Notes under the pieces: generated by a model
What the model was told of the DNA's origin: nothing
The model's input: only the letters and a program-made list of their open reading frames with translations
Databases searched by the model: none
Origin: Cerioporus squamosus
Taxonomy: Eukaryota; Basidiomycota; Agaricomycetes; Polyporales; Polyporaceae
Length of the DNA: 64,000 nucleotides
Direction of reading: 5' to 3'
Assembly: GCA_022592435.1 (NCBI GenBank)
Contig: JABYQS010000014.1
Location: forward strand, 248,001-312,000
Shown: positions 1 through 64,000 of the stretch, one piece after another
Position numbering within the stretch: position 1 is the first letter of the stretch
Layout: every line of letters begins with the position of its first letter
Position numbers and translations under genes: made by a program

Positions 1-307
1 CCATTGCGCACAAATAGAGCAGATGCGGCGAGGCAAGGACGCGTCGACAGGGCCAACAATGCGTGTCACATCCTGAAACGCATCGAAAGCAACTTACCCT
101 CGACAACAGACGCGTCTGCTCCGGGGTCCACTCCCATTCGGTGTCGTCTGCTGCATCGTAGTTGGAACTATTCCAGCTGTCCGAACTCTTCCTGTTCGCA
201 GAGGGCGAAAGCATTGGCAGGGGCGAGTTGCGCGGTGGGGGAGTGTGCGGATCCGAGACAGACGATAGCATAGAAGAACGCCGACGAGGGAGGGACGGGT
301 GAGGCAT
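1..307 (-). CDS. Conserved fungal hypothetical protein, 5' end only (runs off left edge)
   Basis: The minus strand has an ATG at 307-305 followed by 70 in-frame codons (to 98), then a good donor GTAAGT at 97. The intron continues past the window edge, so only the first exon is visible. The predicted N-terminus starts MPHPSLPRRRSSM, is rich in Ser/Pro/Arg and ends in an acidic stretch followed by EWEWTPEQTRLLSR. It looks like the start of a conserved agaricomycete protein with a disordered N-terminus. I cannot assign a function. A CCAAT box (plus-strand reading CCAATCAC near 525) lies about 220 bp upstream of the ATG and could belong to its promoter. Confidence rests on the start, coding bias and splice donor, not on a known domain. 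Confidence 0.55.
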   Translation of the reverse strand, partial: MPHPSLPRRRSSMLSSVSDPHTPPPRNSPLPMLSPSANRKSSDSWNSSNYDAADDTEWEWTPEQTRLLSRVSCFRCVSGCDTHCWPCRRVLASPHLLYLCAM

Positions 308-2561
308 GATGAGAGAGAGGGCGGGTGCAGCCGCAGAGCGCCGCCCGTGCATATTGGCCTAGGTTGAAGGAGAGGACGGTGGTTAATAGAGGGGAGGCGG
401 TAGGGTACGAGGACAATGGGGGGAGGTTACAAGGACGAATCGGTCCTGTGATGACCGCCCCCATCGCGAGAAGCTTAGCCACGTTCCTGCTTCAGGGCAG
501 GTCCGTTCGTGATACGGCGCGGAACCAATCACAGCCCACGCGCCCAAGATAGACGCCGTCAAGATGGTTCCGTTAATTACGCGTGCCGCGACCGCGTCCG
601 TGGCATCGCGTACCCTCCCCGCGTCGATCACTGCCCGACGTGGCCACAACGGCTCTCGAGGCGGGGCGCCGGACGCGGTGAGCAGGAGCACGACGCGGTG
701 GCTGAACCTGCGCTGAACGTCGCCCAGACTGACAGTGAAGACGCGCACTCACCCTGACGGAGACCTCGTCGCTTGTGCGACTAGCCACATCGTGTTGATA
801 TCGGTACGGGGCGCGTTGCGTCATATGATAGGAATCCGCCAGAAGGTACTTACATGCTCGCAGGCTGGCGGCAGGGTCGAGGCGGTCCAGTGCTACTAGG
901 GTCTGCCCTGGACCAGACAAGAGGGGTTTGTGAGCGCAGCAGAGTGAACGGAAACGTACCAAGCCACCCCAGATCATTTTCCGTAGGCCTGTATGCGCGC
1001 GTTTTCGCCCGAAGCCGGTGAAGGGATTAGGACGCGCCAAAGCGACCCTACTAACCATGCAGGGCCCGGCGGACGTGGATACCCGACATGTCGACGCGTT
1101 TACCAGTGTCGTGGCCATTTCCCTGGACAAAATGCGCTGAGAGCATGTGGAGGGAGGAGACAGTGCTGCCGCACTTCCGCGAGTGGCAATGGGCGGTGAC
1201 AAAATTTCGACGCAGTCTCGCATAACCTACCTGCGGACGCGCTTTTACGCATTACACCCTCACCACCCCAACCGCACTGGTTACCCGCCGACGCTCACCA
1301 GCTGCGCAGAGAGAACGCCACCGCGACTTGAGGGGATATTGGCGGCCGTTAGGAGGATATCGATGCATTGACCCGGCGCGTCCAGACCGAGACGACGCGC
1401 AACATATCCCGCTCTTCCGGAGGCGGGCGCATACAGACAGCGAGAGAGGAAGCGTACGACAGAGGAGAGAACTAGGGGGCCAAGGATGGGTGTGGGCGCA
1501 AGAGCCAGAGTCATGGTATATGTTCGATTCTAAGCCGAGTAACTCCCTGCATCGCTGTCCTCGGACGCGCCACCATCACACAGCGGGCGTAATCTCACAG
1601 ACATGCCACCCATATGCATGCCACGGACACCCGCAGATCCATGCCTTGTGCACGCCACCGGTCTCTGTTATCCATCCTTGTTCGCCGGGGTTTCATTTGT
1701 GCACTGGTCGACATCGCGACGTTGTTGTTGTACGCACTTGTCATGAAGTGTAGGGAGTCTTGTGAGGAAGCACATTGTACATTGCACGCTATACGGGACC
1801 GGTCGCTAGGTACTCGCGGGCATATAGTGAGATCGCAGCGTTCGTTCTGTCCACCGGAGTTTGTACGCTCTCGCGCGGCGGGCGGGACTGAGACTACATA
1901 AGTACCAACCTTGTTTACTGGAGCGCGTCACCAGAGGTGACTGGCAACAGGGCGGACCGCGCCGCAGCGTGAACCCGACAGAGCTTGCCACCGCGAAGAC
2001 AAGAACCTCGCGTCTCCGAGCGTACCACCTTCGAGAGATCTGAATATACTCTCACTCAGTAAGTCAATCTATGACCGCAATCTGCCCGACCGACCGACCG
2101 CCGCCCTCCGAAGATGCGGTGCGCATCGATATCTCTTCCCCAGTTCTCCAGCGTTCGCTAAGATGTGATCGCCGTGCGGGGAACTGCGTCGCCTGCCTCG
2201 CGTTGAGCCTCGAGGAGCCTCGAGGTCACCGAACAATAGCGAGCAAGGCTATTGTTGCTCCAAACTGCCTGTGCCAAGTCAGCGTTGGTAGGGTGAAACG
2301 TAATATCAGCTCACTAGAGTGAAGAGAGGTCGCGCTCATCGATGAGGCCTTGAGGATGGGAAGGCATGGGAGCGTCTGCGCTGTCCAATAGTCGGCATGC
2401 GCACGTGCATAGCAGGTTGGCTATCGTGGCTCATCTCCTCCGGCTCAACCCAGCAAGGCTGTGGCCTTACTCTGGAGCATTCATCGGTCAGCGACACGCG
2501 GATCGTCTCGTAGGAACTAGGAAGTCATAGAATATGCACGACAACGAATAACAGGTACAGA
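308..2561. other. 2.25 kb without a recognisable gene
   Basis: Open frames here are short and overlapping. The longest (573-1223, minus) has no domain I recognise. Some stretches between 840 and 1120 on the minus strand look splice-like (GTAAGT, GTACGT and CAG pairs), so a small unrecognised gene is possible. Small palindromes occur near 2206-2223 (CCTCGAGG repeated) and 2236-2256. I see no RNA gene. Confidence 0.4.
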
Positions 2562-4182
<1,621 letters not shown>

Positions 4183-4393
4183 AACAAAAGAAACGGTGGT
4201 GGCGGGAGGAGGAAAGGAACGGTGTCGAGTAAGAGGCGTGCAGCGCACTATGGCGTAGCGCGACGCGTCAGCTCAGCGTCGAGTCGATCACGTGCAAGCA
4301 TACTGGAAACGGCCGAATGGGCGCTTCCCTTGCGCGTACCGCGATTGCACTGGCAGGCGTGGCAGCACTCGCAGCGGCTCTGACCTCATCTCC

Positions 4394-5729
4394 ATGAACG
4401 CCATGCAGCGAATGGACAACACAGATGTGACAACGCCTCTGACCTCCACATCTCAGTTTATTGAGGCCGGTAAGCAATCCGCACCCTGTCGCGATCGTCC
4501 TCTGAATGACGCGACTTCAAGACGACGACGATCTCGATGAGGACGCCATTCCCAGCTTCACGCACCCTGGTCTCGTACCCAGTCCACACACTCCTGGGCA
4601 AGACAAGGGGAAGGCGAGGGCTCCGGAGCAGCTTGCGCCACCGTCTGGCTCGCCGTCGCTTTCCGGGAACATCGGAACACCAGTGAACGGATCGGGAGCA
4701 CCGTCGAACAGGCGGTCGGTTGGCGGTGTGCAGGTGGAGACGCGGTATGTAGTGTATGCGTTCTCTTATATCACTGTATTGAGAGACGTGTCCAGCTATA
4801 CTGGGGCGGACACCCTTGACGAGCCCATCACTACCACCATTGTGAGTCCTGTCTACCCCTGCATCCAATTCAAAGCGTCTGGAACGGCTTCCTAGGGAAG
4901 AGACCTGTTCTCCATATATGTCAAACTCATCCAAGTGCTATATCCTCCACGAAGTCGCGGCGACCGAGACCTACTAAGGTGCGTGCATGACGACGTGCCC
5001 GCAGTCCGTCACATAACCCCCCGGATGCAGAGATTGGGATTTGTGGGGTCCACTCGTACTCTGCCTCACGCTGGGTATATTGCTCAGCATCAGCGTACGT
5101 TTGCATTTCTTCTGTCTTCAGTTGGAGCCGCCTAATCTCCCGGGGTTTAGGCACCACCAGCGCAGTCTCTCGGAGTCTTCACAAGTGTGGTCGTCATCAT
5201 TGCAGTCGGATCCCTGGTTGTGACCATACAGGCGAAGGTCAGTATCATCGTCTCGTCATATTGGTCCAACAATACGATGTCTGACGCTTCTGTAGCTTTT
5301 GGGCGGTCGAGTGTATGCGCACACACGCTCGAGTGGTATCGGTGCTGAGTTCGTTCTGCAGATCATTCTTCCAAGGCCTGTGTGTTCTTGGATACTGCGT
5401 CGCGCCGCTCAACATCGCCGCGCTTGTCTCAACATTCGTGCACCTGATATACGTGCGTGCGCCTGTGGCACTGGCGGCGTGGGCGTGGTGTGTCTGGGGT
5501 ATGCTCTCTCGCGGTGTTTTGGCGGACCTAATATTGACGTGCCGGTCGGTACACGCAGCGTCTGTGAACTTCCTGGATGGTACGAAGATCGAGCATCAAC
5601 GCATATTGCTCGCTGTCTACCCTCTTTTGTGAGTGCTCTTGCTCTGGTTGAGGTTGGTCGCGCAGGAGTAGGCTGACGTCTCGCAGGCTTTTCTACTTCG
5701 TTCTGGCGTGGATGATCATAATCCAGTAG
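4394..5729 (+). CDS. Yip1-domain Golgi membrane protein (YIPF6/Yip4-like)
   Basis: Ten exons (4394-4469, 4522-4744, 4796-4841, 4896-4978, 5031-5094, 5151-5237, 5296-5312, 5362-5498, 5559-5628, 5687-5729) join to 281 codons. The N-terminal third is hydrophilic and probably disordered. It leads into DTLDEPITTTI and RDWDLWGPLVL, the hallmark of the YIPF6/Yip4 branch of the Yip1 family, then about five hydrophobic segments to a short C-terminus (AWMIIIQ). Family members sit in ER-Golgi membranes and bind Rab GTPases of the secretory pathway. Exon 7 is only 17 nt. Nearby in-frame ATGs at 4403 and 4412 are alternative starts. The gene is divergent from RPT2, with about 210 bp between the start codons, so the two probably share a promoter region. 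Confidence 0.85.
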
Positions 5730-8341
5730 TTCTTCCTAGTTATTTATCCTGTTCACTCTCGGATGCTATGCACGTTCTTTCGCAGCGGTTCAATCACTTC
5801 CTTACTCCTACCTTGCCTGAACGGCGAACCTTCGCGGACCTGATACGACACGATTCATGGTCATCGTGTTGCGCATTGTGCACTCGGTCCGTCTTCGAGC
5901 TGATACTGATTGACCGCTCTGGAGAGCGTAATTGGTTTGCAGTTCACGTAAACGTGCGTGCTTCACCCTCCTCACATCTCATGTTATCGCGACTGATTTT
6001 TCTTGCTTACCCAGTCCCGCACCCCGCAGTTGGCGCATGCGTGGTCTGAACAACATTGCCGACTGCGTTGCAGCTGAGCATGGTCACGCCAAACGAGGGA
6101 ATTCATATGCTGCCTTTCATTCTTTGAATTAACCTTCTTCATCAAACTCTACCTGCCTCACAGATATCGCTCCGCGACATGCACGTCCGCCAGCTGGCTA
6201 GGAGGGCATCACGCAAAACGTTCAGTCTTACATACACGAATCCTGCGCTGGAGGTCGGTGACATGTCAATGCGATGGTTCTTACGGATTTCCGGGCCACG
6301 CAGCTTCGGACTACAATCATCATGACAGGGTCATCACTCTGGACTACATGTGTGCATCTTCCCGCCCTTGACCATTGTTCTCTGGCGATAACACGGCTGC
6401 TGTTGGTAAGTACAGCAGTACTGGCACCACACTAGCACACGCTTCCTTTGTGCAGGCAGCAAGTGCTACAACACCCATGGACACGTACGTGCTTGCCCAC
6501 CATTGTCAATTTGTTCTTACACGTACCTTTGCGCCAACCTAGTGCTACCTGGGTCCCTCGGTAGAATCTTCGGAGTATCCTAGCGCATGCATACTACCTC
6601 CGGTCGGGGTTCTGCTCCATGGTGCTATCACTCTTGCGTGGCCGAGCCAGGTCAGTGTCAGCCCTACGTGCCTTGAGCCATAGTTACATCCAAACCTAAC
6701 TGCACAGATGATCGTAATCTCATGCATTACCTCCGAAGGAGCAGCGACGGCGATTTCAGATTAACAAGGCACGAGTCGTGAGTCTTTCGTTGGACTCACT
6801 TTGACTACTTGCTGACCGCGACCCGTGCAGCTCTACCTTACCGAGGGGACTGCCTCCTCTTCATAAGGCGACCAGGGAACCATTCGGCGGCAAACTTGCT
6901 CCCCACTACCTCCTACGTCCTCGTGTCCAATGACGAGGAATGTAAGGCTAAAGGCCACGCCACATGGTCGACCTGCTTCGCGCTCCCACCAAGTCGCCGA
7001 GACCGTCCCACAGGACGCTCTACTTGGGCAACGCGCGTCTTCGTACGGCCCTGATGTCTTCAATCGGTCTGGGTTGATGGTCATAGACGTCTATACAGAT
7101 AGGTAGGCGGTCATACTTGACCCGGTCGCCCTCAATGACTGACACGGTTTGGTACATGAACCTCAAGGTTGCTGTCGACAGATAAGCTTCTTGATACCTG
7201 GGCCCCCGCCTTCGCCTTCGCGTCGCTCCTCGCTGCCACGAACGACGCACGTCTGTTTGCGAGCAAACGCCCCTCGGACCGACGTTGGATAACCCCGTGA
7301 GACGTCATGACATCTCTCCAATCTGATTTTGGTAGGGCGCCACGCCCATCGCATTCCTCGTTCGCAGCTCTCTTCGTACGCCGTTGCACATGCTCCCAAC
7401 AACGTCACCGAGGGTGCCCACTCTGGGTGCCGCAAGACGGCTTCACCGCCTCGCCTGGGATTGGATCCCGTTACCGGCCTCGGTACACCGTCCTTCAAGC
7501 GTCTGCTGTCAGAGTTCAAGGCGCTTCCTGGATGCTTCTTCTTCATCGGACTCGGACATAGGCAGATGGAACCGGCCGCGAATATGCGTAAGCTCTGGAC
7601 CAGTGCAGATTCACGAGCGTCGAGCATCCTAGGCCGGACGCGCCAAGAGACATCATGCTTCTTGTACCTTTCCACGCGTTTACCACCCTTCAGACAACGT
7701 TGCTCTTGGTGCGTCCGTTGATCATCGCAGTTGGCAGGCTATCCCAAGGCTATCCACTGCGGAAGGTCATCGGGGTCACTTGTAATCCTGTGGGAATGCG
7801 AGCTCTGTTATCTGCCATTGTCCACGGGCTTCCTTGTCCTTACTACGCCAACCATGATGATGAAGTGGTCCTTTTTATAGTACCTGATCACGATCGCAGG
7901 TCCTGCTGGAGGCGAAAGCATCCGTACTTGTACCCAACTCCGCTCAAGGCGCTGATCCGAGTGAGTCCATATCGACTCATCAGAATGCTCATCTTCTGAC
8001 GTACTCGAGGCCACGTACTTTGTATTTACGCAAAAGGTCATCGTCGGCCGCGTTTCGCCCGTATATCCTCCCACTCTCCCTTGCATGAGTTGGGTTCTAT
8101 GCCGTATTCCGATGCGCCCTAGACAGCTCGGCCCCTGGCCGAACGCAAGCCGCCGTTGTGCATTGAATCTCGTATGCAGCGAATCGTCTCCTGACTGCCG
8201 TTCGTGTCCAATTGTTCGGGTCGACACCTCAGTGCCATGTCCGCCGTACCTCCTAGATGACGGCCAACTGTCATCTCCCATCAGGCGGTACAAAAAGGAT
8301 GGCGGCCACTCGCTCACCCTGCCATCGGCCTCCTCACCGCC
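5730..8341 (+). other. 2.6 kb mostly without recognisable genes; holds a sedolisin relic
   Basis: Only the fragment at 7193-7529 is recognisable. Between 5730 and 7190 the frames are short. A few hydrophobic stretches occur (about 6540-6720), but I could not join them into a known protein. The last part before 8342 should hold the promoter of the intact sedolisin. Confidence 0.4.
7193..7529 (+). pseudogene. Sedolisin (S53 peptidase) C-terminal relic
   Basis: Two blocks match the last exons of the sedolisin at 8342. Block 1 (7193-7296) reads FASLLAATNDARL and then WITP, equivalent to FASFVAAINDARL...WINP. A donor GTGAGA at 7297 and an acceptor CAG at 7365-7367 keep the family's intron. Block 2 (7368-7529) reads LSSYAVAHAPNNVTEG, then [11 protein letters not shown] and LLSEFKALP. 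The catalytic GTSASAP motif has become DTWAPA, so the serine is lost. Two compensating frameshifts lie between the Cys and the WDP motif, and the stop codon is gone. No upstream exons are found. This is a dead, truncated third copy next to the intact gene, consistent with repeated local duplication of the peptidase. Confidence 0.85.
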
Positions 8342-10736
8342 ATGGTTGCCTTTCCCCAGCTGATCCTGTGCCTCGCCACTCTCGCAGTGAGTGTGGCCGC
8401 GACGTCACTAGGCAGCTCTCCCCGCGTTCGGCATGGGTCCGGACGACATGTCGCTCGAGGATGGTCCCTCCACCGCCGTGCAGATCCTGACACGGTCCTT
8501 CCTTTGAAGTTCACCCTCGTCCAGTCCAACCTCGACAACCTTGATGCGTATTTGCTCGACGTCGCTGACCCGCATTCGCCAAACTATGGCAACCACTGGT
8601 CGTATGCGAAGGTCGCCGAGACGTTCCGCCCCTCCAAAGAGTCCGTCGACACCGTGCACTCGTGGCTGGTCAACGACCTTCGGATCGACTCGCACAAGGT
8701 CCAGGTCAACCGCAATGGCGACACAGTCCAGCTGAATGTCACCGTCGCAGAGGCTGAGCATATCCTCGGGGCCGAGTACCACGTCTATCGCTTTGGCGAG
8801 GGAGGGGACGAGCGCATCGGTTGCCGTGGGGGCTACTCCCTTCCGGAGCACGTCTCCAAGCACGTCGATTTCGTCTCGCCGACTATTCATCTCGGTCGCC
8901 CGCCTATTACTCGGAGGGACGGGTTTGTCAGTAGCACTCCTGGTGCTGCACAAGCCCATCCTGGGCCGAGAATCAAGAAGACTGTCGAAGTAGGTTGGAG
9001 CTGCCTGTCTGAGAACGACCTGCTAGTGTCACCTCTTATTCACCCTGTCCACTAGAAATCCAAGTTGCCAGCTATGGGCTGTGATGAGGCCGTCACCCTT
9101 GATTGCTTGCGCGACCTATACAACTTCCATTACACTCCTGTCTCCGGGAAGAAGAACTCCGTCGCAGTGGGTACGTAATCCCGATTGCCTGGCGTATCCA
9201 GCCGTCAATGCTGAAGTGGTCTCACCCTCAGCGGAGTTTGAGGAAGAGATCTTCCAACAAACGGACCTCAACTCATTCTTCCAAACGTATGAGCCTTCCT
9301 TGGTTGGTTCTGAGCCCATTGTGGTCAGCATCGAGAATGGTCAGTCAGTCGTTGAACATCTTCCCGCCAACGTACTCACCTCCTTTGCAGGAACCATCGC
9401 CCCTCCGGGCGACCTCGGAGAAGCAACATTGGATATCGAGCTTGTCATGGGCCTCCTCGGTCCGAAACAAAACCTCACTGTCTATCAAGTCGGAGAGGTG
9501 GAGCAGCCAAGTACGATGGAGATTCACATCCCTTTGAGACTACCGCAGCTAATATTGTCCTCTAACAGTCGACGCGTTACTTGCTGCGTTCGATGCTTCA
9601 TACTGCGACGTCGATCCTGTGAATCAGCAAGGTGCGTAATGCCGCCGGACGGGCCCTTGGAGCTTTCTGAGATGCTCGAACGCTGCAGGTCTCACGGATT
9701 GCGGTAACAAGCCCCGTACCCACGTGGTGTCCATTTCGTATCACTTCGAACCCGACTTTATTGATGCCGGCATCACTCCCATTGTGCAGAGGGGGTGCGC
9801 TGAATTTGGCAAGGTACGTTGGTACTCCGTGCTTTCGGGAGGCCGCAATGCACGTGCTGACAAGCAATCGACCGTTGGGGCATGTAGCTCAGCTTGACCG
9901 GGATCACCTTCGTCGCGTCATCCGGCGACGGTGGTGTCGGATACTCTCAAGCCGAAGAATGCCTGGTGAACGGCGAGCTCGAGTTCTTCCCTGATGAAGG
10001 CAGCTTCGTAGGACAGTTCCCCGCTTCCTGCCCATACGTCACGGCCGTCGGTGCCACTTCAGTCGCGCCTGGGAAAAGCGTACGTCTTTTCTCTTCTTTC
10101 ACGCCTCATCACCTCATGTCGTACCCGGCTCCTTGCGATGACACCATCTTCTTCATCAGTGTACTCACATTCGTTCTCCAGGTCAAGGATCCCGAGATCG
10201 CGACGACTGCCTTCCCCTCCGGCGGCGGCTTCTCTAACAACTTCCCCCTTCCAAAATGGCAGGAAACTGTGGTCAAGAACTACATCGAGCACTTTGCGCC
10301 AGCGTACGGCCCCGACATATACAACAGATCTGGACGGGCGTATCCCGACGTCTCGGCGAACGGATTCCCTACGGTCATCATCGAAGGCGGGGAGTCCGTC
10401 TTGACGGGCGGCACCTCCGCCTCTGCGCCCATCTTCGCGTCCTTCGTCGCAGCGATCAACGACGCTCGTCTGGCACATAGGAAGAAGCCTGTTGGTTGGA
10501 TCAACCCTGCGGTAGGTGCCAGGTACCTCGTCATTACTGCTGGCGCTGACCGATCATGTTCGCTGTCGTAGCTCTACTCATCTCACCTCGCACATGCCTA
10601 CAACGACGTCACGAATGGCACTAACCCTGGCTGTGGAACTGAAGGTTTCCCGGCCGCGCCAGGCTGGGACCCCATCACAGGCCTGGGCACGCCGAACTTC
10701 CCCAAGCTGTTGAAGGCATTCTTGGACCTTCCGTGA
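8342..10736 (+). CDS. Secreted sedolisin / tripeptidyl-peptidase (S53), copy A
   Basis: Nine exons (8342-8989, 9056-9170, 9232-9339, 9391-9510, 9569-9631, 9689-9813, 9888-10079, 10182-10511, 10572-10736) join to 621 codons. A signal peptide (MVAFPQLILCLATLAVSVAA) precedes the S53 activation prodomain (about 45-200) and the catalytic domain. The catalytic residues of the family are present: Glu301 and Asp305 (GEATLDIE), Asp407 (SSGDGGVG, oxyanion) and Ser536 (GGTSASAP). The C-terminal Ca-binding region ends in [12 protein letters not shown]. These enzymes are active at acid pH and release tripeptides or act as endopeptidases outside the cell. It is paralogous to the gene at 27617 and to the relic at 7193; the S10 carboxypeptidase is convergent 41 bp downstream. 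Compared with copy B it lacks the intron after PDVSANG but has one after APGKS. Confidence 0.95.
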
Positions 10737-10777
10737 GCGAGCTACTAGTCCCGAATTCGTGCAGAGGACTGTTGTGA

Positions 10778-12915
10778 TCACCATGGACAGGAAGATATAT
10801 CGAGAATAGCGTACGTAGCCTTGGACAGGATTGCGCGAAATGTACTACGTAGCAGACAGCGGGTGTTGCTCACGATCTGGCTGAACATCCGCAACGCGGC
10901 CTCGCCCACACCGAGGTTTCCGAACTTGTAGGCCGGTACTTCATGGCCCCTATATGCGTCCAGTGAGCGTCAGAGAAACGTCCACTCGCATGGCAAGAAG
11001 ATATCCAGATATCAGTAACTTACGCTCCAGGAACTCGAAGGTAAGAGAGCGTGCCGGCATTTTTGAACAGACCGGCAGGCTCTCCATGGACTGTGTAGCT
11101 GGAGAAGTCCTGTTTCGCCCACCCGGAGCTGAACTTTGTCTGCATCTGGGCCAACTGTACCCCAAGTCAGCTCCCTTCCGGTGGCAGTCCGATTCAGTCC
11201 ACTTGGCACGCACCATGGCTTCGACACCAAAGTAGTTAAACAGGTAGTCCTATCGAGCGCGTCGGTCAAGTCGGAACTGGTCGATACGCTCATGCACTCA
11301 CCGCCTCCCCGACGTAGAGAATCGTCCGCACGCCAGCATCGACGACCGCCTCGAGTGTCGGCAGCGAGTTCTGCATCCACTCGCCCGCGAAGTCGAACAG
11401 CACCCCGCTGTTCACCTCCGAGAAGGCACCCTCAGCGCCGATCCGCTCCTTGCGCGCGATGTCGTTGACGTACAGCGTGATGTCTGGCGGGTACGTGTCG
11501 AAGATGTCCGCAAGGATGTAGTCCGGGTTGCGCGAGCCGGAGAGACGATGGGCGACATCGCTATCGCAGTGGTTCTGGGCGATGGCGCAGTCGGCGGCGT
11601 CGGTGGTGTTGTGGCACTTGACGATCTGGGAACATTGAGACTCATTGAATGCGATGCGGTACTTCTCAGAAAACCCTTACCAGATCTCTGCACCCCCCTG
11701 CTTCCGACCAGCTTTGGTTCGCCGAGGTCAGCGTATCGTTCGTGGCAGTTGGGAAGTAGCTATGTTCCATATTGTTAGTGTGGGTGCTCGTACGAAGAGG
11801 TACAGCAGCAGCTCACGGGTTCGACTGTGCGTAAGTGAGGTAGCTTTCATACTGAACAAGGGGGATCCTGAAGATGTCTTTCAGTAAGCATGTCTTCGGT
11901 GCTGACAAGAGGATACACACTGTCAGACCGTCGCCGATACCGAGGTTCTTCAGGTTAATCGTTACTCCTTCAATACTGCCTGACGCGACTGCTGCGTTTT
12001 GGTCCAAGAAGTATCTGCATCAAAACGGCTCAGCGACACTGATGGTACTCATGCACGGCAACATACTTCGCAAACATTGGACCATAATGCCCTCCATACC
12101 TGGATAGCACGAGTGAGTGTTGGACAGCGACGCTAATCGCAAGCAGGCTTACGACTCTGTCCAGATCCCGAAATCATTCTCCTTGTATTGTCCGAACCGG
12201 GGATCGGCGAATAGAATCTGCAAAAACTTCATCGAGGGCAGGACGGGTGAGCATGCAACTCATGCAACATGTCGATGTTCATTACCTGCCATACGTCTTG
12301 TGCGGCATCAACCGAATTATTCGGATTCCTTGTTCCTTGGGAAAAGCCGGTCGGTATGGGTTGATCGATATAGATCCTGAGCATGCGTAAGTCGCAGTAT
12401 CGGCGCCGGGTGAAATGACTCGCAGATACGCACATATTGGACGCGTTGTTCCAGGAGAAGGGATTGAATGAGACGCTGCTCGAGTCATTGTTGATCCTGC
12501 ATGGACCGTTCTCTTGGTAGAGGCCAACCAAGCCAGACCCGCCGGGCTGTTCTCATGTGTTACATGGCAATACGATAATGCTCCAGCTGAACTACGTACG
12601 CCTCCTTGCAACCACAGTGTCAGTGGGGCTATGTCGGGGCTGTTTCGAGCTTCAAAGAACCAGAAACTGTGCATAATCGTCGTATGAGTGAGGTAACGGG
12701 GCATATCCTGGCATATCACGGATGTGGACTTACTATATGCTGTTGTCGGGGTCGATGTCCGCGTAACCCGACGCCTGGTATACGCCCGGCACCGTTTCGC
12801 ATTCCCCGCTGTTTTCGACGATGCGCAAGCTGCCGGATGTCGCATCCTCCGCATGGCTGCGCTGTACCGAGAAGACAGCAAGAGATGCATACAGCGCAAG
12901 TTGGTGGCTCCACAT
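10778..12915 (-). CDS. Secreted serine carboxypeptidase (S10 family)
   Basis: The minus strand carries a multi-exon gene starting [18 protein letters not shown] (signal peptide). Recognised blocks in order: [28 protein letters not shown] + [28 protein letters not shown], the nucleophile ESYGGHYGP (codons split by an intron at about 12092-12149), a long helical insert with several Cys, [15 protein letters not shown], and [12 protein letters not shown] with the catalytic His. The usual GDxD motif reads GEAD; the second Asp, taken as catalytic by alignment to known S10 enzymes, is kept. The oxyanion NGGPG motif reads QGGPG. The stop used is at 10778; a possible donor (GTGAGC) in the last exon leaves the final residues uncertain. 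It removes C-terminal residues at acid pH and fits the adjacent sedolisins as a protein-degrading set. Confidence 0.9.
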
Positions 12916-13637
12916 GGTGACGACGCTAGACGGTCTGTTTCAAAGGCTCGATGCTGTACGAAGGCCGTCAGGATCGAAGTCGCCACAATGCTGATAGCCT
13001 ATACCAACCTGCTTATATGCAACCCAAAGGCCGCGAGTGTGGTCGCGTATCGAGACGGCTCGGCTTGAAGCTGTTTGAAGCCGCACTCCATCACCGCGTT
13101 GACGGAGATCGCGAGCTTCACCGCCAAACCGTGCTACGGCAACACAATACTCGGTCCAACGTCTCCGTTCGCTCGTTAAGTCGAATGATTCACTCGATAT
13201 CATGTCAAGTCGAGCCGCGCACTCCATGCACGGTGAGCTGAGTCCGCGGGTGAGACTGAGAGCCCTGTCCTCGGCGATGACTCCAGAGCGCATGCCTTGA
13301 AGCTGCGTGCGCGCGGCAGGTCGAAGACACACTGTGCAGTGTGCATGTTGTGTCGGTAGCATTCCGAAGAGACCTGTGTACGGTACTTGCAGTGTGCGAG
13401 ACTCCGATGTGGCAGAATCTCGGGGCGGAGTAGGAGTAGGCGCCAGCGGTCGGCAACGGGCATCTTTGTGGCGGGCCGTCGCCAGGTATCTTCCTTGTTT
13501 TCTCCCACCACGACCGTATGGACTGGTTCGCAGCTATTGTAATTTGTTACTATAGTAGTCTGGCAGTGGCCAGCCTGCTGGAGCTGTGTCACCTTTGTCT
13601 TTCCGCCAAGTCCGAGCATCCTGAAGGCGAGCATCGG
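12916..13637. other. Gap upstream of the carboxypeptidase
   Basis: No gene recognised. On the minus strand a TATA-like box (GCATATAAGC, plus 13011-13020) lies about 100 bp upstream of the carboxypeptidase ATG. Frames between 13200 and 13634 show no family resemblance. The right part is the sequence into which the mobile element inserted. Confidence 0.45.
13012..13017 (-). promoter_or_regulatory. TATA-like box of the carboxypeptidase gene
   Basis: TATAAG on the minus strand, about 97 bp before the ATG at 12915. Spacing suits a fungal core promoter; no experimental support. Confidence 0.4.
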
Positions 13638-13642
13638 AGGTC
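13638..13642 (+). repeat. Target-site duplication, left (AGGTC)
   Basis: The five bases directly outside the left inverted repeat are AGGTC. The same five bases, in the same orientation, lie directly outside the right inverted repeat at 27185-27189. This is what a 5-bp staggered insertion would leave. Confidence 0.75.
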
Positions 13643-13730
13643 TACCGTTGCCGACCAGGATCAGGTTGAATGTCGAGAGTCTGGCGACAGAGGTCGGAGA
13701 TCATGGCATGTCGGAACAAGCTCGGAGGGT
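13643..13730 (+). repeat. Left terminal inverted repeat, 88 bp
   Basis: This 88-bp segment is exactly the reverse complement of 27097-27184, checked base by base. Outermost bases are TACCGTTGCCGACC. The last four bases (GGGT) are also the first four of the duplicated internal unit. Confidence 0.92.
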
Positions 13731-14628
13731 TGAGACGCCAACATGGCTCCGTAATGTTGATTATGTCATGGTAAACATACGCTGTAAAGACGCCAAACTG
13801 TGGCCTTCCGCAGGTGTGCAGCACAAGATCCCCCTCCTATGTGTACTCCTAGAAAACTATTTTCGCGCATGGGTAAGGTGTAAGAGAGCATGTAGGAAGG
13901 TTTACTGGGCACATCCCCGCGCCAGGGATTGGCACACAATTCGACCCTTGCGAAATGTGCGTCTGCCTAGGGCAAGTTGCCTTATTGGGCCAAAGTGATG
14001 TCATAACACTTCCACGCTTGCGGACGCGCAACGACTCTCCCTCATACACTCTCTTCTGGCTCCCTCACGTACACTCAGCTCATTCTGCCAGTACTGACTC
14101 TGCTTGCTGTCCTACGTATTCTCTCTTGGGTGATCCTTCTGCTGGCGACACGATAACCGTCAAGTCAATCAGCGAGTCCATGCAACTGGACCTCGGGCAC
14201 CGACATAACGTAGAAATACTCGCTGGAGGGCCATCGGGAGAGGCGAGGTGCTGCAGGCGTGTGATCATAGTGAGTCCATCGTATTTAATCCACCCTCCGG
14301 CTTGCAACCGCCATGGATCCCCACATCTGAGTCTGGGAGGTATGCTCCATTCAACATTACCGGCGCCGTAGCACCTGCATTGTCCCGTGCTTGACTGACT
14401 CCTGCTCATCTGTCTCTGTCGTACCCGTTCTTCCTGTATACTATGTATCCCTTCCTACTAGTAATACCATCGTTTATTTCACCTATCTCTAGAAGTGCCA
14501 ACTTTCACCCTGAGTAAGTCGAACTCATGTCGCTCTAGAACTTTCCATGGAGGAGTAGACTCGGACTCGTATATTGCCTCCTCTCGATCCCTTTACTTCC
14601 CATCTTACATCGGTCTACCCTACAACAC
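13731..14628. other. Left noncoding part of the element unit
   Basis: About 900 bp between the left repeat and the integrase start, repeated at 20393-21290. Several short frames, none recognisable. It probably holds the promoter and leader of the integrase gene. Confidence 0.4.
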
Positions 14629-16288
14629 ATGAGTGAGGAAAACGTCGACGAATTCGAGGAAGGAAGCAGTGGTGGAGGCTCTCGCCGTCATGTCCCCAAT
14701 CCTGAAGGCCGGAACCAGTATAAGCATTGCCGTGAGTTCGTCCATATTCATACGCGCGCACGGTTTGTTTGACTGCTCTCTTCCTGCAGCTCGTAAAGAT
14801 GACCCTGTTCTGGAGCAGGCGTTGTGAGATTATCAACGTCGCAATATCACGAACAAGGAGCAGATCCGGGAGCTTCTCTTGGCGGAGCATGGCATTGACA
14901 TCGGGTTCGTCCTCCCCACTTCGCCACTTCACATTCAAGTTCATGTACTAATGCAAGCGCTTTCACTATAGTACCGCAACCATCACTCGGCGACGCAAGC
15001 TCCTCGGTTTGAAAGGCAGCGGAGCCACAACGCAGACGCTCCCGGAAACGGAGAAGCGTCAACTCATCCTCGACCAGATGGCCAAGCACCCGAGCCGCGG
15101 TCTGGGACCGCGCCGTATGAAAGAGGCCATAGCGTTGGATAGTGGGGTGCAGCTGACGAGGTAAGTGCACGATATGCCTCCTATGTATCGCTACTCAGAC
15201 ACTGATGTTATTCTATGGCTCGGACGCACAGAGACTACATCAGCGAGGAGATGCACAAATTAGACCCTACAGGCTTCGTTCAGCGGCATCCTAAAAGCAA
15301 GAAGAAGCATCGGACGGTCCTCATTGTGCGAGGACCTGACTTCGAGTGGAGCTGCGACGGGCATGACAAGCTGAGTGCGATCGGATTCCCTATCTGGGGC
15401 GTGAGGGATGTCTGGAGTGGGAAGTGGCATGGGATTTGGGTAGTACCGAGTAACAGAGTGAAGGTTGTCATTGCATACCTATACCTGAGGCTCGTGAAAC
15501 AGCGAGGAGGTATGTTCTCTCACTCTCATTCACTCTTTGCTCACATACTCATGATATCTTGCGGGCAGGGATGCCGCTACAAACCACGACCGATCGGGGA
15601 AGCGAAACAACCGGAGTTTACGCCTTCGCAAGCGCACTGCGGTGAGTGACAGAACTTTCTCTCTGGATCACGAGGCTTGGACTGATGCTCTGTAGTGAGG
15701 AGTTCGCAGCAGACCTCCCGGTCGATGAGTTACCTGCCCATCGGTTTCTTCCCAGCATTGAGAACACGACCATCGAGCGTGGATGGTTACGCCTCCGACT
15801 CGAGTGGGGTGACGATGTCAAGATCTTCTGGGAGGCCGGCAGGGACATCTACGATGAGATGAATCCAGGCCATTAGTACGCTTCGCTTCTTTATTGAGTC
15901 ACGTCGCTGCCAGTGCGCTAACAATCTACTTAGTGAACTTGCACAATACCTCTGGCCTAAACTCATTCAGCAGGAGCTCGACGCGCTGTGTGAGAAACTG
16001 AACAACCAGCGAGACCGCAACAAGCTCAACCCGTCAGGAGTCGCTCCGAATGTTGCGTACACGCTTGCAGAGCGGTATGGGGGTGAGCGCGGCGGGCTGC
16101 AGCCCGTGGATACGAAGCTTATTGACACTCTGATGGAGGATCTAGGTGGCGAGGAGTTGGTGCGGTTTGTCTCTCGTGAATACGAGGAACGTGCGGACAC
16201 TATGTTCGCGACTCTCCAGATCGATAAACTCACATTTCACAATGTCTGGCATGTGTTTGAACTCATGTTGCCTTTGATGATGTCGTAA
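14629..16288 (+). CDS. Integrase-core (DDE) transposase-like protein, copy 1, interrupted by an in-frame TGA
   Basis: Seven exons (14629-14731, 14790-14904, 14972-15160, 15232-15509, 15569-15641, 15696-15875, 15934-16288) give 430 codons, with one stop inside: TGA at 14825-14827, codon 47. The N-terminal half resembles a helix-turn-helix region (NKEQIRELLLAEHGI, TRRRKLLGLKGSG). The core has a DDE pattern: Asp178 (CDGHDKL), Asp237 (TTTDRGSETT) and Glu280 (NTTIERGW), with 42 residues between the last two. FPIWGVRDVWSGKW and WGDDVKIFWEAG are typical of the fungal integrase core domain proteins. If translation starts after the stop (first Met in DQMAKHPSRG), the core survives but the DNA-binding part is lost. 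Compared with copy 2, it lacks three residues after KLNN (9-bp deletion). Probably the transposase or its decayed descendant. Confidence 0.8.
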
Positions 16289-16415
16289 ATAAGCTGTACT
16301 AGATGTTCTATTGTATTGAGGATGTGTTTCAACACAAGGCTAGAGAATCTACTAATCTGTACTACATGACGACATTGAGACTAAAGGCTTGTGTGCACTA
16401 GGCTACGCCGGTCGC

Positions 16416-19341
16416 TCAATCCGACGAGCCAGACTCAAACTCAATAATGTCCTTTCCATCGCTGTTCCTGGTCGTCTTGTACGACACCAATCTTGCGGTG
16501 GAGTTGCCCTTTGGAGTGTCGTTCTCAGCATAGTCATTCACAAGATTGCGCACAGCCATGCGCCCTCGACCGCTTGCTGCTTCCACCGTCTGCTTAAGGT
16601 CGGAAAGGTGAAGTTGACGACAGAAGCTGTTGCACGAGTGGACCTTCTCGAAGTTCTTTATCTCCGCTGCACCATTGTCCCAGAACCCGGTTTTCCCCCA
16701 GTCCCTGGTACCCTTGTTAGCCTCATAGTTGTCGGTACTGCACACTGACATTGGACCGGCGACTCACTTAGTGTGTGCTTGAGGATCGAAGAGTATAACA
16801 CTGTCGCCTTTGACAAATCCTGATAGAACTGTTAGTTAAGGATGATCGTATACATGCTTCAGATGCATACCTTGAAGATCGACCAGTATGCAGGTATTCT
16901 GAGAGTCGTCCAGGACATGGTGCGCAAAAGCATCGATCGCACGGCCAATGACGTCCTTGTTCTGGCCAACTTGGAGTGAGCCGGAGAACTTACGCTCCAC
17001 ATAGCCTTCCAATTTGTCGACAAGCGGAGTGGCCAAGAACGTTGTGTACAGAAGAGCACGGGTGTCGGGGGATGGTTCGTTCAGATCCATGGGAGGTGGA
17101 GGGAGGGCGTCCGGATCGATTTCACCTATGAAGGCACCTTCGGCATTGAACCGAATATCTAGCACCATTGCGAATCAGCAGCAGACTCGGAAACACCCAG
17201 CACAAGGGGATTACATACCAGGTATCGCGACGCCATAAACAGAAGCACGTCTCTTGAACGTGTCAGCAAAGTACTGCGACAAACAAAGCAGCTTAAGCTC
17301 GTCGAGGAGAGTCGTTGCGTTCTCTTGCATAGTGCTGAAGATCCCACCCAATGGAGCCATCTGCAGAATAGCATACTTCTGCGGCGGCGTTCCATAGGAT
17401 CCCTGCAGCCATATCTCATAAGCGAAACTATATGCTTGAGCATCAGATGTGACTATACGTTACCCGGATAGCAAACTTCGAATAGCCACCCCCAAGCCAG
17501 CCAGCGACTGGTTCCTTCGACGTGTTGTACCGTTGCCAGTTCTTCGCAATTTTGATCACTTCCTCCTTGTCGAGCTTCTCCATGTCCGCAGTACCTTGAG
17601 TTGGGTCGACATTGCAGACAGTCTTCCGGAACTTGAACTCGGTATACTCGATAGGCTGCTGCGACGCGAAGTTTGATGGCGGCCGGAATGTGCTGACATA
17701 GCGTGGTTGTTCCGGAGATGGTTCACGAGCTACTGAACGTCGCTTCGCAGCGCCTGGCACTGCGGCTGTAGGTGCAACAGATGATTGTGCTACACTACGA
17801 GCCGTAGACCTAGTATCTGAAGACAATATGTCAGCCAAGCGTCAGGACTCCCGAGTCCCAGCCATACAACGGACAAACACACCTGCATCGGACTGACCAC
17901 GTTTTCGCTTGACGCTCTGACTGGATGAACGCAGTGGTACCGTGCTCTGATTACGTGCACGTGTCTTCATGCGCCCGGTAGGAATGACAGAGGGAGGCCC
18001 CATGACCATCGCACTTGCGGACTCCAGCAAGTCGTCGAACTCCTATGAGAAGCCATTGCGGATTTGGTCAGCAGGTCAGTGCGACTACAGTACCGGTAGC
18101 TCATACCTGCTCCTGCATCCTCCTCGCTCTGGCCCACACACATACATTCAAGCGAAAGGATTTGTCCTTGTTGCTCGGCTTGATGTTGCCGTCCTTGTCC
18201 GGCTTGCCCGCAGCAGGTATTAAACCTTCGCGGACAAGATGCTTGTAGAAGTCACTAAGCGACCGGGTATGCCAGTACTTCTCGACTGAGAAGCCACTGG
18301 GGCTAGCTCGGGCTCCTTTTGGGACGCTGAACTGGACGTTGCCTCTGTGAATACCGAGATCCAAATCATGTTGCATTCAGCGTGACACTCTACGCTCTAT
18401 TCGGAGACATGCGTACCTTGCAAAGTCAGAGTCCTCAAGGGGAAAGTCGGAACGCATGGCCTGAGGGACATCATGAAAGAGTTCGAGGGCGATCTGAACT
18501 CCCTGGTCGAGTACAACATCCAGGCACGTTGCGGCATCAAACGTCTTCCGTTGACAGGTTTTGGTAATCTATGAGAATAGTTAGAATACCAGGACGGTGC
18601 AGGGAAAAAGCAGAAATGGTTGTAACTCACTGCTTGCGGCGCCGACGTACCGGAGGTGCAGTAGTGGGCATAGAACTCCACCGAGATCGTCTCGGCTCCT
18701 CGAAGCTCCCGCAGAGCGTTCACTTTGTTGTGATGGTCCTGAACTCTGCTGGTAGTGGCGCTACTTCGATTCTGGTTGAGGCGGTGGCTTGATGCACGTT
18801 TGTCGAACTCGTCGGCCCGATCCTTGACACGTTGGACTGCATTGCTTGCTTGTACCTTCGCCTTCTGACCAGTGTTTGGTGGCACTGCCTTCGGAGCGGG
18901 CTCACCGCCCATCTTAATCTTGCATGAACCGCAATAGTCGTCTGCGAGAAACGGCCACACGCAGCTACAATGCTTGCACTGACGCCATTTCTAGCCATAC
19001 TCGGCGCAGTCAGATACGCTGGGAAGGCCAAAGGTAGTGGGGACATACCAGTATCTGTTCTTCGTCTACTGCGGAGTTCGCAGTCCCGAGCTTGATGCAC
19101 CGCCCGCACACATCCGAGTCCATTCCCAGAAAGCACTCTCCGCATTTTGCGCACTGAGGGAGTGACTGTTTGAAACCCAGAATGCGTGAGACCCGTACAG
19201 GGAAGTTAGAGGTTGAGCAGGCATTCAGCAAGCACTTACGGCAGTATCCTCTTCCCGACCTTCAGTCCGGGTCCGACACATCCCACAAGCTTGTCCCACA
19301 AGTCGGGCGAAAATGTTGCCGCAGCCCTCGCATATAGGCAT
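16416..19341 (-). CDS. Alpha-type protein kinase with three N-terminal zinc knuckles, copy 1
   Basis: Eleven exons (19240-19341, 19049-19165, 18631-18990, 18417-18568, 18107-18344, 17883-18042, 17459-17816, 17219-17427, 16871-17158, 16768-16819, 16416-16737) join to an unbroken 785-codon frame. Each of the first three exons encodes one CxxC-x11-CGxC knuckle (residues 4-22, 39-57, 78-96). A basic helical region (QNRSSATTSRVQDHHNK) and a Ser/Arg-rich linker follow. The alpha-kinase fold is seen in GGGYSKFAIR, DIRFNAEGAFIGEID, TTFLATPLVDKLEGY, KFSGSLQVGQN, the catalytic DLQG (659-662), FDPQ (672-675), and the zinc-binding tail FEKVHSCNSFC (708-718). I could not identify the ATP-binding lysine with certainty. 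Substrate and role are unknown. Its position inside the element makes it cargo or a regulator. Confidence 0.88.
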
Positions 19342-20388
19342 GGTCGAACACGAGCAGATGATGAATTGCGAGCTAAAAGGAGGAGCACAATGGTGTCAGG
19401 AGAGCAAGACGGGCTGGAGGTGGTGCTATCCTATTCCCTGAAAGAACATGGCGACCATCCCGCCGGCCGACGACCCAATATGGTGTCGTGGCGGCTAGTA
19501 GCCTAGACTGTGGCAACGCGCCTGAAAAGGGATGGGTCCCGCCCTTGCTAGAAGTTTCCTGAAATGAGAGCGTTCAGTAGCAGCCGGCTGAAAGAACTGC
19601 CCGGCAGTAAGGTACCGGCAATGACCATACCGCTGACCGCTGTGCTGTAACAACTTCAAGTTGCATGTCTAGAGTCCCAGCCAGCAGCACATGTCTCTAA
19701 CACTTACTCTCAGTGCGGTCTCCGAGGGGCAGGAACGCATTTACTATCTCTCGAAAGCAGGAGTCCCACATTGTGCCAAGGCAGACTGAGGCGCGGCAAC
19801 AGTGAGATTGTGTTGATTGATGTCATATACGAGAGCGCGTCGACGCAGTCAGGACAGGGAAACCGATCCTATTGGACAAACTCTTACGGTACGACATGAT
19901 TGGGCAGCGGATGCACTCGGAGTTCTGGTCCGACAGCACTCATGCTGAGCAGGCCGTGCTCCAGGGCGCCGCCTGCTCAGCATAAGCGCTATCGGACCTG
20001 AGTATGCACGTGCGGCGACGAACTACTGCATGTGGCCCAAGGACACTGGGGGTTGGGCGAGGGAGATGGACGTCGAGAGAGCTTGTTGAGACAAATGTCC
20101 GATAAAAGGACAACTTACCCTGCATTTCTTCAGGCTCACGACATCTTGGAAGACAACCCCTATGTGTGTATTCTTGCTGCCATGGCCGTCCCTTCCCTCC
20201 TAGTGTCTTGACAATGCCATTTCCTCGCAGGAGTTCACAGCTAAGTACATGGGAAGTATGGAGACCTCACAATAAGTCGCCAAGGGCGGAAGGGATGACG
20301 GTCAGGAGAGACTGCTGTGTATGTAGCAGGTTCAAGGTATTACTTAGTGGATAATGGAGCACCGATAGTCGGCCGGCGAAATTGCTTA
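19342..20388. other. Noncoding part upstream of the alpha-kinase, copy 1
   Basis: About 1 kb with no recognisable gene, repeated at 26013-27059. It should contain the kinase promoter and leader (minus strand) and holds a strong hairpin at 19927-19998. Confidence 0.45.
19927..19998 (-). repeat. 27-bp hairpin, copy 1
   Basis: Arms 19927-19953 and 19972-19998 are inverted repeats beginning GGTCCGA, with an 18-nt loop. The DNA arms differ at three places, all transitions. In minus-strand RNA, the sense of the kinase gene about 590 bp downstream, each difference becomes a G-U pair, so all 27 positions pair. Function unknown. Confidence 0.7.
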
Positions 20389-21290
20389 GGGTTGAGACGC
20401 CAACATGGCTCCGTAATGTTGATTATGTCATGGTAAACATACGCTGTAAAGACGCCAAACTGTGGCCTTCCGCAGGTGTGCAGCACAAGATCCCCCTCCT
20501 ATGTGTACTCCTAGAAAACTATTTTCGCGCATGGGTAAGGTGTAAGAGAGCATGTAGGAAGGTTTACTGGGCACATCCCCGCGCCAGGGATTGGCACACA
20601 ATTCGACCCTTGCGAAATGTGCGTCTGCCTAGGGCAAGTTGCCTTATTGGGCCAAAGTGATGTCATAACACTTCCACGCTTGCGGACGCGCAACGACTCT
20701 CCCTCATACACTCTCTTCTGGCTCCCTCACGTACACTCAGCTCATTCTGCCAGTACTGACTCTGCTTGCTGTCCTACGTATTCTCTCTTGGGTGATCCTT
20801 CTGCTGGCGACACGATAACCGTCAAGTCAATCAGCGAGTCCATGCAACTGGACCTCGGGCACCGACATAACGTAGAAATACTCGCTGGAGGGCCATCGGG
20901 AGAGGCGAGGTGCTGCAGGCGTGTGATCATAGTGAGTCCATCGTATTTAATCCACCCTCCGGCTTGCAACCGCCATGGATCCCCACATCTGAGTCTGGGA
21001 GGTATGCTCCATTCAACATTACCGGCGCCGTAGCACCTGCATTGTCCCGTGCTTGACTGACTCCTGCTCATCTGTCTCTGTCGTACCCGTTCTTCCTGTA
21101 TACTATGTATCCCTTCCTACTAGTAATACCATCGTTTATTTCACCTATCTCTAGAAGTGCCAACTTTCACCCTGAGTAAGTCGAACTCATGTCGCTCTAG
21201 AACTTTCCATGGAGGAGTAGACTCGGACTCGTATATTGCCTCCTCTCGATCCCTTTACTTCCCATCTTACATCGGTCTACCCTACAACAC

Positions 21291-22959
21291 ATGAGTGAGG
21301 AAAACGTCGACGAATTCGAGGAAGGAAGCAGTGGTGGAGGCTCTCGCCGTCATGTCCCCAATCCTGAAGGCCGGAACCAGTATAAGCATTGCCGTGAGTT
21401 CGTCCATATTCATACGCGCGCACGGTTTGTTTGACTGCTCTCTTCCTGCAGCTCGTAAAGATGACCCTGTTCTGGAGCAGGCGTTGTGAGATTATCAACG
21501 TCGCAATATCACGAACAAGGAGCAGATCCGGGAGCTTCTCTTGGCGGAGCATGGCATTGACATCGGGTTCGTCCTCCCCACTTCGCCACTTCACATTCAA
21601 GTTCATGTACTAATGCAAGCGCTTTCACTATAGTACCGCAACCATCACTCGGCGACGCAAGCTCCTCGGTTTGAAAGGCAGCGGAGCCACAACGCAGACG
21701 CTCCCGGAAACGGAGAAGCGTCAACTCATCCTCGACCAGATGGCCAAGCACCCGAGCCGCGGTCTGGGACCGCGCCGTATGAAAGAGGCCATAGCGTTGG
21801 ATAGTGGGGTGCAGCTGACGAGGTAAGTGCACGATATGCCTCCTATGTATCGCTACTCAGACACTGATGTTATTCTATGGCTCGGACGCACAGAGACTAC
21901 ATCAGCGAGGAGATGCACAAATTAGACCCTACAGGCTTCGTTCAGCGGCATCCTAAAAGCAAGAAGAAGCATCGGACGGTCCTCATTGTGCGAGGACCTG
22001 ACTTCGAGTGGAGCTGCGACGGGCATGACAAGCTGAGTGCGATCGGATTCCCTATCTGGGGCGTGAGGGATGTCTGGAGTGGGAAGTGGCATGGGATTTG
22101 GGTAGTACCGAGTAACAGAGTGAAGGTTGTCATTGCATACCTATACCTGAGGCTCGTGAAACAGCGAGGAGGTATGTTCTCTCACTCTCATTCACTCTTT
22201 GCTCACATACTCATGATATCTTGCGGGCAGGGATGCCGCTACAAACCACGACCGATCGGGGAAGCGAAACAACCGGAGTTTACGCCTTCGCAAGCGCACT
22301 GCGGTGAGTGACAGAACTTTCTCTCTGGATCACGAGGCTTGGACTGATGCTCTGTAGTGAGGAGTTCGCAGCAGACCTCCCGGTCGATGAGTTACCTGCC
22401 CATCGGTTTCTTCCCAGCATTGAGAACACGACCATCGAGCGTGGATGGTTACGCCTCCGACTCGAGTGGGGTGACGATGTCAAGATCTTCTGGGAGGCCG
22501 GCAGGGACATCTACGATGAGATGAATCCAGGCCATTAGTACGCTTCGCTTCTTTATTGAGTCACGTCGCTGCCAGTGCGCTAACAATCTACTTAGTGAAC
22601 TTGCACAATACCTCTGGCCTAAACTCATTCAGCAGGAGCTCGACGCGCTGTGTGAGAAACTGAACAACCACAAGCCCAGGCGAGACCGCAACAAGCTCAA
22701 CCCGTCAGGAGTCGCTCCGAATGTTGCGTACACGCTTGCAGAGCGGTATGGGGGTGAGCGCGGCGGGCTGCAGCCCGTGGATACGAAGCTTATTGACACT
22801 CTGATGGAGGATCTAGGTGGCGAGGAGTTGGTGCGGTTTGTCTCTCGTGAATACGAGGAACGTGCGGACACTATGTTCGCGACTCTCCAGATCGATAAAC
22901 TCACATTTCACAATGTCTGGCATGTGTTTGAACTCATGTTGCCTTTGATGATGTCGTAA
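21291..22959 (+). CDS. Integrase-core (DDE) transposase-like protein, copy 2, same in-frame TGA
   Basis: Same seven-exon structure and sequence as the copy at 14629 (offset 6662, then 6671 after the indel), giving 433 codons. The TGA at codon 47 is shared (21487-21489), so it predates the duplication. The last exon has three extra residues after KLNNH (KLNNHKPRRDRNK). Fungal relatives as I recall them are longer here, so copy 2 is probably the older form and copy 1 has a deletion. Catalytic Asp178, Asp237 and Glu280 are intact. It faces the kinase gene convergently. Confidence 0.8.
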
Positions 22960-23086
22960 ATAAGCTGTACTAGATGTTCTATTGTATTGAGGATGTGTTT
23001 CAACACAAGGCTAGAGAATCTACTAATCTGTACTACATGACGACATTGAGACTAAAGGCTTGTGTGCACTAGGCTACGCCGGTCGC

Positions 23087-26012
23087 TCAATCCGACGAGC
23101 CAGACTCAAACTCAATAATGTCCTTTCCATCGCTGTTCCTGGTCGTCTTGTACGACACCAATCTTGCGGTGGAGTTGCCCTTTGGAGTGTCGTTCTCAGC
23201 ATAGTCATTCACAAGATTGCGCACAGCCATGCGCCCTCGACCGCTTGCTGCTTCCACCGTCTGCTTAAGGTCGGAAAGGTGAAGTTGACGACAGAAGCTG
23301 TTGCACGAGTGGACCTTCTCGAAGTTCTTTATCTCCGCTGCACCATTGTCCCAGAACCCGGTTTTCCCCCAGTCCCTGGTACCCTTGTTAGCCTCATAGT
23401 TGTCGGTACTGCACACTGACATTGGACCGGCGACTCACTTAGTGTGTGCTTGAGGATCGAAGAGTATAACACTGTCGCCTTTGACAAATCCTGATAGAAC
23501 TGTTAGTTAAGGATGATCGTATACATGCTTCAGATGCATACCTTGAAGATCGACCAGTATGCAGGTATTCTGAGAGTCGTCCAGGACATGGTGCGCAAAA
23601 GCATCGATCGCACGGCCAATGACGTCCTTGTTCTGGCCAACTTGGAGTGAGCCGGAGAACTTACGCTCCACATAGCCTTCCAATTTGTCGACAAGCGGAG
23701 TGGCCAAGAACGTTGTGTACAGAAGAGCACGGGTGTCGGGGGATGGTTCGTTCAGATCCATGGGAGGTGGAGGGAGGGCGTCCGGATCGATTTCACCTAT
23801 GAAGGCACCTTCGGCATTGAACCGAATATCTAGCACCATTGCGAATCAGCAGCAGACTCGGAAACACCCAGCACAAGGGGATTACATACCAGGTATCGCG
23901 ACGCCATAAACAGAAGCACGTCTCTTGAACGTGTCAGCAAAGTACTGCGACAAACAAAGCAGCTTAAGCTCGTCGAGGAGAGTCGTTGCGTTCTCTTGCA
24001 TAGTGCTGAAGATCCCACCCAATGGAGCCATCTGCAGAATAGCATACTTCTGCGGCGGCGTTCCATAGGATCCCTGCAGCCATATCTCATAAGCGAAACT
24101 ATATGCTTGAGCATCAGATGTGACTATACGTTACCCGGATAGCAAACTTCGAATAGCCACCCCCAAGCCAGCCAGCGACTGGTTCCTTCGACGTGTTGTA
24201 CCGTTGCCAGTTCTTCGCAATTTTGATCACTTCCTCCTTGTCGAGCTTCTCCATGTCCGCAGTACCTTGAGTTGGGTCGACATTGCAGACAGTCTTCCGG
24301 AACTTGAACTCGGTATACTCGATAGGCTGCTGCGACGCGAAGTTTGATGGCGGCCGGAATGTGCTGACATAGCGTGGTTGTTCCGGAGATGGTTCACGAG
24401 CTACTGAACGTCGCTTCGCAGCGCCTGGCACTGCGGCTGTAGGTGCAACAGATGATTGTGCTACACTACGAGCCGTAGACCTAGTATCTGAAGACAATAT
24501 GTCAGCCAAGCGTCAGGACTCCCGAGTCCCAGCCATACAACGGACAAACACACCTGCATCGGACTGACCACGTTTTCGCTTGACGCTCTGACTGGATGAA
24601 CGCAGTGGTACCGTGCTCTGATTACGTGCACGTGTCTTCATGCGCCCGGTAGGAATGACAGAGGGAGGCCCCATGACCATCGCACTTGCGGACTCCAGCA
24701 AGTCGTCGAACTCCTATGAGAAGCCATTGCGGATTTGGTCAGCAGGTCAGTGCGACTACAGTACCGGTAGCTCATACCTGCTCCTGCATCCTCCTCGCTC
24801 TGGCCCACACACATACATTCAAGCGAAAGGATTTGTCCTTGTTGCTCGGCTTGATGTTGCCGTCCTTGTCCGGCTTGCCCGCAGCAGGTATTAAACCTTC
24901 GCGGACAAGATGCTTGTAGAAGTCACTAAGCGACCGGGTATGCCAGTACTTCTCGACTGAGAAGCCACTGGGGCTAGCTCGGGCTCCTTTTGGGACGCTG
25001 AACTGGACGTTGCCTCTGTGAATACCGAGATCCAAATCATGTTGCATTCAGCGTGACACTCTACGCTCTATTCGGAGACATGCGTACCTTGCAAAGTCAG
25101 AGTCCTCAAGGGGAAAGTCGGAACGCATGGCCTGAGGGACATCATGAAAGAGTTCGAGGGCGATCTGAACTCCCTGGTCGAGTACAACATCCAGGCACGT
25201 TGCGGCATCAAACGTCTTCCGTTGACAGGTTTTGGTAATCTATGAGAATAGTTAGAATACCAGGACGGTGCAGGGAAAAAGCAGAAATGGTTGTAACTCA
25301 CTGCTTGCGGCGCCGACGTACCGGAGGTGCAGTAGTGGGCATAGAACTCCACCGAGATCGTCTCGGCTCCTCGAAGCTCCCGCAGAGCGTTCACTTTGTT
25401 GTGATGGTCCTGAACTCTGCTGGTAGTGGCGCTACTTCGATTCTGGTTGAGGCGGTGGCTTGATGCACGTTTGTCGAACTCGTCGGCCCGATCCTTGACA
25501 CGTTGGACTGCATTGCTTGCTTGTACCTTCGCCTTCTGACCAGTGTTTGGTGGCACTGCCTTCGGAGCGGGCTCACCGCCCATCTTAATCTTGCATGAAC
25601 CGCAATAGTCGTCTGCGAGAAACGGCCACACGCAGCTACAATGCTTGCACTGACGCCATTTCTAGCCATACTCGGCGCAGTCAGATACGCTGGGAAGGCC
25701 AAAGGTAGTGGGGACATACCAGTATCTGTTCTTCGTCTACTGCGGAGTTCGCAGTCCCGAGCTTGATGCACCGCCCGCACACATCCGAGTCCATTCCCAG
25801 AAAGCACTCTCCGCATTTTGCGCACTGAGGGAGTGACTGTTTGAAACCCAGAATGCGTGAGACCCGTACAGGGAAGTTAGAGGTTGAGCAGGCATTCAGC
25901 AAGCACTTACGGCAGTATCCTCTTCCCGACCTTCAGTCCGGGTCCGACACATCCCACAAGCTTGTCCCACAAGTCGGGCGAAAATGTTGCCGCAGCCCTC
26001 GCATATAGGCAT
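23087..26012 (-). CDS. Alpha-type protein kinase with three N-terminal zinc knuckles, copy 2
   Basis: Identical in exon layout to the gene at 16416-19341, shifted by 6671 bp; I saw no coding difference. All three CxxC-x11-CGxC knuckles, DLQG, FDPQ and the HxCNxxC tail are present and the frame is open. Two identical kinase genes in one element double its dosage if both are expressed. The differences noted at 26351 and 26355 lie upstream of its start. Confidence 0.88.
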
Positions 26013-26597
26013 GGTCGAACACGAGCAGATGATGAATTGCGAGCTAAAAGGAGGAGCACAATGGTGTCAGGAGAGCAAGACGGGCTGGAGGTGGTGCTAT
26101 CCTATTCCCTGAAAGAACATGGCGACCATCCCGCCGGCCGACGACCCAATATGGTGTCGTGGCGGCTAGTAGCCTAGACTGTGGCAACGCGCCTGAAAAG
26201 GGATGGGTCCCGCCCTTGCTAGAAGTTTCCTGAAATGAGAGCGTTCAGTAGCAGCCGGCTGAAAGAACTGCCCGGCAGTAAGGTACCGGCAATGACCATA
26301 CCGCTGACCGCTGTGCTGTAACAACTTCAAGTTGCATGTCTAGAGTCCCAACCAACAGCACATGTCTCTAACACTTACTCTCAGTGCGGTCTCCGAGGGG
26401 CAGGAACGCATTTACTATCTCTCGAAAGCAGGAGTCCCACATTGTGCCAAGGCAGACTGAGGCGCGGCAACAGTGAGATTGTGTTGATTGATGTCATATA
26501 CGAGAGCGCGTCGACGCAGTCAGGACAGGGAAACCGATCCTATTGGACAAACTCTTACGGTACGACATGATTGGGCAGCGGATGCACTCGGAGTTCT

Positions 26598-26669
26598 GGT
26601 CCGACAGCACTCATGCTGAGCAGGCCGTGCTCCAGGGCGCCGCCTGCTCAGCATAAGCGCTATCGGACC
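26598..26669 (-). repeat. 27-bp hairpin, copy 2
   Basis: Same inverted repeat and 18-nt loop as at 19927-19998, unchanged, about 590 bp upstream of the second kinase gene. Confidence 0.7.
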
Positions 26670-27096
26670 TGAGTATGCACGTGCGGCGACGAACTACTGC
26701 ATGTGGCCCAAGGACACTGGGGGTTGGGCGAGGGAGATGGACGTCGAGAGAGCTTGTTGAGACAAATGTCCGATAAAAGGACAACTTACCCTGCATTTCT
26801 TCAGGCTCACGACATCTTGGAAGACAACCCCTATGTGTGTATTCTTGCTGCCATGGCCGTCCCTTCCCTCCTAGTGTCTTGACAATGCCATTTCCTCGCA
26901 GGAGTTCACAGCTAAGTACATGGGAAGTATGGAGACCTCACAATAAGTCGCCAAGGGCGGAAGGGATGACGGTCAGGAGAGACTGCTGTGTATGTAGCAG
27001 GTTCAAGGTATTACTTAGTGGATAATGGAGCACCGATAGTCGGCCGGCGAAATTGCTTAAGCGGAGTCTCGATTTGAGCATCTGGACCCACCTCCG

Positions 27097-27184
27097 ACCC
27101 TCCGAGCTTGTTCCGACATGCCATGATCTCCGACCTCTGTCGCCAGACTCTCGACATTCAACCTGATCCTGGTCGGCAACGGTA
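27097..27184 (-). repeat. Right terminal inverted repeat, 88 bp
   Basis: Exact reverse complement of 13643-13730; ends GGCAACGGTA, directly followed by AGGTC. Confidence 0.92.
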
Positions 27185-27189
27185 AGGTC
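27185..27189 (+). repeat. Target-site duplication, right (AGGTC)
   Basis: AGGTC directly outside the right inverted repeat, matching 13638-13642. Confidence 0.75.
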
Positions 27190-27616
27190 GCAAGGCACAT
27201 CCTCTAGCGTAGAGTGCGACCCTCGTAAGTCATCCAGTTGCATCTACGTATAAGTACTCATCCTGCAAGCGCAGCAGCGCGATCACGCATCATACACAAA
27301 AGCTAAGCCATATGTGGTGCTACCGCAACAAAGAAGCTGGTATAGATGCCGTACGCGGTCCCATTTCCGGGCAGTCCTGCCCTGCCCCGCGTGCTCGGCT
27401 TCGCGAATTAGAAACCGATGTGCTCGACGCAGGCTTCGACTGGCTTCGGCTGTGTCATGTGGTGCGCGCAGATCTGGATCCTGAAGGTACTGCCATATCG
27501 CAGATACCTTGCGTCACCCGAGGGATACTTCGACCACGAATATAAAGGCGTAGACATGATGGGCCTTATCCTTCGAGGCCCTGCCGCACCCCGTCGACGT
27601 CTGGATCCACCACCCG
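27190..27616. other. Promoter region of sedolisin copy B
   Basis: About 430 bp between the element and the second sedolisin. No gene seen. A TATA box lies at 27541. The element inserted about 430 bp upstream of this gene's start and could therefore have separated it from distal control sequences. Confidence 0.45.
27541..27548 (+). promoter_or_regulatory. TATA box of sedolisin copy B
   Basis: TATAAAGG, 76 bp upstream of the ATG at 27617, a usual spacing for fungal TATA genes. Confidence 0.6.
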
Positions 27617-29864
27617 ATGGCTTTCTCCCGGCTGTTGTTCTGCCTCGCCTCGTTCATCGCGTGCGTTGTTGCTGCGCCGCGTGCCGTCCCCGCAGGATGG
27701 TCGCTCCACCGTCGCGCTGATCCCGAGGCCGTCCTTCCGCTGAAGTTCACTCTAACGCAGTCGAATCTACACAACTTGGACGCCTACCTTCTCGACGTCG
27801 CGGATCCGAAATCTCCGAACTATGGGAAGCACTGGACTCCTGCGAAGGTTGTCGACACCTTCAGGCCATCCAAGGAGACTGTCGACACCGTCCACTCCTG
27901 GCTCGTGGAAGAGGCGGGGATTGATGCCCACAAGATCCGCCTCAACCAGAACGGCGACGTTCTGCATCTTGAGCTGACTGTGGCAGAAGCGGAGAGCCTG
28001 CTTGGAGCTGAGTACTTTGTCTATCGTCATGGCGACGATGGCAAGGAACACATCGGCTGCCACCAGGGATATTCGCTCCCGGAGCATGTTTCCAAGCACA
28101 TCGATTTCGTATGGCCGACGACACACCTTGGTAGTACGTCGCTACTGCGCCGGGATGCCGAGGTTTCGAGCGTTCCTGGCTTTGGGAGAGTGTCCGGGGC
28201 ACCGAAGATCCCTATTGACGACGTAAGTAGCGACATCACTAGTCTTCGGGTACATGTCTGGACTTACATGCATCATTCTCCTTAGGTATCCGCACTTGCG
28301 ACGGAGGGTTGCGATACCGCTGCAACTATCGACTGCCTTCGCGGGTTATACAAATACGACCACATACTAGTCTCTGGCGACAAGAACTCGGTCGCAGTCG
28401 GTAAGCGGATGATCCTATTTGCCCTAATGTTTGTGTATTGACGCAGTATGCAGCGGAGTTCTCCAGCGAGGTTTACCGTCCGGCTGACCTTGACCTGTTC
28501 TTCAAGACGTATGCTCCAGATCAGGTTGGGCACATACCTGAGCTGATCAGTATTGCAGGAGGTAAGCCTCGCCGTTCTCAAAGTCTCATGACGAGAGTTA
28601 ACCCTGTCTGTAGGTGATCCCACTGCGTCTGGTGATCTTGGGGAGTCAACCTTGGACATCGAGCTCGTGATGGGTCTCCTTGGCGCAGGGCAGAACCTGT
28701 CCTTGTATCAGGTCGGTAACGCAGCAAGCAGTTCTGTATTCCGTGAGTGTTCTGTACCTCGCACTCCTCAACCGAGACTTATGCGACATGTACCTAGTCG
28801 ATCCACTGCTCGGGGCGGTCGATGGATCGTACTGTGAGGTCGAGGGTGTCAGCAACCAAGGTATGCTGCATATTTGGTGCCAGTCTGATCTCTTCCCACT
28901 CACATCAGCGTCCAGGGCTCGCGGATTGCGGCAACAAGCCTACCGTCAACGTTGTCTCCATCTCGTACCACTTCAACCCGGACGTCATTGATCCCACGAT
29001 CTCTCCTATCGTACAACGTGAATGTACGGAGATCGGCAAGCTGAGTCTAACCGGGATGACCTTTATCGCGTCCTCTGGCGACGGGGGTGTGGGATACTCC
29101 CAAAGCGGAATCTGTCAGCTCGCCAACGGGACCCTCCAGGCAGGCAACCCCAAGGGAGCCTTCCTCGGTCAGCTTCCTGCGTCCTGCCCGTACGTTACGG
29201 CTGTCGGCGCGACGTCCGTTGCGCCCAACAACACCGTCGACGACCCGGAAATCGCAACAACGCGGTTCCCGTCGGGGGGAGGCTTCTCGAACAACTTCCC
29301 GCGCCCATCGTGGCAGGATGATGCCGTCACGAACTACTTGCAGAACTTCGGGCCCAACTACGCCGATAACATCTTCAACAGGAGCGGCCGGGCGTACCCT
29401 GACGTTGCGGCTAACGGGTGAGTGTTTGGACGACGGATACTCGAGGCCCTTGCGATGACTGTATCTAACGCATGGTGTTCCACAGGTGGCCTCTTGTGAT
29501 CGCCGAATCAGGCCAGTTCGTCAAGAGCGGAGGCACCTCCGCGTCTGCACCCATCTTCGCCGCCATCATCACTGCAGTTAATGATGCGCGCATCGCCGCG
29601 GGCAAGAGTCCTGTTGGTTGGATCAACCCTGCGGTACGTCGGTTTCGTCGCGATGGCCGATTGATTGTGGCTTAGATGGCTGACGCTCGTATGCGACAGC
29701 TGTACTCATCTGCGTTCGCAAACGCGTACAATGACGTGACGAACGGCACGAATCCGGGATGTAGCACTCAGGGCTTCAACGCTGCCCCGGGCTGGGATCC
29801 CGTCACTGGTCTCGGCACTCCCAACTTCCCAGAGCTGTTGTCGGCGTTCTTGGCTCTTCCTTGA
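27617..29864 (+). CDS. Secreted sedolisin / tripeptidyl-peptidase (S53), copy B
   Basis: Eight exons (27617-28222, 28286-28400, 28454-28561, 28614-28742, 28798-28860, 28916-29417, 29486-29633, 29700-29864) join to 611 codons. Signal peptide [20 protein letters not shown], then the prodomain ([20 protein letters not shown]) shared almost word for word with copy A. Catalytic residues: Glu287 and Asp291 (GESTLDIE), the Asp of SSGDGGVG, and Ser526 (GGTSASAP). The end reads [12 protein letters not shown]. It differs from copy A by fused middle exons and an extra intron after PDVAANG. Its position beyond the mobile element suggests that the sedolisin pair and the carboxypeptidase were once closer together. 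Confidence 0.95.
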
Positions 29865-30458
29865 GGGTGCGTCGGAATTTCGACGCATGTAACGGAAATC
29901 ACGATTACACTCTTGATATGCCAATAGTATGACTGTATGAGATGTGCTCCTCTTGTCAACAACCAGATGGACGGAAACGCTTCGCCACCTCATCCTCGGA
30001 GCGGTCGCCGCTGGCAACGCGTGACATCACCGTTGCCGTTGAGTGGTCGTAGATGGCGGCACAGAGGACATTTGACTCATTATCTGCATGAGTTCTTGCC
30101 TGTTCTTGCCTCGTTACACGCGCTCCTCAGTGTGCGATGTTGGATAACGCCTCCGAGTCGCCCTCGGCTCGCATCGCCGACTGTATTGATATCGTTTCAT
30201 CTTACAGGCAAATACGCTAAAGACCAGTTCGGACCCGGATGAACCGGTCAGATTGTACTATGTCCGCTCTGATCCTCGCTACAGGAGAACAATGGAAGCT
30301 CATTGTATGACAATACTGTGATGATTAGCGCTGAGACCATGTCGTCCTAACCACCGATCTGCAGAATATAAAGCTCGGTACCAATTTCTACCTCCTTCCT
30401 CCTTGACTCTACGCCCTCGCCCCCAGCCTTACATTTTCTGTCCTTCAGGTTGCCTGTC
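29865..30458. other. Intergenic, promoter of F-box-like paralogue 1
   Basis: No gene. From about 30230 the sequence resembles 32525-32690, upstream of paralogue 2 (TCCGCTCTGATCCTCGCTAC, GAGAACAATGG, then the TATA box), so the promoter was duplicated with the gene. Confidence 0.5.
30367..30382 (+). promoter_or_regulatory. Shared core promoter TATAAAGCTCGGTACC, paralogue 1
   Basis: TATA box with a conserved downstream extension, 92 bp before the ATG at 30459. The same block precedes the two other paralogues at 96 and 80 bp. Confidence 0.65.
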
Positions 30459-31736
30459 ATGGGTCAAGACTGGCAGTTGTACGTCATTCAACGCCTTTGG
30501 ACTATTGTTGGCATCACCTCTGATACCGGGATCTTCACAGTTTCAACGTTACTCGGCGACAGGAGATGGAGACTCACGGTGGTCCGAATTGCGCATTTCT
30601 CCACCGTAAGCAAGGATTTCTTGTGCGCAGTATCACAGTGCCGTTCCGCAGGTGGGTTCACTTCTTTCCTTCTGCCCACCCGACGCGTCCACCCACTGAT
30701 CCCCAACCACCGCAGTCCGAAGGTCGACACACACTGGGAGCGTCTCTCGCGCACTCCCCCGGCTATCAATAACAAAGGCCTACTCTCCCTACCGGACGAG
30801 CTTCTGCTCGACATCCTCGACTTGGAAGAGATCCAGTGGGACGAACTGGTGATCCTTGCTGTGACCTGTCGCCGGCTCTTTATCCTCTCACTCAAGATGC
30901 TCAACTCGGGCCGCACACAAGTATCGGCTCCTTGGGCCGACTGCCGCATCGTCTGCGCCGGCGAGTACGCCAAACTCAAGGACCTTCCTGCCGCTCTACT
31001 CAAGGCCGGCGAACGCGCATTTATAGAGGCGAAGATCAAGGAGGACGAGGACCTCGACGACGACGACGAGGCAAGCTACGGTGGGCTCTCGCGCCTTGGA
31101 TGTGAGGAAGGCCATCCGTTCCGTGGCGCGTTCACCTACCGGCCCGAGTTCTTGCAGAAGTTCAAGTCAGAAGCCGACCGAGAGATGTTCAAGATCGTCG
31201 CGAGTGTCACGTTTCCCCCGGGGCGCACGGACTGGGTTCTCTGCAACACGAACAAGAAGGAATATGTTCGAGCATCCGCACTGGCAGAGCTTGCCCGCAA
31301 GCCGAAAGATGCACAGCCGTTTCTTCCACACTGCAGGCTGGACCTTGGTCACGCACTCCTTACTCGCATCTGCTGGTCCATCGAGGCGCTCCCGAACACC
31401 CCGCCCAAGATGAACATGCACCGCGGACCATGGGTCGGCGATCGGTTCTGCATCATCACCATGGACCGCTTAGGTGGGCCGCAGCCGGGCGAGGAATCCC
31501 GGTGGGAGTGGACGGATGTCAGCAAGGCGGTCGTGAGGGACCTTGTGCAGGTTTGCCGAGTGATGTTTGGGAAGAAGTGGCTCAAGCAGATTGAGGGCGA
31601 CGTGCTCGAGGTGGACCACAAGGAGTATTTCTGGTTTGGATCTGATGGGGAAGACAAGGTCGCTGAAGCTGGGCGAGCCATCTATAGTCCATGGACGGTG
31701 CAGCTTGGCTCCGCGTGGAATTATGTATGGGCGTGA
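30459..31736 (+). CDS. F-box-like agaricomycete family protein, paralogue 1
   Basis: Exons 30459-30478 (20 nt), 30541-30651 and 30716-31736 join to 383 codons. The protein starts MGQDWQFFNV, a variant of the MGQYW start I associate with this agaricomycete family. It continues through HGGPNCAFLHRKQGFLVRSI to an F-box-like segment (about residues 65-110: GLLSLPDELLLDILDL, LAVTCRRLF). The C-terminal 250 residues share conserved blocks with the neighbours (FPPGRTDWVLCN, KKEYVRASALAEL, CRLDLGHALLTRICW, YFWFGSDG). F-box proteins usually recruit substrates to SCF ubiquitin ligases; nothing here shows a substrate. Reading straight through the first intron would give a longer but false N-terminus. First of three tandem copies. 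Confidence 0.8.
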   Translation: MGQDWQLYVIQRLWTIVGITSDTGIFTVSTLLGDRRWRLTVVRIAHFSTVSKDFLCAVSQCRSAGGFTSFLLPTRRVHPLIPNHRSPKVDTHWERLSRTPPAINNKGLLSLPDELLLDILDLEEIQWDELVILAVTCRRLFILSLKMLNSGRTQVSAPWADCRIVCAGEYAKLKDLPAALLKAGERAFIEAKIKEDEDLDDDDEASYGGLSRLGCEEGHPFRGAFTYRPEFLQKFKSEADREMFKIVASVTFPPGRTDWVLCNTNKKEYVRASALAELARKPKDAQPFLPHCRLDLGHALLTRICWSIEALPNTPPKMNMHRGPWVGDRFCIITMDRLGGPQPGEESRWEWTDVSKAVVRDLVQVCRVMFGKKWLKQIEGDVLEVDHKEYFWFGSDGEDKVAEAGRAIYSPWTVQLGSAWNYVWA

Positions 31737-32774
31737 GCCTTACTTGGGTTGGAAATTTGCCACAGCGGTTCGGCGGCTTGGGGACCCGGGTCTTCGCTCG
31801 TCGCGAAGGTCTTCTATGTATCAGTGTTGACACTGACACACCTCATGTGTTAGGGTAGTTTGGTGCTCGAATGCAGCGACCGTTTGGCGACCGTACCAAT
31901 ATTTAGTACCGTAACTACTGGTTAGCAAGTTTGAGCTATACTTAGTGGCGTTCAAGGCGCCCGCCGCGACATGGCAGGACATGGCCTCACAGCTGCGCCG
32001 CTGAGCTTCTGCTTGACTTCTGCGTTCAACTGGCATCCTAACAACTATTTTCCGCTGAAATAGAGGCTGGGCCGGGCTTGCGAGCCTACTTCTCTTTGAC
32101 GACCGGGATGGACACAGCGCCTCGCCACCTAGAACTCGACTCAGGCGCTGGCGACGCATGACGTCACCTCTGCTGCAGCTCTCAACTTCATCTGCGACTG
32201 CGACTACCAACCCACCGTGACCGTTGGCCCATATCTTCGTCAATGATGCTCGTCTTGACTACACAATCCAGCTATCGCTCCCCAACCCATTAACGGCAGC
32301 CCTCAGTTCACGAAGGTGACGAAGCCGTAGCTGCACGGGCAATCGCATTAGGCTGCATGAATCCCTGCCTTCGAACTCACTACGCGCGCAACTTGCGATA
32401 TGCTGGATACACACAAAGAAACCATTCCTCCGGGTTGCGCTCGGCTCGCACCGCCAACTTCATCTGCCTCGTCAAAGGATCTGCCTCGTCAAAGGACGGA
32501 TACGCTGAGGACGCGAAGTCGAACCCTGATGAGCCGGTAAGATGGTACCATGTCCGCTCTGATCCTCGCTACAAGAGAACAATGGAGAGTTCATTGTGCC
32601 AGAGGACAATGAGATATTCCGTGATGATTGGCGCTGAGAACATGCCTAGCCACGTCCTAACCACTGACCTGCAGGATTTATAAAGCTCGGTGAGTCGGTA
32701 CCAAGTGCCCTCTTCCTCCTGACTCTACGCCCCCATCCCCATCCCCACAATCTCTGTCCTGCGGGTTGCCTGTC
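31737..32774. other. Duplicated flank between F-box-like paralogues 1 and 2
   Basis: No gene seen. The 3' side of paralogue 1 (CTCATGTGTTAGGGTAG and following) recurs behind paralogue 2 near 34180, and the 5' side matches the region before paralogue 1. The repeat unit is about 2.3 kb and includes gene, promoter and tail. Confidence 0.55.
32679..32690 (+). promoter_or_regulatory. Shared core promoter TATAAAGCTCGG, paralogue 2
   Basis: 96 bp upstream of the ATG at 32775; GGTACC follows after a 5-bp insertion relative to paralogue 1. Confidence 0.65.
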
Positions 32775-34039
32775 ATGGATCAATACTGGAAGTTGTACGT
32801 CGTTCAACACCTTGTGACTGCTACCGCTACCTCTGATACCGGGAACTTCGCAGTTTCAACCTTACTAAACGCCAGGAGGCGGACATTCACGGGGGACCCA
32901 AGTGCACATTCCTCCAACGTAAGCAAGGATCTCTTGTGCGGAGTATCACATTGCCGTTCCAAAGGTGAGTACTTCTTCCCGTTCTGCTTGCCTGACGCGA
33001 CCACCCACTGATCCCCAACCACCGCAGTCCGGAGCTCGACGCGCACTGGGAGCGTCTCGAGCACACTCCCCCGGTCATCAATAACAAAGGCCTACTCTCC
33101 CTGCCGGACGAGCTCCTGCTCGACATCCTCGAGTTGCTCAAGCAGTGGGAGGAACTTGTGATCCTCGCCGTGACTTGTCGCCGGCTGTATGTCCTCTCAC
33201 TCAAGAGACTCAACCAGGGCCGCGCGCAACTATCAGCTCCTTGGGCTGGGTGCCGCATCATCTGTGCGGGAGAATCCGCCACATTCAGGGACCTCCCTGC
33301 CACTCTACTCAAGGTTGGGGAACGCGCATTCATCGATGCAAAGTTCAAGGACAAGAACCTGAACGACGACGACGACGAGGCAAGATACGGCGGGCTCTCG
33401 TGCTTTGAGTGGGATGAAAGCATGCTGCATCGCGGAGCGTTCTCTTACCGACACGATTGGCTGCAGAAGTTCAAGTCCTCTTCCGACCGAGAGATGTTCA
33501 AGATCGTTGCGAGTGTCACGTTTCCCCCGAAGCGCACGGACTGGGTTCTCTGCAACATGATGAAGAAGGAGTACGTTCGAGCATCCGCACTGGCGGAGCT
33601 TGCTCGCAAGCCAAACGACGCGCAGCCGTTCCTGCCACGCTGCAGGCTGGACCTCGGTCACGCACTCCTTACTCGCATCTGCTGGTCCAACGAGGCACTC
33701 CCGAACACCCCGCCCAAGATGAACATGCACCGTGGACCATGGGTCGGCGACTGGTTCTGCATCACCACCTTGGACCGCTTGGGTGGGCCGTGGCAGCCGG
33801 TCGAGGAACCCCAGTGGTGGACGGACGTCAGCAAGCAGGTCGTGAAGGACCTCGTGCAGGTCAGCCGGGTGATGTATGGGAAGAATTGGCTCAAAGAGGT
33901 CGAGGGCGACGTGCTGGAGGTCGACGACTTGCAGTATTTCTGGTTCGGATCTGACGGGAAAGACAAGGTTGCTGAAGCTGGCCGAGCCCTCTTTAGTCCT
34001 TGGCCGGCGAGGCTCTCCAGAGCTCTCCTCATGGCATAA
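32775..34039 (+). CDS. F-box-like agaricomycete family protein, paralogue 2
   Basis: Exons 32775-32794, 32854-32964 and 33028-34039 join to 380 codons, the same 20-nt and 111-nt first exons as the other two copies. It starts MDQYWKFFNLTKRQ, where the family Gly2 is Asp. The F-box-like part reads GLLSLPDELLLDILELLKQW and LAVTCRRLYVLSL. An acidic loop (NLNDDDDEARYGGL) and the C-terminal blocks (FPPKRTDWVLCN, CRLDLGHALLTRICW, YFWFGSDG) match paralogue 1 closely, making these two the most recent pair. Frame open, no damage seen. Confidence 0.8.
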
Positions 34040-34978
34040 TGTATGGGGGTCACGGTAAGTATGTTCGGTCGAACCTGCTACAGTGGTCCAGTGGCTTGGG
34101 TGTTAGCTCCGAGGTCGTCACGAAGGTCTGGGTACTTAATATGTCTATCAGCGTTGACAATGCAGGGCACACGCCGACCTCATGTACTAGGGTAGCTTGA
34201 TGACTCGAACACAGCGATCCGTGATCATGCAAATGGGGGTAAGTACTACTGGTGGATCTAGACTCGGAGCTGTGAAAGCGTTTAACGTTCAAGGCGCCCG
34301 CCCGGCGCCGCGACATCGACACCACTGCGCAGCTTTGCGTTCAACCTCATGCCACCGTACCTCTGACCTTCAGTACGAGTCCATCGCTGGACGATTAATC
34401 TCCGATTATCTGGGGAAAAGGCTTTATATCTCGCGAAATGCAGGATCGAACCCTCGATAGCTGAAGACAAATCTGGAAATCTGCCGTCAGTCGAGAGTCA
34501 ATCGAGTCAATCGTGACTGAGAGGAGGATGGCGGCATTCAAGAATCACGAGTCACAACCCGCCGACTCGCCCGGCCATATGTTGGAGAAGTCAATAGGAA
34601 GAGTCGACACTGTGGCTTACCTTGGCCAGTCTTTGCGCAGGTTCGGGCACTGATGCCAGCCCATTTCGATGGGACGTTGAAGGTCGAACTCCTCCCTCAT
34701 GCCCATCATCTGCTGAGCCCTTCGGCGGATGTGCTTCAAGTTGAGTCAGCGGAACTACTCTTGTTTTGACACAGTTTGATACACGTTGCAGGAGCACAAT
34801 GAAAGGCTATTATCACAAAGAACAAAGGTGTTATGCCGCGCTGATTGTCGCTCAGTCTACGCGCAGCCACTCCCCAATCACCTCGACCTAGAGCAGCGTA
34901 TAAAGCTCTGTACCCAGCAACACGGTTGACTCTGTGCCACCACCGCATCGTAGTCTTCACACCCCACCGGTCTGCTCG
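34040..34978. other. Intergenic before F-box-like paralogue 3
   Basis: No gene seen. The left third resembles the tail of paralogue 1. A GGTTCGATCC-like string on the minus strand near 34445 does not sit in a tRNA. Confidence 0.45.
34899..34914 (+). promoter_or_regulatory. Shared core promoter TATAAAGCTCTGTACC, paralogue 3
   Basis: 80 bp upstream of the ATG at 34979; one base different from the paralogue 1 block although the genes have diverged much more. Confidence 0.65.
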
Positions 34979-36186
34979 ATGGGTCAATACTGGGAGTTGT
35001 ATGTCGCAGTTCTTCTCAATTTTCCCATCTATGCTAGTACTCACGGCTTTCTTGTCAGTTTCAACCTCAGCAAACGCCAGAGGATGGACACCAACGGAGG
35101 GCCCAAGTGGGGATTCCTCCAGTACAAGCAAGGGTTTTTAGTCAGGAGCATCACGCTGCCATATCCAAGGTACTTACTCCCGTATTTGCTTCCACTGTCA
35201 ACCTCACCCCCAACCACCGCAGCCCGAAGCTCGGACGGCACTTGAAGCGTCTCTCGAGCACTCCGCCGGCCATCAACAACAGAGGACTACTCTCGCTCCC
35301 CGACGACGTGCTTATCGTCATCCTCGAGTTGCCAGACATAACCTTCGAAGACCTTGGGGCCCTCGCGGTGACTTGTCGGCGACTCCTTGAGCTCTCGCGC
35401 AAGATGCTCGAGGACTGCCGTAACTTCTCGTCAGCATCCTGGCTCGGGTGCCGAGTTGTCTGCATGGGCGACCTTGCCTTATACGAGGACCTTCCCGCGT
35501 CTTTCTTGAATCCCGAGGAACGCGACACCATCGAAGCGAAGATTGAGAAAGACGAACACGCATGCTACGGCGGGCTCGAGCTTCTCGATTACACCGGCGC
35601 CCACATGTATCGCGGCGCGTTCACCTTCAACTACAGCTACCTGCAGAGGTTCGGTTCCAATACCGTCCGCGAGGCATTCGAGGCCGTCATGGGTGTCGCC
35701 TTTCCTCCGGAGCGCACAGACTGGATCCTCTGCAACAACATGAAGAAAGAGTACGTCCGTGCGTCCGCCATCGCGAAGCTGTCGGGCAAGCCAAACGATG
35801 TGCAACCGTTCCTGCCACGCTGCAGGCTCGACCTTGGCCACGCACTCCTCACGCGCATCTGCTGGTCAAACGAGGAGCTAGTGAACACGCCTCCGAAGAT
35901 GAAGATGCATCGCGGAGCATGGGCCGGCGACCGGTTCTGCATCACGACCATGGAGCGCGTGGAGAATCCTCAGGAGTGGAAGGACGTGAGCAGCCAGGTC
36001 GTAAAGGATCTCGTGCAGATCTACCGCAAGCAGTTCGGGAAGGACTGGCTCGAGGAGGTTGAAGGCGACGTGCCGCCATACGACCATGCGGAGTACTACT
36101 GGTTCGGCTCTGACGGAGACGACCGGCTTGCTTCCGTTGGTCAATACACTCGGCAGCGGCGGCCATCCATCTGCTCGCTGTTCTGA
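34979..36186 (+). CDS. F-box-like agaricomycete family protein, paralogue 3
   Basis: Exons 34979-34998, 35059-35169 and 35223-36186 join to 364 codons. It starts MGQYWEFFNLSKRQR, the canonical start of the family, with TNGGPKWGFLQYKQGFLVRS next. The F-box-like part is GLLSLPDDVLIVILELPD and LAVTCRRLLELS. It keeps FPPERTDWILCN, KKEYVRASAIAKL, CRLDLGHALLTRICW and YYWFGSDG but lacks the acidic loop. It is the most diverged of the three, with a different C-terminus (YTRQRRPSICSLF). Function unknown beyond the F-box-like fold. Confidence 0.8.
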
Positions 36187-36672
36187 GCAGCTCGAACGAG
36201 CACAGCGGCAACAAGGTCGTCGAACATGTGGTGGGTGCTCCTGGCAAGCTGGAAGATCGGTGTTGACATAAGCTCGGTAAGTAAGCTCAGTGACGAGGGA
36301 GAGGACACTATCTGTGATGTACTACGCTAGCCACATTGACTCGTCGTGCATATGCATGTTGATGATATACTATCACGTCGCGGTTCTTGTTTCACCGTTG
36401 ACCTCGGTTGACCACCATGAGTACTACCACCTTCTTCAGTCCGTTCACCTGGACATATTGCTATACGCATAGGTCACATAGAAGAGGACATGTGTGGTCG
36501 CTACAGTGAAGCGTAGGAGTGCCTAAAGATACAGCAGTAGGAGGTACAGTATTACAGAGCGTCCGTAGCATAGGCGAAGAAGCAGTCGGGGTATGGATAC
36601 AGAACGAAGGTGGATAGTGTGCGTTGTTGTTAAAGAGCACGTCAATGTTCAGAGCATTCAAGTTCAAAGGAT
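36187..36672. other. Intergenic, nothing recognised
   Basis: About 490 bp between two convergent genes. Short frames only. Confidence 0.4.
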
Positions 36673-37732
36673 TTAGAAGAAGTCGTGATCGTCGTCATCA
36701 GGAACGCGGCAAGGAACACAGGAAGTTAGCTTCCATAAGTATCTCCGGAACTTGTCTACAAAGGAGGATCAGACGTAGCGACTAATGGCAGAACGAGAGG
36801 AGCTCACTGTGAGACCGGTCGGAATGAGCATAGGGAGCGGGTGAGCGCATGTAGCGACGACGTTGTCGGCCGTCGACCGAGTGGCCCAGATCAACGAAGG
36901 AACTGTGTCGAGGTGGCCCCGTGTCTCTGCCAACGCGTTGTCAGTACTTAAATGTGGAGCCACATATGCATATGCTCACCTATGACGGGGCTCTTGGGGT
37001 TCAAGGTCATGGATCGCGAGATGAGAGGCGAGGCTCCGGATGTCAGGGAGGATGTCACGACAACCCGGTCGTTGACAGTGTATGTTGAGGTAACTCCCAC
37101 ATCGAACAGCCATTACGTACGCTTCCTTCGTCTGAGCCCATGGAGTTAGGAAGGCTGAGGCAAGAACAGACGAAGGAGGGACTTACGGCGCGATCCATCG
37201 CGTGCGCACGCGAGTCCCGGTAACGCAATCGCGGACCAGAGGTAGAACTCATGCTCGTCTCCCCAGAGGTGGTCCGCGATCGGCTTGCGCTGGTATAACC
37301 ACCGACACTGGGAACCTGCAGATAACTGACGGACGAAGAAGACGCATTTGGATCTTCGCCGCGCGACGCCCTGTACCGCGCGGCGATCTCTTGCGCGGGG
37401 CTGCTGTTCCTCGTGCGCACGCTCGTTTGTCTGCTGCTCAGCATCCTGCGCGACGAGCGAGAGCGCGACATCGACCATGTACTGTCGTTGTCGTCCTCTT
37501 CCTCAAGCATGCCTTGGAGGGGATCGGTGTTGAAGACCATCCCGAAACGCTTCCGTCGGTCGGGGCTCCGCAAATGCGCCGGCTGCTTGGCACGTCTCAG
37601 TAGCGGCATGGGCTGCTGAGGCATTGGTCGGCTGATGACGAGCACTGGGGTGTTGGCCATGGACATCCCCAGGTAGTTGTGTGGAGCGAAGGGTGCGCGT
37701 GGCGGGTAGGCGTGGTAGGGATAACGAGACAT
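36673..37732 (-). CDS. Unrecognised Ser/Arg-rich fungal protein
   Basis: The main exon starts at ATG 37732 (MSRYPYHAYPPRAPFAPHNY) and runs to about 37193. It holds a Pro/Tyr-rich start, a conserved-looking segment (RSPDRRKRFGMVFNTDPLQG), an acidic patch and a long Ser/Arg-rich stretch. Downstream exons can be joined by eye: LFDVGVTSTYTVNDRVVVTS about 37090, an exon around 36800-36900 (ETRGHLDTVPSLIWATRSTA), and a last exon ending PDDDDHDFF with stop at 36673. The donor of the penultimate exon is uncertain. No known domain seen. The segment after the Ser-rich part looks folded and may be the conserved core. Confidence 0.5.
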
Positions 37733-38280
37733 CGTGCGCGAAAGAGTGTAGGGTAATGCAGCGACTCACCGAATGACAGGCAAAGGCCATTATATGGCGG
37801 CGGGAAGGGGCCCCTTGGGACGCGAGATCGCTTTGTGTGCAAAGCGGTGTGGCCGGTGCGGGAAGGCCACCCGGAGAACTCTCTCAGACGAGCATTCGCT
37901 ACAGAGCGCATCAAGTACGCCAGTAGCACATTTCTCCCAGACTCGTAGATCGGGCAGGGGCCACCCTTGGGCCACCGGGGGAGGGAAGACCAAATCAGAT
38001 CGGCAGGGCGGTACCAGTAGCAATTGCAGCGCCTGTAACCGTCCCGAGAGGCCACAGAAGCAGATGGCGTATATTCCCTTCGCAAACACGGAGCCTCCGA
38101 GATGTCTTGCGATATGAAGAGCTATGCGGCGAGCAGCGACGAATGTGCGGTGATCCCGACATGGAGGTCGCGGTGCAGGAGGCAGAGGTCGTGGAGACGC
38201 TCGACCCGCTCCAGCCACAGCCGGAGTCTTGACGCGTCCCGCCAGTTCAACTTGACTTCACATCTTCGCCTCAGGCCACC
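37733..38280. other. Divergent promoter region (unrecognised gene / COQ4)
   Basis: About 550 bp between two divergently transcribed genes. No gene or clear regulatory box recognised. Confidence 0.4.
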
Positions 38281-39355
38281 ATGTCGCTCGCCGCTGCTTC
38301 GTTACGCGCACCGCGCCGCACTGCGTGGTCTTTGGCAACTATTGCGCGGGCTAACACTGCCGGTCGACCGCACGCGCGGTGGCAAACCCGGGCAGTCAAC
38401 ACACAACCGGCGTACGAGGGCCATATCCCACTCAACTGCTTCGAGCACGGCTTCCTGACGCTGGGCTCTGCCTTTATGGCTCTCGTCGATCCCCGGAGGG
38501 CAGGTGCGTTCTCGTGCATGTCTCGTAGGGTGCGCAAGCATGAACCGAGAGTCTGCCAGATATGGTCGCTGCTCTTGGGGACCTCACATCTGGCCCGGTG
38601 CTTCCTCGGCTGCGCGACAGGATGCTGGAGAGTCCAGAGGGAAGGCAGATCCTGAAAGAGAGACCGAGGATCAACACTCACACAGTGGACATGAACAAGC
38701 TCGCTCTCCTTCCGGAGGGAACCTTCGGACACGCATATGTCACTTGGTTGGAACGCTGCGGTGTCACTCCCGACACCCGAGAACCCGTACGTCGTGTTAC
38801 TTTCTAACAACGCGGTCGCATCATACCCTTGTGTTGTGCACCACCTCGCCAGGCCAAGGGTATAACAAGGCCCCACCTCGGATCACGCGTGGTGGCCACT
38901 GAACGCATCTCCAAGTGCACTACGTTGACGACCCCGAGCTCGTATATGTCATGCAGCGCTACCGGGAGTGCCATGATTTCTACCACTGCATCCTCGGGAT
39001 GCCTGTCAATGTCGTGGCCGAACTCGCGGTGAAGTTCTTCGAGTTCGCCAACCTTGGCCTCCCCATGACCGGTATGGCTGCTGCGTTCGGCCACCTACCC
39101 CTCACGCATGCCAAGCGCGAAAAGCTTTTCCGTGACTATGTCCCCTGGGCGGTCAAGTGCGGAAGCTCCGCTCAGAGCCTTATCTCAGTCTACTGGGAGA
39201 AAAGATGGGAGCAGAACATCGACGAGATGAAGCGCGAGCTCGGCATCTGGAGCCCGCATGTCGACCCCCGCTGGCCAAAGCCACTCAGTGAGGCGAAGTC
39301 GGCAGCAGCGCAGGGAGCTAAGGTGATGGAGGTCCAGCAGCAGGCTTCATTCTAG
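38281..39355 (+). CDS. COQ4: Ubiquinone biosynthesis protein COQ4
   Basis: COQ4 is a mitochondrial inner-membrane protein of the coenzyme Q synthesis complex; work in yeast and human ties it to assembly of the complex and to C1 decarboxylation/hydroxylation of the ring. Exons 38281-38503, 38560-38790 and 38916-39355 join to 297 codons. The N-terminus (MSLAAASLRAPRRTAWSL) is Arg-rich without acids, as in mitochondrial targeting peptides. Then come YEGHIPLNCFEHGFLTLGSA, DPELVYVMQRYRECHDFYH and the metal-binding HDFYH...E motif continuing GMPVNVVAELAVKFFE, all typical. The second intron needs donor GTCGTG at 38791 to keep frame; the better-looking GTACGT four bases earlier would break it. It overlaps no neighbour; the aminotransferase is convergent 50 bp on. 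Confidence 0.93.
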
Positions 39356-39405
39356 TTGATATAGTACATGATGTGGTGTAGTGTGATAACCTCTTCGTAA
39401 TGCTT

Positions 39406-41208
39406 TCATTGCTTATCCGACGATGTTCCTGCACCGCTCGCTTCCAGCACCACGGCAGCGAGTCGCTTAATCGCTTCCTCGACATCCGCCTCGTCCAACA
39501 GACTGAATGCGGCACGCACGTACGGGGTCTTGCCTCCACCTGGTAGGAACACTGTTCCTGGGAGTGCAAGTACGCCCTTTTCCAAAGCCTTTGTGGCGAT
39601 GATGCTCTCGGAGTCTTGCTCCTTGCCGTCCGCGGCGGGGAGCAGAAGCTTGAACCTGCTGAGGTTTCAGTCGGACGCTAGATGGGACACCATGGATGTT
39701 CTCACCAGAAGAACATGCCGGCCTCAGGCCTGTCCCATTCCGCCAATCCGTCAAGGTGCTTCTTCATGTACTTCTCAAAGACGTCGCGCTTCTCCCTGTA
39801 GAACTGCGACACTGCGAGCGTGTGCGTTTTGAAATTGTCGTAGCCCCACGAGTCGAGCAAGGTAAACGTGATTGCCTGCGTGAGGGAAGGGGTTTGTAGG
39901 CTTGCGACTGCCGTCTGCGAAGCGCGTTCAATCAAAGGGGTTACCCGAATGGTATCGACGAGCTACTTACGTGCATGTCGATGACTGTCATGATAGGCTC
40001 GGGCCCGCATACGAAGCCAATACGAATTCCGGCTGAGAGAATCTTGGAGAGACTGTCGAAACGAATTACTCGTCCGACATCCGGGAGCTCAAGTTCGAGC
40101 GTGAAGTATGACGGCGGCCGTGCGGCCTCTCCGAAATAAAGGTAGTAGTATGGATCGTCTAGATGGTGGAAGTTAGTCAACGACGAGCAGTGGCAGTTCG
40201 TGTGGTGGCTTCTCTCACCCTCGAGAATCAGGAAGTTGTGCTCTCGCGCAAGTGCGAGAACTTCCTGTCGCCGCTCCTTCACTGCAGTCATGCCAGTCGG
40301 GTTTCCGCCGTACTAGATGAGCGTAGAGAGGTCAGACTGATAGTGGTCGCGGTGGGCCTCAGGATCGTAGTCAGATGCACGCACCGGAACAGTATAGAGG
40401 ATCTTTGGCTTCGGTTTCCCGACCGGCCAGTTTTCCAGAGTCGAGCGAAGGACGTCCGAGCGGATACCCTTTGAATCGGTGGGCACAGCTGGATACGAGA
40501 TGGTATGTTAGCCACTGCACCCCCTGAACTACGTTGGCGGGCGTACCGAAGAACTCGCAGTGCAGGGCTTCGAACGTAGGCATCACACCGCTGCGAGAAG
40601 CACTTCGTAAGAATGTTCTTCCACTCGTACGTCTGCTCTTGCTCACGCGTAGAGAGGAGACTCAACCAGGACCGGGTCTCCCGGGTTCACGAGTGCGACA
40701 ATCGCCTGTGTGGCAACGAAGATCAGCCATCGTGGAGTGCTGCGTATAAGTAATCCCACGGCAGACCTTATGCAGAACGTCTTGCGATCCAGAGCCGATG
40801 CTCAGTCGCCATCCCTCACCTTTCTTCCGTCCATGCTCGCGTTCCTGCAGGCCATAAACCCAGTTGACGAGATTGGGCAAACCTGCGGTTGGGCCGTATT
40901 GCAGACCCTCCGCAAGCCCCTTCCCGCTTAGCTCTGTGGTCAGCTCTGCGGAGGGGTCGCTCGGGGAGCGCGACTTGATCGTGAGCGAGGTGAAAGGGAA
41001 GGTCGACGCGTTGGGCTTCCCGGCGAGGAGGGAGATCATCCCCGGACGGTTTTCCAAGGGGTAAAGCCCTCGAACTAGTACATGTCGTTCAGCAGATTGA
41101 TATACTCTATAACGGGATTCTCTACTTACTTGGGGCCGGCTTGCGCTCCTTAGCGACATTCGAGAGGAAGGGGGTGTAATACTCTGCCGGGAGAGCTTGT
41201 ACCGCCAT
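39406..41208 (-). CDS. PLP aminotransferase, ARO8 / aminoadipate-kynurenine type
   Basis: Fold-type I aminotransferase of the ARO8/KAT2 group, which transfers amino groups between aromatic amino acids, kynurenine or 2-aminoadipate and 2-oxo acids. The minus-strand start is ATG at 41208 (MAVQALPAEYYTPFLSN). Following exons give IRGLYPLENRPGMISLLAGK, LQYGPTAGLPNLVNW, SIGSGSQDVLHK, VNPGDPVLVESPLYA, GVMPTFEALHCEFF, YGGNPTGM, DDPYYYLYFGE, the Schiff-base lysine motif RFDSLSKILSAGIRIG, and the C-terminal PEAGMFFW and PYVRAAFSLLDEADVEEAIK. The stop TGA is at 39406-39408. One donor (GTCTGC after QDVLHK) is unusual but keeps frame. Exact substrate cannot be read from sequence. Confidence 0.9.
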
Positions 41209-41774
41209 TATGGGATGTGATCTGCATGTGCATGGATCTGTTAGCGTCAAACTCCACTGACCATCGGCAGTCTGGTCAACCACTCACTAGTAGGACCCTG
41301 TCACAGGTACTCTGGACTCCGTCTGCAACCTGAGAGTGGGAGCTGGTTAAGCGATACTTACTATCGGCTTTATCGGCGTCTTGTCGATCTACAAGAGTCG
41401 CCAAATCAGGCATGTCCTGTGAACGAGTCAAGCTGGAGCACTAGCGTCTGAGGTTTCTGGTACCTCGCGTACCCAGTCTATGCGGCCTTGGGACTGCGTA
41501 CATTCTTGTAGAGCTGCGGGGATGCTAAAACCATCGAATGTGGTTTGACCCAATGCACTCGCAGAACCCCGGAATCTACTAGTACCGTCCGCCAGGATGT
41601 CTGGCGTCCATCGTTGACAGTGTAGAATAGCCTGTTGAGTCCACCTCAGGTGCCGGTCGACCAAGCTGCCTTCCGTTTTCTGCGTGCGGGTAGTAATCTG
41701 AACGAAGTTGACGTCGTCTGGAGGCGCCTCTTGGTTGACGCGTCACCTATGTGGCGCCTATCTAATCTCACTTC
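41209..41774. other. Divergent promoter region (aminotransferase / YggS)
   Basis: About 565 bp, no gene recognised. Confidence 0.4.
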
Positions 41775-42779
41775 ATGAACTTGTCCACCACTGTCCGCCT
41801 CGTCTATCGAAGAATGTCTGCTGCTGCCCCTAACACACTTCTCGCCCGTGCCACTGCAGAGCGCGCCGCGGAACTCAAAGAGTCTCTTGCAGAGATCAGG
41901 CAACGCGTGCAGGCCGCAAGACCATCTCAGGGTGCGACATCGCAGCCCACCCTCGTCGCGGTGTCCAAATACAAGCCCGCATCCGATGTCCTCGCGTGCT
42001 ACGATGAAGGACAACGCGATTTCGGCGAGAACTATGTGCAGGAGCTGGTAGATAAGGCGTCTCAGGTACGTCTCTGGCACGTTCTGTGGACACGAGTAGC
42101 CATGCGAGCCTGCGCTCCGACAGCTCCCTCAAGACATCCGGTGGCACTTCATCGGTACATTTCAGTCGAACAAAGCGAAGATCCTGGCTTGTACGTGACA
42201 TTCCGCGCAATCAATGCGAAGCGTCTACTTTCTGACAGCAGGACAGCCATCCCGAACCTCTACGCCCTCCAGACCCTCCACTCGACCAAGGGTGCCACTG
42301 CGCTGCACAAAGCCCTCTCCGCAGACAGGCCAGCTCTGAACGTACTCCTCCAAGTCAACACCTCGGGAGAGGAGTCCAAGTCTGGAGTATCCCCTCTCGC
42401 GCGCGACGCGTCAGAGTCTGAGGCAGACAGCGCCGAGCTGGTCCAGATCGCGAAGCACATCCTCACGGAATGCCCCCACCTGAGGTTGCAGGGGCTCATG
42501 ACTATCGGGTCGCTGTCAGAGTCGCTCAGCAAGGAGAAGGAGAATGAGGACTTCCGGAGGCTCGTCGCGACGCGTGATGTCCTCGAGGGGGCTCTCGCGC
42601 GTGCCGGTTTCCCTAAGGGCAGCGGGAAGTGGGGCGACGAGAGCGGCAGACTGCTCCTCAGCATGGGTATGTCAAGCGATTTCGAGGCCGCACTTGCAGC
42701 CGGTAGCGATATCGTGCGCGTCGGGACGGGGATCTTTGGTTCGAGACCGAAGAAGGAAGAGATCAAGGCGCACTCATGA
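41775..42779 (+). CDS. Pyridoxal phosphate homeostasis protein (YggS/PROSC/YBL036C family)
   Basis: Exons 41775-42065, 42124-42190 and 42247-42779 join to 296 codons. The protein binds PLP and keeps free PLP low; no catalytic activity is known for the family. Hallmarks: VAVSKYKP with the PLP lysine, DFGENYVQEL, IRWHFIGTFQSNKAKIL, LQVNTSGEESKSGV, LQGLMTIG, LSMGMSSDFEAALAAGSDIVRVGTGIFG. The third-exon acceptor must be the CAG at 42244-42246; the earlier CAGs give a stop or shift frame. The first 13 residues are basic and could be a mitochondrial extension; an in-frame ATG at 41814 would give a cytosolic form. It lies next to and divergent from a PLP enzyme, probably by chance. Confidence 0.95.
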   Translation: MNLSTTVRLVYRRMSAAAPNTLLARATAERAAELKESLAEIRQRVQAARPSQGATSQPTLVAVSKYKPASDVLACYDEGQRDFGENYVQELVDKASQVRLWHVLWTRVAMRACAPTAPSRHPVALHRYISVEQSEDPGLYVTFRAINAKRLLSDSRTAIPNLYALQTLHSTKGATALHKALSADRPALNVLLQVNTSGEESKSGVSPLARDASESEADSAELVQIAKHILTECPHLRLQGLMTIGSLSESLSKEKENEDFRRLVATRDVLEGALARAGFPKGSGKWGDESGRLLLSMGMSSDFEAALAAGSDIVRVGTGIFGSRPKKEEIKAHS

Positions 42780-43677
42780 GCTACGTCGTTGACCTGGACG
42801 CTCTCGTATTGACTGTCACCCATTTTCTGAGAACAATAACAATGTACAAGATTTCTTGGCACATCTGTGGGTCGTGTTCTGTACATGAAACATTCATCAT
42901 TTTGACCGCGAAGTGCTCCGACAGGTGACAAACGGTCCCGCACATGCATCCCCGAGTGGAGGCCAAGGCCCAAGATTTGCCACACGAGAAAGTGGCAGGC
43001 CTCATGCACTAGACAGGTCTTCAGGAGGCAAGATTACAGGCCTAGCAGCTCCGCCGGTAGGTATATAGCTCACCTTCCAATTCCCAAGTTCTGCACGTGC
43101 ATACCTTGACTCGAGACCACGAACGAGTCGGAACGACCTCGTCCACCAGCAGCAACCCTGAGGGTCAGCCAGTCATACGCCTTCCTAGCCACAGCGATGA
43201 AATCAACTTCGGGCAAACACCTTCTGGTATACAGCGCGAAATATACGCAGGTACAGCACTTTTCTGTCGGATGTCGGTTTCGGTTGATGATCGCCAGCTA
43301 CGTAGGTACAAGTCCACACTTCCTGGGACGACTTCGTTAGGGGGCCCAAATGGAGACGCTTCATGTTCGGCGCAGGACGAGCTCCGAGGAGTTTTGATAT
43401 TGCCGACAGCGGGTATTCGCAGCATAGGGTGAGCTACACAATCGTTGTGCTTGTGAGATGTATCCTCATGTTCTGCGAAATAGGGTTTTCTCCCCGTCTG
43501 TTCTCGTCTGTCGGATCCGACACCGATTTTTGCGCATGCTCGTGAGGAGACGTTCACGTTCGCAGGCGTTGCGGCGCAGGAGCATTCCGACCACGCAGTC
43601 GATTTAGAAGGTGGAACGGGATGGTACTCGCGATAGGGTATCCCGCTCACACAGCCACCGCGGACGGTGGATGCTTG
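42780..43677. other. Intergenic, nothing recognised
   Basis: About 900 bp between convergent genes; short frames, no family resemblance on either strand. Confidence 0.4.
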
Positions 43678-45410
43678 CTAGTGTGAACAAGGTGCGTTGT
43701 ATGCTTGACGCTCGCGGTCTGTTCGTTCGGCGGGGGAGGGGGCCGCGGTGTCGTGGTTTGCAGCCTGCGTTGCGAGGTTGTCAGCGAACCAAGGATGGGC
43801 TTGAAGAACCTCATCCGCCGAAGGGCGCGTCTCAGGATTCGCCGCGAGCATCCGACGAAGCAAGGCGATGAGTAGATCGACCTCGGCGTCGTCAGCTTGG
43901 GGGTTCTGTTGCATGAAATATCCACGCCGCTTGGACCATTCAGCGTCCGCTTTTTCGGGCGTGACTTGATCTGCGTCAGCATATAGGGTCAATGGTGAAT
44001 CTCGGGATGGCAAAAGACATGACCCATACCGCTGTTGTCGCGTAGATATGGGTCCGACTCCCAATAATCACGCCAGGCGGGAGGAATGATGCCATCCAAT
44101 TTCGCCTGCCGGAGTAGGCAGTCAAAGGTGTTGTCAAGGGAAATGCGCTGGTCGGTGAAGAGCTGAACCGTCACGAACGATCTTTCGTCACGCTATGAGC
44201 TTCATGCAAGCGAGTAGGGAGTTCAGGGAGACTCACTAGAGCACCAAGGCACCATATATCGCCTGCCATGGTTGGGATCGTCGCTTGTCCGCCACACCCA
44301 TAGTGTGCGAATGCAGCTTCGGGTGGGGGACACGCCCAGCGGACGACATCTGGGTCGGTTTCCTCTCCCACTCGCCGAGCTGCCATCAGAGAGCAAGCGA
44401 GTCAAAACAGGCAGAGAGTGGATGGGCACGAAGAGACGTACCGTTACCGAAGTCATATAGCTGCGCAGTCTGGTGCGCTTCGTGACCGCCGTAGTCTGCG
44501 TACACCTCAAGCAGATCACATGGGCTGAGAAGATACGGAGGTAGCGAGGAGCTATGCCACGCCGGATGCTCAGGTATGACCATCGTCACATCGTAGTGGT
44601 CCAGCGACGACATCGTATCCCCAACCTCCTGCTCCGCAAACTTGGCGGGCATGGCGCATCCGACGTTGCCCATGTGTATATCTAAGCGAGACACGCCCAA
44701 GACAATCAGCAAGATATACGTAAACATGCAGGACCAAAACGTGTGCGAGTCCTCGTACAAGGTCCCTGGTGACTTCCGTCCTGTAGTCGGTGGGAAGCAT
44801 GGGGGACAGCGTTCTCAAAGGCATAAGCACCTCGGTAACATGTACCTTGTGAGTGCCATTTGGGCCAGAGATGATGAACTCATCGAGAAGCGGGAGTATG
44901 TTCGGGGGGAACGGTGTGTTCGGTGACGCCATGCAGGCTTTGAGAGCGCGAGCCTCACGCTCTGCAGCAGAGGAGCAGTGGGCAGAGACTACACGACTGA
45001 GGGGCCGGAGAAAATCAATCCTAGCAGGACCTCTAGACAATACAGAGAAGCACTCACTCGAGATGATCGACCTCCTGAGCAAGCTAAACGGTCGCCTCTC
45101 CCCCTGCACCGAGTTTGTGCAGTATTCGATAACCACTAGGCGCCTCCTGAGAGCGAGATGCGGAGGCCGAGGGGTCGGGGCGAATAATATCCGTAACAGC
45201 GACAGGATGAAGATACCCTCGACAATATAGATCGAGCTGTTCTTGGCGCATTTCGTCAAGGTTCTCATAGAAGTAACAAGGTGGAACGAAACTGGCATCG
45301 TTGATTGTTACGGTGTCGCCCCGGTTGTCTGCCAGAGCCTTGAACTTGTCGGACTTGGACATAGCGATGGCAGCAGCTGGACTGTGGCATTGGCGTTCGG
45401 AAGGGGCCAT
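43678..45410 (-). pseudogene. SRPK-like protein kinase, degenerate
   Basis: The minus strand keeps the layout of the fungal SRPK-like kinases: FYENLDEMRQEQLDLYCRGYLHPVAV, then the glycine loop YRILHKLGAGGEATV. The next codon, normally Trp of VWLA, is TAG at 45084-45086. After a 59-80-nt intron the VALK region reads VSAHCSSAAEREARAL, so the ATP lysine is missing. The catalytic loop is damaged: the HGD motif reads RLD before IHMGNV. Later parts survive (YDFGNG in place of DFG context, DIWCLGALV, DPYLRDN, LLRRMLAANPETRPSADEVLQAHPWF), ending at 43678. Possible starts are ATG 45410 or 45362. The nonsense codon plus two lost catalytic motifs make it a recently dead gene; a noncatalytic product from a later start is less likely. 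Confidence 0.75.
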
Positions 45411-45910
45411 CGGGCGAGCGGCGGGATATTCAGCCTGTCCTAGGCTCGCAAGCTAATCTCTAATATGCAGAGAATAATAGCTGTTCCTTCTGAGTGGTGG
45501 AGGTTTTACATTGTTTGTGAAAGGGGGTAACCCCCCGCGGGAAAGCGGAGATCCGAGTACTCGAGTCGAGAGTAGGATCCACTAGGCCTTCAAGAAATCC
45601 CGCAATTACGAGACCAACAATCTCAATATCGAAGAACTACCGCACTTGCTATGTCTGCGCTGGACCAATGTGCTGTACTCCTGCGCTCGCTCGCCAATGA
45701 CTTCCTCGCTCTCGCCTCTCCTGGTTCCCTCGCTTGCGCTCGTTCTCATTCCGCGCGTATATGTTGTGTCGTGTTCTGGCTCGCGAAGATTGCACTAGTT
45801 GTACTAGTACTGTCAGCCTATCGAATCGATCATATACATGCCCGCAAATCGTGAAATATGGGGCGGCAACTGCGACTATCTGTATGGCAGTTGAAACAAT
45901 TTCCGCTTGC
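45411..45910. other. Intergenic, nothing recognised
   Basis: 500 bp. A 67-codon plus frame at 45651 contains a hydrophobic stretch but no known motif; I do not call it. Confidence 0.4.
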
Positions 45911-47199
45911 TCATCCCAGCAACCGCTCTCTCTCTCCGGGTTCGGCGGAGGCGTCCTCGCGACTTCGCCTTCCTAATAACCTTTTAGCACCCCCGACAAC
46001 ACTACTCGCCGCGCGCTCCACCGCCTCAGCAATCTTCCCAACAAGCCAATTGCGCGCCCGGTAAACGGCATGCGGGCGAGTGTCAATACGGTCGCTGCGC
46101 ACGCGATGCTCATTGTCGACGACCACCCCGAGGGCGAGGATGGTCACGACGATCGAGGAGAGCGCCGTGCATGAGGATATCATGAACATGATGACCATCT
46201 GGAGGCGGGCGGCCTGCTCAACGGAGGATCCGCCGAGGATGGCACCGGTCATCATGCCGGGGATTGCAATGATGCCGATGACGCTGAGATAGGCAGAGAG
46301 TAGGATGTCAGCATGTGCCGTGTCATAATAGAGACTGTGTGACGTGAAAATGCACACCTCATTTGGTTGATGTTGGGGGTGAGGGCGAGTCGGAGGGCGT
46401 CTCGGGCAATTGGCTTGCAGGCTTCGAAACGCGAAGCACCGAAAGCGAGGTACATCTCGACTTTGTCTCTGTTGTCACTGCAGGTATACGATGTCAGGCG
46501 CATCGTTCCATGATGATTTCAATTTTCCATATACGTACTAGATCTCCTTCAGCACGTAGCTCACTGAAACGACTATGCCGGAGATGGTGGCCCCGCAAAG
46601 CATACCCACAACCGGAACTGCGGCATAAATGGAGTTAGAGAAGACAGCGAACAAGTGGTATGCACGCACTGTATTGCTCTGGTGTCCAGAAGGGCTGTAC
46701 GTCCATGGCGAAGCGAATGCCGATGATGGACACAGGAATTGTGGAACCGAGCATCCCAAAGAGCACGGATGGGAACTGCGGGGAGGGGTTAGTATTACAA
46801 CTAGCAGTGCAGCGAACGTGGACTACTGTCAATTGGTCCAGTCCTCACTCACCATGTAATCATATCTCTTCTTCGACTTGTTGATGACTGTTGGACCCTG
46901 TGAGACATCGTGGGGCGCCATGCAGTGATCAACATACCGGTCTCTGCGGTTCCCATGAGGTTGAGGAGACATGCCATGCCGGCGACTGCCCATGGGTTGT
47001 TTGTCTCAAATACTTTCTGCAGTATCAGCGCGACCACGCTGAGTTGTACGACGCAGCGCACGGCGGCAGTCAGGAGCGAGCTGCCCACTCCGAGACCAAA
47101 AGATGTCGAGAGGAAACCATCCAAGAGGATGAAGGAGAACGCGAGGCCGACATTTCCCCAGGTTAGGTGTGTTGTAGAGTCGCCTGCCCCGGGATCCAT
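45911..47199 (-). CDS. UPF0014 family membrane protein (FetB/YbbM-like)
   Basis: Relatives are permease-like proteins; bacterial FetB is linked to iron export and plant ALS3/STAR2 to aluminium tolerance with an ABC partner. Start ATG 47199 (MDPGAGDSTTHLTWGNVGLAFSFILL). About seven hydrophobic segments follow over several exons: LSVVALILQKVF, the family motif MGTAETVINKSKKRY (spanning an intron whose acceptor is CAACAG, since the earlier CAG gives a stop), FPSVLFGMLGSTIPVSIIGI, IPVVGMLCGATISGIVVSVSYVL, VEMYLAFGASRFEACKPIARDALRLALTPNINQM, and SVIGIIAIPGMMTGAILGGSSVEQAARLQMVIMF. A basic hydrophilic tail ends ERERLLG. No ABC ATPase of the matching type is adjacent; the ABCG gene 430 bp away is a full transporter. 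Confidence 0.88.
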
Positions 47200-47630
47200 G
47201 AACGCAGACTATGAGGGTTGTGGGTGACGTTGTCGTTGCAGTTGCAAGACTAGTGCTAAACGTGAACTCGAACCAACTGCAGCCTGCCGTGAGCGCTTGA
47301 GCCGTCGCAGACGGTGGTGACGTCTGGCGGCGTCTATCTTGTTATCTTATCAGTATGGACCCCACATCGGATTGGGGCGGATCAGGCCCGGTCTCTCGTT
47401 GGGCCCACCGCTTCGCGTACCCTACCGAACGCCGTCATCGTCGTCCTACAGCTCTCGCTCGTCGACCTCCGACCCTCGCTCGTCGTTGACTCTGGCGAGC
47501 CCGCCCTGCTCCCATATCCTCCCCCCGTCACTCTAGACGACGACCCATCGTCCGAACTTTGACTGCGCCGCTGTCCTTGGACGACTATAATCCCACACTC
47601 GCGAGGGAAGAAGTTCGCTCTCCTTCCCTC
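47200..47630. other. Divergent promoter region (UPF0014 / ABCG)
   Basis: About 430 bp between divergent genes. Pyrimidine-rich toward the right end; no TATA recognised. Confidence 0.4.
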
Positions 47631-50600
47631 ATGATGCTCTTGTCCGGAGCATATACCTGGCTCCTCCCAACGTTCCTGCTACTTCTGTCAGCTCAGCGCA
47701 CCGCTGCTGCTCAGAATGCATCGTCGTCGTTCTCCTTAAATCCGCACACCTCGCTCTCGGTACGTCCGTGCCACGCTATGTGTGCATTGCCTACGATCTG
47801 ACGCGTCTGCAGCCATTGGAGGTTGTTTCTTCAAGACCAGGTGTGTATGATGTTGCCGATTTACTGAGAGGCAACGCTGACCCTCAGCTTGCATCGCAGA
47901 ACGCTGTCCACCGTGCTTCAACTGTCAACTGGACGCGTTCACATGTGGCAACTTCGGAGAGTGCTCGAAGTTCGATGGTCAATGTAAATGTCCTCCAGGA
48001 TGGGCAGGCATAGATTGCTTAACCCCTCGTGCGTACGGCTCTCCGTATCTGCCCATGTGTCGCTGACCTGCAGCAGAATGCGACTCTTTGGCCGATGGGG
48101 AGCACCGAAGACAACGAGAAGATGGGAAGTCTTGTGAGTGCAAGGAGGGCTGGACTGGTATCAACTGCAATGGCGAGTGCCTCGTTGCTCTTCATGAGAT
48201 TCGTCGTCTTATCATACGTCGTAGTCTGTCAAACGGACGACGCGTGCGTTGGGTTCCCTCTACGCGGACAACCGACAGGAGACGATGACCGAGTCGGGAA
48301 TATGACGTGTTATAAGGGTGGTGAAACCGTCTTCAACAATCACCAGTTCTGCGACGTTACAAGTGCGTTCCCGTCCTCTCCTATCTCTGAGATTGATAGC
48401 TTATAAGGCATAGACCGGAAGATCCTGGATATGCTCCCCGATCGTCCGCCACAGGTTACCTTCAGCTGTGAGAAGGAGTCCGATATGTGTCACTTCCAGT
48501 TCTGGACAGCCCAAGTCGAGTCCTTCTACTGCCAATTGAGCGAGTGCGACTCGCGCATGGAACCAGGCGTCGACAAGAACTCTACGGTTTACGCTTGCGA
48601 ACACATCGAATGCAAATGCGTACCAGGCCGCTTCATTTGCGGAGAGGACGGGAGTATCGGTGAGTTCCACTTCCGACGTTCTACTGCTTGCGTGTCTGAC
48701 CGTCTACGTAGACATCACGGACTTCCTGAAGGAGGACATCAAGGGGCCCGCGTCATTCTCTTGCTCAACAGGCCAAGGATGCAAGTTCGAGGAACCTGGC
48801 ATGAACTCGCTCATCGAGACGTTCTTTGGGGATCAGTACATCACCCTGCAGTGCCAAGGCGGTGAGTGTCTGCACTACTCGCAGGTGCCCGGCTATGTGG
48901 TAAGTTCATTTTGTCCTTGCACTGTCTCTGTACTCACCGCCTCGCGCAGCCTCCCCCGAAGCCGGACAACACGAGTTTCGTGGCCCTGAGCGTCGCAGGT
49001 GCCGGCTTGATCGTCATATCTGTCTCGGCCAGTAAGTCTACATCGTCTGTTCTGAAGCTATTGCTCATGACGTTGTAGTCCTTTGGTATGCAGGTCGCAC
49101 ACACTCCAGTGACTTCGGGGGCATCCGCCTGCCAGAGAACGAGTCCGCGAAGCTCATGACTGATCACGTCCCGGCCTCACTCCACTTCTCCAACATCTCA
49201 TACAGCCTCGGCGGTCGCACCATCCTTGACAACATCTCTGGCTCTGCAAGGCCTGGCCAGTTGCTCGCCATCATGGGCGCTTCGGGTGCTGGCAAGTCCA
49301 CGTTCCTTGACATCCTTGCCCGTAAGAACAAGAAGGGCACGGTGAGCGGTACCACGCTGGTCAACGGCCGTGAGATCGCGGACGCCGACTTCAAGAAGGT
49401 CATGGGCTTCGTCGACCAGGAGGACACGCTGATGAGCACGCTGACCGTGTATGAGACGGTGCTGTACTCTGCGTTGCTGCGGCTGCCTAGGGAGATGAGC
49501 TTGGAAGCGAAGAAGTACCGCACGCTGGAGACCATGAATGAGCTCGGCATCTTGGGTATCAAAGATTCTCGGATCGGTGACTCTGGTATGTGCATTGCGT
49601 GCGTATTCTTTTCGCCTGGTGCTGACCGACTTGTCTTCAGGTCGTCGTTCCATATCGGGTGGTGAGAAGCGTCGCGTATCCATCGCTTGCGAGCTGGTTA
49701 CGAGCCCGTCGATCCTCTTCCTCGACGAACCCACGAGCGGCCTGGATGCGTATAACGCGCTAAGCGTCATCGACAGTCTTGTCTCTCTCGCCCGCGACTA
49801 CAACCGTACTGTGGTCTTCACGATCCATCAGCCTCGCAGCAACATCGTCTCGCTCTTCGATCAGCTCATCGTCCTCGCCCAAGGCAAGCTCGTGTACTCT
49901 GGCGAGGCCGACAAGGTCACGGACTACCTCGCCGCCATTGGCCAGCCCTGTCCCCTTGGTTTCAATGTCGCCGATTTCCTCAGTAAGCCCTTCCCGCACC
50001 TGACCCTTTTACTGTGTCGTTGATCATGGTTTGCAGTTGACTTGACTATGCAGGCCGGTATGGAGCCCCGTTCTCTGGAGAGCCCGCCCACGGAGGAGGC
50101 TCAGGCCGGAGAGGAAGAGTCTAACCTCGGTGATGAGGAACGCGGGTTCGCTCGTCGTGACCGGCCGTCCTCCATCTCCCTGCGCTCGACATACCGCGAC
50201 AGTGCCGCGGCCGACGGTGAGGAGACCGAACTTCAGACACGTCCGAGCTCAATCTACTCTTCGACGGCATATATCCGCAGGCAGACTGCGCGTCTGCTTG
50301 AGGCGATCAAGCCCTCCGCGCACAGGGGCGACGGCCCCGTTCCGCCCAAGCTCCAGGAGCTCGTTGACGCGTTCAAGAACAGCGAGATCAACCGGGCTCT
50401 CAATGCGGAGATCGTGGAGGTCGCGGCCGCACCAGCGGCGGAGGGCAACGGCACGACGGAGCTCCCGGATGTGGCCGTCGAGAGCAGCATCACGAGAGGA
50501 CGCAAGCGCGCGAGCTGGGGCACGCAGTTCAGGATCCTGAGCGGACGGGCGTTCAAGAACCTTTACCGAGACCCTGCTCTTTTGGCTGCGCACTATATCT

Positions 50601-51583
50601 CAGCTGTCGGTGTTGCTTGTGAGTATATGCGTCGGCGTTCGTAGGGCATGCTCGAGCTGACGGTCGCCTGCAGTCATTTGCGGATTCTTCTTCCAGAACA
50701 TCACGAACGATATTGCGGGGTTCCAGAACCGGCTGGGCATGTTCTTCTTCACGCTGGCACTCTTCGGCTTCTCGTGTTTGTCTAGCCTAAACCTATTTGC
50801 GAACGAGCGGATCCTCTTCATGCGTGAACGGTGCGTGAATTCATTCATTCTGATATATTTGTGGTTCAATTATTGACTTGCCTCCGAATGCTAGGGCGAA
50901 CGGCTACTACTCGTCCTTCACATACTTCGCGTCCAAGATCTTGTTTGATATTCTTCCACTGCGCGTCGTGCCACCACTAGTGTTCGGCGGTATCGTCTAC
51001 GGATGGATCGGACTCGTACCCGAGGTTGCGATCTTCTGGAAGTTCATGCTCACGCTCGTGCTGTTCAACCTGACGACCGCGAGCGTTATCCTGCTGCTGT
51101 CGATCGCGTTCTCGAGCACGAGCGTCGCCAGTCTGGTCGGCACCCTTGTCATGCTCTTCAAGTGAGTGCTCCTCTCGGTTACGGTAGATGTGCAGATACT
51201 GACGCTCGGGCGACAGTCTGCTGTTCACGGGTCTGCTGATCAACCGCAAGTCGGTCCCGGAGCTGTTCCAGTGGCTGCATACGGTGTCGTTCTTCCATGC
51301 CGCGTTCGAGGCGCTGGCGGTCAACGAGCTGCGGTACTTGCAGCTGCATGAAGAGAAGTACGGCGTGAACATCGACGTTCCCGCCGCTGCGATCCTGTCG
51401 ACGTTTGGCCTCAGAGCCGGGGTGAGTACTCTAAGTCCATGATTTCGAGAGTCGACGATGCTGACGATGGCGCCGTGCTAGTCGTTCTGGTGGCCGAACA
51501 TCGCCTTGCTGGGGATCTTCTTTGGCACGTTCACCATCAGCAGTTATCTCGTGCTGCACTTCTACGTGAAGGAGAAGAGGTAG
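47631..51583 (+). CDS. ABCG transporter with Cys-rich EGF-like ectodomain (ADP1 type)
   Basis: Signal peptide [20 protein letters not shown] from ATG 47631. Then a Cys-rich extracellular part with EGF-like units ([55 protein letters not shown]) and more Cys exons to about 48900. One membrane span ([17 protein letters not shown]) precedes the nucleotide-binding domain: Walker [10 protein letters not shown], signature [10 protein letters not shown], Walker [14 protein letters not shown]-loop [10 protein letters not shown] long acidic/Ser linker leads to the C-terminal membrane domain ([31 protein letters not shown]) and stop at 51581-51583. This is the domain order of yeast Adp1, whose substrate is unknown. 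The intron at 48173-48224 needs a GC donor (GCGAGT). The junction of the first two exons could not be settled. Confidence 0.9.
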
Positions 51584-51808
51584 TCGTGCGCTCATACCGG
51601 TGATCGTGCTCTATGGTACGTTACATATCGGGAACCGAGCCCGAGGTCCATGTCTTTTCCTGGCTTACGGTTGGAAGTCTTGTGCGTTAGACATTGTATG
51701 ATTATGGACGAGTGTATGATGTGCATTTCTCTCTATCGTCAGTGAGCAGCTCGGCCACAGGGGGAGGGAGCGCCGGAACCAAATATGTGCAAACGGATTC
51801 CCCTCCTC

Positions 51809-51840
<32 letters not shown>

Positions 51841-51892
51841 CAGTCGTCTCAAGCTCCGGTCAGTAATATTCGCAGTCGTCTCAAGTATCGCG
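51584..51892 (+). promoter_or_regulatory. Promoter region with pyrimidine tract
   Basis: About 310 bp upstream of the HNH-like gene. It contains a tract of TCC/TCT repeats at about 51796-51842, 50 bp before the ATG, the CT-rich kind common near fungal transcription starts. Confidence 0.45.
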
Positions 51893-53362
51893 ATGTCCTC
51901 TCCTCCCCCGGCCACACCTGTTCAAGTTCTTGCGTCGTTCACCAAGAAAGCACCAGATCCTGAAGTCCCCAATATTGTCCTAATTTACCATCCCGCCCGC
52001 GACAAGATGTTCCTACAGATACCAGTGCGCCGCTGCCCCCTCCCAGGCGGTCTTTTGAGCGACACGACGTGTATCCCGCGTACAGCTCTTCTGGACGCCT
52101 GTGAAGTGCTCACCCGCAAGAAAGGAGAGCTCGCGTTAGACAGGCAGGGACAGCAGCTTGTCATGTCCGACCTCATCGCAGGGGGTCGCGGTTACTACTA
52201 CATCGTCGAGAGCGACTATGAGCACGACTACCCCATCTTCCACACTTTCTATGAATGGGTCCCTCCCCCGCGTAAGGACGTCCCTGACCGGTGGTTCACC
52301 AAAGTATACCCTCGCATCAGGCCAGCTGAGTTCCTTCCCTGCGCCCCGTGGCACGAGGTGAAGGGAGATCCTGAAAGTACGATCGGCGCAGAGGTCAAGA
52401 ATATGGACAAAAAGTGTATGATGTCGGCATACAGAGCACCACTCGAGGCTGCTCACGTCGTTCCTGCTGCTCACAACGCTTGGGTGAGTCCCCAGTGTTC
52501 TAGAGTTAGTATGCCACGTTGCTGATCCGGTACCCTAGTACCACGCGCGGAAAGTCGTCTCGCAACTCTGCTTTCCAGCGCCACTTCCCACACATCTGCG
52601 AGAATCGAGCAGAATCCACGATGTGCGCAACCTCATCACCCTGCGAGCCGACATCCGCAGGCGGTGGGACGACCTTGCGTTCATGTACATCCCGGTGGAT
52701 GGGGAGTTCATCGCCTACTACATCTCGGGTGCGCCCGAAGAGCAGGCTTGCGACTTCCATTGCGCTCGACTTGTCACCCCTGATCGCTCAGACGGATACT
52801 TACTCTACCTACGCTTTGCGCTCGCCATCTTCAACAAGCTGGTCGGTGGTGGAGAAAGCATCGACGCTCATCCCGAGTCCTCGCGTATCACAAAGGGGCT
52901 GCCTTCCAGGGCCTCCAAACCTCCTAGCCTCCCTCTGACGGCTGAGGAGAGCGATGCGCCTGAGCCGCGACAGGGCAGGGAGCCTGGAGAGGGCGGGCTG
53001 CCCACGAGGGACGGCCGAACGGACTTGGCGGATGCTGCGGAGATGGAGGAAGTGGCCCAAGCCGCCCTCATGGACGACGCCTCTGTTGCTAGGATGATTA
53101 TCGGCTGTTACGAAGGTTCGTCCGAGATCACGGTTGTGCGAATATTCTCTAACCTCGGATTATGCCAGATGGCGACGAGGAACTCCCCGCAGATCTGGCG
53201 GCAGTTTGGGACAAGTACATCGACAAGCCAGACGTGAAGCGGTTGAGGGACGAGTGGGAGCAGCAGCAGAAGCGTCTTCGTGAGAGTGGGCCATCAACGT
53301 CGTTCGATGCATGTTGTAGTAGTATCGACAACGAAGATGACTCCGTGCGCAGCATCCCTTAA
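51893..53362 (+). CDS. HNH-nuclease-like fungal protein
   Basis: Three exons start at ATG 51893 (MSSPPPATPVQVLASF); introns run about 52482-52539 (GTGAGT) and 53116-53168, and the stop is at 53360. The order matches a large agaricomycete family with a degenerate HNH domain: an N-terminal beta-rich part (IPRTALLDACEVLTR, YYIVESDYEHDYPIF), CMMSAYRAPLEAAHVVPAAHNAW with the first His, then a second half that usually has an N...LRxDIH.LFD motif. Here it reads NLITLRADIRRRWDDLAFMYIP, so the metal-ligand His is Arg. A disordered linker and an acidic/coiled tail (DVKRLRDEWEQQQKRLRES) follow. With one His lost it may not cut DNA. Nuclease activity of the family is itself unproven. Confidence 0.7.
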
Positions 53363-54006
53363 CATCTGAGTCTGAGGGAAGTGCCCTTCTGTCGCTTTGT
53401 AAGCGGCGGAACAGTGGCACTACATGTACGCCTACGTCTTCCATACGTCTTCCACCATCATCGTAAACCCCCTGAGAACGAACCCGAGCAGATGGAGTAT
53501 CGCCTGTGACGCTCTTACGGCGATACACTGCCATCGACGATGAGGGAGAGACAGCAATGTACTGATGCCGACAACAATAGAGAGAGAACGCGCGAAGACG
53601 TGTATTCAAGTGATGTATTGACTGCAGAGCGGGAGGGAGGCCTGGTGAGAATGAGGATGGCGTTGTATGCAGATTCGTGAGGTGAGGTGAACGCAGCGTT
53701 CGGTCATGTGCAGGTGGCAATGGCAGTCATAAACATACGGAGACGGAGATAAGCGCGAACGATATCATGTAGGAAGAGGCGGCGATGGCAAGAGAACAAC
53801 TTGGAGTATGTACGACCGTGGAGATCGTGTATCGTGAGTATGCGGGCTGTTGTATGTGGCGAGACGGTTGCGGTGATGGAGGAAAACGACGACATATAGG
53901 AGACTATGAATGCGATGAGATGCTGGAAAAGAAAGCAGATACGTGATGAAGTCAAACCGTTACCCGTAGTGTAAGTACCCCGATTCTGAGAGTACATGCC
54001 CCTCGT
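53363..54006. other. Intergenic, nothing recognised
   Basis: About 640 bp between convergent genes, probably both 3' UTRs. Confidence 0.4.
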
Positions 54007-56030
54007 TCAGAACCTGCCCGTCGCACGAGACAAGGTCGAAGCCCGTGCCCGCGAGGCAGCCGTTCCGTTGCCAGCCGAAGACGAGCCCGAGCTCATGCTG
54101 GACGTCCTAGTCAGACCCGGGAGCCTCGATGCTGGCTTCGGCAATGCCGTGGCTCCTGGTACAGTGATGCGGGAGGGCGGCTTGAGAGTCCCGACGGGCT
54201 TGGACATCGAAGTCGTCCTAGCCGTACCGGAAGGAGCTTTGGCAGCCGCCGTAGAAATGGCGGACCGAGGGCCACCGGTAGTAGTTCTGGAGGCTACAGG
54301 GGCCAGCCGTTCCTTGGCAGCCAAATTAGGCCGCTGAATGCCAGCGAACCGGGAGGAAGGAGCAGCTGGCTCGGCGGCACGGGTGGAGCGGCCGCCGGCA
54401 CTGGTACCAGAGCTCGAGGTGGATGCCATTGAGGTTGCAGATGACCCCATTAGAGGCGGCAACCCGATGACCAGACCACCTGCGGCTTGCATGCCTGCTG
54501 GAGGCCGCTGCACACCGCGGATAGGCGGACGGGCGGGTTGAGCCGGAGGGTTCGACCCACCGGCGGGCTTAGCTGTCGCGAGCGAGATGCGTCTCTTCAG
54601 GACTGGCTGCTTCTCGGCTCGTGCGGGGTTGCCGCCAGTACTCAAGCTCGCCGAGTCCGACGCCACACTTTGATGACTTGACAACTTGAACGTCTTCTTG
54701 ACAATACGCAGGGCAGGAACGGGTGCTGGCATAGGAGGCGGCAAGGGTTCGGACTCGAGGAGCAAGGACGGCTCATCTACGACAGCCGGAGACGTGGGCG
54801 GGGATGGTGGCTCCTCGAAGTTTGGCGCAGGTACGCGAGGTGGAGTGACTAGATGAGACACAGGTCAACGAGGAGGAAGGCGGAATTGAAAAGACTGTGC
54901 TCACCATTGCGAGAAGGAGGGGCAGAAAACGTCGGAGACAGAGGTAGAGGGACGTTCACAGCCGTCTCTGTGGTCGGAGACACGGTGGGAGGCCGCTCAA
55001 AGACTGGGGAAGGCTTAGTAGGGGGACTGAACACAGGCTTGAAGGTCTCCCGAGGAGCCATCGCAGTAGGAACGAGCGCCTCCAGCTTGGCCTTCATTGC
55101 GGTCGGAACACATATCTCGCTGAAATCGAGCGTGTCATCTCCGCCTGACCAGAAGGAGTCTTGACCGTTGCCGAAGAAGGAGACCTTGTCGTTGAGGAGA
55201 TCAAATGACATGTCCGCCGACTGCATTTGCAGATGGAATGAGGACTGCAGGTCGACGGACGCGCGGCGGGGATCATCGGGAGACAATTGTGTGAGCGTGG
55301 AAGAGGGTCGCAAGTGCGACACGGTAGCCGCAGGAAGGTCTTTCTGCTCGTCCTTCTTCTGCGTGTCGATCTTCTCAAAGCTGGGCGTCTCAGGGGCGCA
55401 TACATTGATTTCGGGGAATGGGGACGATGGTCGACTGTCCGCCACTTCACAAGGCTCTTGCGTGGCATAGGGACCATCCGCAGGTGCGGCGTGTTCGGAA
55501 ATGGACATGGCAGAGAAGTTGATGGAGTTGATAACTTCCGCAAGGGGCGAGGTCGACGGCGCAGGCACCAACATCGCCGGCGGCGCCTCGGAGTCATGGG
55601 AGGACAGCTTCGGACTCACGAATACGGGGGCCGTGAAACCTCGGCTGCCCAACTGCGGCCTTGGGGTGTGCTCGACGTCCAGGTCTGCCAACGGGACCCG
55701 CGGTGGCGAGACCACGCCACAACTCTCCGCGTCACTCTCGGACTGCTCCCCGTCGGCATCACTACCATCGTGCTCTGTCGCATCCCAGAGCCGTGCAGGA
55801 GCAGGTGTGTCTCCAAAGTCGATCAGCTTGCCCATGGGAGTCAAGGACTTGGACTCATACTGCTTCGCAGCGGCATCACAGCGATTGAAGAACATGGTGA
55901 AGTCGCCGGGCGGGGTGTCATTCTCCTTGTCCGAAGGCCCGAGGTCGTCTGAAGAGTCTCGCCGAGGAGTAGAGGGAGCCTGGTGCAGGGGATCAAACAT
56001 GTAGAGAACACTGTTCCGTGGCTTGGCCAT
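54007..56030 (-). CDS. Unrecognised disordered Ser/Pro-rich protein with KEN box
   Basis: Two exons: ATG 56030 to about 54906, and about 54848 to 54007, joined by an intron with donor GTGAGC. The product is about 650 residues, nearly all low-complexity Ser/Pro/Thr/Ala. The start is MAKPRNSVLYMFDPLHQAP; a conserved-looking block reads SDKENDTPPGDFTMFFNRCDAAAKQ and includes KEN, the core of an APC/C degron. GKLIDFGDTP and SFDLLNDKVSFFGNGQDSFW are further short hydrophobic motifs in a disordered chain. The C-terminal 200 residues are basic (Arg/Lys with Ser/Thr-Pro), like microtubule- or DNA-associated proteins. The KEN box suggests, but does not show, cell-cycle-regulated turnover. No domain recognised. 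Confidence 0.65.
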
Positions 56031-56717
56031 GGTGAGGTTAGTCGTTAGAGTCGTGAGGAGGAGGTGGATGGAGACGAGTTGAGGTGATGGTCGACGTCGT
56101 GGTTCAACGGACAATAGCCGACCGCCAAACCGTGTCCATATCCAAAGATCACGTGAGCGCGACCCCATCGTGCTTGGCGCCCACATAATCCAGGCGGTTC
56201 CAACTTCCCAGTCACGATCCCGACCGTGGACAGCCTCAGAGTACTCACCACAAAAATCAAGACAGGACAGCGCACTAGTGCGAAGGAAGTGTGTGATACA
56301 TCCGCTATATTACATGTGCGAGCCATATGGTCCGGGACAAACACTACGTACAAGGCTCGAGTGTGAGACAGTAGAACGTGCAGGAAAAGATGAGATCCAG
56401 GTACATGTACAGTGGGTAGTGGTACACAGAGCGTGGGCGAATGGACGAAGGGAGACTGGACGTGCGGATGGAGACAGCGGGCGTGACTACGGATCCGGAG
56501 GCAACAAGGCGGGAATGAACACAGTCCAAGACTTAGAGAGCAGATGGGGATACAATGCAGGAAGATCGGAGAGGGGAAAAGGAGAATAAGTAACATCACG
56601 TTCATGTGGAACGTCGTCAAATTGCGCGACCGGGCTAGTATCGCAGGCTGCATGAAGAGTGGGATCGTGCCACTTCCTGCCCGTCCAGCAAGCGGTCGTA
56701 CGGGCTCAAGCTCTATA
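56031..56717. other. Intergenic, nothing recognised
   Basis: About 690 bp between the start of the KEN-box gene and the stop of the WD40 gene; it should include the former's promoter. Confidence 0.4.
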
Positions 56718-59442
56718 TCACGCCCACTCCGGCTCGGCCCACCACCGCTGCTCAGCACCCCGCACCCTCCACTCCGCGACACCTTTAACGCCGGCCACAT
56801 AGACGAACGTACCGCTCGGGTCGAAGCACATCCCCGCGATGTCCTGCTCCTCCTCTTCGTCCCTGTCCGGCTCGCGCGAAGTCCCGGCATGTCTCCGGTG
56901 TCTCCTCGAGGACGAGGCGCCCCAGCGCGAGGCCGCATACGGTCCCGAGCTCTCGCGGCGGGCCAGCAGGGTCGGGCGCGAGCGGAGGAGCTCGAGCGGG
57001 CGCGCCCCGGACGACTGCAAAGTCAGCTGCGACGCTGGGGCGGGCGAGCCTGCTCTGGACGGCGCGTGCGACGACAGACAGTCGCTCTCGAGCTCGTCCA
57101 CGTCCATCTCGTCGCCTTCGCGGTCCCTGTCCCCGGCACCGTCGAGCGGCTCGCGCGGGTCCGTCGCGGCGTCCAAAACCGTCGAGCGTGTCCTGCCGCC
57201 GTGTCGTCCGAGCAACCGACGGACGTCGTTCTCGACTTCGCGATCTCCGAGCGGTGGGATGACTACGATCCCGTCAGCATCATCTTCAGCATCCAGATCT
57301 TCTCTGCTCAGTCGGCGGCGCATGCGCCGTGATCTCCAGCTGGTGGACGAGCTGCTATCGGAGGCAGGTATCCGGAACGTGTCTTCGAGCGCGCCGCTGA
57401 AGAGCACGATCCGTGGGGTTGACAGAGAGTTCGTGGATGCAGATGCAGATGAGCGCGTTACTGACGAGCGCGGCGTGGGTGACGTGGAGCGCGGCCGTGT
57501 TGATGATGAGTGGTAGAGCGGGGGCTGGTCGAATGTCGGCATCCGGACGATCTCTCCGTCTCGAACGTGCGCGCATCCACGACATGCAACAGCGACGTGT
57601 GCTAATGGCCGCGGGCAAGCAATCAGCACTCTCATGCCAAGTCATCGGAGCCGTACAGGTGACATACCTCTGTGAAGGTCATCACCTCTCTGCCCACTCC
57701 GGGCGGACTGAACTTGACGCTTCGCACACCCCAGCCAGGCGCGCGTGCGCCTCCACGAGCCCAATCCCACGGAGCGTCATACACCCATCCGCTCGCAGCT
57801 CCGGTCGCTATCCGCCCTGTTGACGGCGAGCGCGACTTATCTGTGTTGAACACCTTCAGGGGCTTTGTGCTCCGGACGTCCCACACGACGACGACGCCCT
57901 CCTGCGAAGCTACTGCGAACTTCGATCCATCGGCGGAGAACGCAGAGGAGAAGGACGCCGGAATCGAAGACACCTGCGACAGGCCGCCAGTAGCGTCGTG
58001 CGAATGTTGAATGTAAGAAGATAGTGAGAGCGTGGCGATGGGCGCGAAGGTGATCCTGGAACCCCCTGTGATTCGGTGCAGGTACACATCCGGCGAGTCT
58101 CCAACGCAGAGCAGCGTCCGTCCATCCGGAGAGATGGAGGCTATCCATCCAAATTCCAGACATATGCCTGTCAGTTTACAGCAGATCGCGAAGCAAGACG
58201 AGAAGCACAGGACGCACAGTGATTTACAGGCACGTCTAGCCGCAGCTGACCGATGTCCAGGAGGCGAGGTTCGTAGTCATCCACGGCCTTGCTGCTACGG
58301 ATGGCGATGTCGAAGAACTTCACGGTCCGGTCGTTGTTGCTAACGACTATTCTCGGCTCGACGGCGCTCTGGTGCGAGCGGGTAAAGTTCATCGACGTGA
58401 GCATCACAGAGTTGTTGATTGAGCCATGATCCAGGATATACTTGCTCTCCCAGAGCCTGCGGCCGAACCGACGCGAAGGACGGCGCGTGGACGATGAGTG
58501 GTCGGTGGATTGGTAGTAAGAGAGGTGGAGTTCGGCTTCCTGGCCGCCTGCCGCCAGCAGGGTGTCGTTAGATTCCGGGAGGACGAGGGCGGAGATGGTG
58601 TTTGGTGTGAAAGAAAGGTCGACCAGTCGCCGTGGAGACTGGTGAAGAGTGTGAACATCCATCGCCGAAACGCGTAGACCAGGATGGACTACGTACTGCA
58701 TTCGGGGTGAAGAGATCATGTTCGACGATGGAGTAATTGCGGGCATAGCTGACTATACCCTTCTCATGAGGGCAGATTGTAACGTCCCGGAGCTGCCTGT
58801 AAACCATGACACACAGTGAGCACTCTACGGTCTCCTATGATTACTCGGGATAGAGTATGCTGCGGATTACGCTCCCAAGTGAACCGATGCGTCCATGAAG
58901 GCCGTAGGCCTGATGCCGGTCACTTGGAAGAATGTCGCATCGTGCCACAACCGCACAGGAAAGCGCCGTCGCCAGTGCAAAGTCACGAAATAGGCTCGAA
59001 TATACGGCGGCAGGCCATGGTGGCGCCGGCAAGACCCCCAACGTCCGCGAAGCCCTCCTGCGGGCCCAAAGCGGCCGACTCACCAACCGCGGGCACCGCA
59101 AGGCCGTCTGCTGAAGATGTCTTTGTGCGAAACAAAGGCGACACGGCTCCGATCCCCAGCGCGAACATGCGATCAGTGAGAGCGTGCCAGAGCCAGATCA
59201 AGCGTCACATCGTCTACGCTTCTCCCGCGTATGCGCTGCCTGCGGCGTAGCACGACCCTGAACCTTCGCGACGCACAGAGCGATAGCGATGGCACGAAAG
59301 GGAAGGTAAAGCGCAGACAAAGGACGAAGACAGCAGACGAATGGCAAAGATCGAGTACTCACACATGCCCGATGGTGACATTCCCCGGTGCCTCTGTACA
59401 CGGCTCCGCAGAGGAAAGCAGCGTCGAGAGCCCGCGCGCCAT
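56718..59442 (-). CDS. WD40-repeat protein with C-terminal DUF2415-like segment
   Basis: Start taken at ATG 59442 (MARGLSTLLSSAEPCTEAPG). The first exon ends NVTIGH plus GT, joined across a 566-nt intron (58797-59362) to QLRDVTICPHEKGIVSYARNYSIVEHDL. The join restores IGHVQLRDV, which suits this family. WD-like blades follow: LVDLSFTPNTISALVLPESN, RIVVSNNDRTVKFFDIA, SISPDGRTLLCVGDSPDVYL, FSSAFSADGSKFAVASQEG, VVVWDVRSTKPLKVF, WGVRSVKFSPPGVGREVMTFTE. The last exon is long, acidic and Ser-rich, ending AGMCFDPSGTFVYVAGVKGVAEWRVR, which I read as the DUF2415-type C-terminus of fungal WD40 proteins. A scaffold role is likely; the pathway is unknown. Confidence 0.8.
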
Positions 59443-61160
59443 GTTGGTGGATGTCCAAGTATACTCCTGGGTGGGTGTGCGGTGTGCGGTGTGCGGGTCG
59501 TGGAAAGCAGGAGCAGGAGCAAGAGCACAGAGGGGTCAAAAGCGAGAGGTTGCGGATCCAAGTACAGGTAACAGGAACAGGAGACTGACAGGAACCGAGA
59601 AGCGTTCCAAGTCGAGCCTGAGGTCGTCGCTAGCTCCGCCCAGCGGCGAGAAGACGGCAACTGCAGAGCGAGATAAGCTTCGAGGGGGCGGCGGGAAAAC
59701 GGGTGGACTAATACGTGCCCGTGTCCGTGTAGTGGTAGTGGTAGTAGTGGTGGTATACGCTGGATTACTACTGCGTCCGGGTCGTGAGCGTACGGGCGGA
59801 TCCTGTGACCGGCGCGGTCTCGAGTCGAATGCTCGTCGATAGCGGCTGGCAGTCAGTTGACTGTGCTGCTCGAGTCAAGTGGCGGGTGAGCGATGTGCGT
59901 CCCTTGGATAGGAAACCGTCGCGGATGGTGGAGGTACGTAGGAGAAAGAGCAAGAGAAGGCAAGTACTTACGCGGAATGGGCTGCGCCTCGACGCGAGCT
60001 CGCCGCTCGGCGGTGCAGACGGCACCCCATATGGGCGCGTCCACTGGCAGCACACCGTGTCTCCGGCCCACACATGCACATGCATATGCACGCATGCACG
60101 CAAACCATCGCGACAAATGATGTCGAATCGCGCGCCTTCGAGCAGTCAGGACAACGGACGGAGCATCCTCTTTCAACGGCGGCGCGCGCAAAGGCGGATG
60201 CAGGGTCCGTGTACATGTTCCCGAGGTCGCTCCGGCTTTGCCGTCATACTCAAGCTCGGCAGGCGGTATCCGAGACCACCGCACGGCGCACACAAACGAG
60301 AGATTGAAGGCGATATTGTATTCTTTACAATAAATAGCGGAAACTCGAGGACTTCCAGTATCTACCAGGGTACTAGGCTACATTCTTACTTCATGCATGC
60401 ATGCGACGGGGGTGGGGAGAGAGGAGAGAAGACCAGAGTCGGCGCCGGTGGGGGATGGAGATGAGAGAGAGATCGACGACGACAAACACGAACGAGAGAG
60501 AATATACGAGAGGAGTAGCACGCAATGTCAGTAATCACGACCGAAACCCAGCAAGCATCAGCACCTGTAACGGCGGTCAAGGATAAAGGAGGAATAGATG
60601 ATAGATGGGAGAAAGCAAGAAACGAGAACGGGCACGGGGAGAGCGAGGGCAACGGTAGAGTACAAGGAGTGGATGGTCTTCTTCTGATGCTGCAACGACA
60701 CCATTAAACTAGCGGGCGGGCGGGGGAGGAATAAGGCAAGGAGGGTAGTGCGACGATCCCCACGCCATGCGACGACTCAAGAAAGCAACGCGAAGGTCAA
60801 CGTATGTAACCGTGGAACGACGGCGCACAGCACGCTCTAACGTGGGCTTCGGGAGGAAGGAGGAAAACTCGACAACGATGCAAGCATAAAAACGCGCAGT
60901 AGGATAGGCATGTGGATAGTGGATAGAGAGCCGAGCCAAACGTCTCAAGAGGGAAGAAAGAGCCGCGCATTACTTAGATACAACGAACAAGAGAACTCGC
61001 CGCAGCGTCCGTGATTCGTACGTGACATGGACACCGAGCCGGGGCTATAGATATAGAGAGGGTCGGGACCGGGAGGCGGGAGGCGGAAAGAAGCAAAGCG
61101 AGCGTACTGGCGGGACGTCGTTGGGTCATTGGGCACGTGGCTAACCAGGGCGTGCCGTGT
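59443..61160. other. 1.7 kb intergenic with simple-sequence tracts
   Basis: Lies between the WD40 start and the Crz1-type stop. It has an alternating purine/pyrimidine stretch of CATGCACATGCATATGCA type at about 60069-60105 and GA-rich tracts at 60400-60720. The longest frame (59784-60464, plus) has no known motif. I see no gene; the left part is the WD40 promoter and 5' UTR. Confidence 0.4.
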
Positions 61161-63964
61161 CTAGCAATGGAGGTCGAGGAAACGGGGCAACGAGACCTGC
61201 GAGGAAGAAGGGGACGGGGACGCCGCTCTCACTACATCATCATGCCCCCGACCTGCCATGAGCCATCGGGTCGGGCTTGACCTGGTCACCCGACGGCGGG
61301 GCCGACCCCTCCGTATCGGACGTCGCCGACGACGCCCCAGTTGGCAGGGCATCGAGGTGCGCCGTCGACCCGGGTTGAGCTCCTCCTGGATCTTCCGGCA
61401 TTCCGCGCCGCCCTCGGAGCGTACTGGGCAACCTACGATCAGTCCCACGTTTGTGAATGTCAAAAAAGTGCGCAACGCGGAAGCGAAACGGAACGCGCGG
61501 GGACGGCGACGGGGGAGGAAGGGGAGGAAGTGGTGGGGTGGGGGGAGGAGGGAGGAGGGAGGGCAAATGAACGACGGAGGAAGGTACTCACGATGCCGGT
61601 TCAGCGCGTCCATCCGCGCAAAGTTCTTCTTGCAGCCTTCGCAGGGGTATGGTCGGATGTTCAGATGGAGCTGCTCGTGCCGCTTGCAGTCGTGCTGCCG
61701 CGCGAAGCCCTTGCCGCACCCGGGCCACTTGCACTGGTATGGCTTCTCCTCCGCGTGCGATCGCAAATGGCCTGTGCGTGTCCACCGCACCGACACCAGG
61801 CGATACCGCGAGGGGAAGGATAAAGAGCAGCGGAAGAGGTGCAATGCAGTCAGCTACGCTCGCCCCAACAACACCAAACGACAACGCACCCTTCAAGTTA
61901 AAGTGCCTCGTGAACGTGCTCCCGCACCCTGGCACCGGACACGCGAAGTTGGCGGGCTGCTTCCTCCGATCATGGCTCGCCTTCGCTGTGCTCGGCGTCG
62001 TGACGTGCGGCCGCGTAACGGTCATCGGCACACCACCGTCGGCACCCGGCATATCCACCTGCAGCATACCTTGTCGCGACCTCGAAACCGTGATCTGCCC
62101 GTTCACTTGGCCAGCCATGTTCGGGTTCGTCATGCCCATCTGGCCCGATAGCGACGGCGCCATGCCCATGCCCATGCCCATCATGCCGCCCATCCCAGGA
62201 CCAGCAAGACCCGAGAGGCCGAGATCTTGCGGCGGGAGCGATCCGTGGTTGAATCGGGGGGACGCTGACGGGCTCGGGTAGGGGCTTGCACTGGTGCGGG
62301 CGCTGGACGCCGCGCTCCCGCTCCAGCCAGCGACGTTGCCCACCATGCCGCCGCCCATGCCAATCATACCTCCAATGCCGCGCTCCCGAGACCCCGAGCT
62401 GGATCGTCGGTGGTGTCCGCGAGTTATCGACTGCACGGGCTCGCTCGGGTGCAGGAACTGTTGGCGCATGAACTCCTGTTGCGTGTGCGATGCAGGCGGG
62501 AACATCATCCCAGGCTGAGGAGACATGGAGTTCGGACGGAGGTCCAGTGAGCGGACTTGGCGCGTGTGCGTGTTGCGCTGCCCGCCGTCGCTCTTTGCCC
62601 GCCGAATCGCACCCGGTGGGTCAACCGTGAGATAATCCGCCGCATACTGATTGTACGAGTTCGGCTGGTTGCCGAACGTCGTCTGGTGGGGGCCTGCAGA
62701 CGAAGGGTGACGGAAGTCCTGAAGCGGATCCTGCGACTGGCCCTGGCCGGGACCCGGGAGGACATCGTTAAGGTTGACAGTCCCGCCTTGTCGCTGGTCG
62801 GCCGTGGGTATGGTGTTCCATACTGGCGGCGGGCGCAAGGAAGTATCGGACAAGCTCCGCGTGCGCGTCGGGGCCTGTGGGAGCAAGAACTGCTGGCCTC
62901 GGTTGAACTGCATCTGCCTTTGCTGGGCGCTGTCGTCGACGAGCGCCGAGGATGAGCTTGATCCGGGAGGGAAGGTGAAGGCCTGATCGGCGAAGTGCCC
63001 TCCCTGCGCGCCGAACTGTTGATGTTGCGCCCATTCTTGCGCGTTCGACGGCCCCGCGTTGGAAGATCCGCCTAGACATTGACAACAATAGGTGAGCGAT
63101 GGGAAGATGGTAGCGAAGGCTCGGAGACAACAAGTACTACGCACCTTGCTGGAGGTTGGCAAGAGTGTCCTGGAAAGGCACGTTCTGCGCGGTCACGCCG
63201 CCGCCGCTGACGGGGGTAGCTGGAACGATTTGTAAGGTTGGGCCGGACCCAATGAGACCGCCGTCTCCATCGGGAGCGTTGATGATGGGCGGGGAGTCGC
63301 CGCTCGCGCCGCCTGGGCTTGTGGTGTCTGGAATGACGAGCTGGGGCGGGGACTGGGGCTTGTTCATGGGGGGAGAACGGCGGTCCTCGGGGAGGGAGCC
63401 TGCTGGCCAGGCGGGTGAGTGGAATGACAAGCTGTCCTGGAAGGACTGAGAGATATCGGGGCGAGGAGATGAGGGATGCATGTAGGACGAGTTTGATGAT
63501 GCGTGACTGTGTCCGTCGTCTTCGAGGCCGTTGCTAGAGGCGGGAGAGGCGTGATCGAAGGCGTTGGGAGATGAGTAGTCGTGGAGCGGAGGGGTTACGG
63601 AGACAGAGACGTGGGCACCGTTCATATACCGTTCGTCAAGAATGAGGGGGCCCCCGGAGGAAGGGACGTCGTACTCGTCCGGGTTGTACTCCTCGGTGAT
63701 CGTGATGCCGGAGGGGTTGTCGGCGAAGAGGGCGAGGGAGTCGTCTGTGCCGTCTATTGGCGGGAGGTCGGAGTAGGTTGAGTAGGGGGAGTTCTGGTAG
63801 GAGCCGTTGTAGGAGGGCGTGTGGGGGAAGTGGGAGACGGGGTCTGGGTAGGGGTCGAAGGAGTCGTAGGCGGACTGGTGGGGCGAGGCGTCGTAGAGAT
63901 GGGGGGAGGAGGGGAGGAAGTCCTGGTCGGTATGGACCGCGGGGGCAAGGAGGAGGGGGTCCAT
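61161..63964 (-). CDS. C2H2 zinc-finger transcription factor, Crz1 type
   Basis: Exons 63145-63964, 61890-63071, 61592-61771 and 61161-61423 join to 814 codons from ATG 63964. Crz1 factors are dephosphorylated by calcineurin when calcium rises, enter the nucleus and switch on stress and cell-wall genes. The long N-terminal part is disordered, rich in Ser/Pro/Gln/Gly, with SP sites and a GITIT stretch (about residue 85) that resembles a PxIxIT calcineurin-docking motif. Three fingers lie at the end: CPVPGCGSTFTRHFNLKGHLRSH, CKWPGCGKGFARQHDCKRH and CEGCKKNFARMDALNRH, followed by LRSEGGAEC, the Crz1/Prz1 signature. The first finger is split by an intron after FNLK. A Met/Gly-rich run (GMGGMMGMGMGM) sits mid-protein. 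The promoter lies beyond the right edge. Confidence 0.92.
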
Positions 63965-64000
63965 AGCCGAGTGCTTTAACGGAAGGAACGGAGGAGAGAG

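Follow-up and report, generated by a model that had tools for sequence, protein, structure and literature searches.

The 64,000-nucleotide window analysed here, a stretch of contig JABYQS010000014.1 of Cerioporus squamosus, contains what is very probably a recently inserted DNA transposon of the IS3EU type, set in IS3EU by published descriptions of that superfamily. The element encodes a DDE transposase and an alpha-type protein kinase. The pairing of these two genes is already known; a TET-less agaricomycete family with mostly 5-bp duplications is new, as is its dimeric form. An earlier note on this DNA had described a single element of 13.5 kb, and the terminal inverted repeat (TIR) unit is real, but it is a 6.9-kb element internally duplicated, with two transposase and two kinase genes, a tandem structure absent from that note. 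In its natural form the unit measures about 6.9 kb and carries a single transposase gene and a single kinase gene. The features of the element, in window coordinates, are as follows.

13638-13642, no strand: left target-site duplication AGGTC, present once only in the empty allele on contig C295
13643-13730, plus strand: left terminal inverted repeat, 88 bp, starting TACCGTTGCCG (repeat comparison)
13726-20387, no strand: tandem unit U1, 6662 bp, 99.8% identity to U2
14629-16288, plus strand: U1 transposase gene, 7 exons, 9 bp fewer than in U2 (Pfam, homologues)
14825-14827, plus strand: in-frame TGA at codon 47 of the U1 transposase (gene model)
16416-19341, minus strand: alpha-kinase gene of U1 in 11 exons, with an open frame of 764 aa (PF02816, homologues)
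20387-20388, no strand: U1/U2 junction with a 1-bp (A) overlap (self-comparison)
20388-27058, no strand: tandem unit U2, 6671 bp (self-comparison)
21291-22959, plus strand: U2 transposase gene, 7 exons as in U1, in-frame TGA at 21487-21489 (gene model)
23087-26012, minus strand: U2 alpha-kinase gene, protein identical to that of U1 (gene model)
27097-27184, minus strand: right terminal inverted repeat, 88 bp, terminus CGGCAACGGTA (repeat comparison)
27185-27189, no strand: right target-site duplication AGGTC (flank comparison and empty allele)

The perfect inverted repeats reported earlier are confirmed, with 88/88 bp identical when 13643-13730 is compared with 27097-27184 inverted. The same holds for the 5-bp duplication, as AGGTC stands on both flanks and the match between them is exactly 5 bp long (true for k=5, false for k=3, 4 and 6-11). 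The ends of the element read TACCG...CGGTA, as they do in four short elements elsewhere in the genome. Within each of U1 and U2, one transposase gene on the plus strand converges with one alpha-kinase gene on the minus strand, with 127 bp between them; both the DDE integrase-core gene and the kinase gene named in the earlier note were found by Pfam, in the convergent orientation given there. A Pfam scan of the six other open reading frames (ORFs) of the unit returned no match. Origin from an LTR retrotransposon or retrovirus was rejected on the inverted TA..TA ends and on the absence of a reverse transcriptase from Pfam scans of the two genes and the six other ORFs. The signal of the element is far above chance: its 88-bp repeats pair perfectly, four other loci have almost identical ends, and the very site of insertion is empty on another allele.

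The empty allele was found by joining the two flanks through one AGGTC, a query that gave an unbroken match to contig C295 (query 215-500). At 97-99% identity, this 27,184-bp contig is collinear with positions 27185-54139 of the window. It begins with 36 bases of the left flank (13607-13642), all that it has of that flank, and after one copy of AGGTC the right flank follows directly. Contig C295 is the other haplotype with an empty site, and a perfect excision would look alike. The insertion is therefore polymorphic between haplotypes, and the single AGGTC demonstrates the 5-bp duplication directly, beyond inference. An empty site with a single AGGTC had been set beforehand as a test; its presence on C295 upholds the earlier view of one young mobile unit.

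U1 and U2 lie head to tail in direct orientation. Their sequences disagree at two bases (19680/26351 and 19684/26355) and in a 9-bp indel, which U2 has at 22671-22679 and U1 lacks after 16008. Where the units meet, the final 125 bp of the element's right end and the initial 83 bp of its left end are missing. The 13.5-kb copy very probably derives from a 6.9-kb element in which nearly everything between the repeats was duplicated. We suggest that a break made by the transposase was repaired, with synthesis from both flanks that stopped shortly before the opposite end of the element; the joining of the two repair products would then give a complete left end, two interiors and a complete right end, with the original duplication kept.

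Two other origins of the tandem have to be weighed against this repair. IS3 relatives form circles and dimers, and the tandem could be a head-to-tail dimer of that kind, whose back-to-back inverted-repeat junction (a palindrome of about 176 bp) was later deleted, rather than a product of gap repair within the site. The missing stretch does consist of the two abutting ends, and the chance of such breakpoints is about 5e-4 if both fall uniformly in a 6870-bp element. We nevertheless think a dimer the less likely origin, because two-sided gap repair gives the same structure and preserves the original site and its duplication; in addition, Styx, an IS3EU-related element of Zymoseptoria, is described as retaining parental copies, and its authors connect its tandem duplications with double-strand breaks (PMC10853768). 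An assembly artefact is very improbable. Haplotypes are mixed in the assembly, but with the site vacant on the other haplotype U1 and U2 are not two alleles of it, and fusion of two haplotype copies by the assembler is rejected. The 9-bp indel and the two differing bases also mean that at least two versions of the unit exist, and no other locus holding one was found in the assembly. We favour repair of a break within the site as the best explanation of the tandem.

The exons of the U1 transposase gene lie at 14629-14731, 14790-14904, 14972-15160, 15232-15509, 15569-15641, 15696-15875 and 15934-16288, the splice sites of both the transposase and the kinase genes having been picked by hand. The best Pfam model for the protein is rva_4, not rve, and the window transposase scores 24.2 bits against it, just below the curated 26. 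A public C. squamosus protein (454,473-bp contig) matches the transposase query at 94% over its whole length. The protein search gave 130 matches, 120 of which were listed; those with a source name (a few are nameless) are all, judging by genus, presumably from Agaricomycetes. Fifty of the 120, hand-picked and including the host's own, were aligned. The D, D, E residues are conserved in the family, and the fold predicted for a Polyporus arcularius relative has a helical N-terminus and an RNase H core. The in-frame TGA at codon 47 falls in the first helix of this N-terminus (helix 40-51), at a position where a residue is present in 49/49 aligned non-host proteins and where the host's public model is gapped. 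IS3EU has a DDE transposase related to those of IS3 and IS481 and free of an HHCC domain. HTH_21 was found in 6/50 aligned proteins. Among bacterial models, at E ≤0.1, IS630 and IS3 each matched 8 of the 50, ISNCY 7 and IS481 4; the IS3 match to P0002 (E 3.8e-4) is far below the cut-off of that model. A sequence profile of the transposase family, searched against solved structures, produced no convincing match (best E 0.34), and a PHROGs scan of five members gave weak matches only. Since both transposase genes carry the stop, the 13.5-kb copy is probably non-autonomous unless splicing avoids it; no intact transposase copy was found in the assembly.

The kinase scores 56 bits against PF02816 (cut-off 21.3), and its frame is open in both units while that of the transposase is broken in both. 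A public C. squamosus protein (454,473-bp contig) matches it at 100% over 87% of the query. The full-length search returned the host protein alone. A search with the kinase domain gave a shallow set of 21 matches, one of them the host protein, and in an alignment of 19 of these (P0134 and P0141 excluded) each of five key kinase residues is kept in 18/19. The domain resembles in sequence MHCK A, TRPM7-type kinases, eEF2K and ALPK1 (11 matches, E 5.6e-6 to 0.017), from which the kinase of the element differs in its N-terminal Cys-rich motifs and its linkage to a transposase.

Elsewhere in the assembly the repeat occurs at four further complete loci, each an element of 692-697 bp that resembles the large element in its ends only, and as one truncated copy on C279. 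At one end the outer 34 bp are common to the short elements and the large one (33/34 in one copy) and at the other 38/42 bp are as in the large element, the TIRs of the short elements being 34-42 bp long with mismatches. These elements of about 690 bp are non-autonomous elements with the ends of the large element. It had been proposed that repeats occurring without the genes would count against the unit: the outcome is mixed, as the same ends do occur gene-less, but their carriers are these short elements. Their duplications are CGGCT, ACGTG, CCCGTC and ATCGT, and uninterrupted counterparts were found for all four, with the duplicated bases single in each (C580 and C40 for C817; C2 and C168 for C582; C290 for C303; C988 for C255). 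The counterparts of C817 and C582 belong to dispersed repeats and are not necessarily alleles; for C582 the alignment also opens a gap of 4-5 bp within a G tract a few bases from the site. With the main element included, and each site checked against an empty one, the duplication is 5 bp in 4/5 cases and 6 bp in 1/5.

No close second copy of the transposase or the kinase turned up in the assembly. Contig C201 has an alpha-kinase match at 258564-258761 (plus strand) and, in convergent order with it, a transposase C-terminus at 260077-260424 (minus strand, 31% identity); the pair is divergent and decayed, with LTR-like repeats inserted around it. This locus was rejected as a second intact element, as its three repeats of about 420 bp have TG..CA ends like those of LTRs, and the pair is a relic. 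Together with the two window copies, the relic accounts for all three alpha-kinase matches in the genome at E ≤0.1, a lower bound given an exon-by-exon search. Ten other rva_4 loci were likewise discarded as further elements, with no TA..TA pair enclosing the gene (inverted-repeat BLAST, E ≤10, stretches of 5.3-10 kb) and no kinase (tblastn with the 21 kinases, E ≤0.01). At two of the ten (C204 and C89) the contig stops at the gene, which would hide any pair, and on C460 a TA..TA pair (958 bp) adjoins the rva_4 gene without a matching duplication.

The linkage of transposase and kinase extends to other fungi. Ten of the 20 non-host kinases could be paired with a listed transposase from the same species and a contig of equal size, six of them with consecutive locus tags: Trametes versicolor (VTO73DRAFT_11837/11838), Ganoderma adspersum (V8D89_002296/002297), Termitomyces (C0992_005461/005462), Hypsizygus marmoreus (Hypma_007391/007390), Tricholomella constricta (D9615_002423/002422) and Lyophyllum shimeji (0409960/0409970, counted as consecutive since the numbering seems to go up in tens). 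The tags are non-consecutive in Cubamyces lactineus, Trametes coccinea, Pilatotrama ljubarskyi and Collybia nuda. The other ten kinases have no partner among the transposase matches listed, and 109 of the 120 listed transposases have no kinase partner among the 21 kinase matches. Over 11 pairs, the host's included, the pairwise identities of the two proteins are correlated (Mantel r 0.55, p 0.0003), much of this being the split between orders; within orders the correlation is not significant (six polypores, r 0.38, p 0.07; five Agaricales, r 0.34, p 0.17). Three groups appear in both trees (T. coccinea with Pilatotrama; Cubamyces with T. versicolor; Termitomyces with Hypsizygus and Lyophyllum), and the branches of Collybia, Tricholomella, Ganoderma and Cerioporus differ between them. 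The linkage in other fungi and the decayed pair on C201 bear out the earlier suggestion that the transposase and the alpha-kinase belong together.

We propose that the element is a cut-and-paste (or cut-and-copy) TIR transposon, the DDE transposase of which, with its helix-turn-helix N-terminus and RNase H core, would bind the outer 34-42 bp or so of the inverted repeats and move the DNA between them. The target would be cut in staggered fashion 5 (sometimes 6) bp apart, with the transposase as the presumed catalyst. What the data show are the ends, the duplications, the empty sites and the short elements that share those ends, along with the conserved D, D, E and a predicted fold; catalysis and the binding site are presumed. 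The alpha-kinase would be a standing second gene of the transposon lineage and not a chance passenger, and it may aid the element by phosphorylating the transposase or a host factor, with a possible role in regulating the transposase or host silencing. It is likely to be functional, because the linkage recurs in several genera and the key residues are kept.

It is also possible, if rather unlikely, that the kinase is carried along passively, as a host gene that was picked up a single time and takes no part in transposition. The four ORFs described for Styx include no named alpha-kinase (PMC10853768), and half of the non-host kinases lack a listed partner. Against this, the pairing is found in both Polyporales and Agaricales and has been published for rusts and a truffle (PMC12730594), the five key residues are conserved, apart from the two window copies and the relic the genome gave no alpha-kinase match, and it is the kinase that has stayed open here and the transposase that is broken. 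We tentatively put forward the broader idea that the kinase is part of the fungal IS3EU transposition machinery and regulates the transposase, and that the spread of the element scattered and expanded the alpha-kinases of fungi, including the large sets in rusts. One paper calls the family highly expanded in rusts and tabulates PF02816 genes, two of the columns giving 79 and 39 (PMC4469406); carriage by a transposon would explain this expansion. The element links alpha-kinases of polypores and mushrooms with a named transposon superfamily, and its insertion is directly visible because a single assembly contains both the filled and the empty allele. Should the kinase act in transposition, the element would be an unusual example of a transposon equipped with a protein kinase, and this would account for expansions of kinases filed in genome papers as host gene families.

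Several known systems can be compared with the Cerioporus element. IstA and TnsB belong to bacterial, ATPase-assisted systems. The identity of the transposase to IstA (PDB 8q4d, 8b4h) and TnsB (8aa5, 7svw) is 13-15%. For the IS3EU/GingerRoot superfamily, complete families are described as always having TA..TA termini and usually 6-bp duplications (PMC10045372); the Cerioporus element has the same termini, and its duplications fall in the 5-6 bp range, with 5 bp prevailing. The earlier note knew of no superfamily that matched and named the element its best candidate for an undescribed system. As far as the published descriptions go, its TA..TA ends, 5-6-bp duplications, apparently IS3-like DDE transposase and convergent alpha-kinase do fit IS3EU (PMC10045372, PMC12730594), and the transposase/alpha-kinase pairing has already been reported for IS3EU of rusts and a truffle (PMC12730594). 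That the element instead stands for a superfamily of its own, separate from IS3EU and marked by 5-bp duplications, an rva_4-type transposase and an alpha-kinase, seems to us highly unlikely. Such a superfamily would accommodate the four 5-bp sites, the TACCG ends (TAYGG in rusts), the preference for rva_4 over rve and the lack of a clear IS3 winner among the bacterial models, where IS630 matched as often; however, one sister site has a 6-bp duplication, and the TA..TA ends, TIR of more than 30 bp, apparently IS3-like HTH and core and convergent alpha-kinase all match published IS3EU. Placement within IS3EU is kept as the more probable reading.

Styx has a 36-bp TIR, 6-bp duplications and four ORFs, namely transposase, GATA, CCHC and DUF3577; new insertions with parental copies kept, and one tandem duplication, were seen in a pedigree, for which its authors invoke double-strand breaks (PMC10853768). 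It resembles the present element in being a TIR element with an IS3EU-related transposase, mobile degenerate copies and tandem duplication of the element, and is unlike it in its 6-bp duplications and in the GATA, CCHC and DUF3577 genes, no alpha-kinase being named in its description (PMC10853768). IS3EU sequences are also reported in a Ganoderma paper, in a passage that does not give gene content. In the literature searched, no agaricomycete IS3EU with an alpha-kinase was found.

The rust and Tuber indicum elements carry the same two genes. In the TET+ IS3EU described by Kojima (2025), a TET/JBP gene lies between an oppositely oriented transposase and alpha-kinase (PMC12730594), whereas in Cerioporus the two genes are separated by a short spacer without TET. 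The rust families have 6-bp duplications, TAYGG..CCRTA ends and TIRs of more than 30 bp (PMC12730594), in contrast to the TACCG ends and mostly 5-bp duplications of Cerioporus. In common with the rust and truffle elements as described, the Cerioporus element has TA..TA ends, a TIR above 30 bp (88 bp here), a DDE transposase and an alpha-kinase gene in the opposite orientation (PMC12730594).

The in-frame stop of the U1 transposase (TGA, codon 47, window 14825-14827) is avoided in the public transposase gene model of the host, P0001, where approximately 27 codons around it are spliced out (window 14820-14971). This putative splice uses a GT overlapping the TGA codon.

The element is flanked by two paralogous genes for S53-type peptidases, one on each side (window 8261-10737 and 27560-29865), each of which encodes a pro-kumamolisin activation domain. 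Three related genes lie in tandem at window 30229-36186, with a mutual DNA identity of 67-79% between the repeats, and two of the three have weak F-box-like matches with scores under the curated cut-off. Contig C295, the other haplotype with the empty site, is a haplotig collinear with window 27185-54139, and both nuclei are therefore partly represented in the assembly. Over its first 7.4 kb, a part that takes in the tandem genes, it is 97% identical to the window; after that the identity is 99%.

In the host's own genome, 20 sites match the repeat end over 20 bases with three mismatches (control, 3). Some of these form identical pairs, and the sites could be ends of related families. On contig C460, a 958-bp span (13415-14372) whose inverted ends are of the TA..TA type (23 bp at 83%) adjoins, and does not enclose, a gene matching the Pfam model rva_4; comparison of its flanks found no matching duplication. 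A decayed transposase-kinase pair lies on contig C201 (252500-270000) amid three LTR-like TG..CA repeats of ~420 bp, and a nearby ORF resembles, by eye, a copia-type gag.

The kinase-domain search also returned two alpha-kinase proteins of Tricholomella constricta (P0133 and P0134) with an annotated multicopper-oxidase domain, which probably reflects fused gene models or insertions beside a laccase gene.
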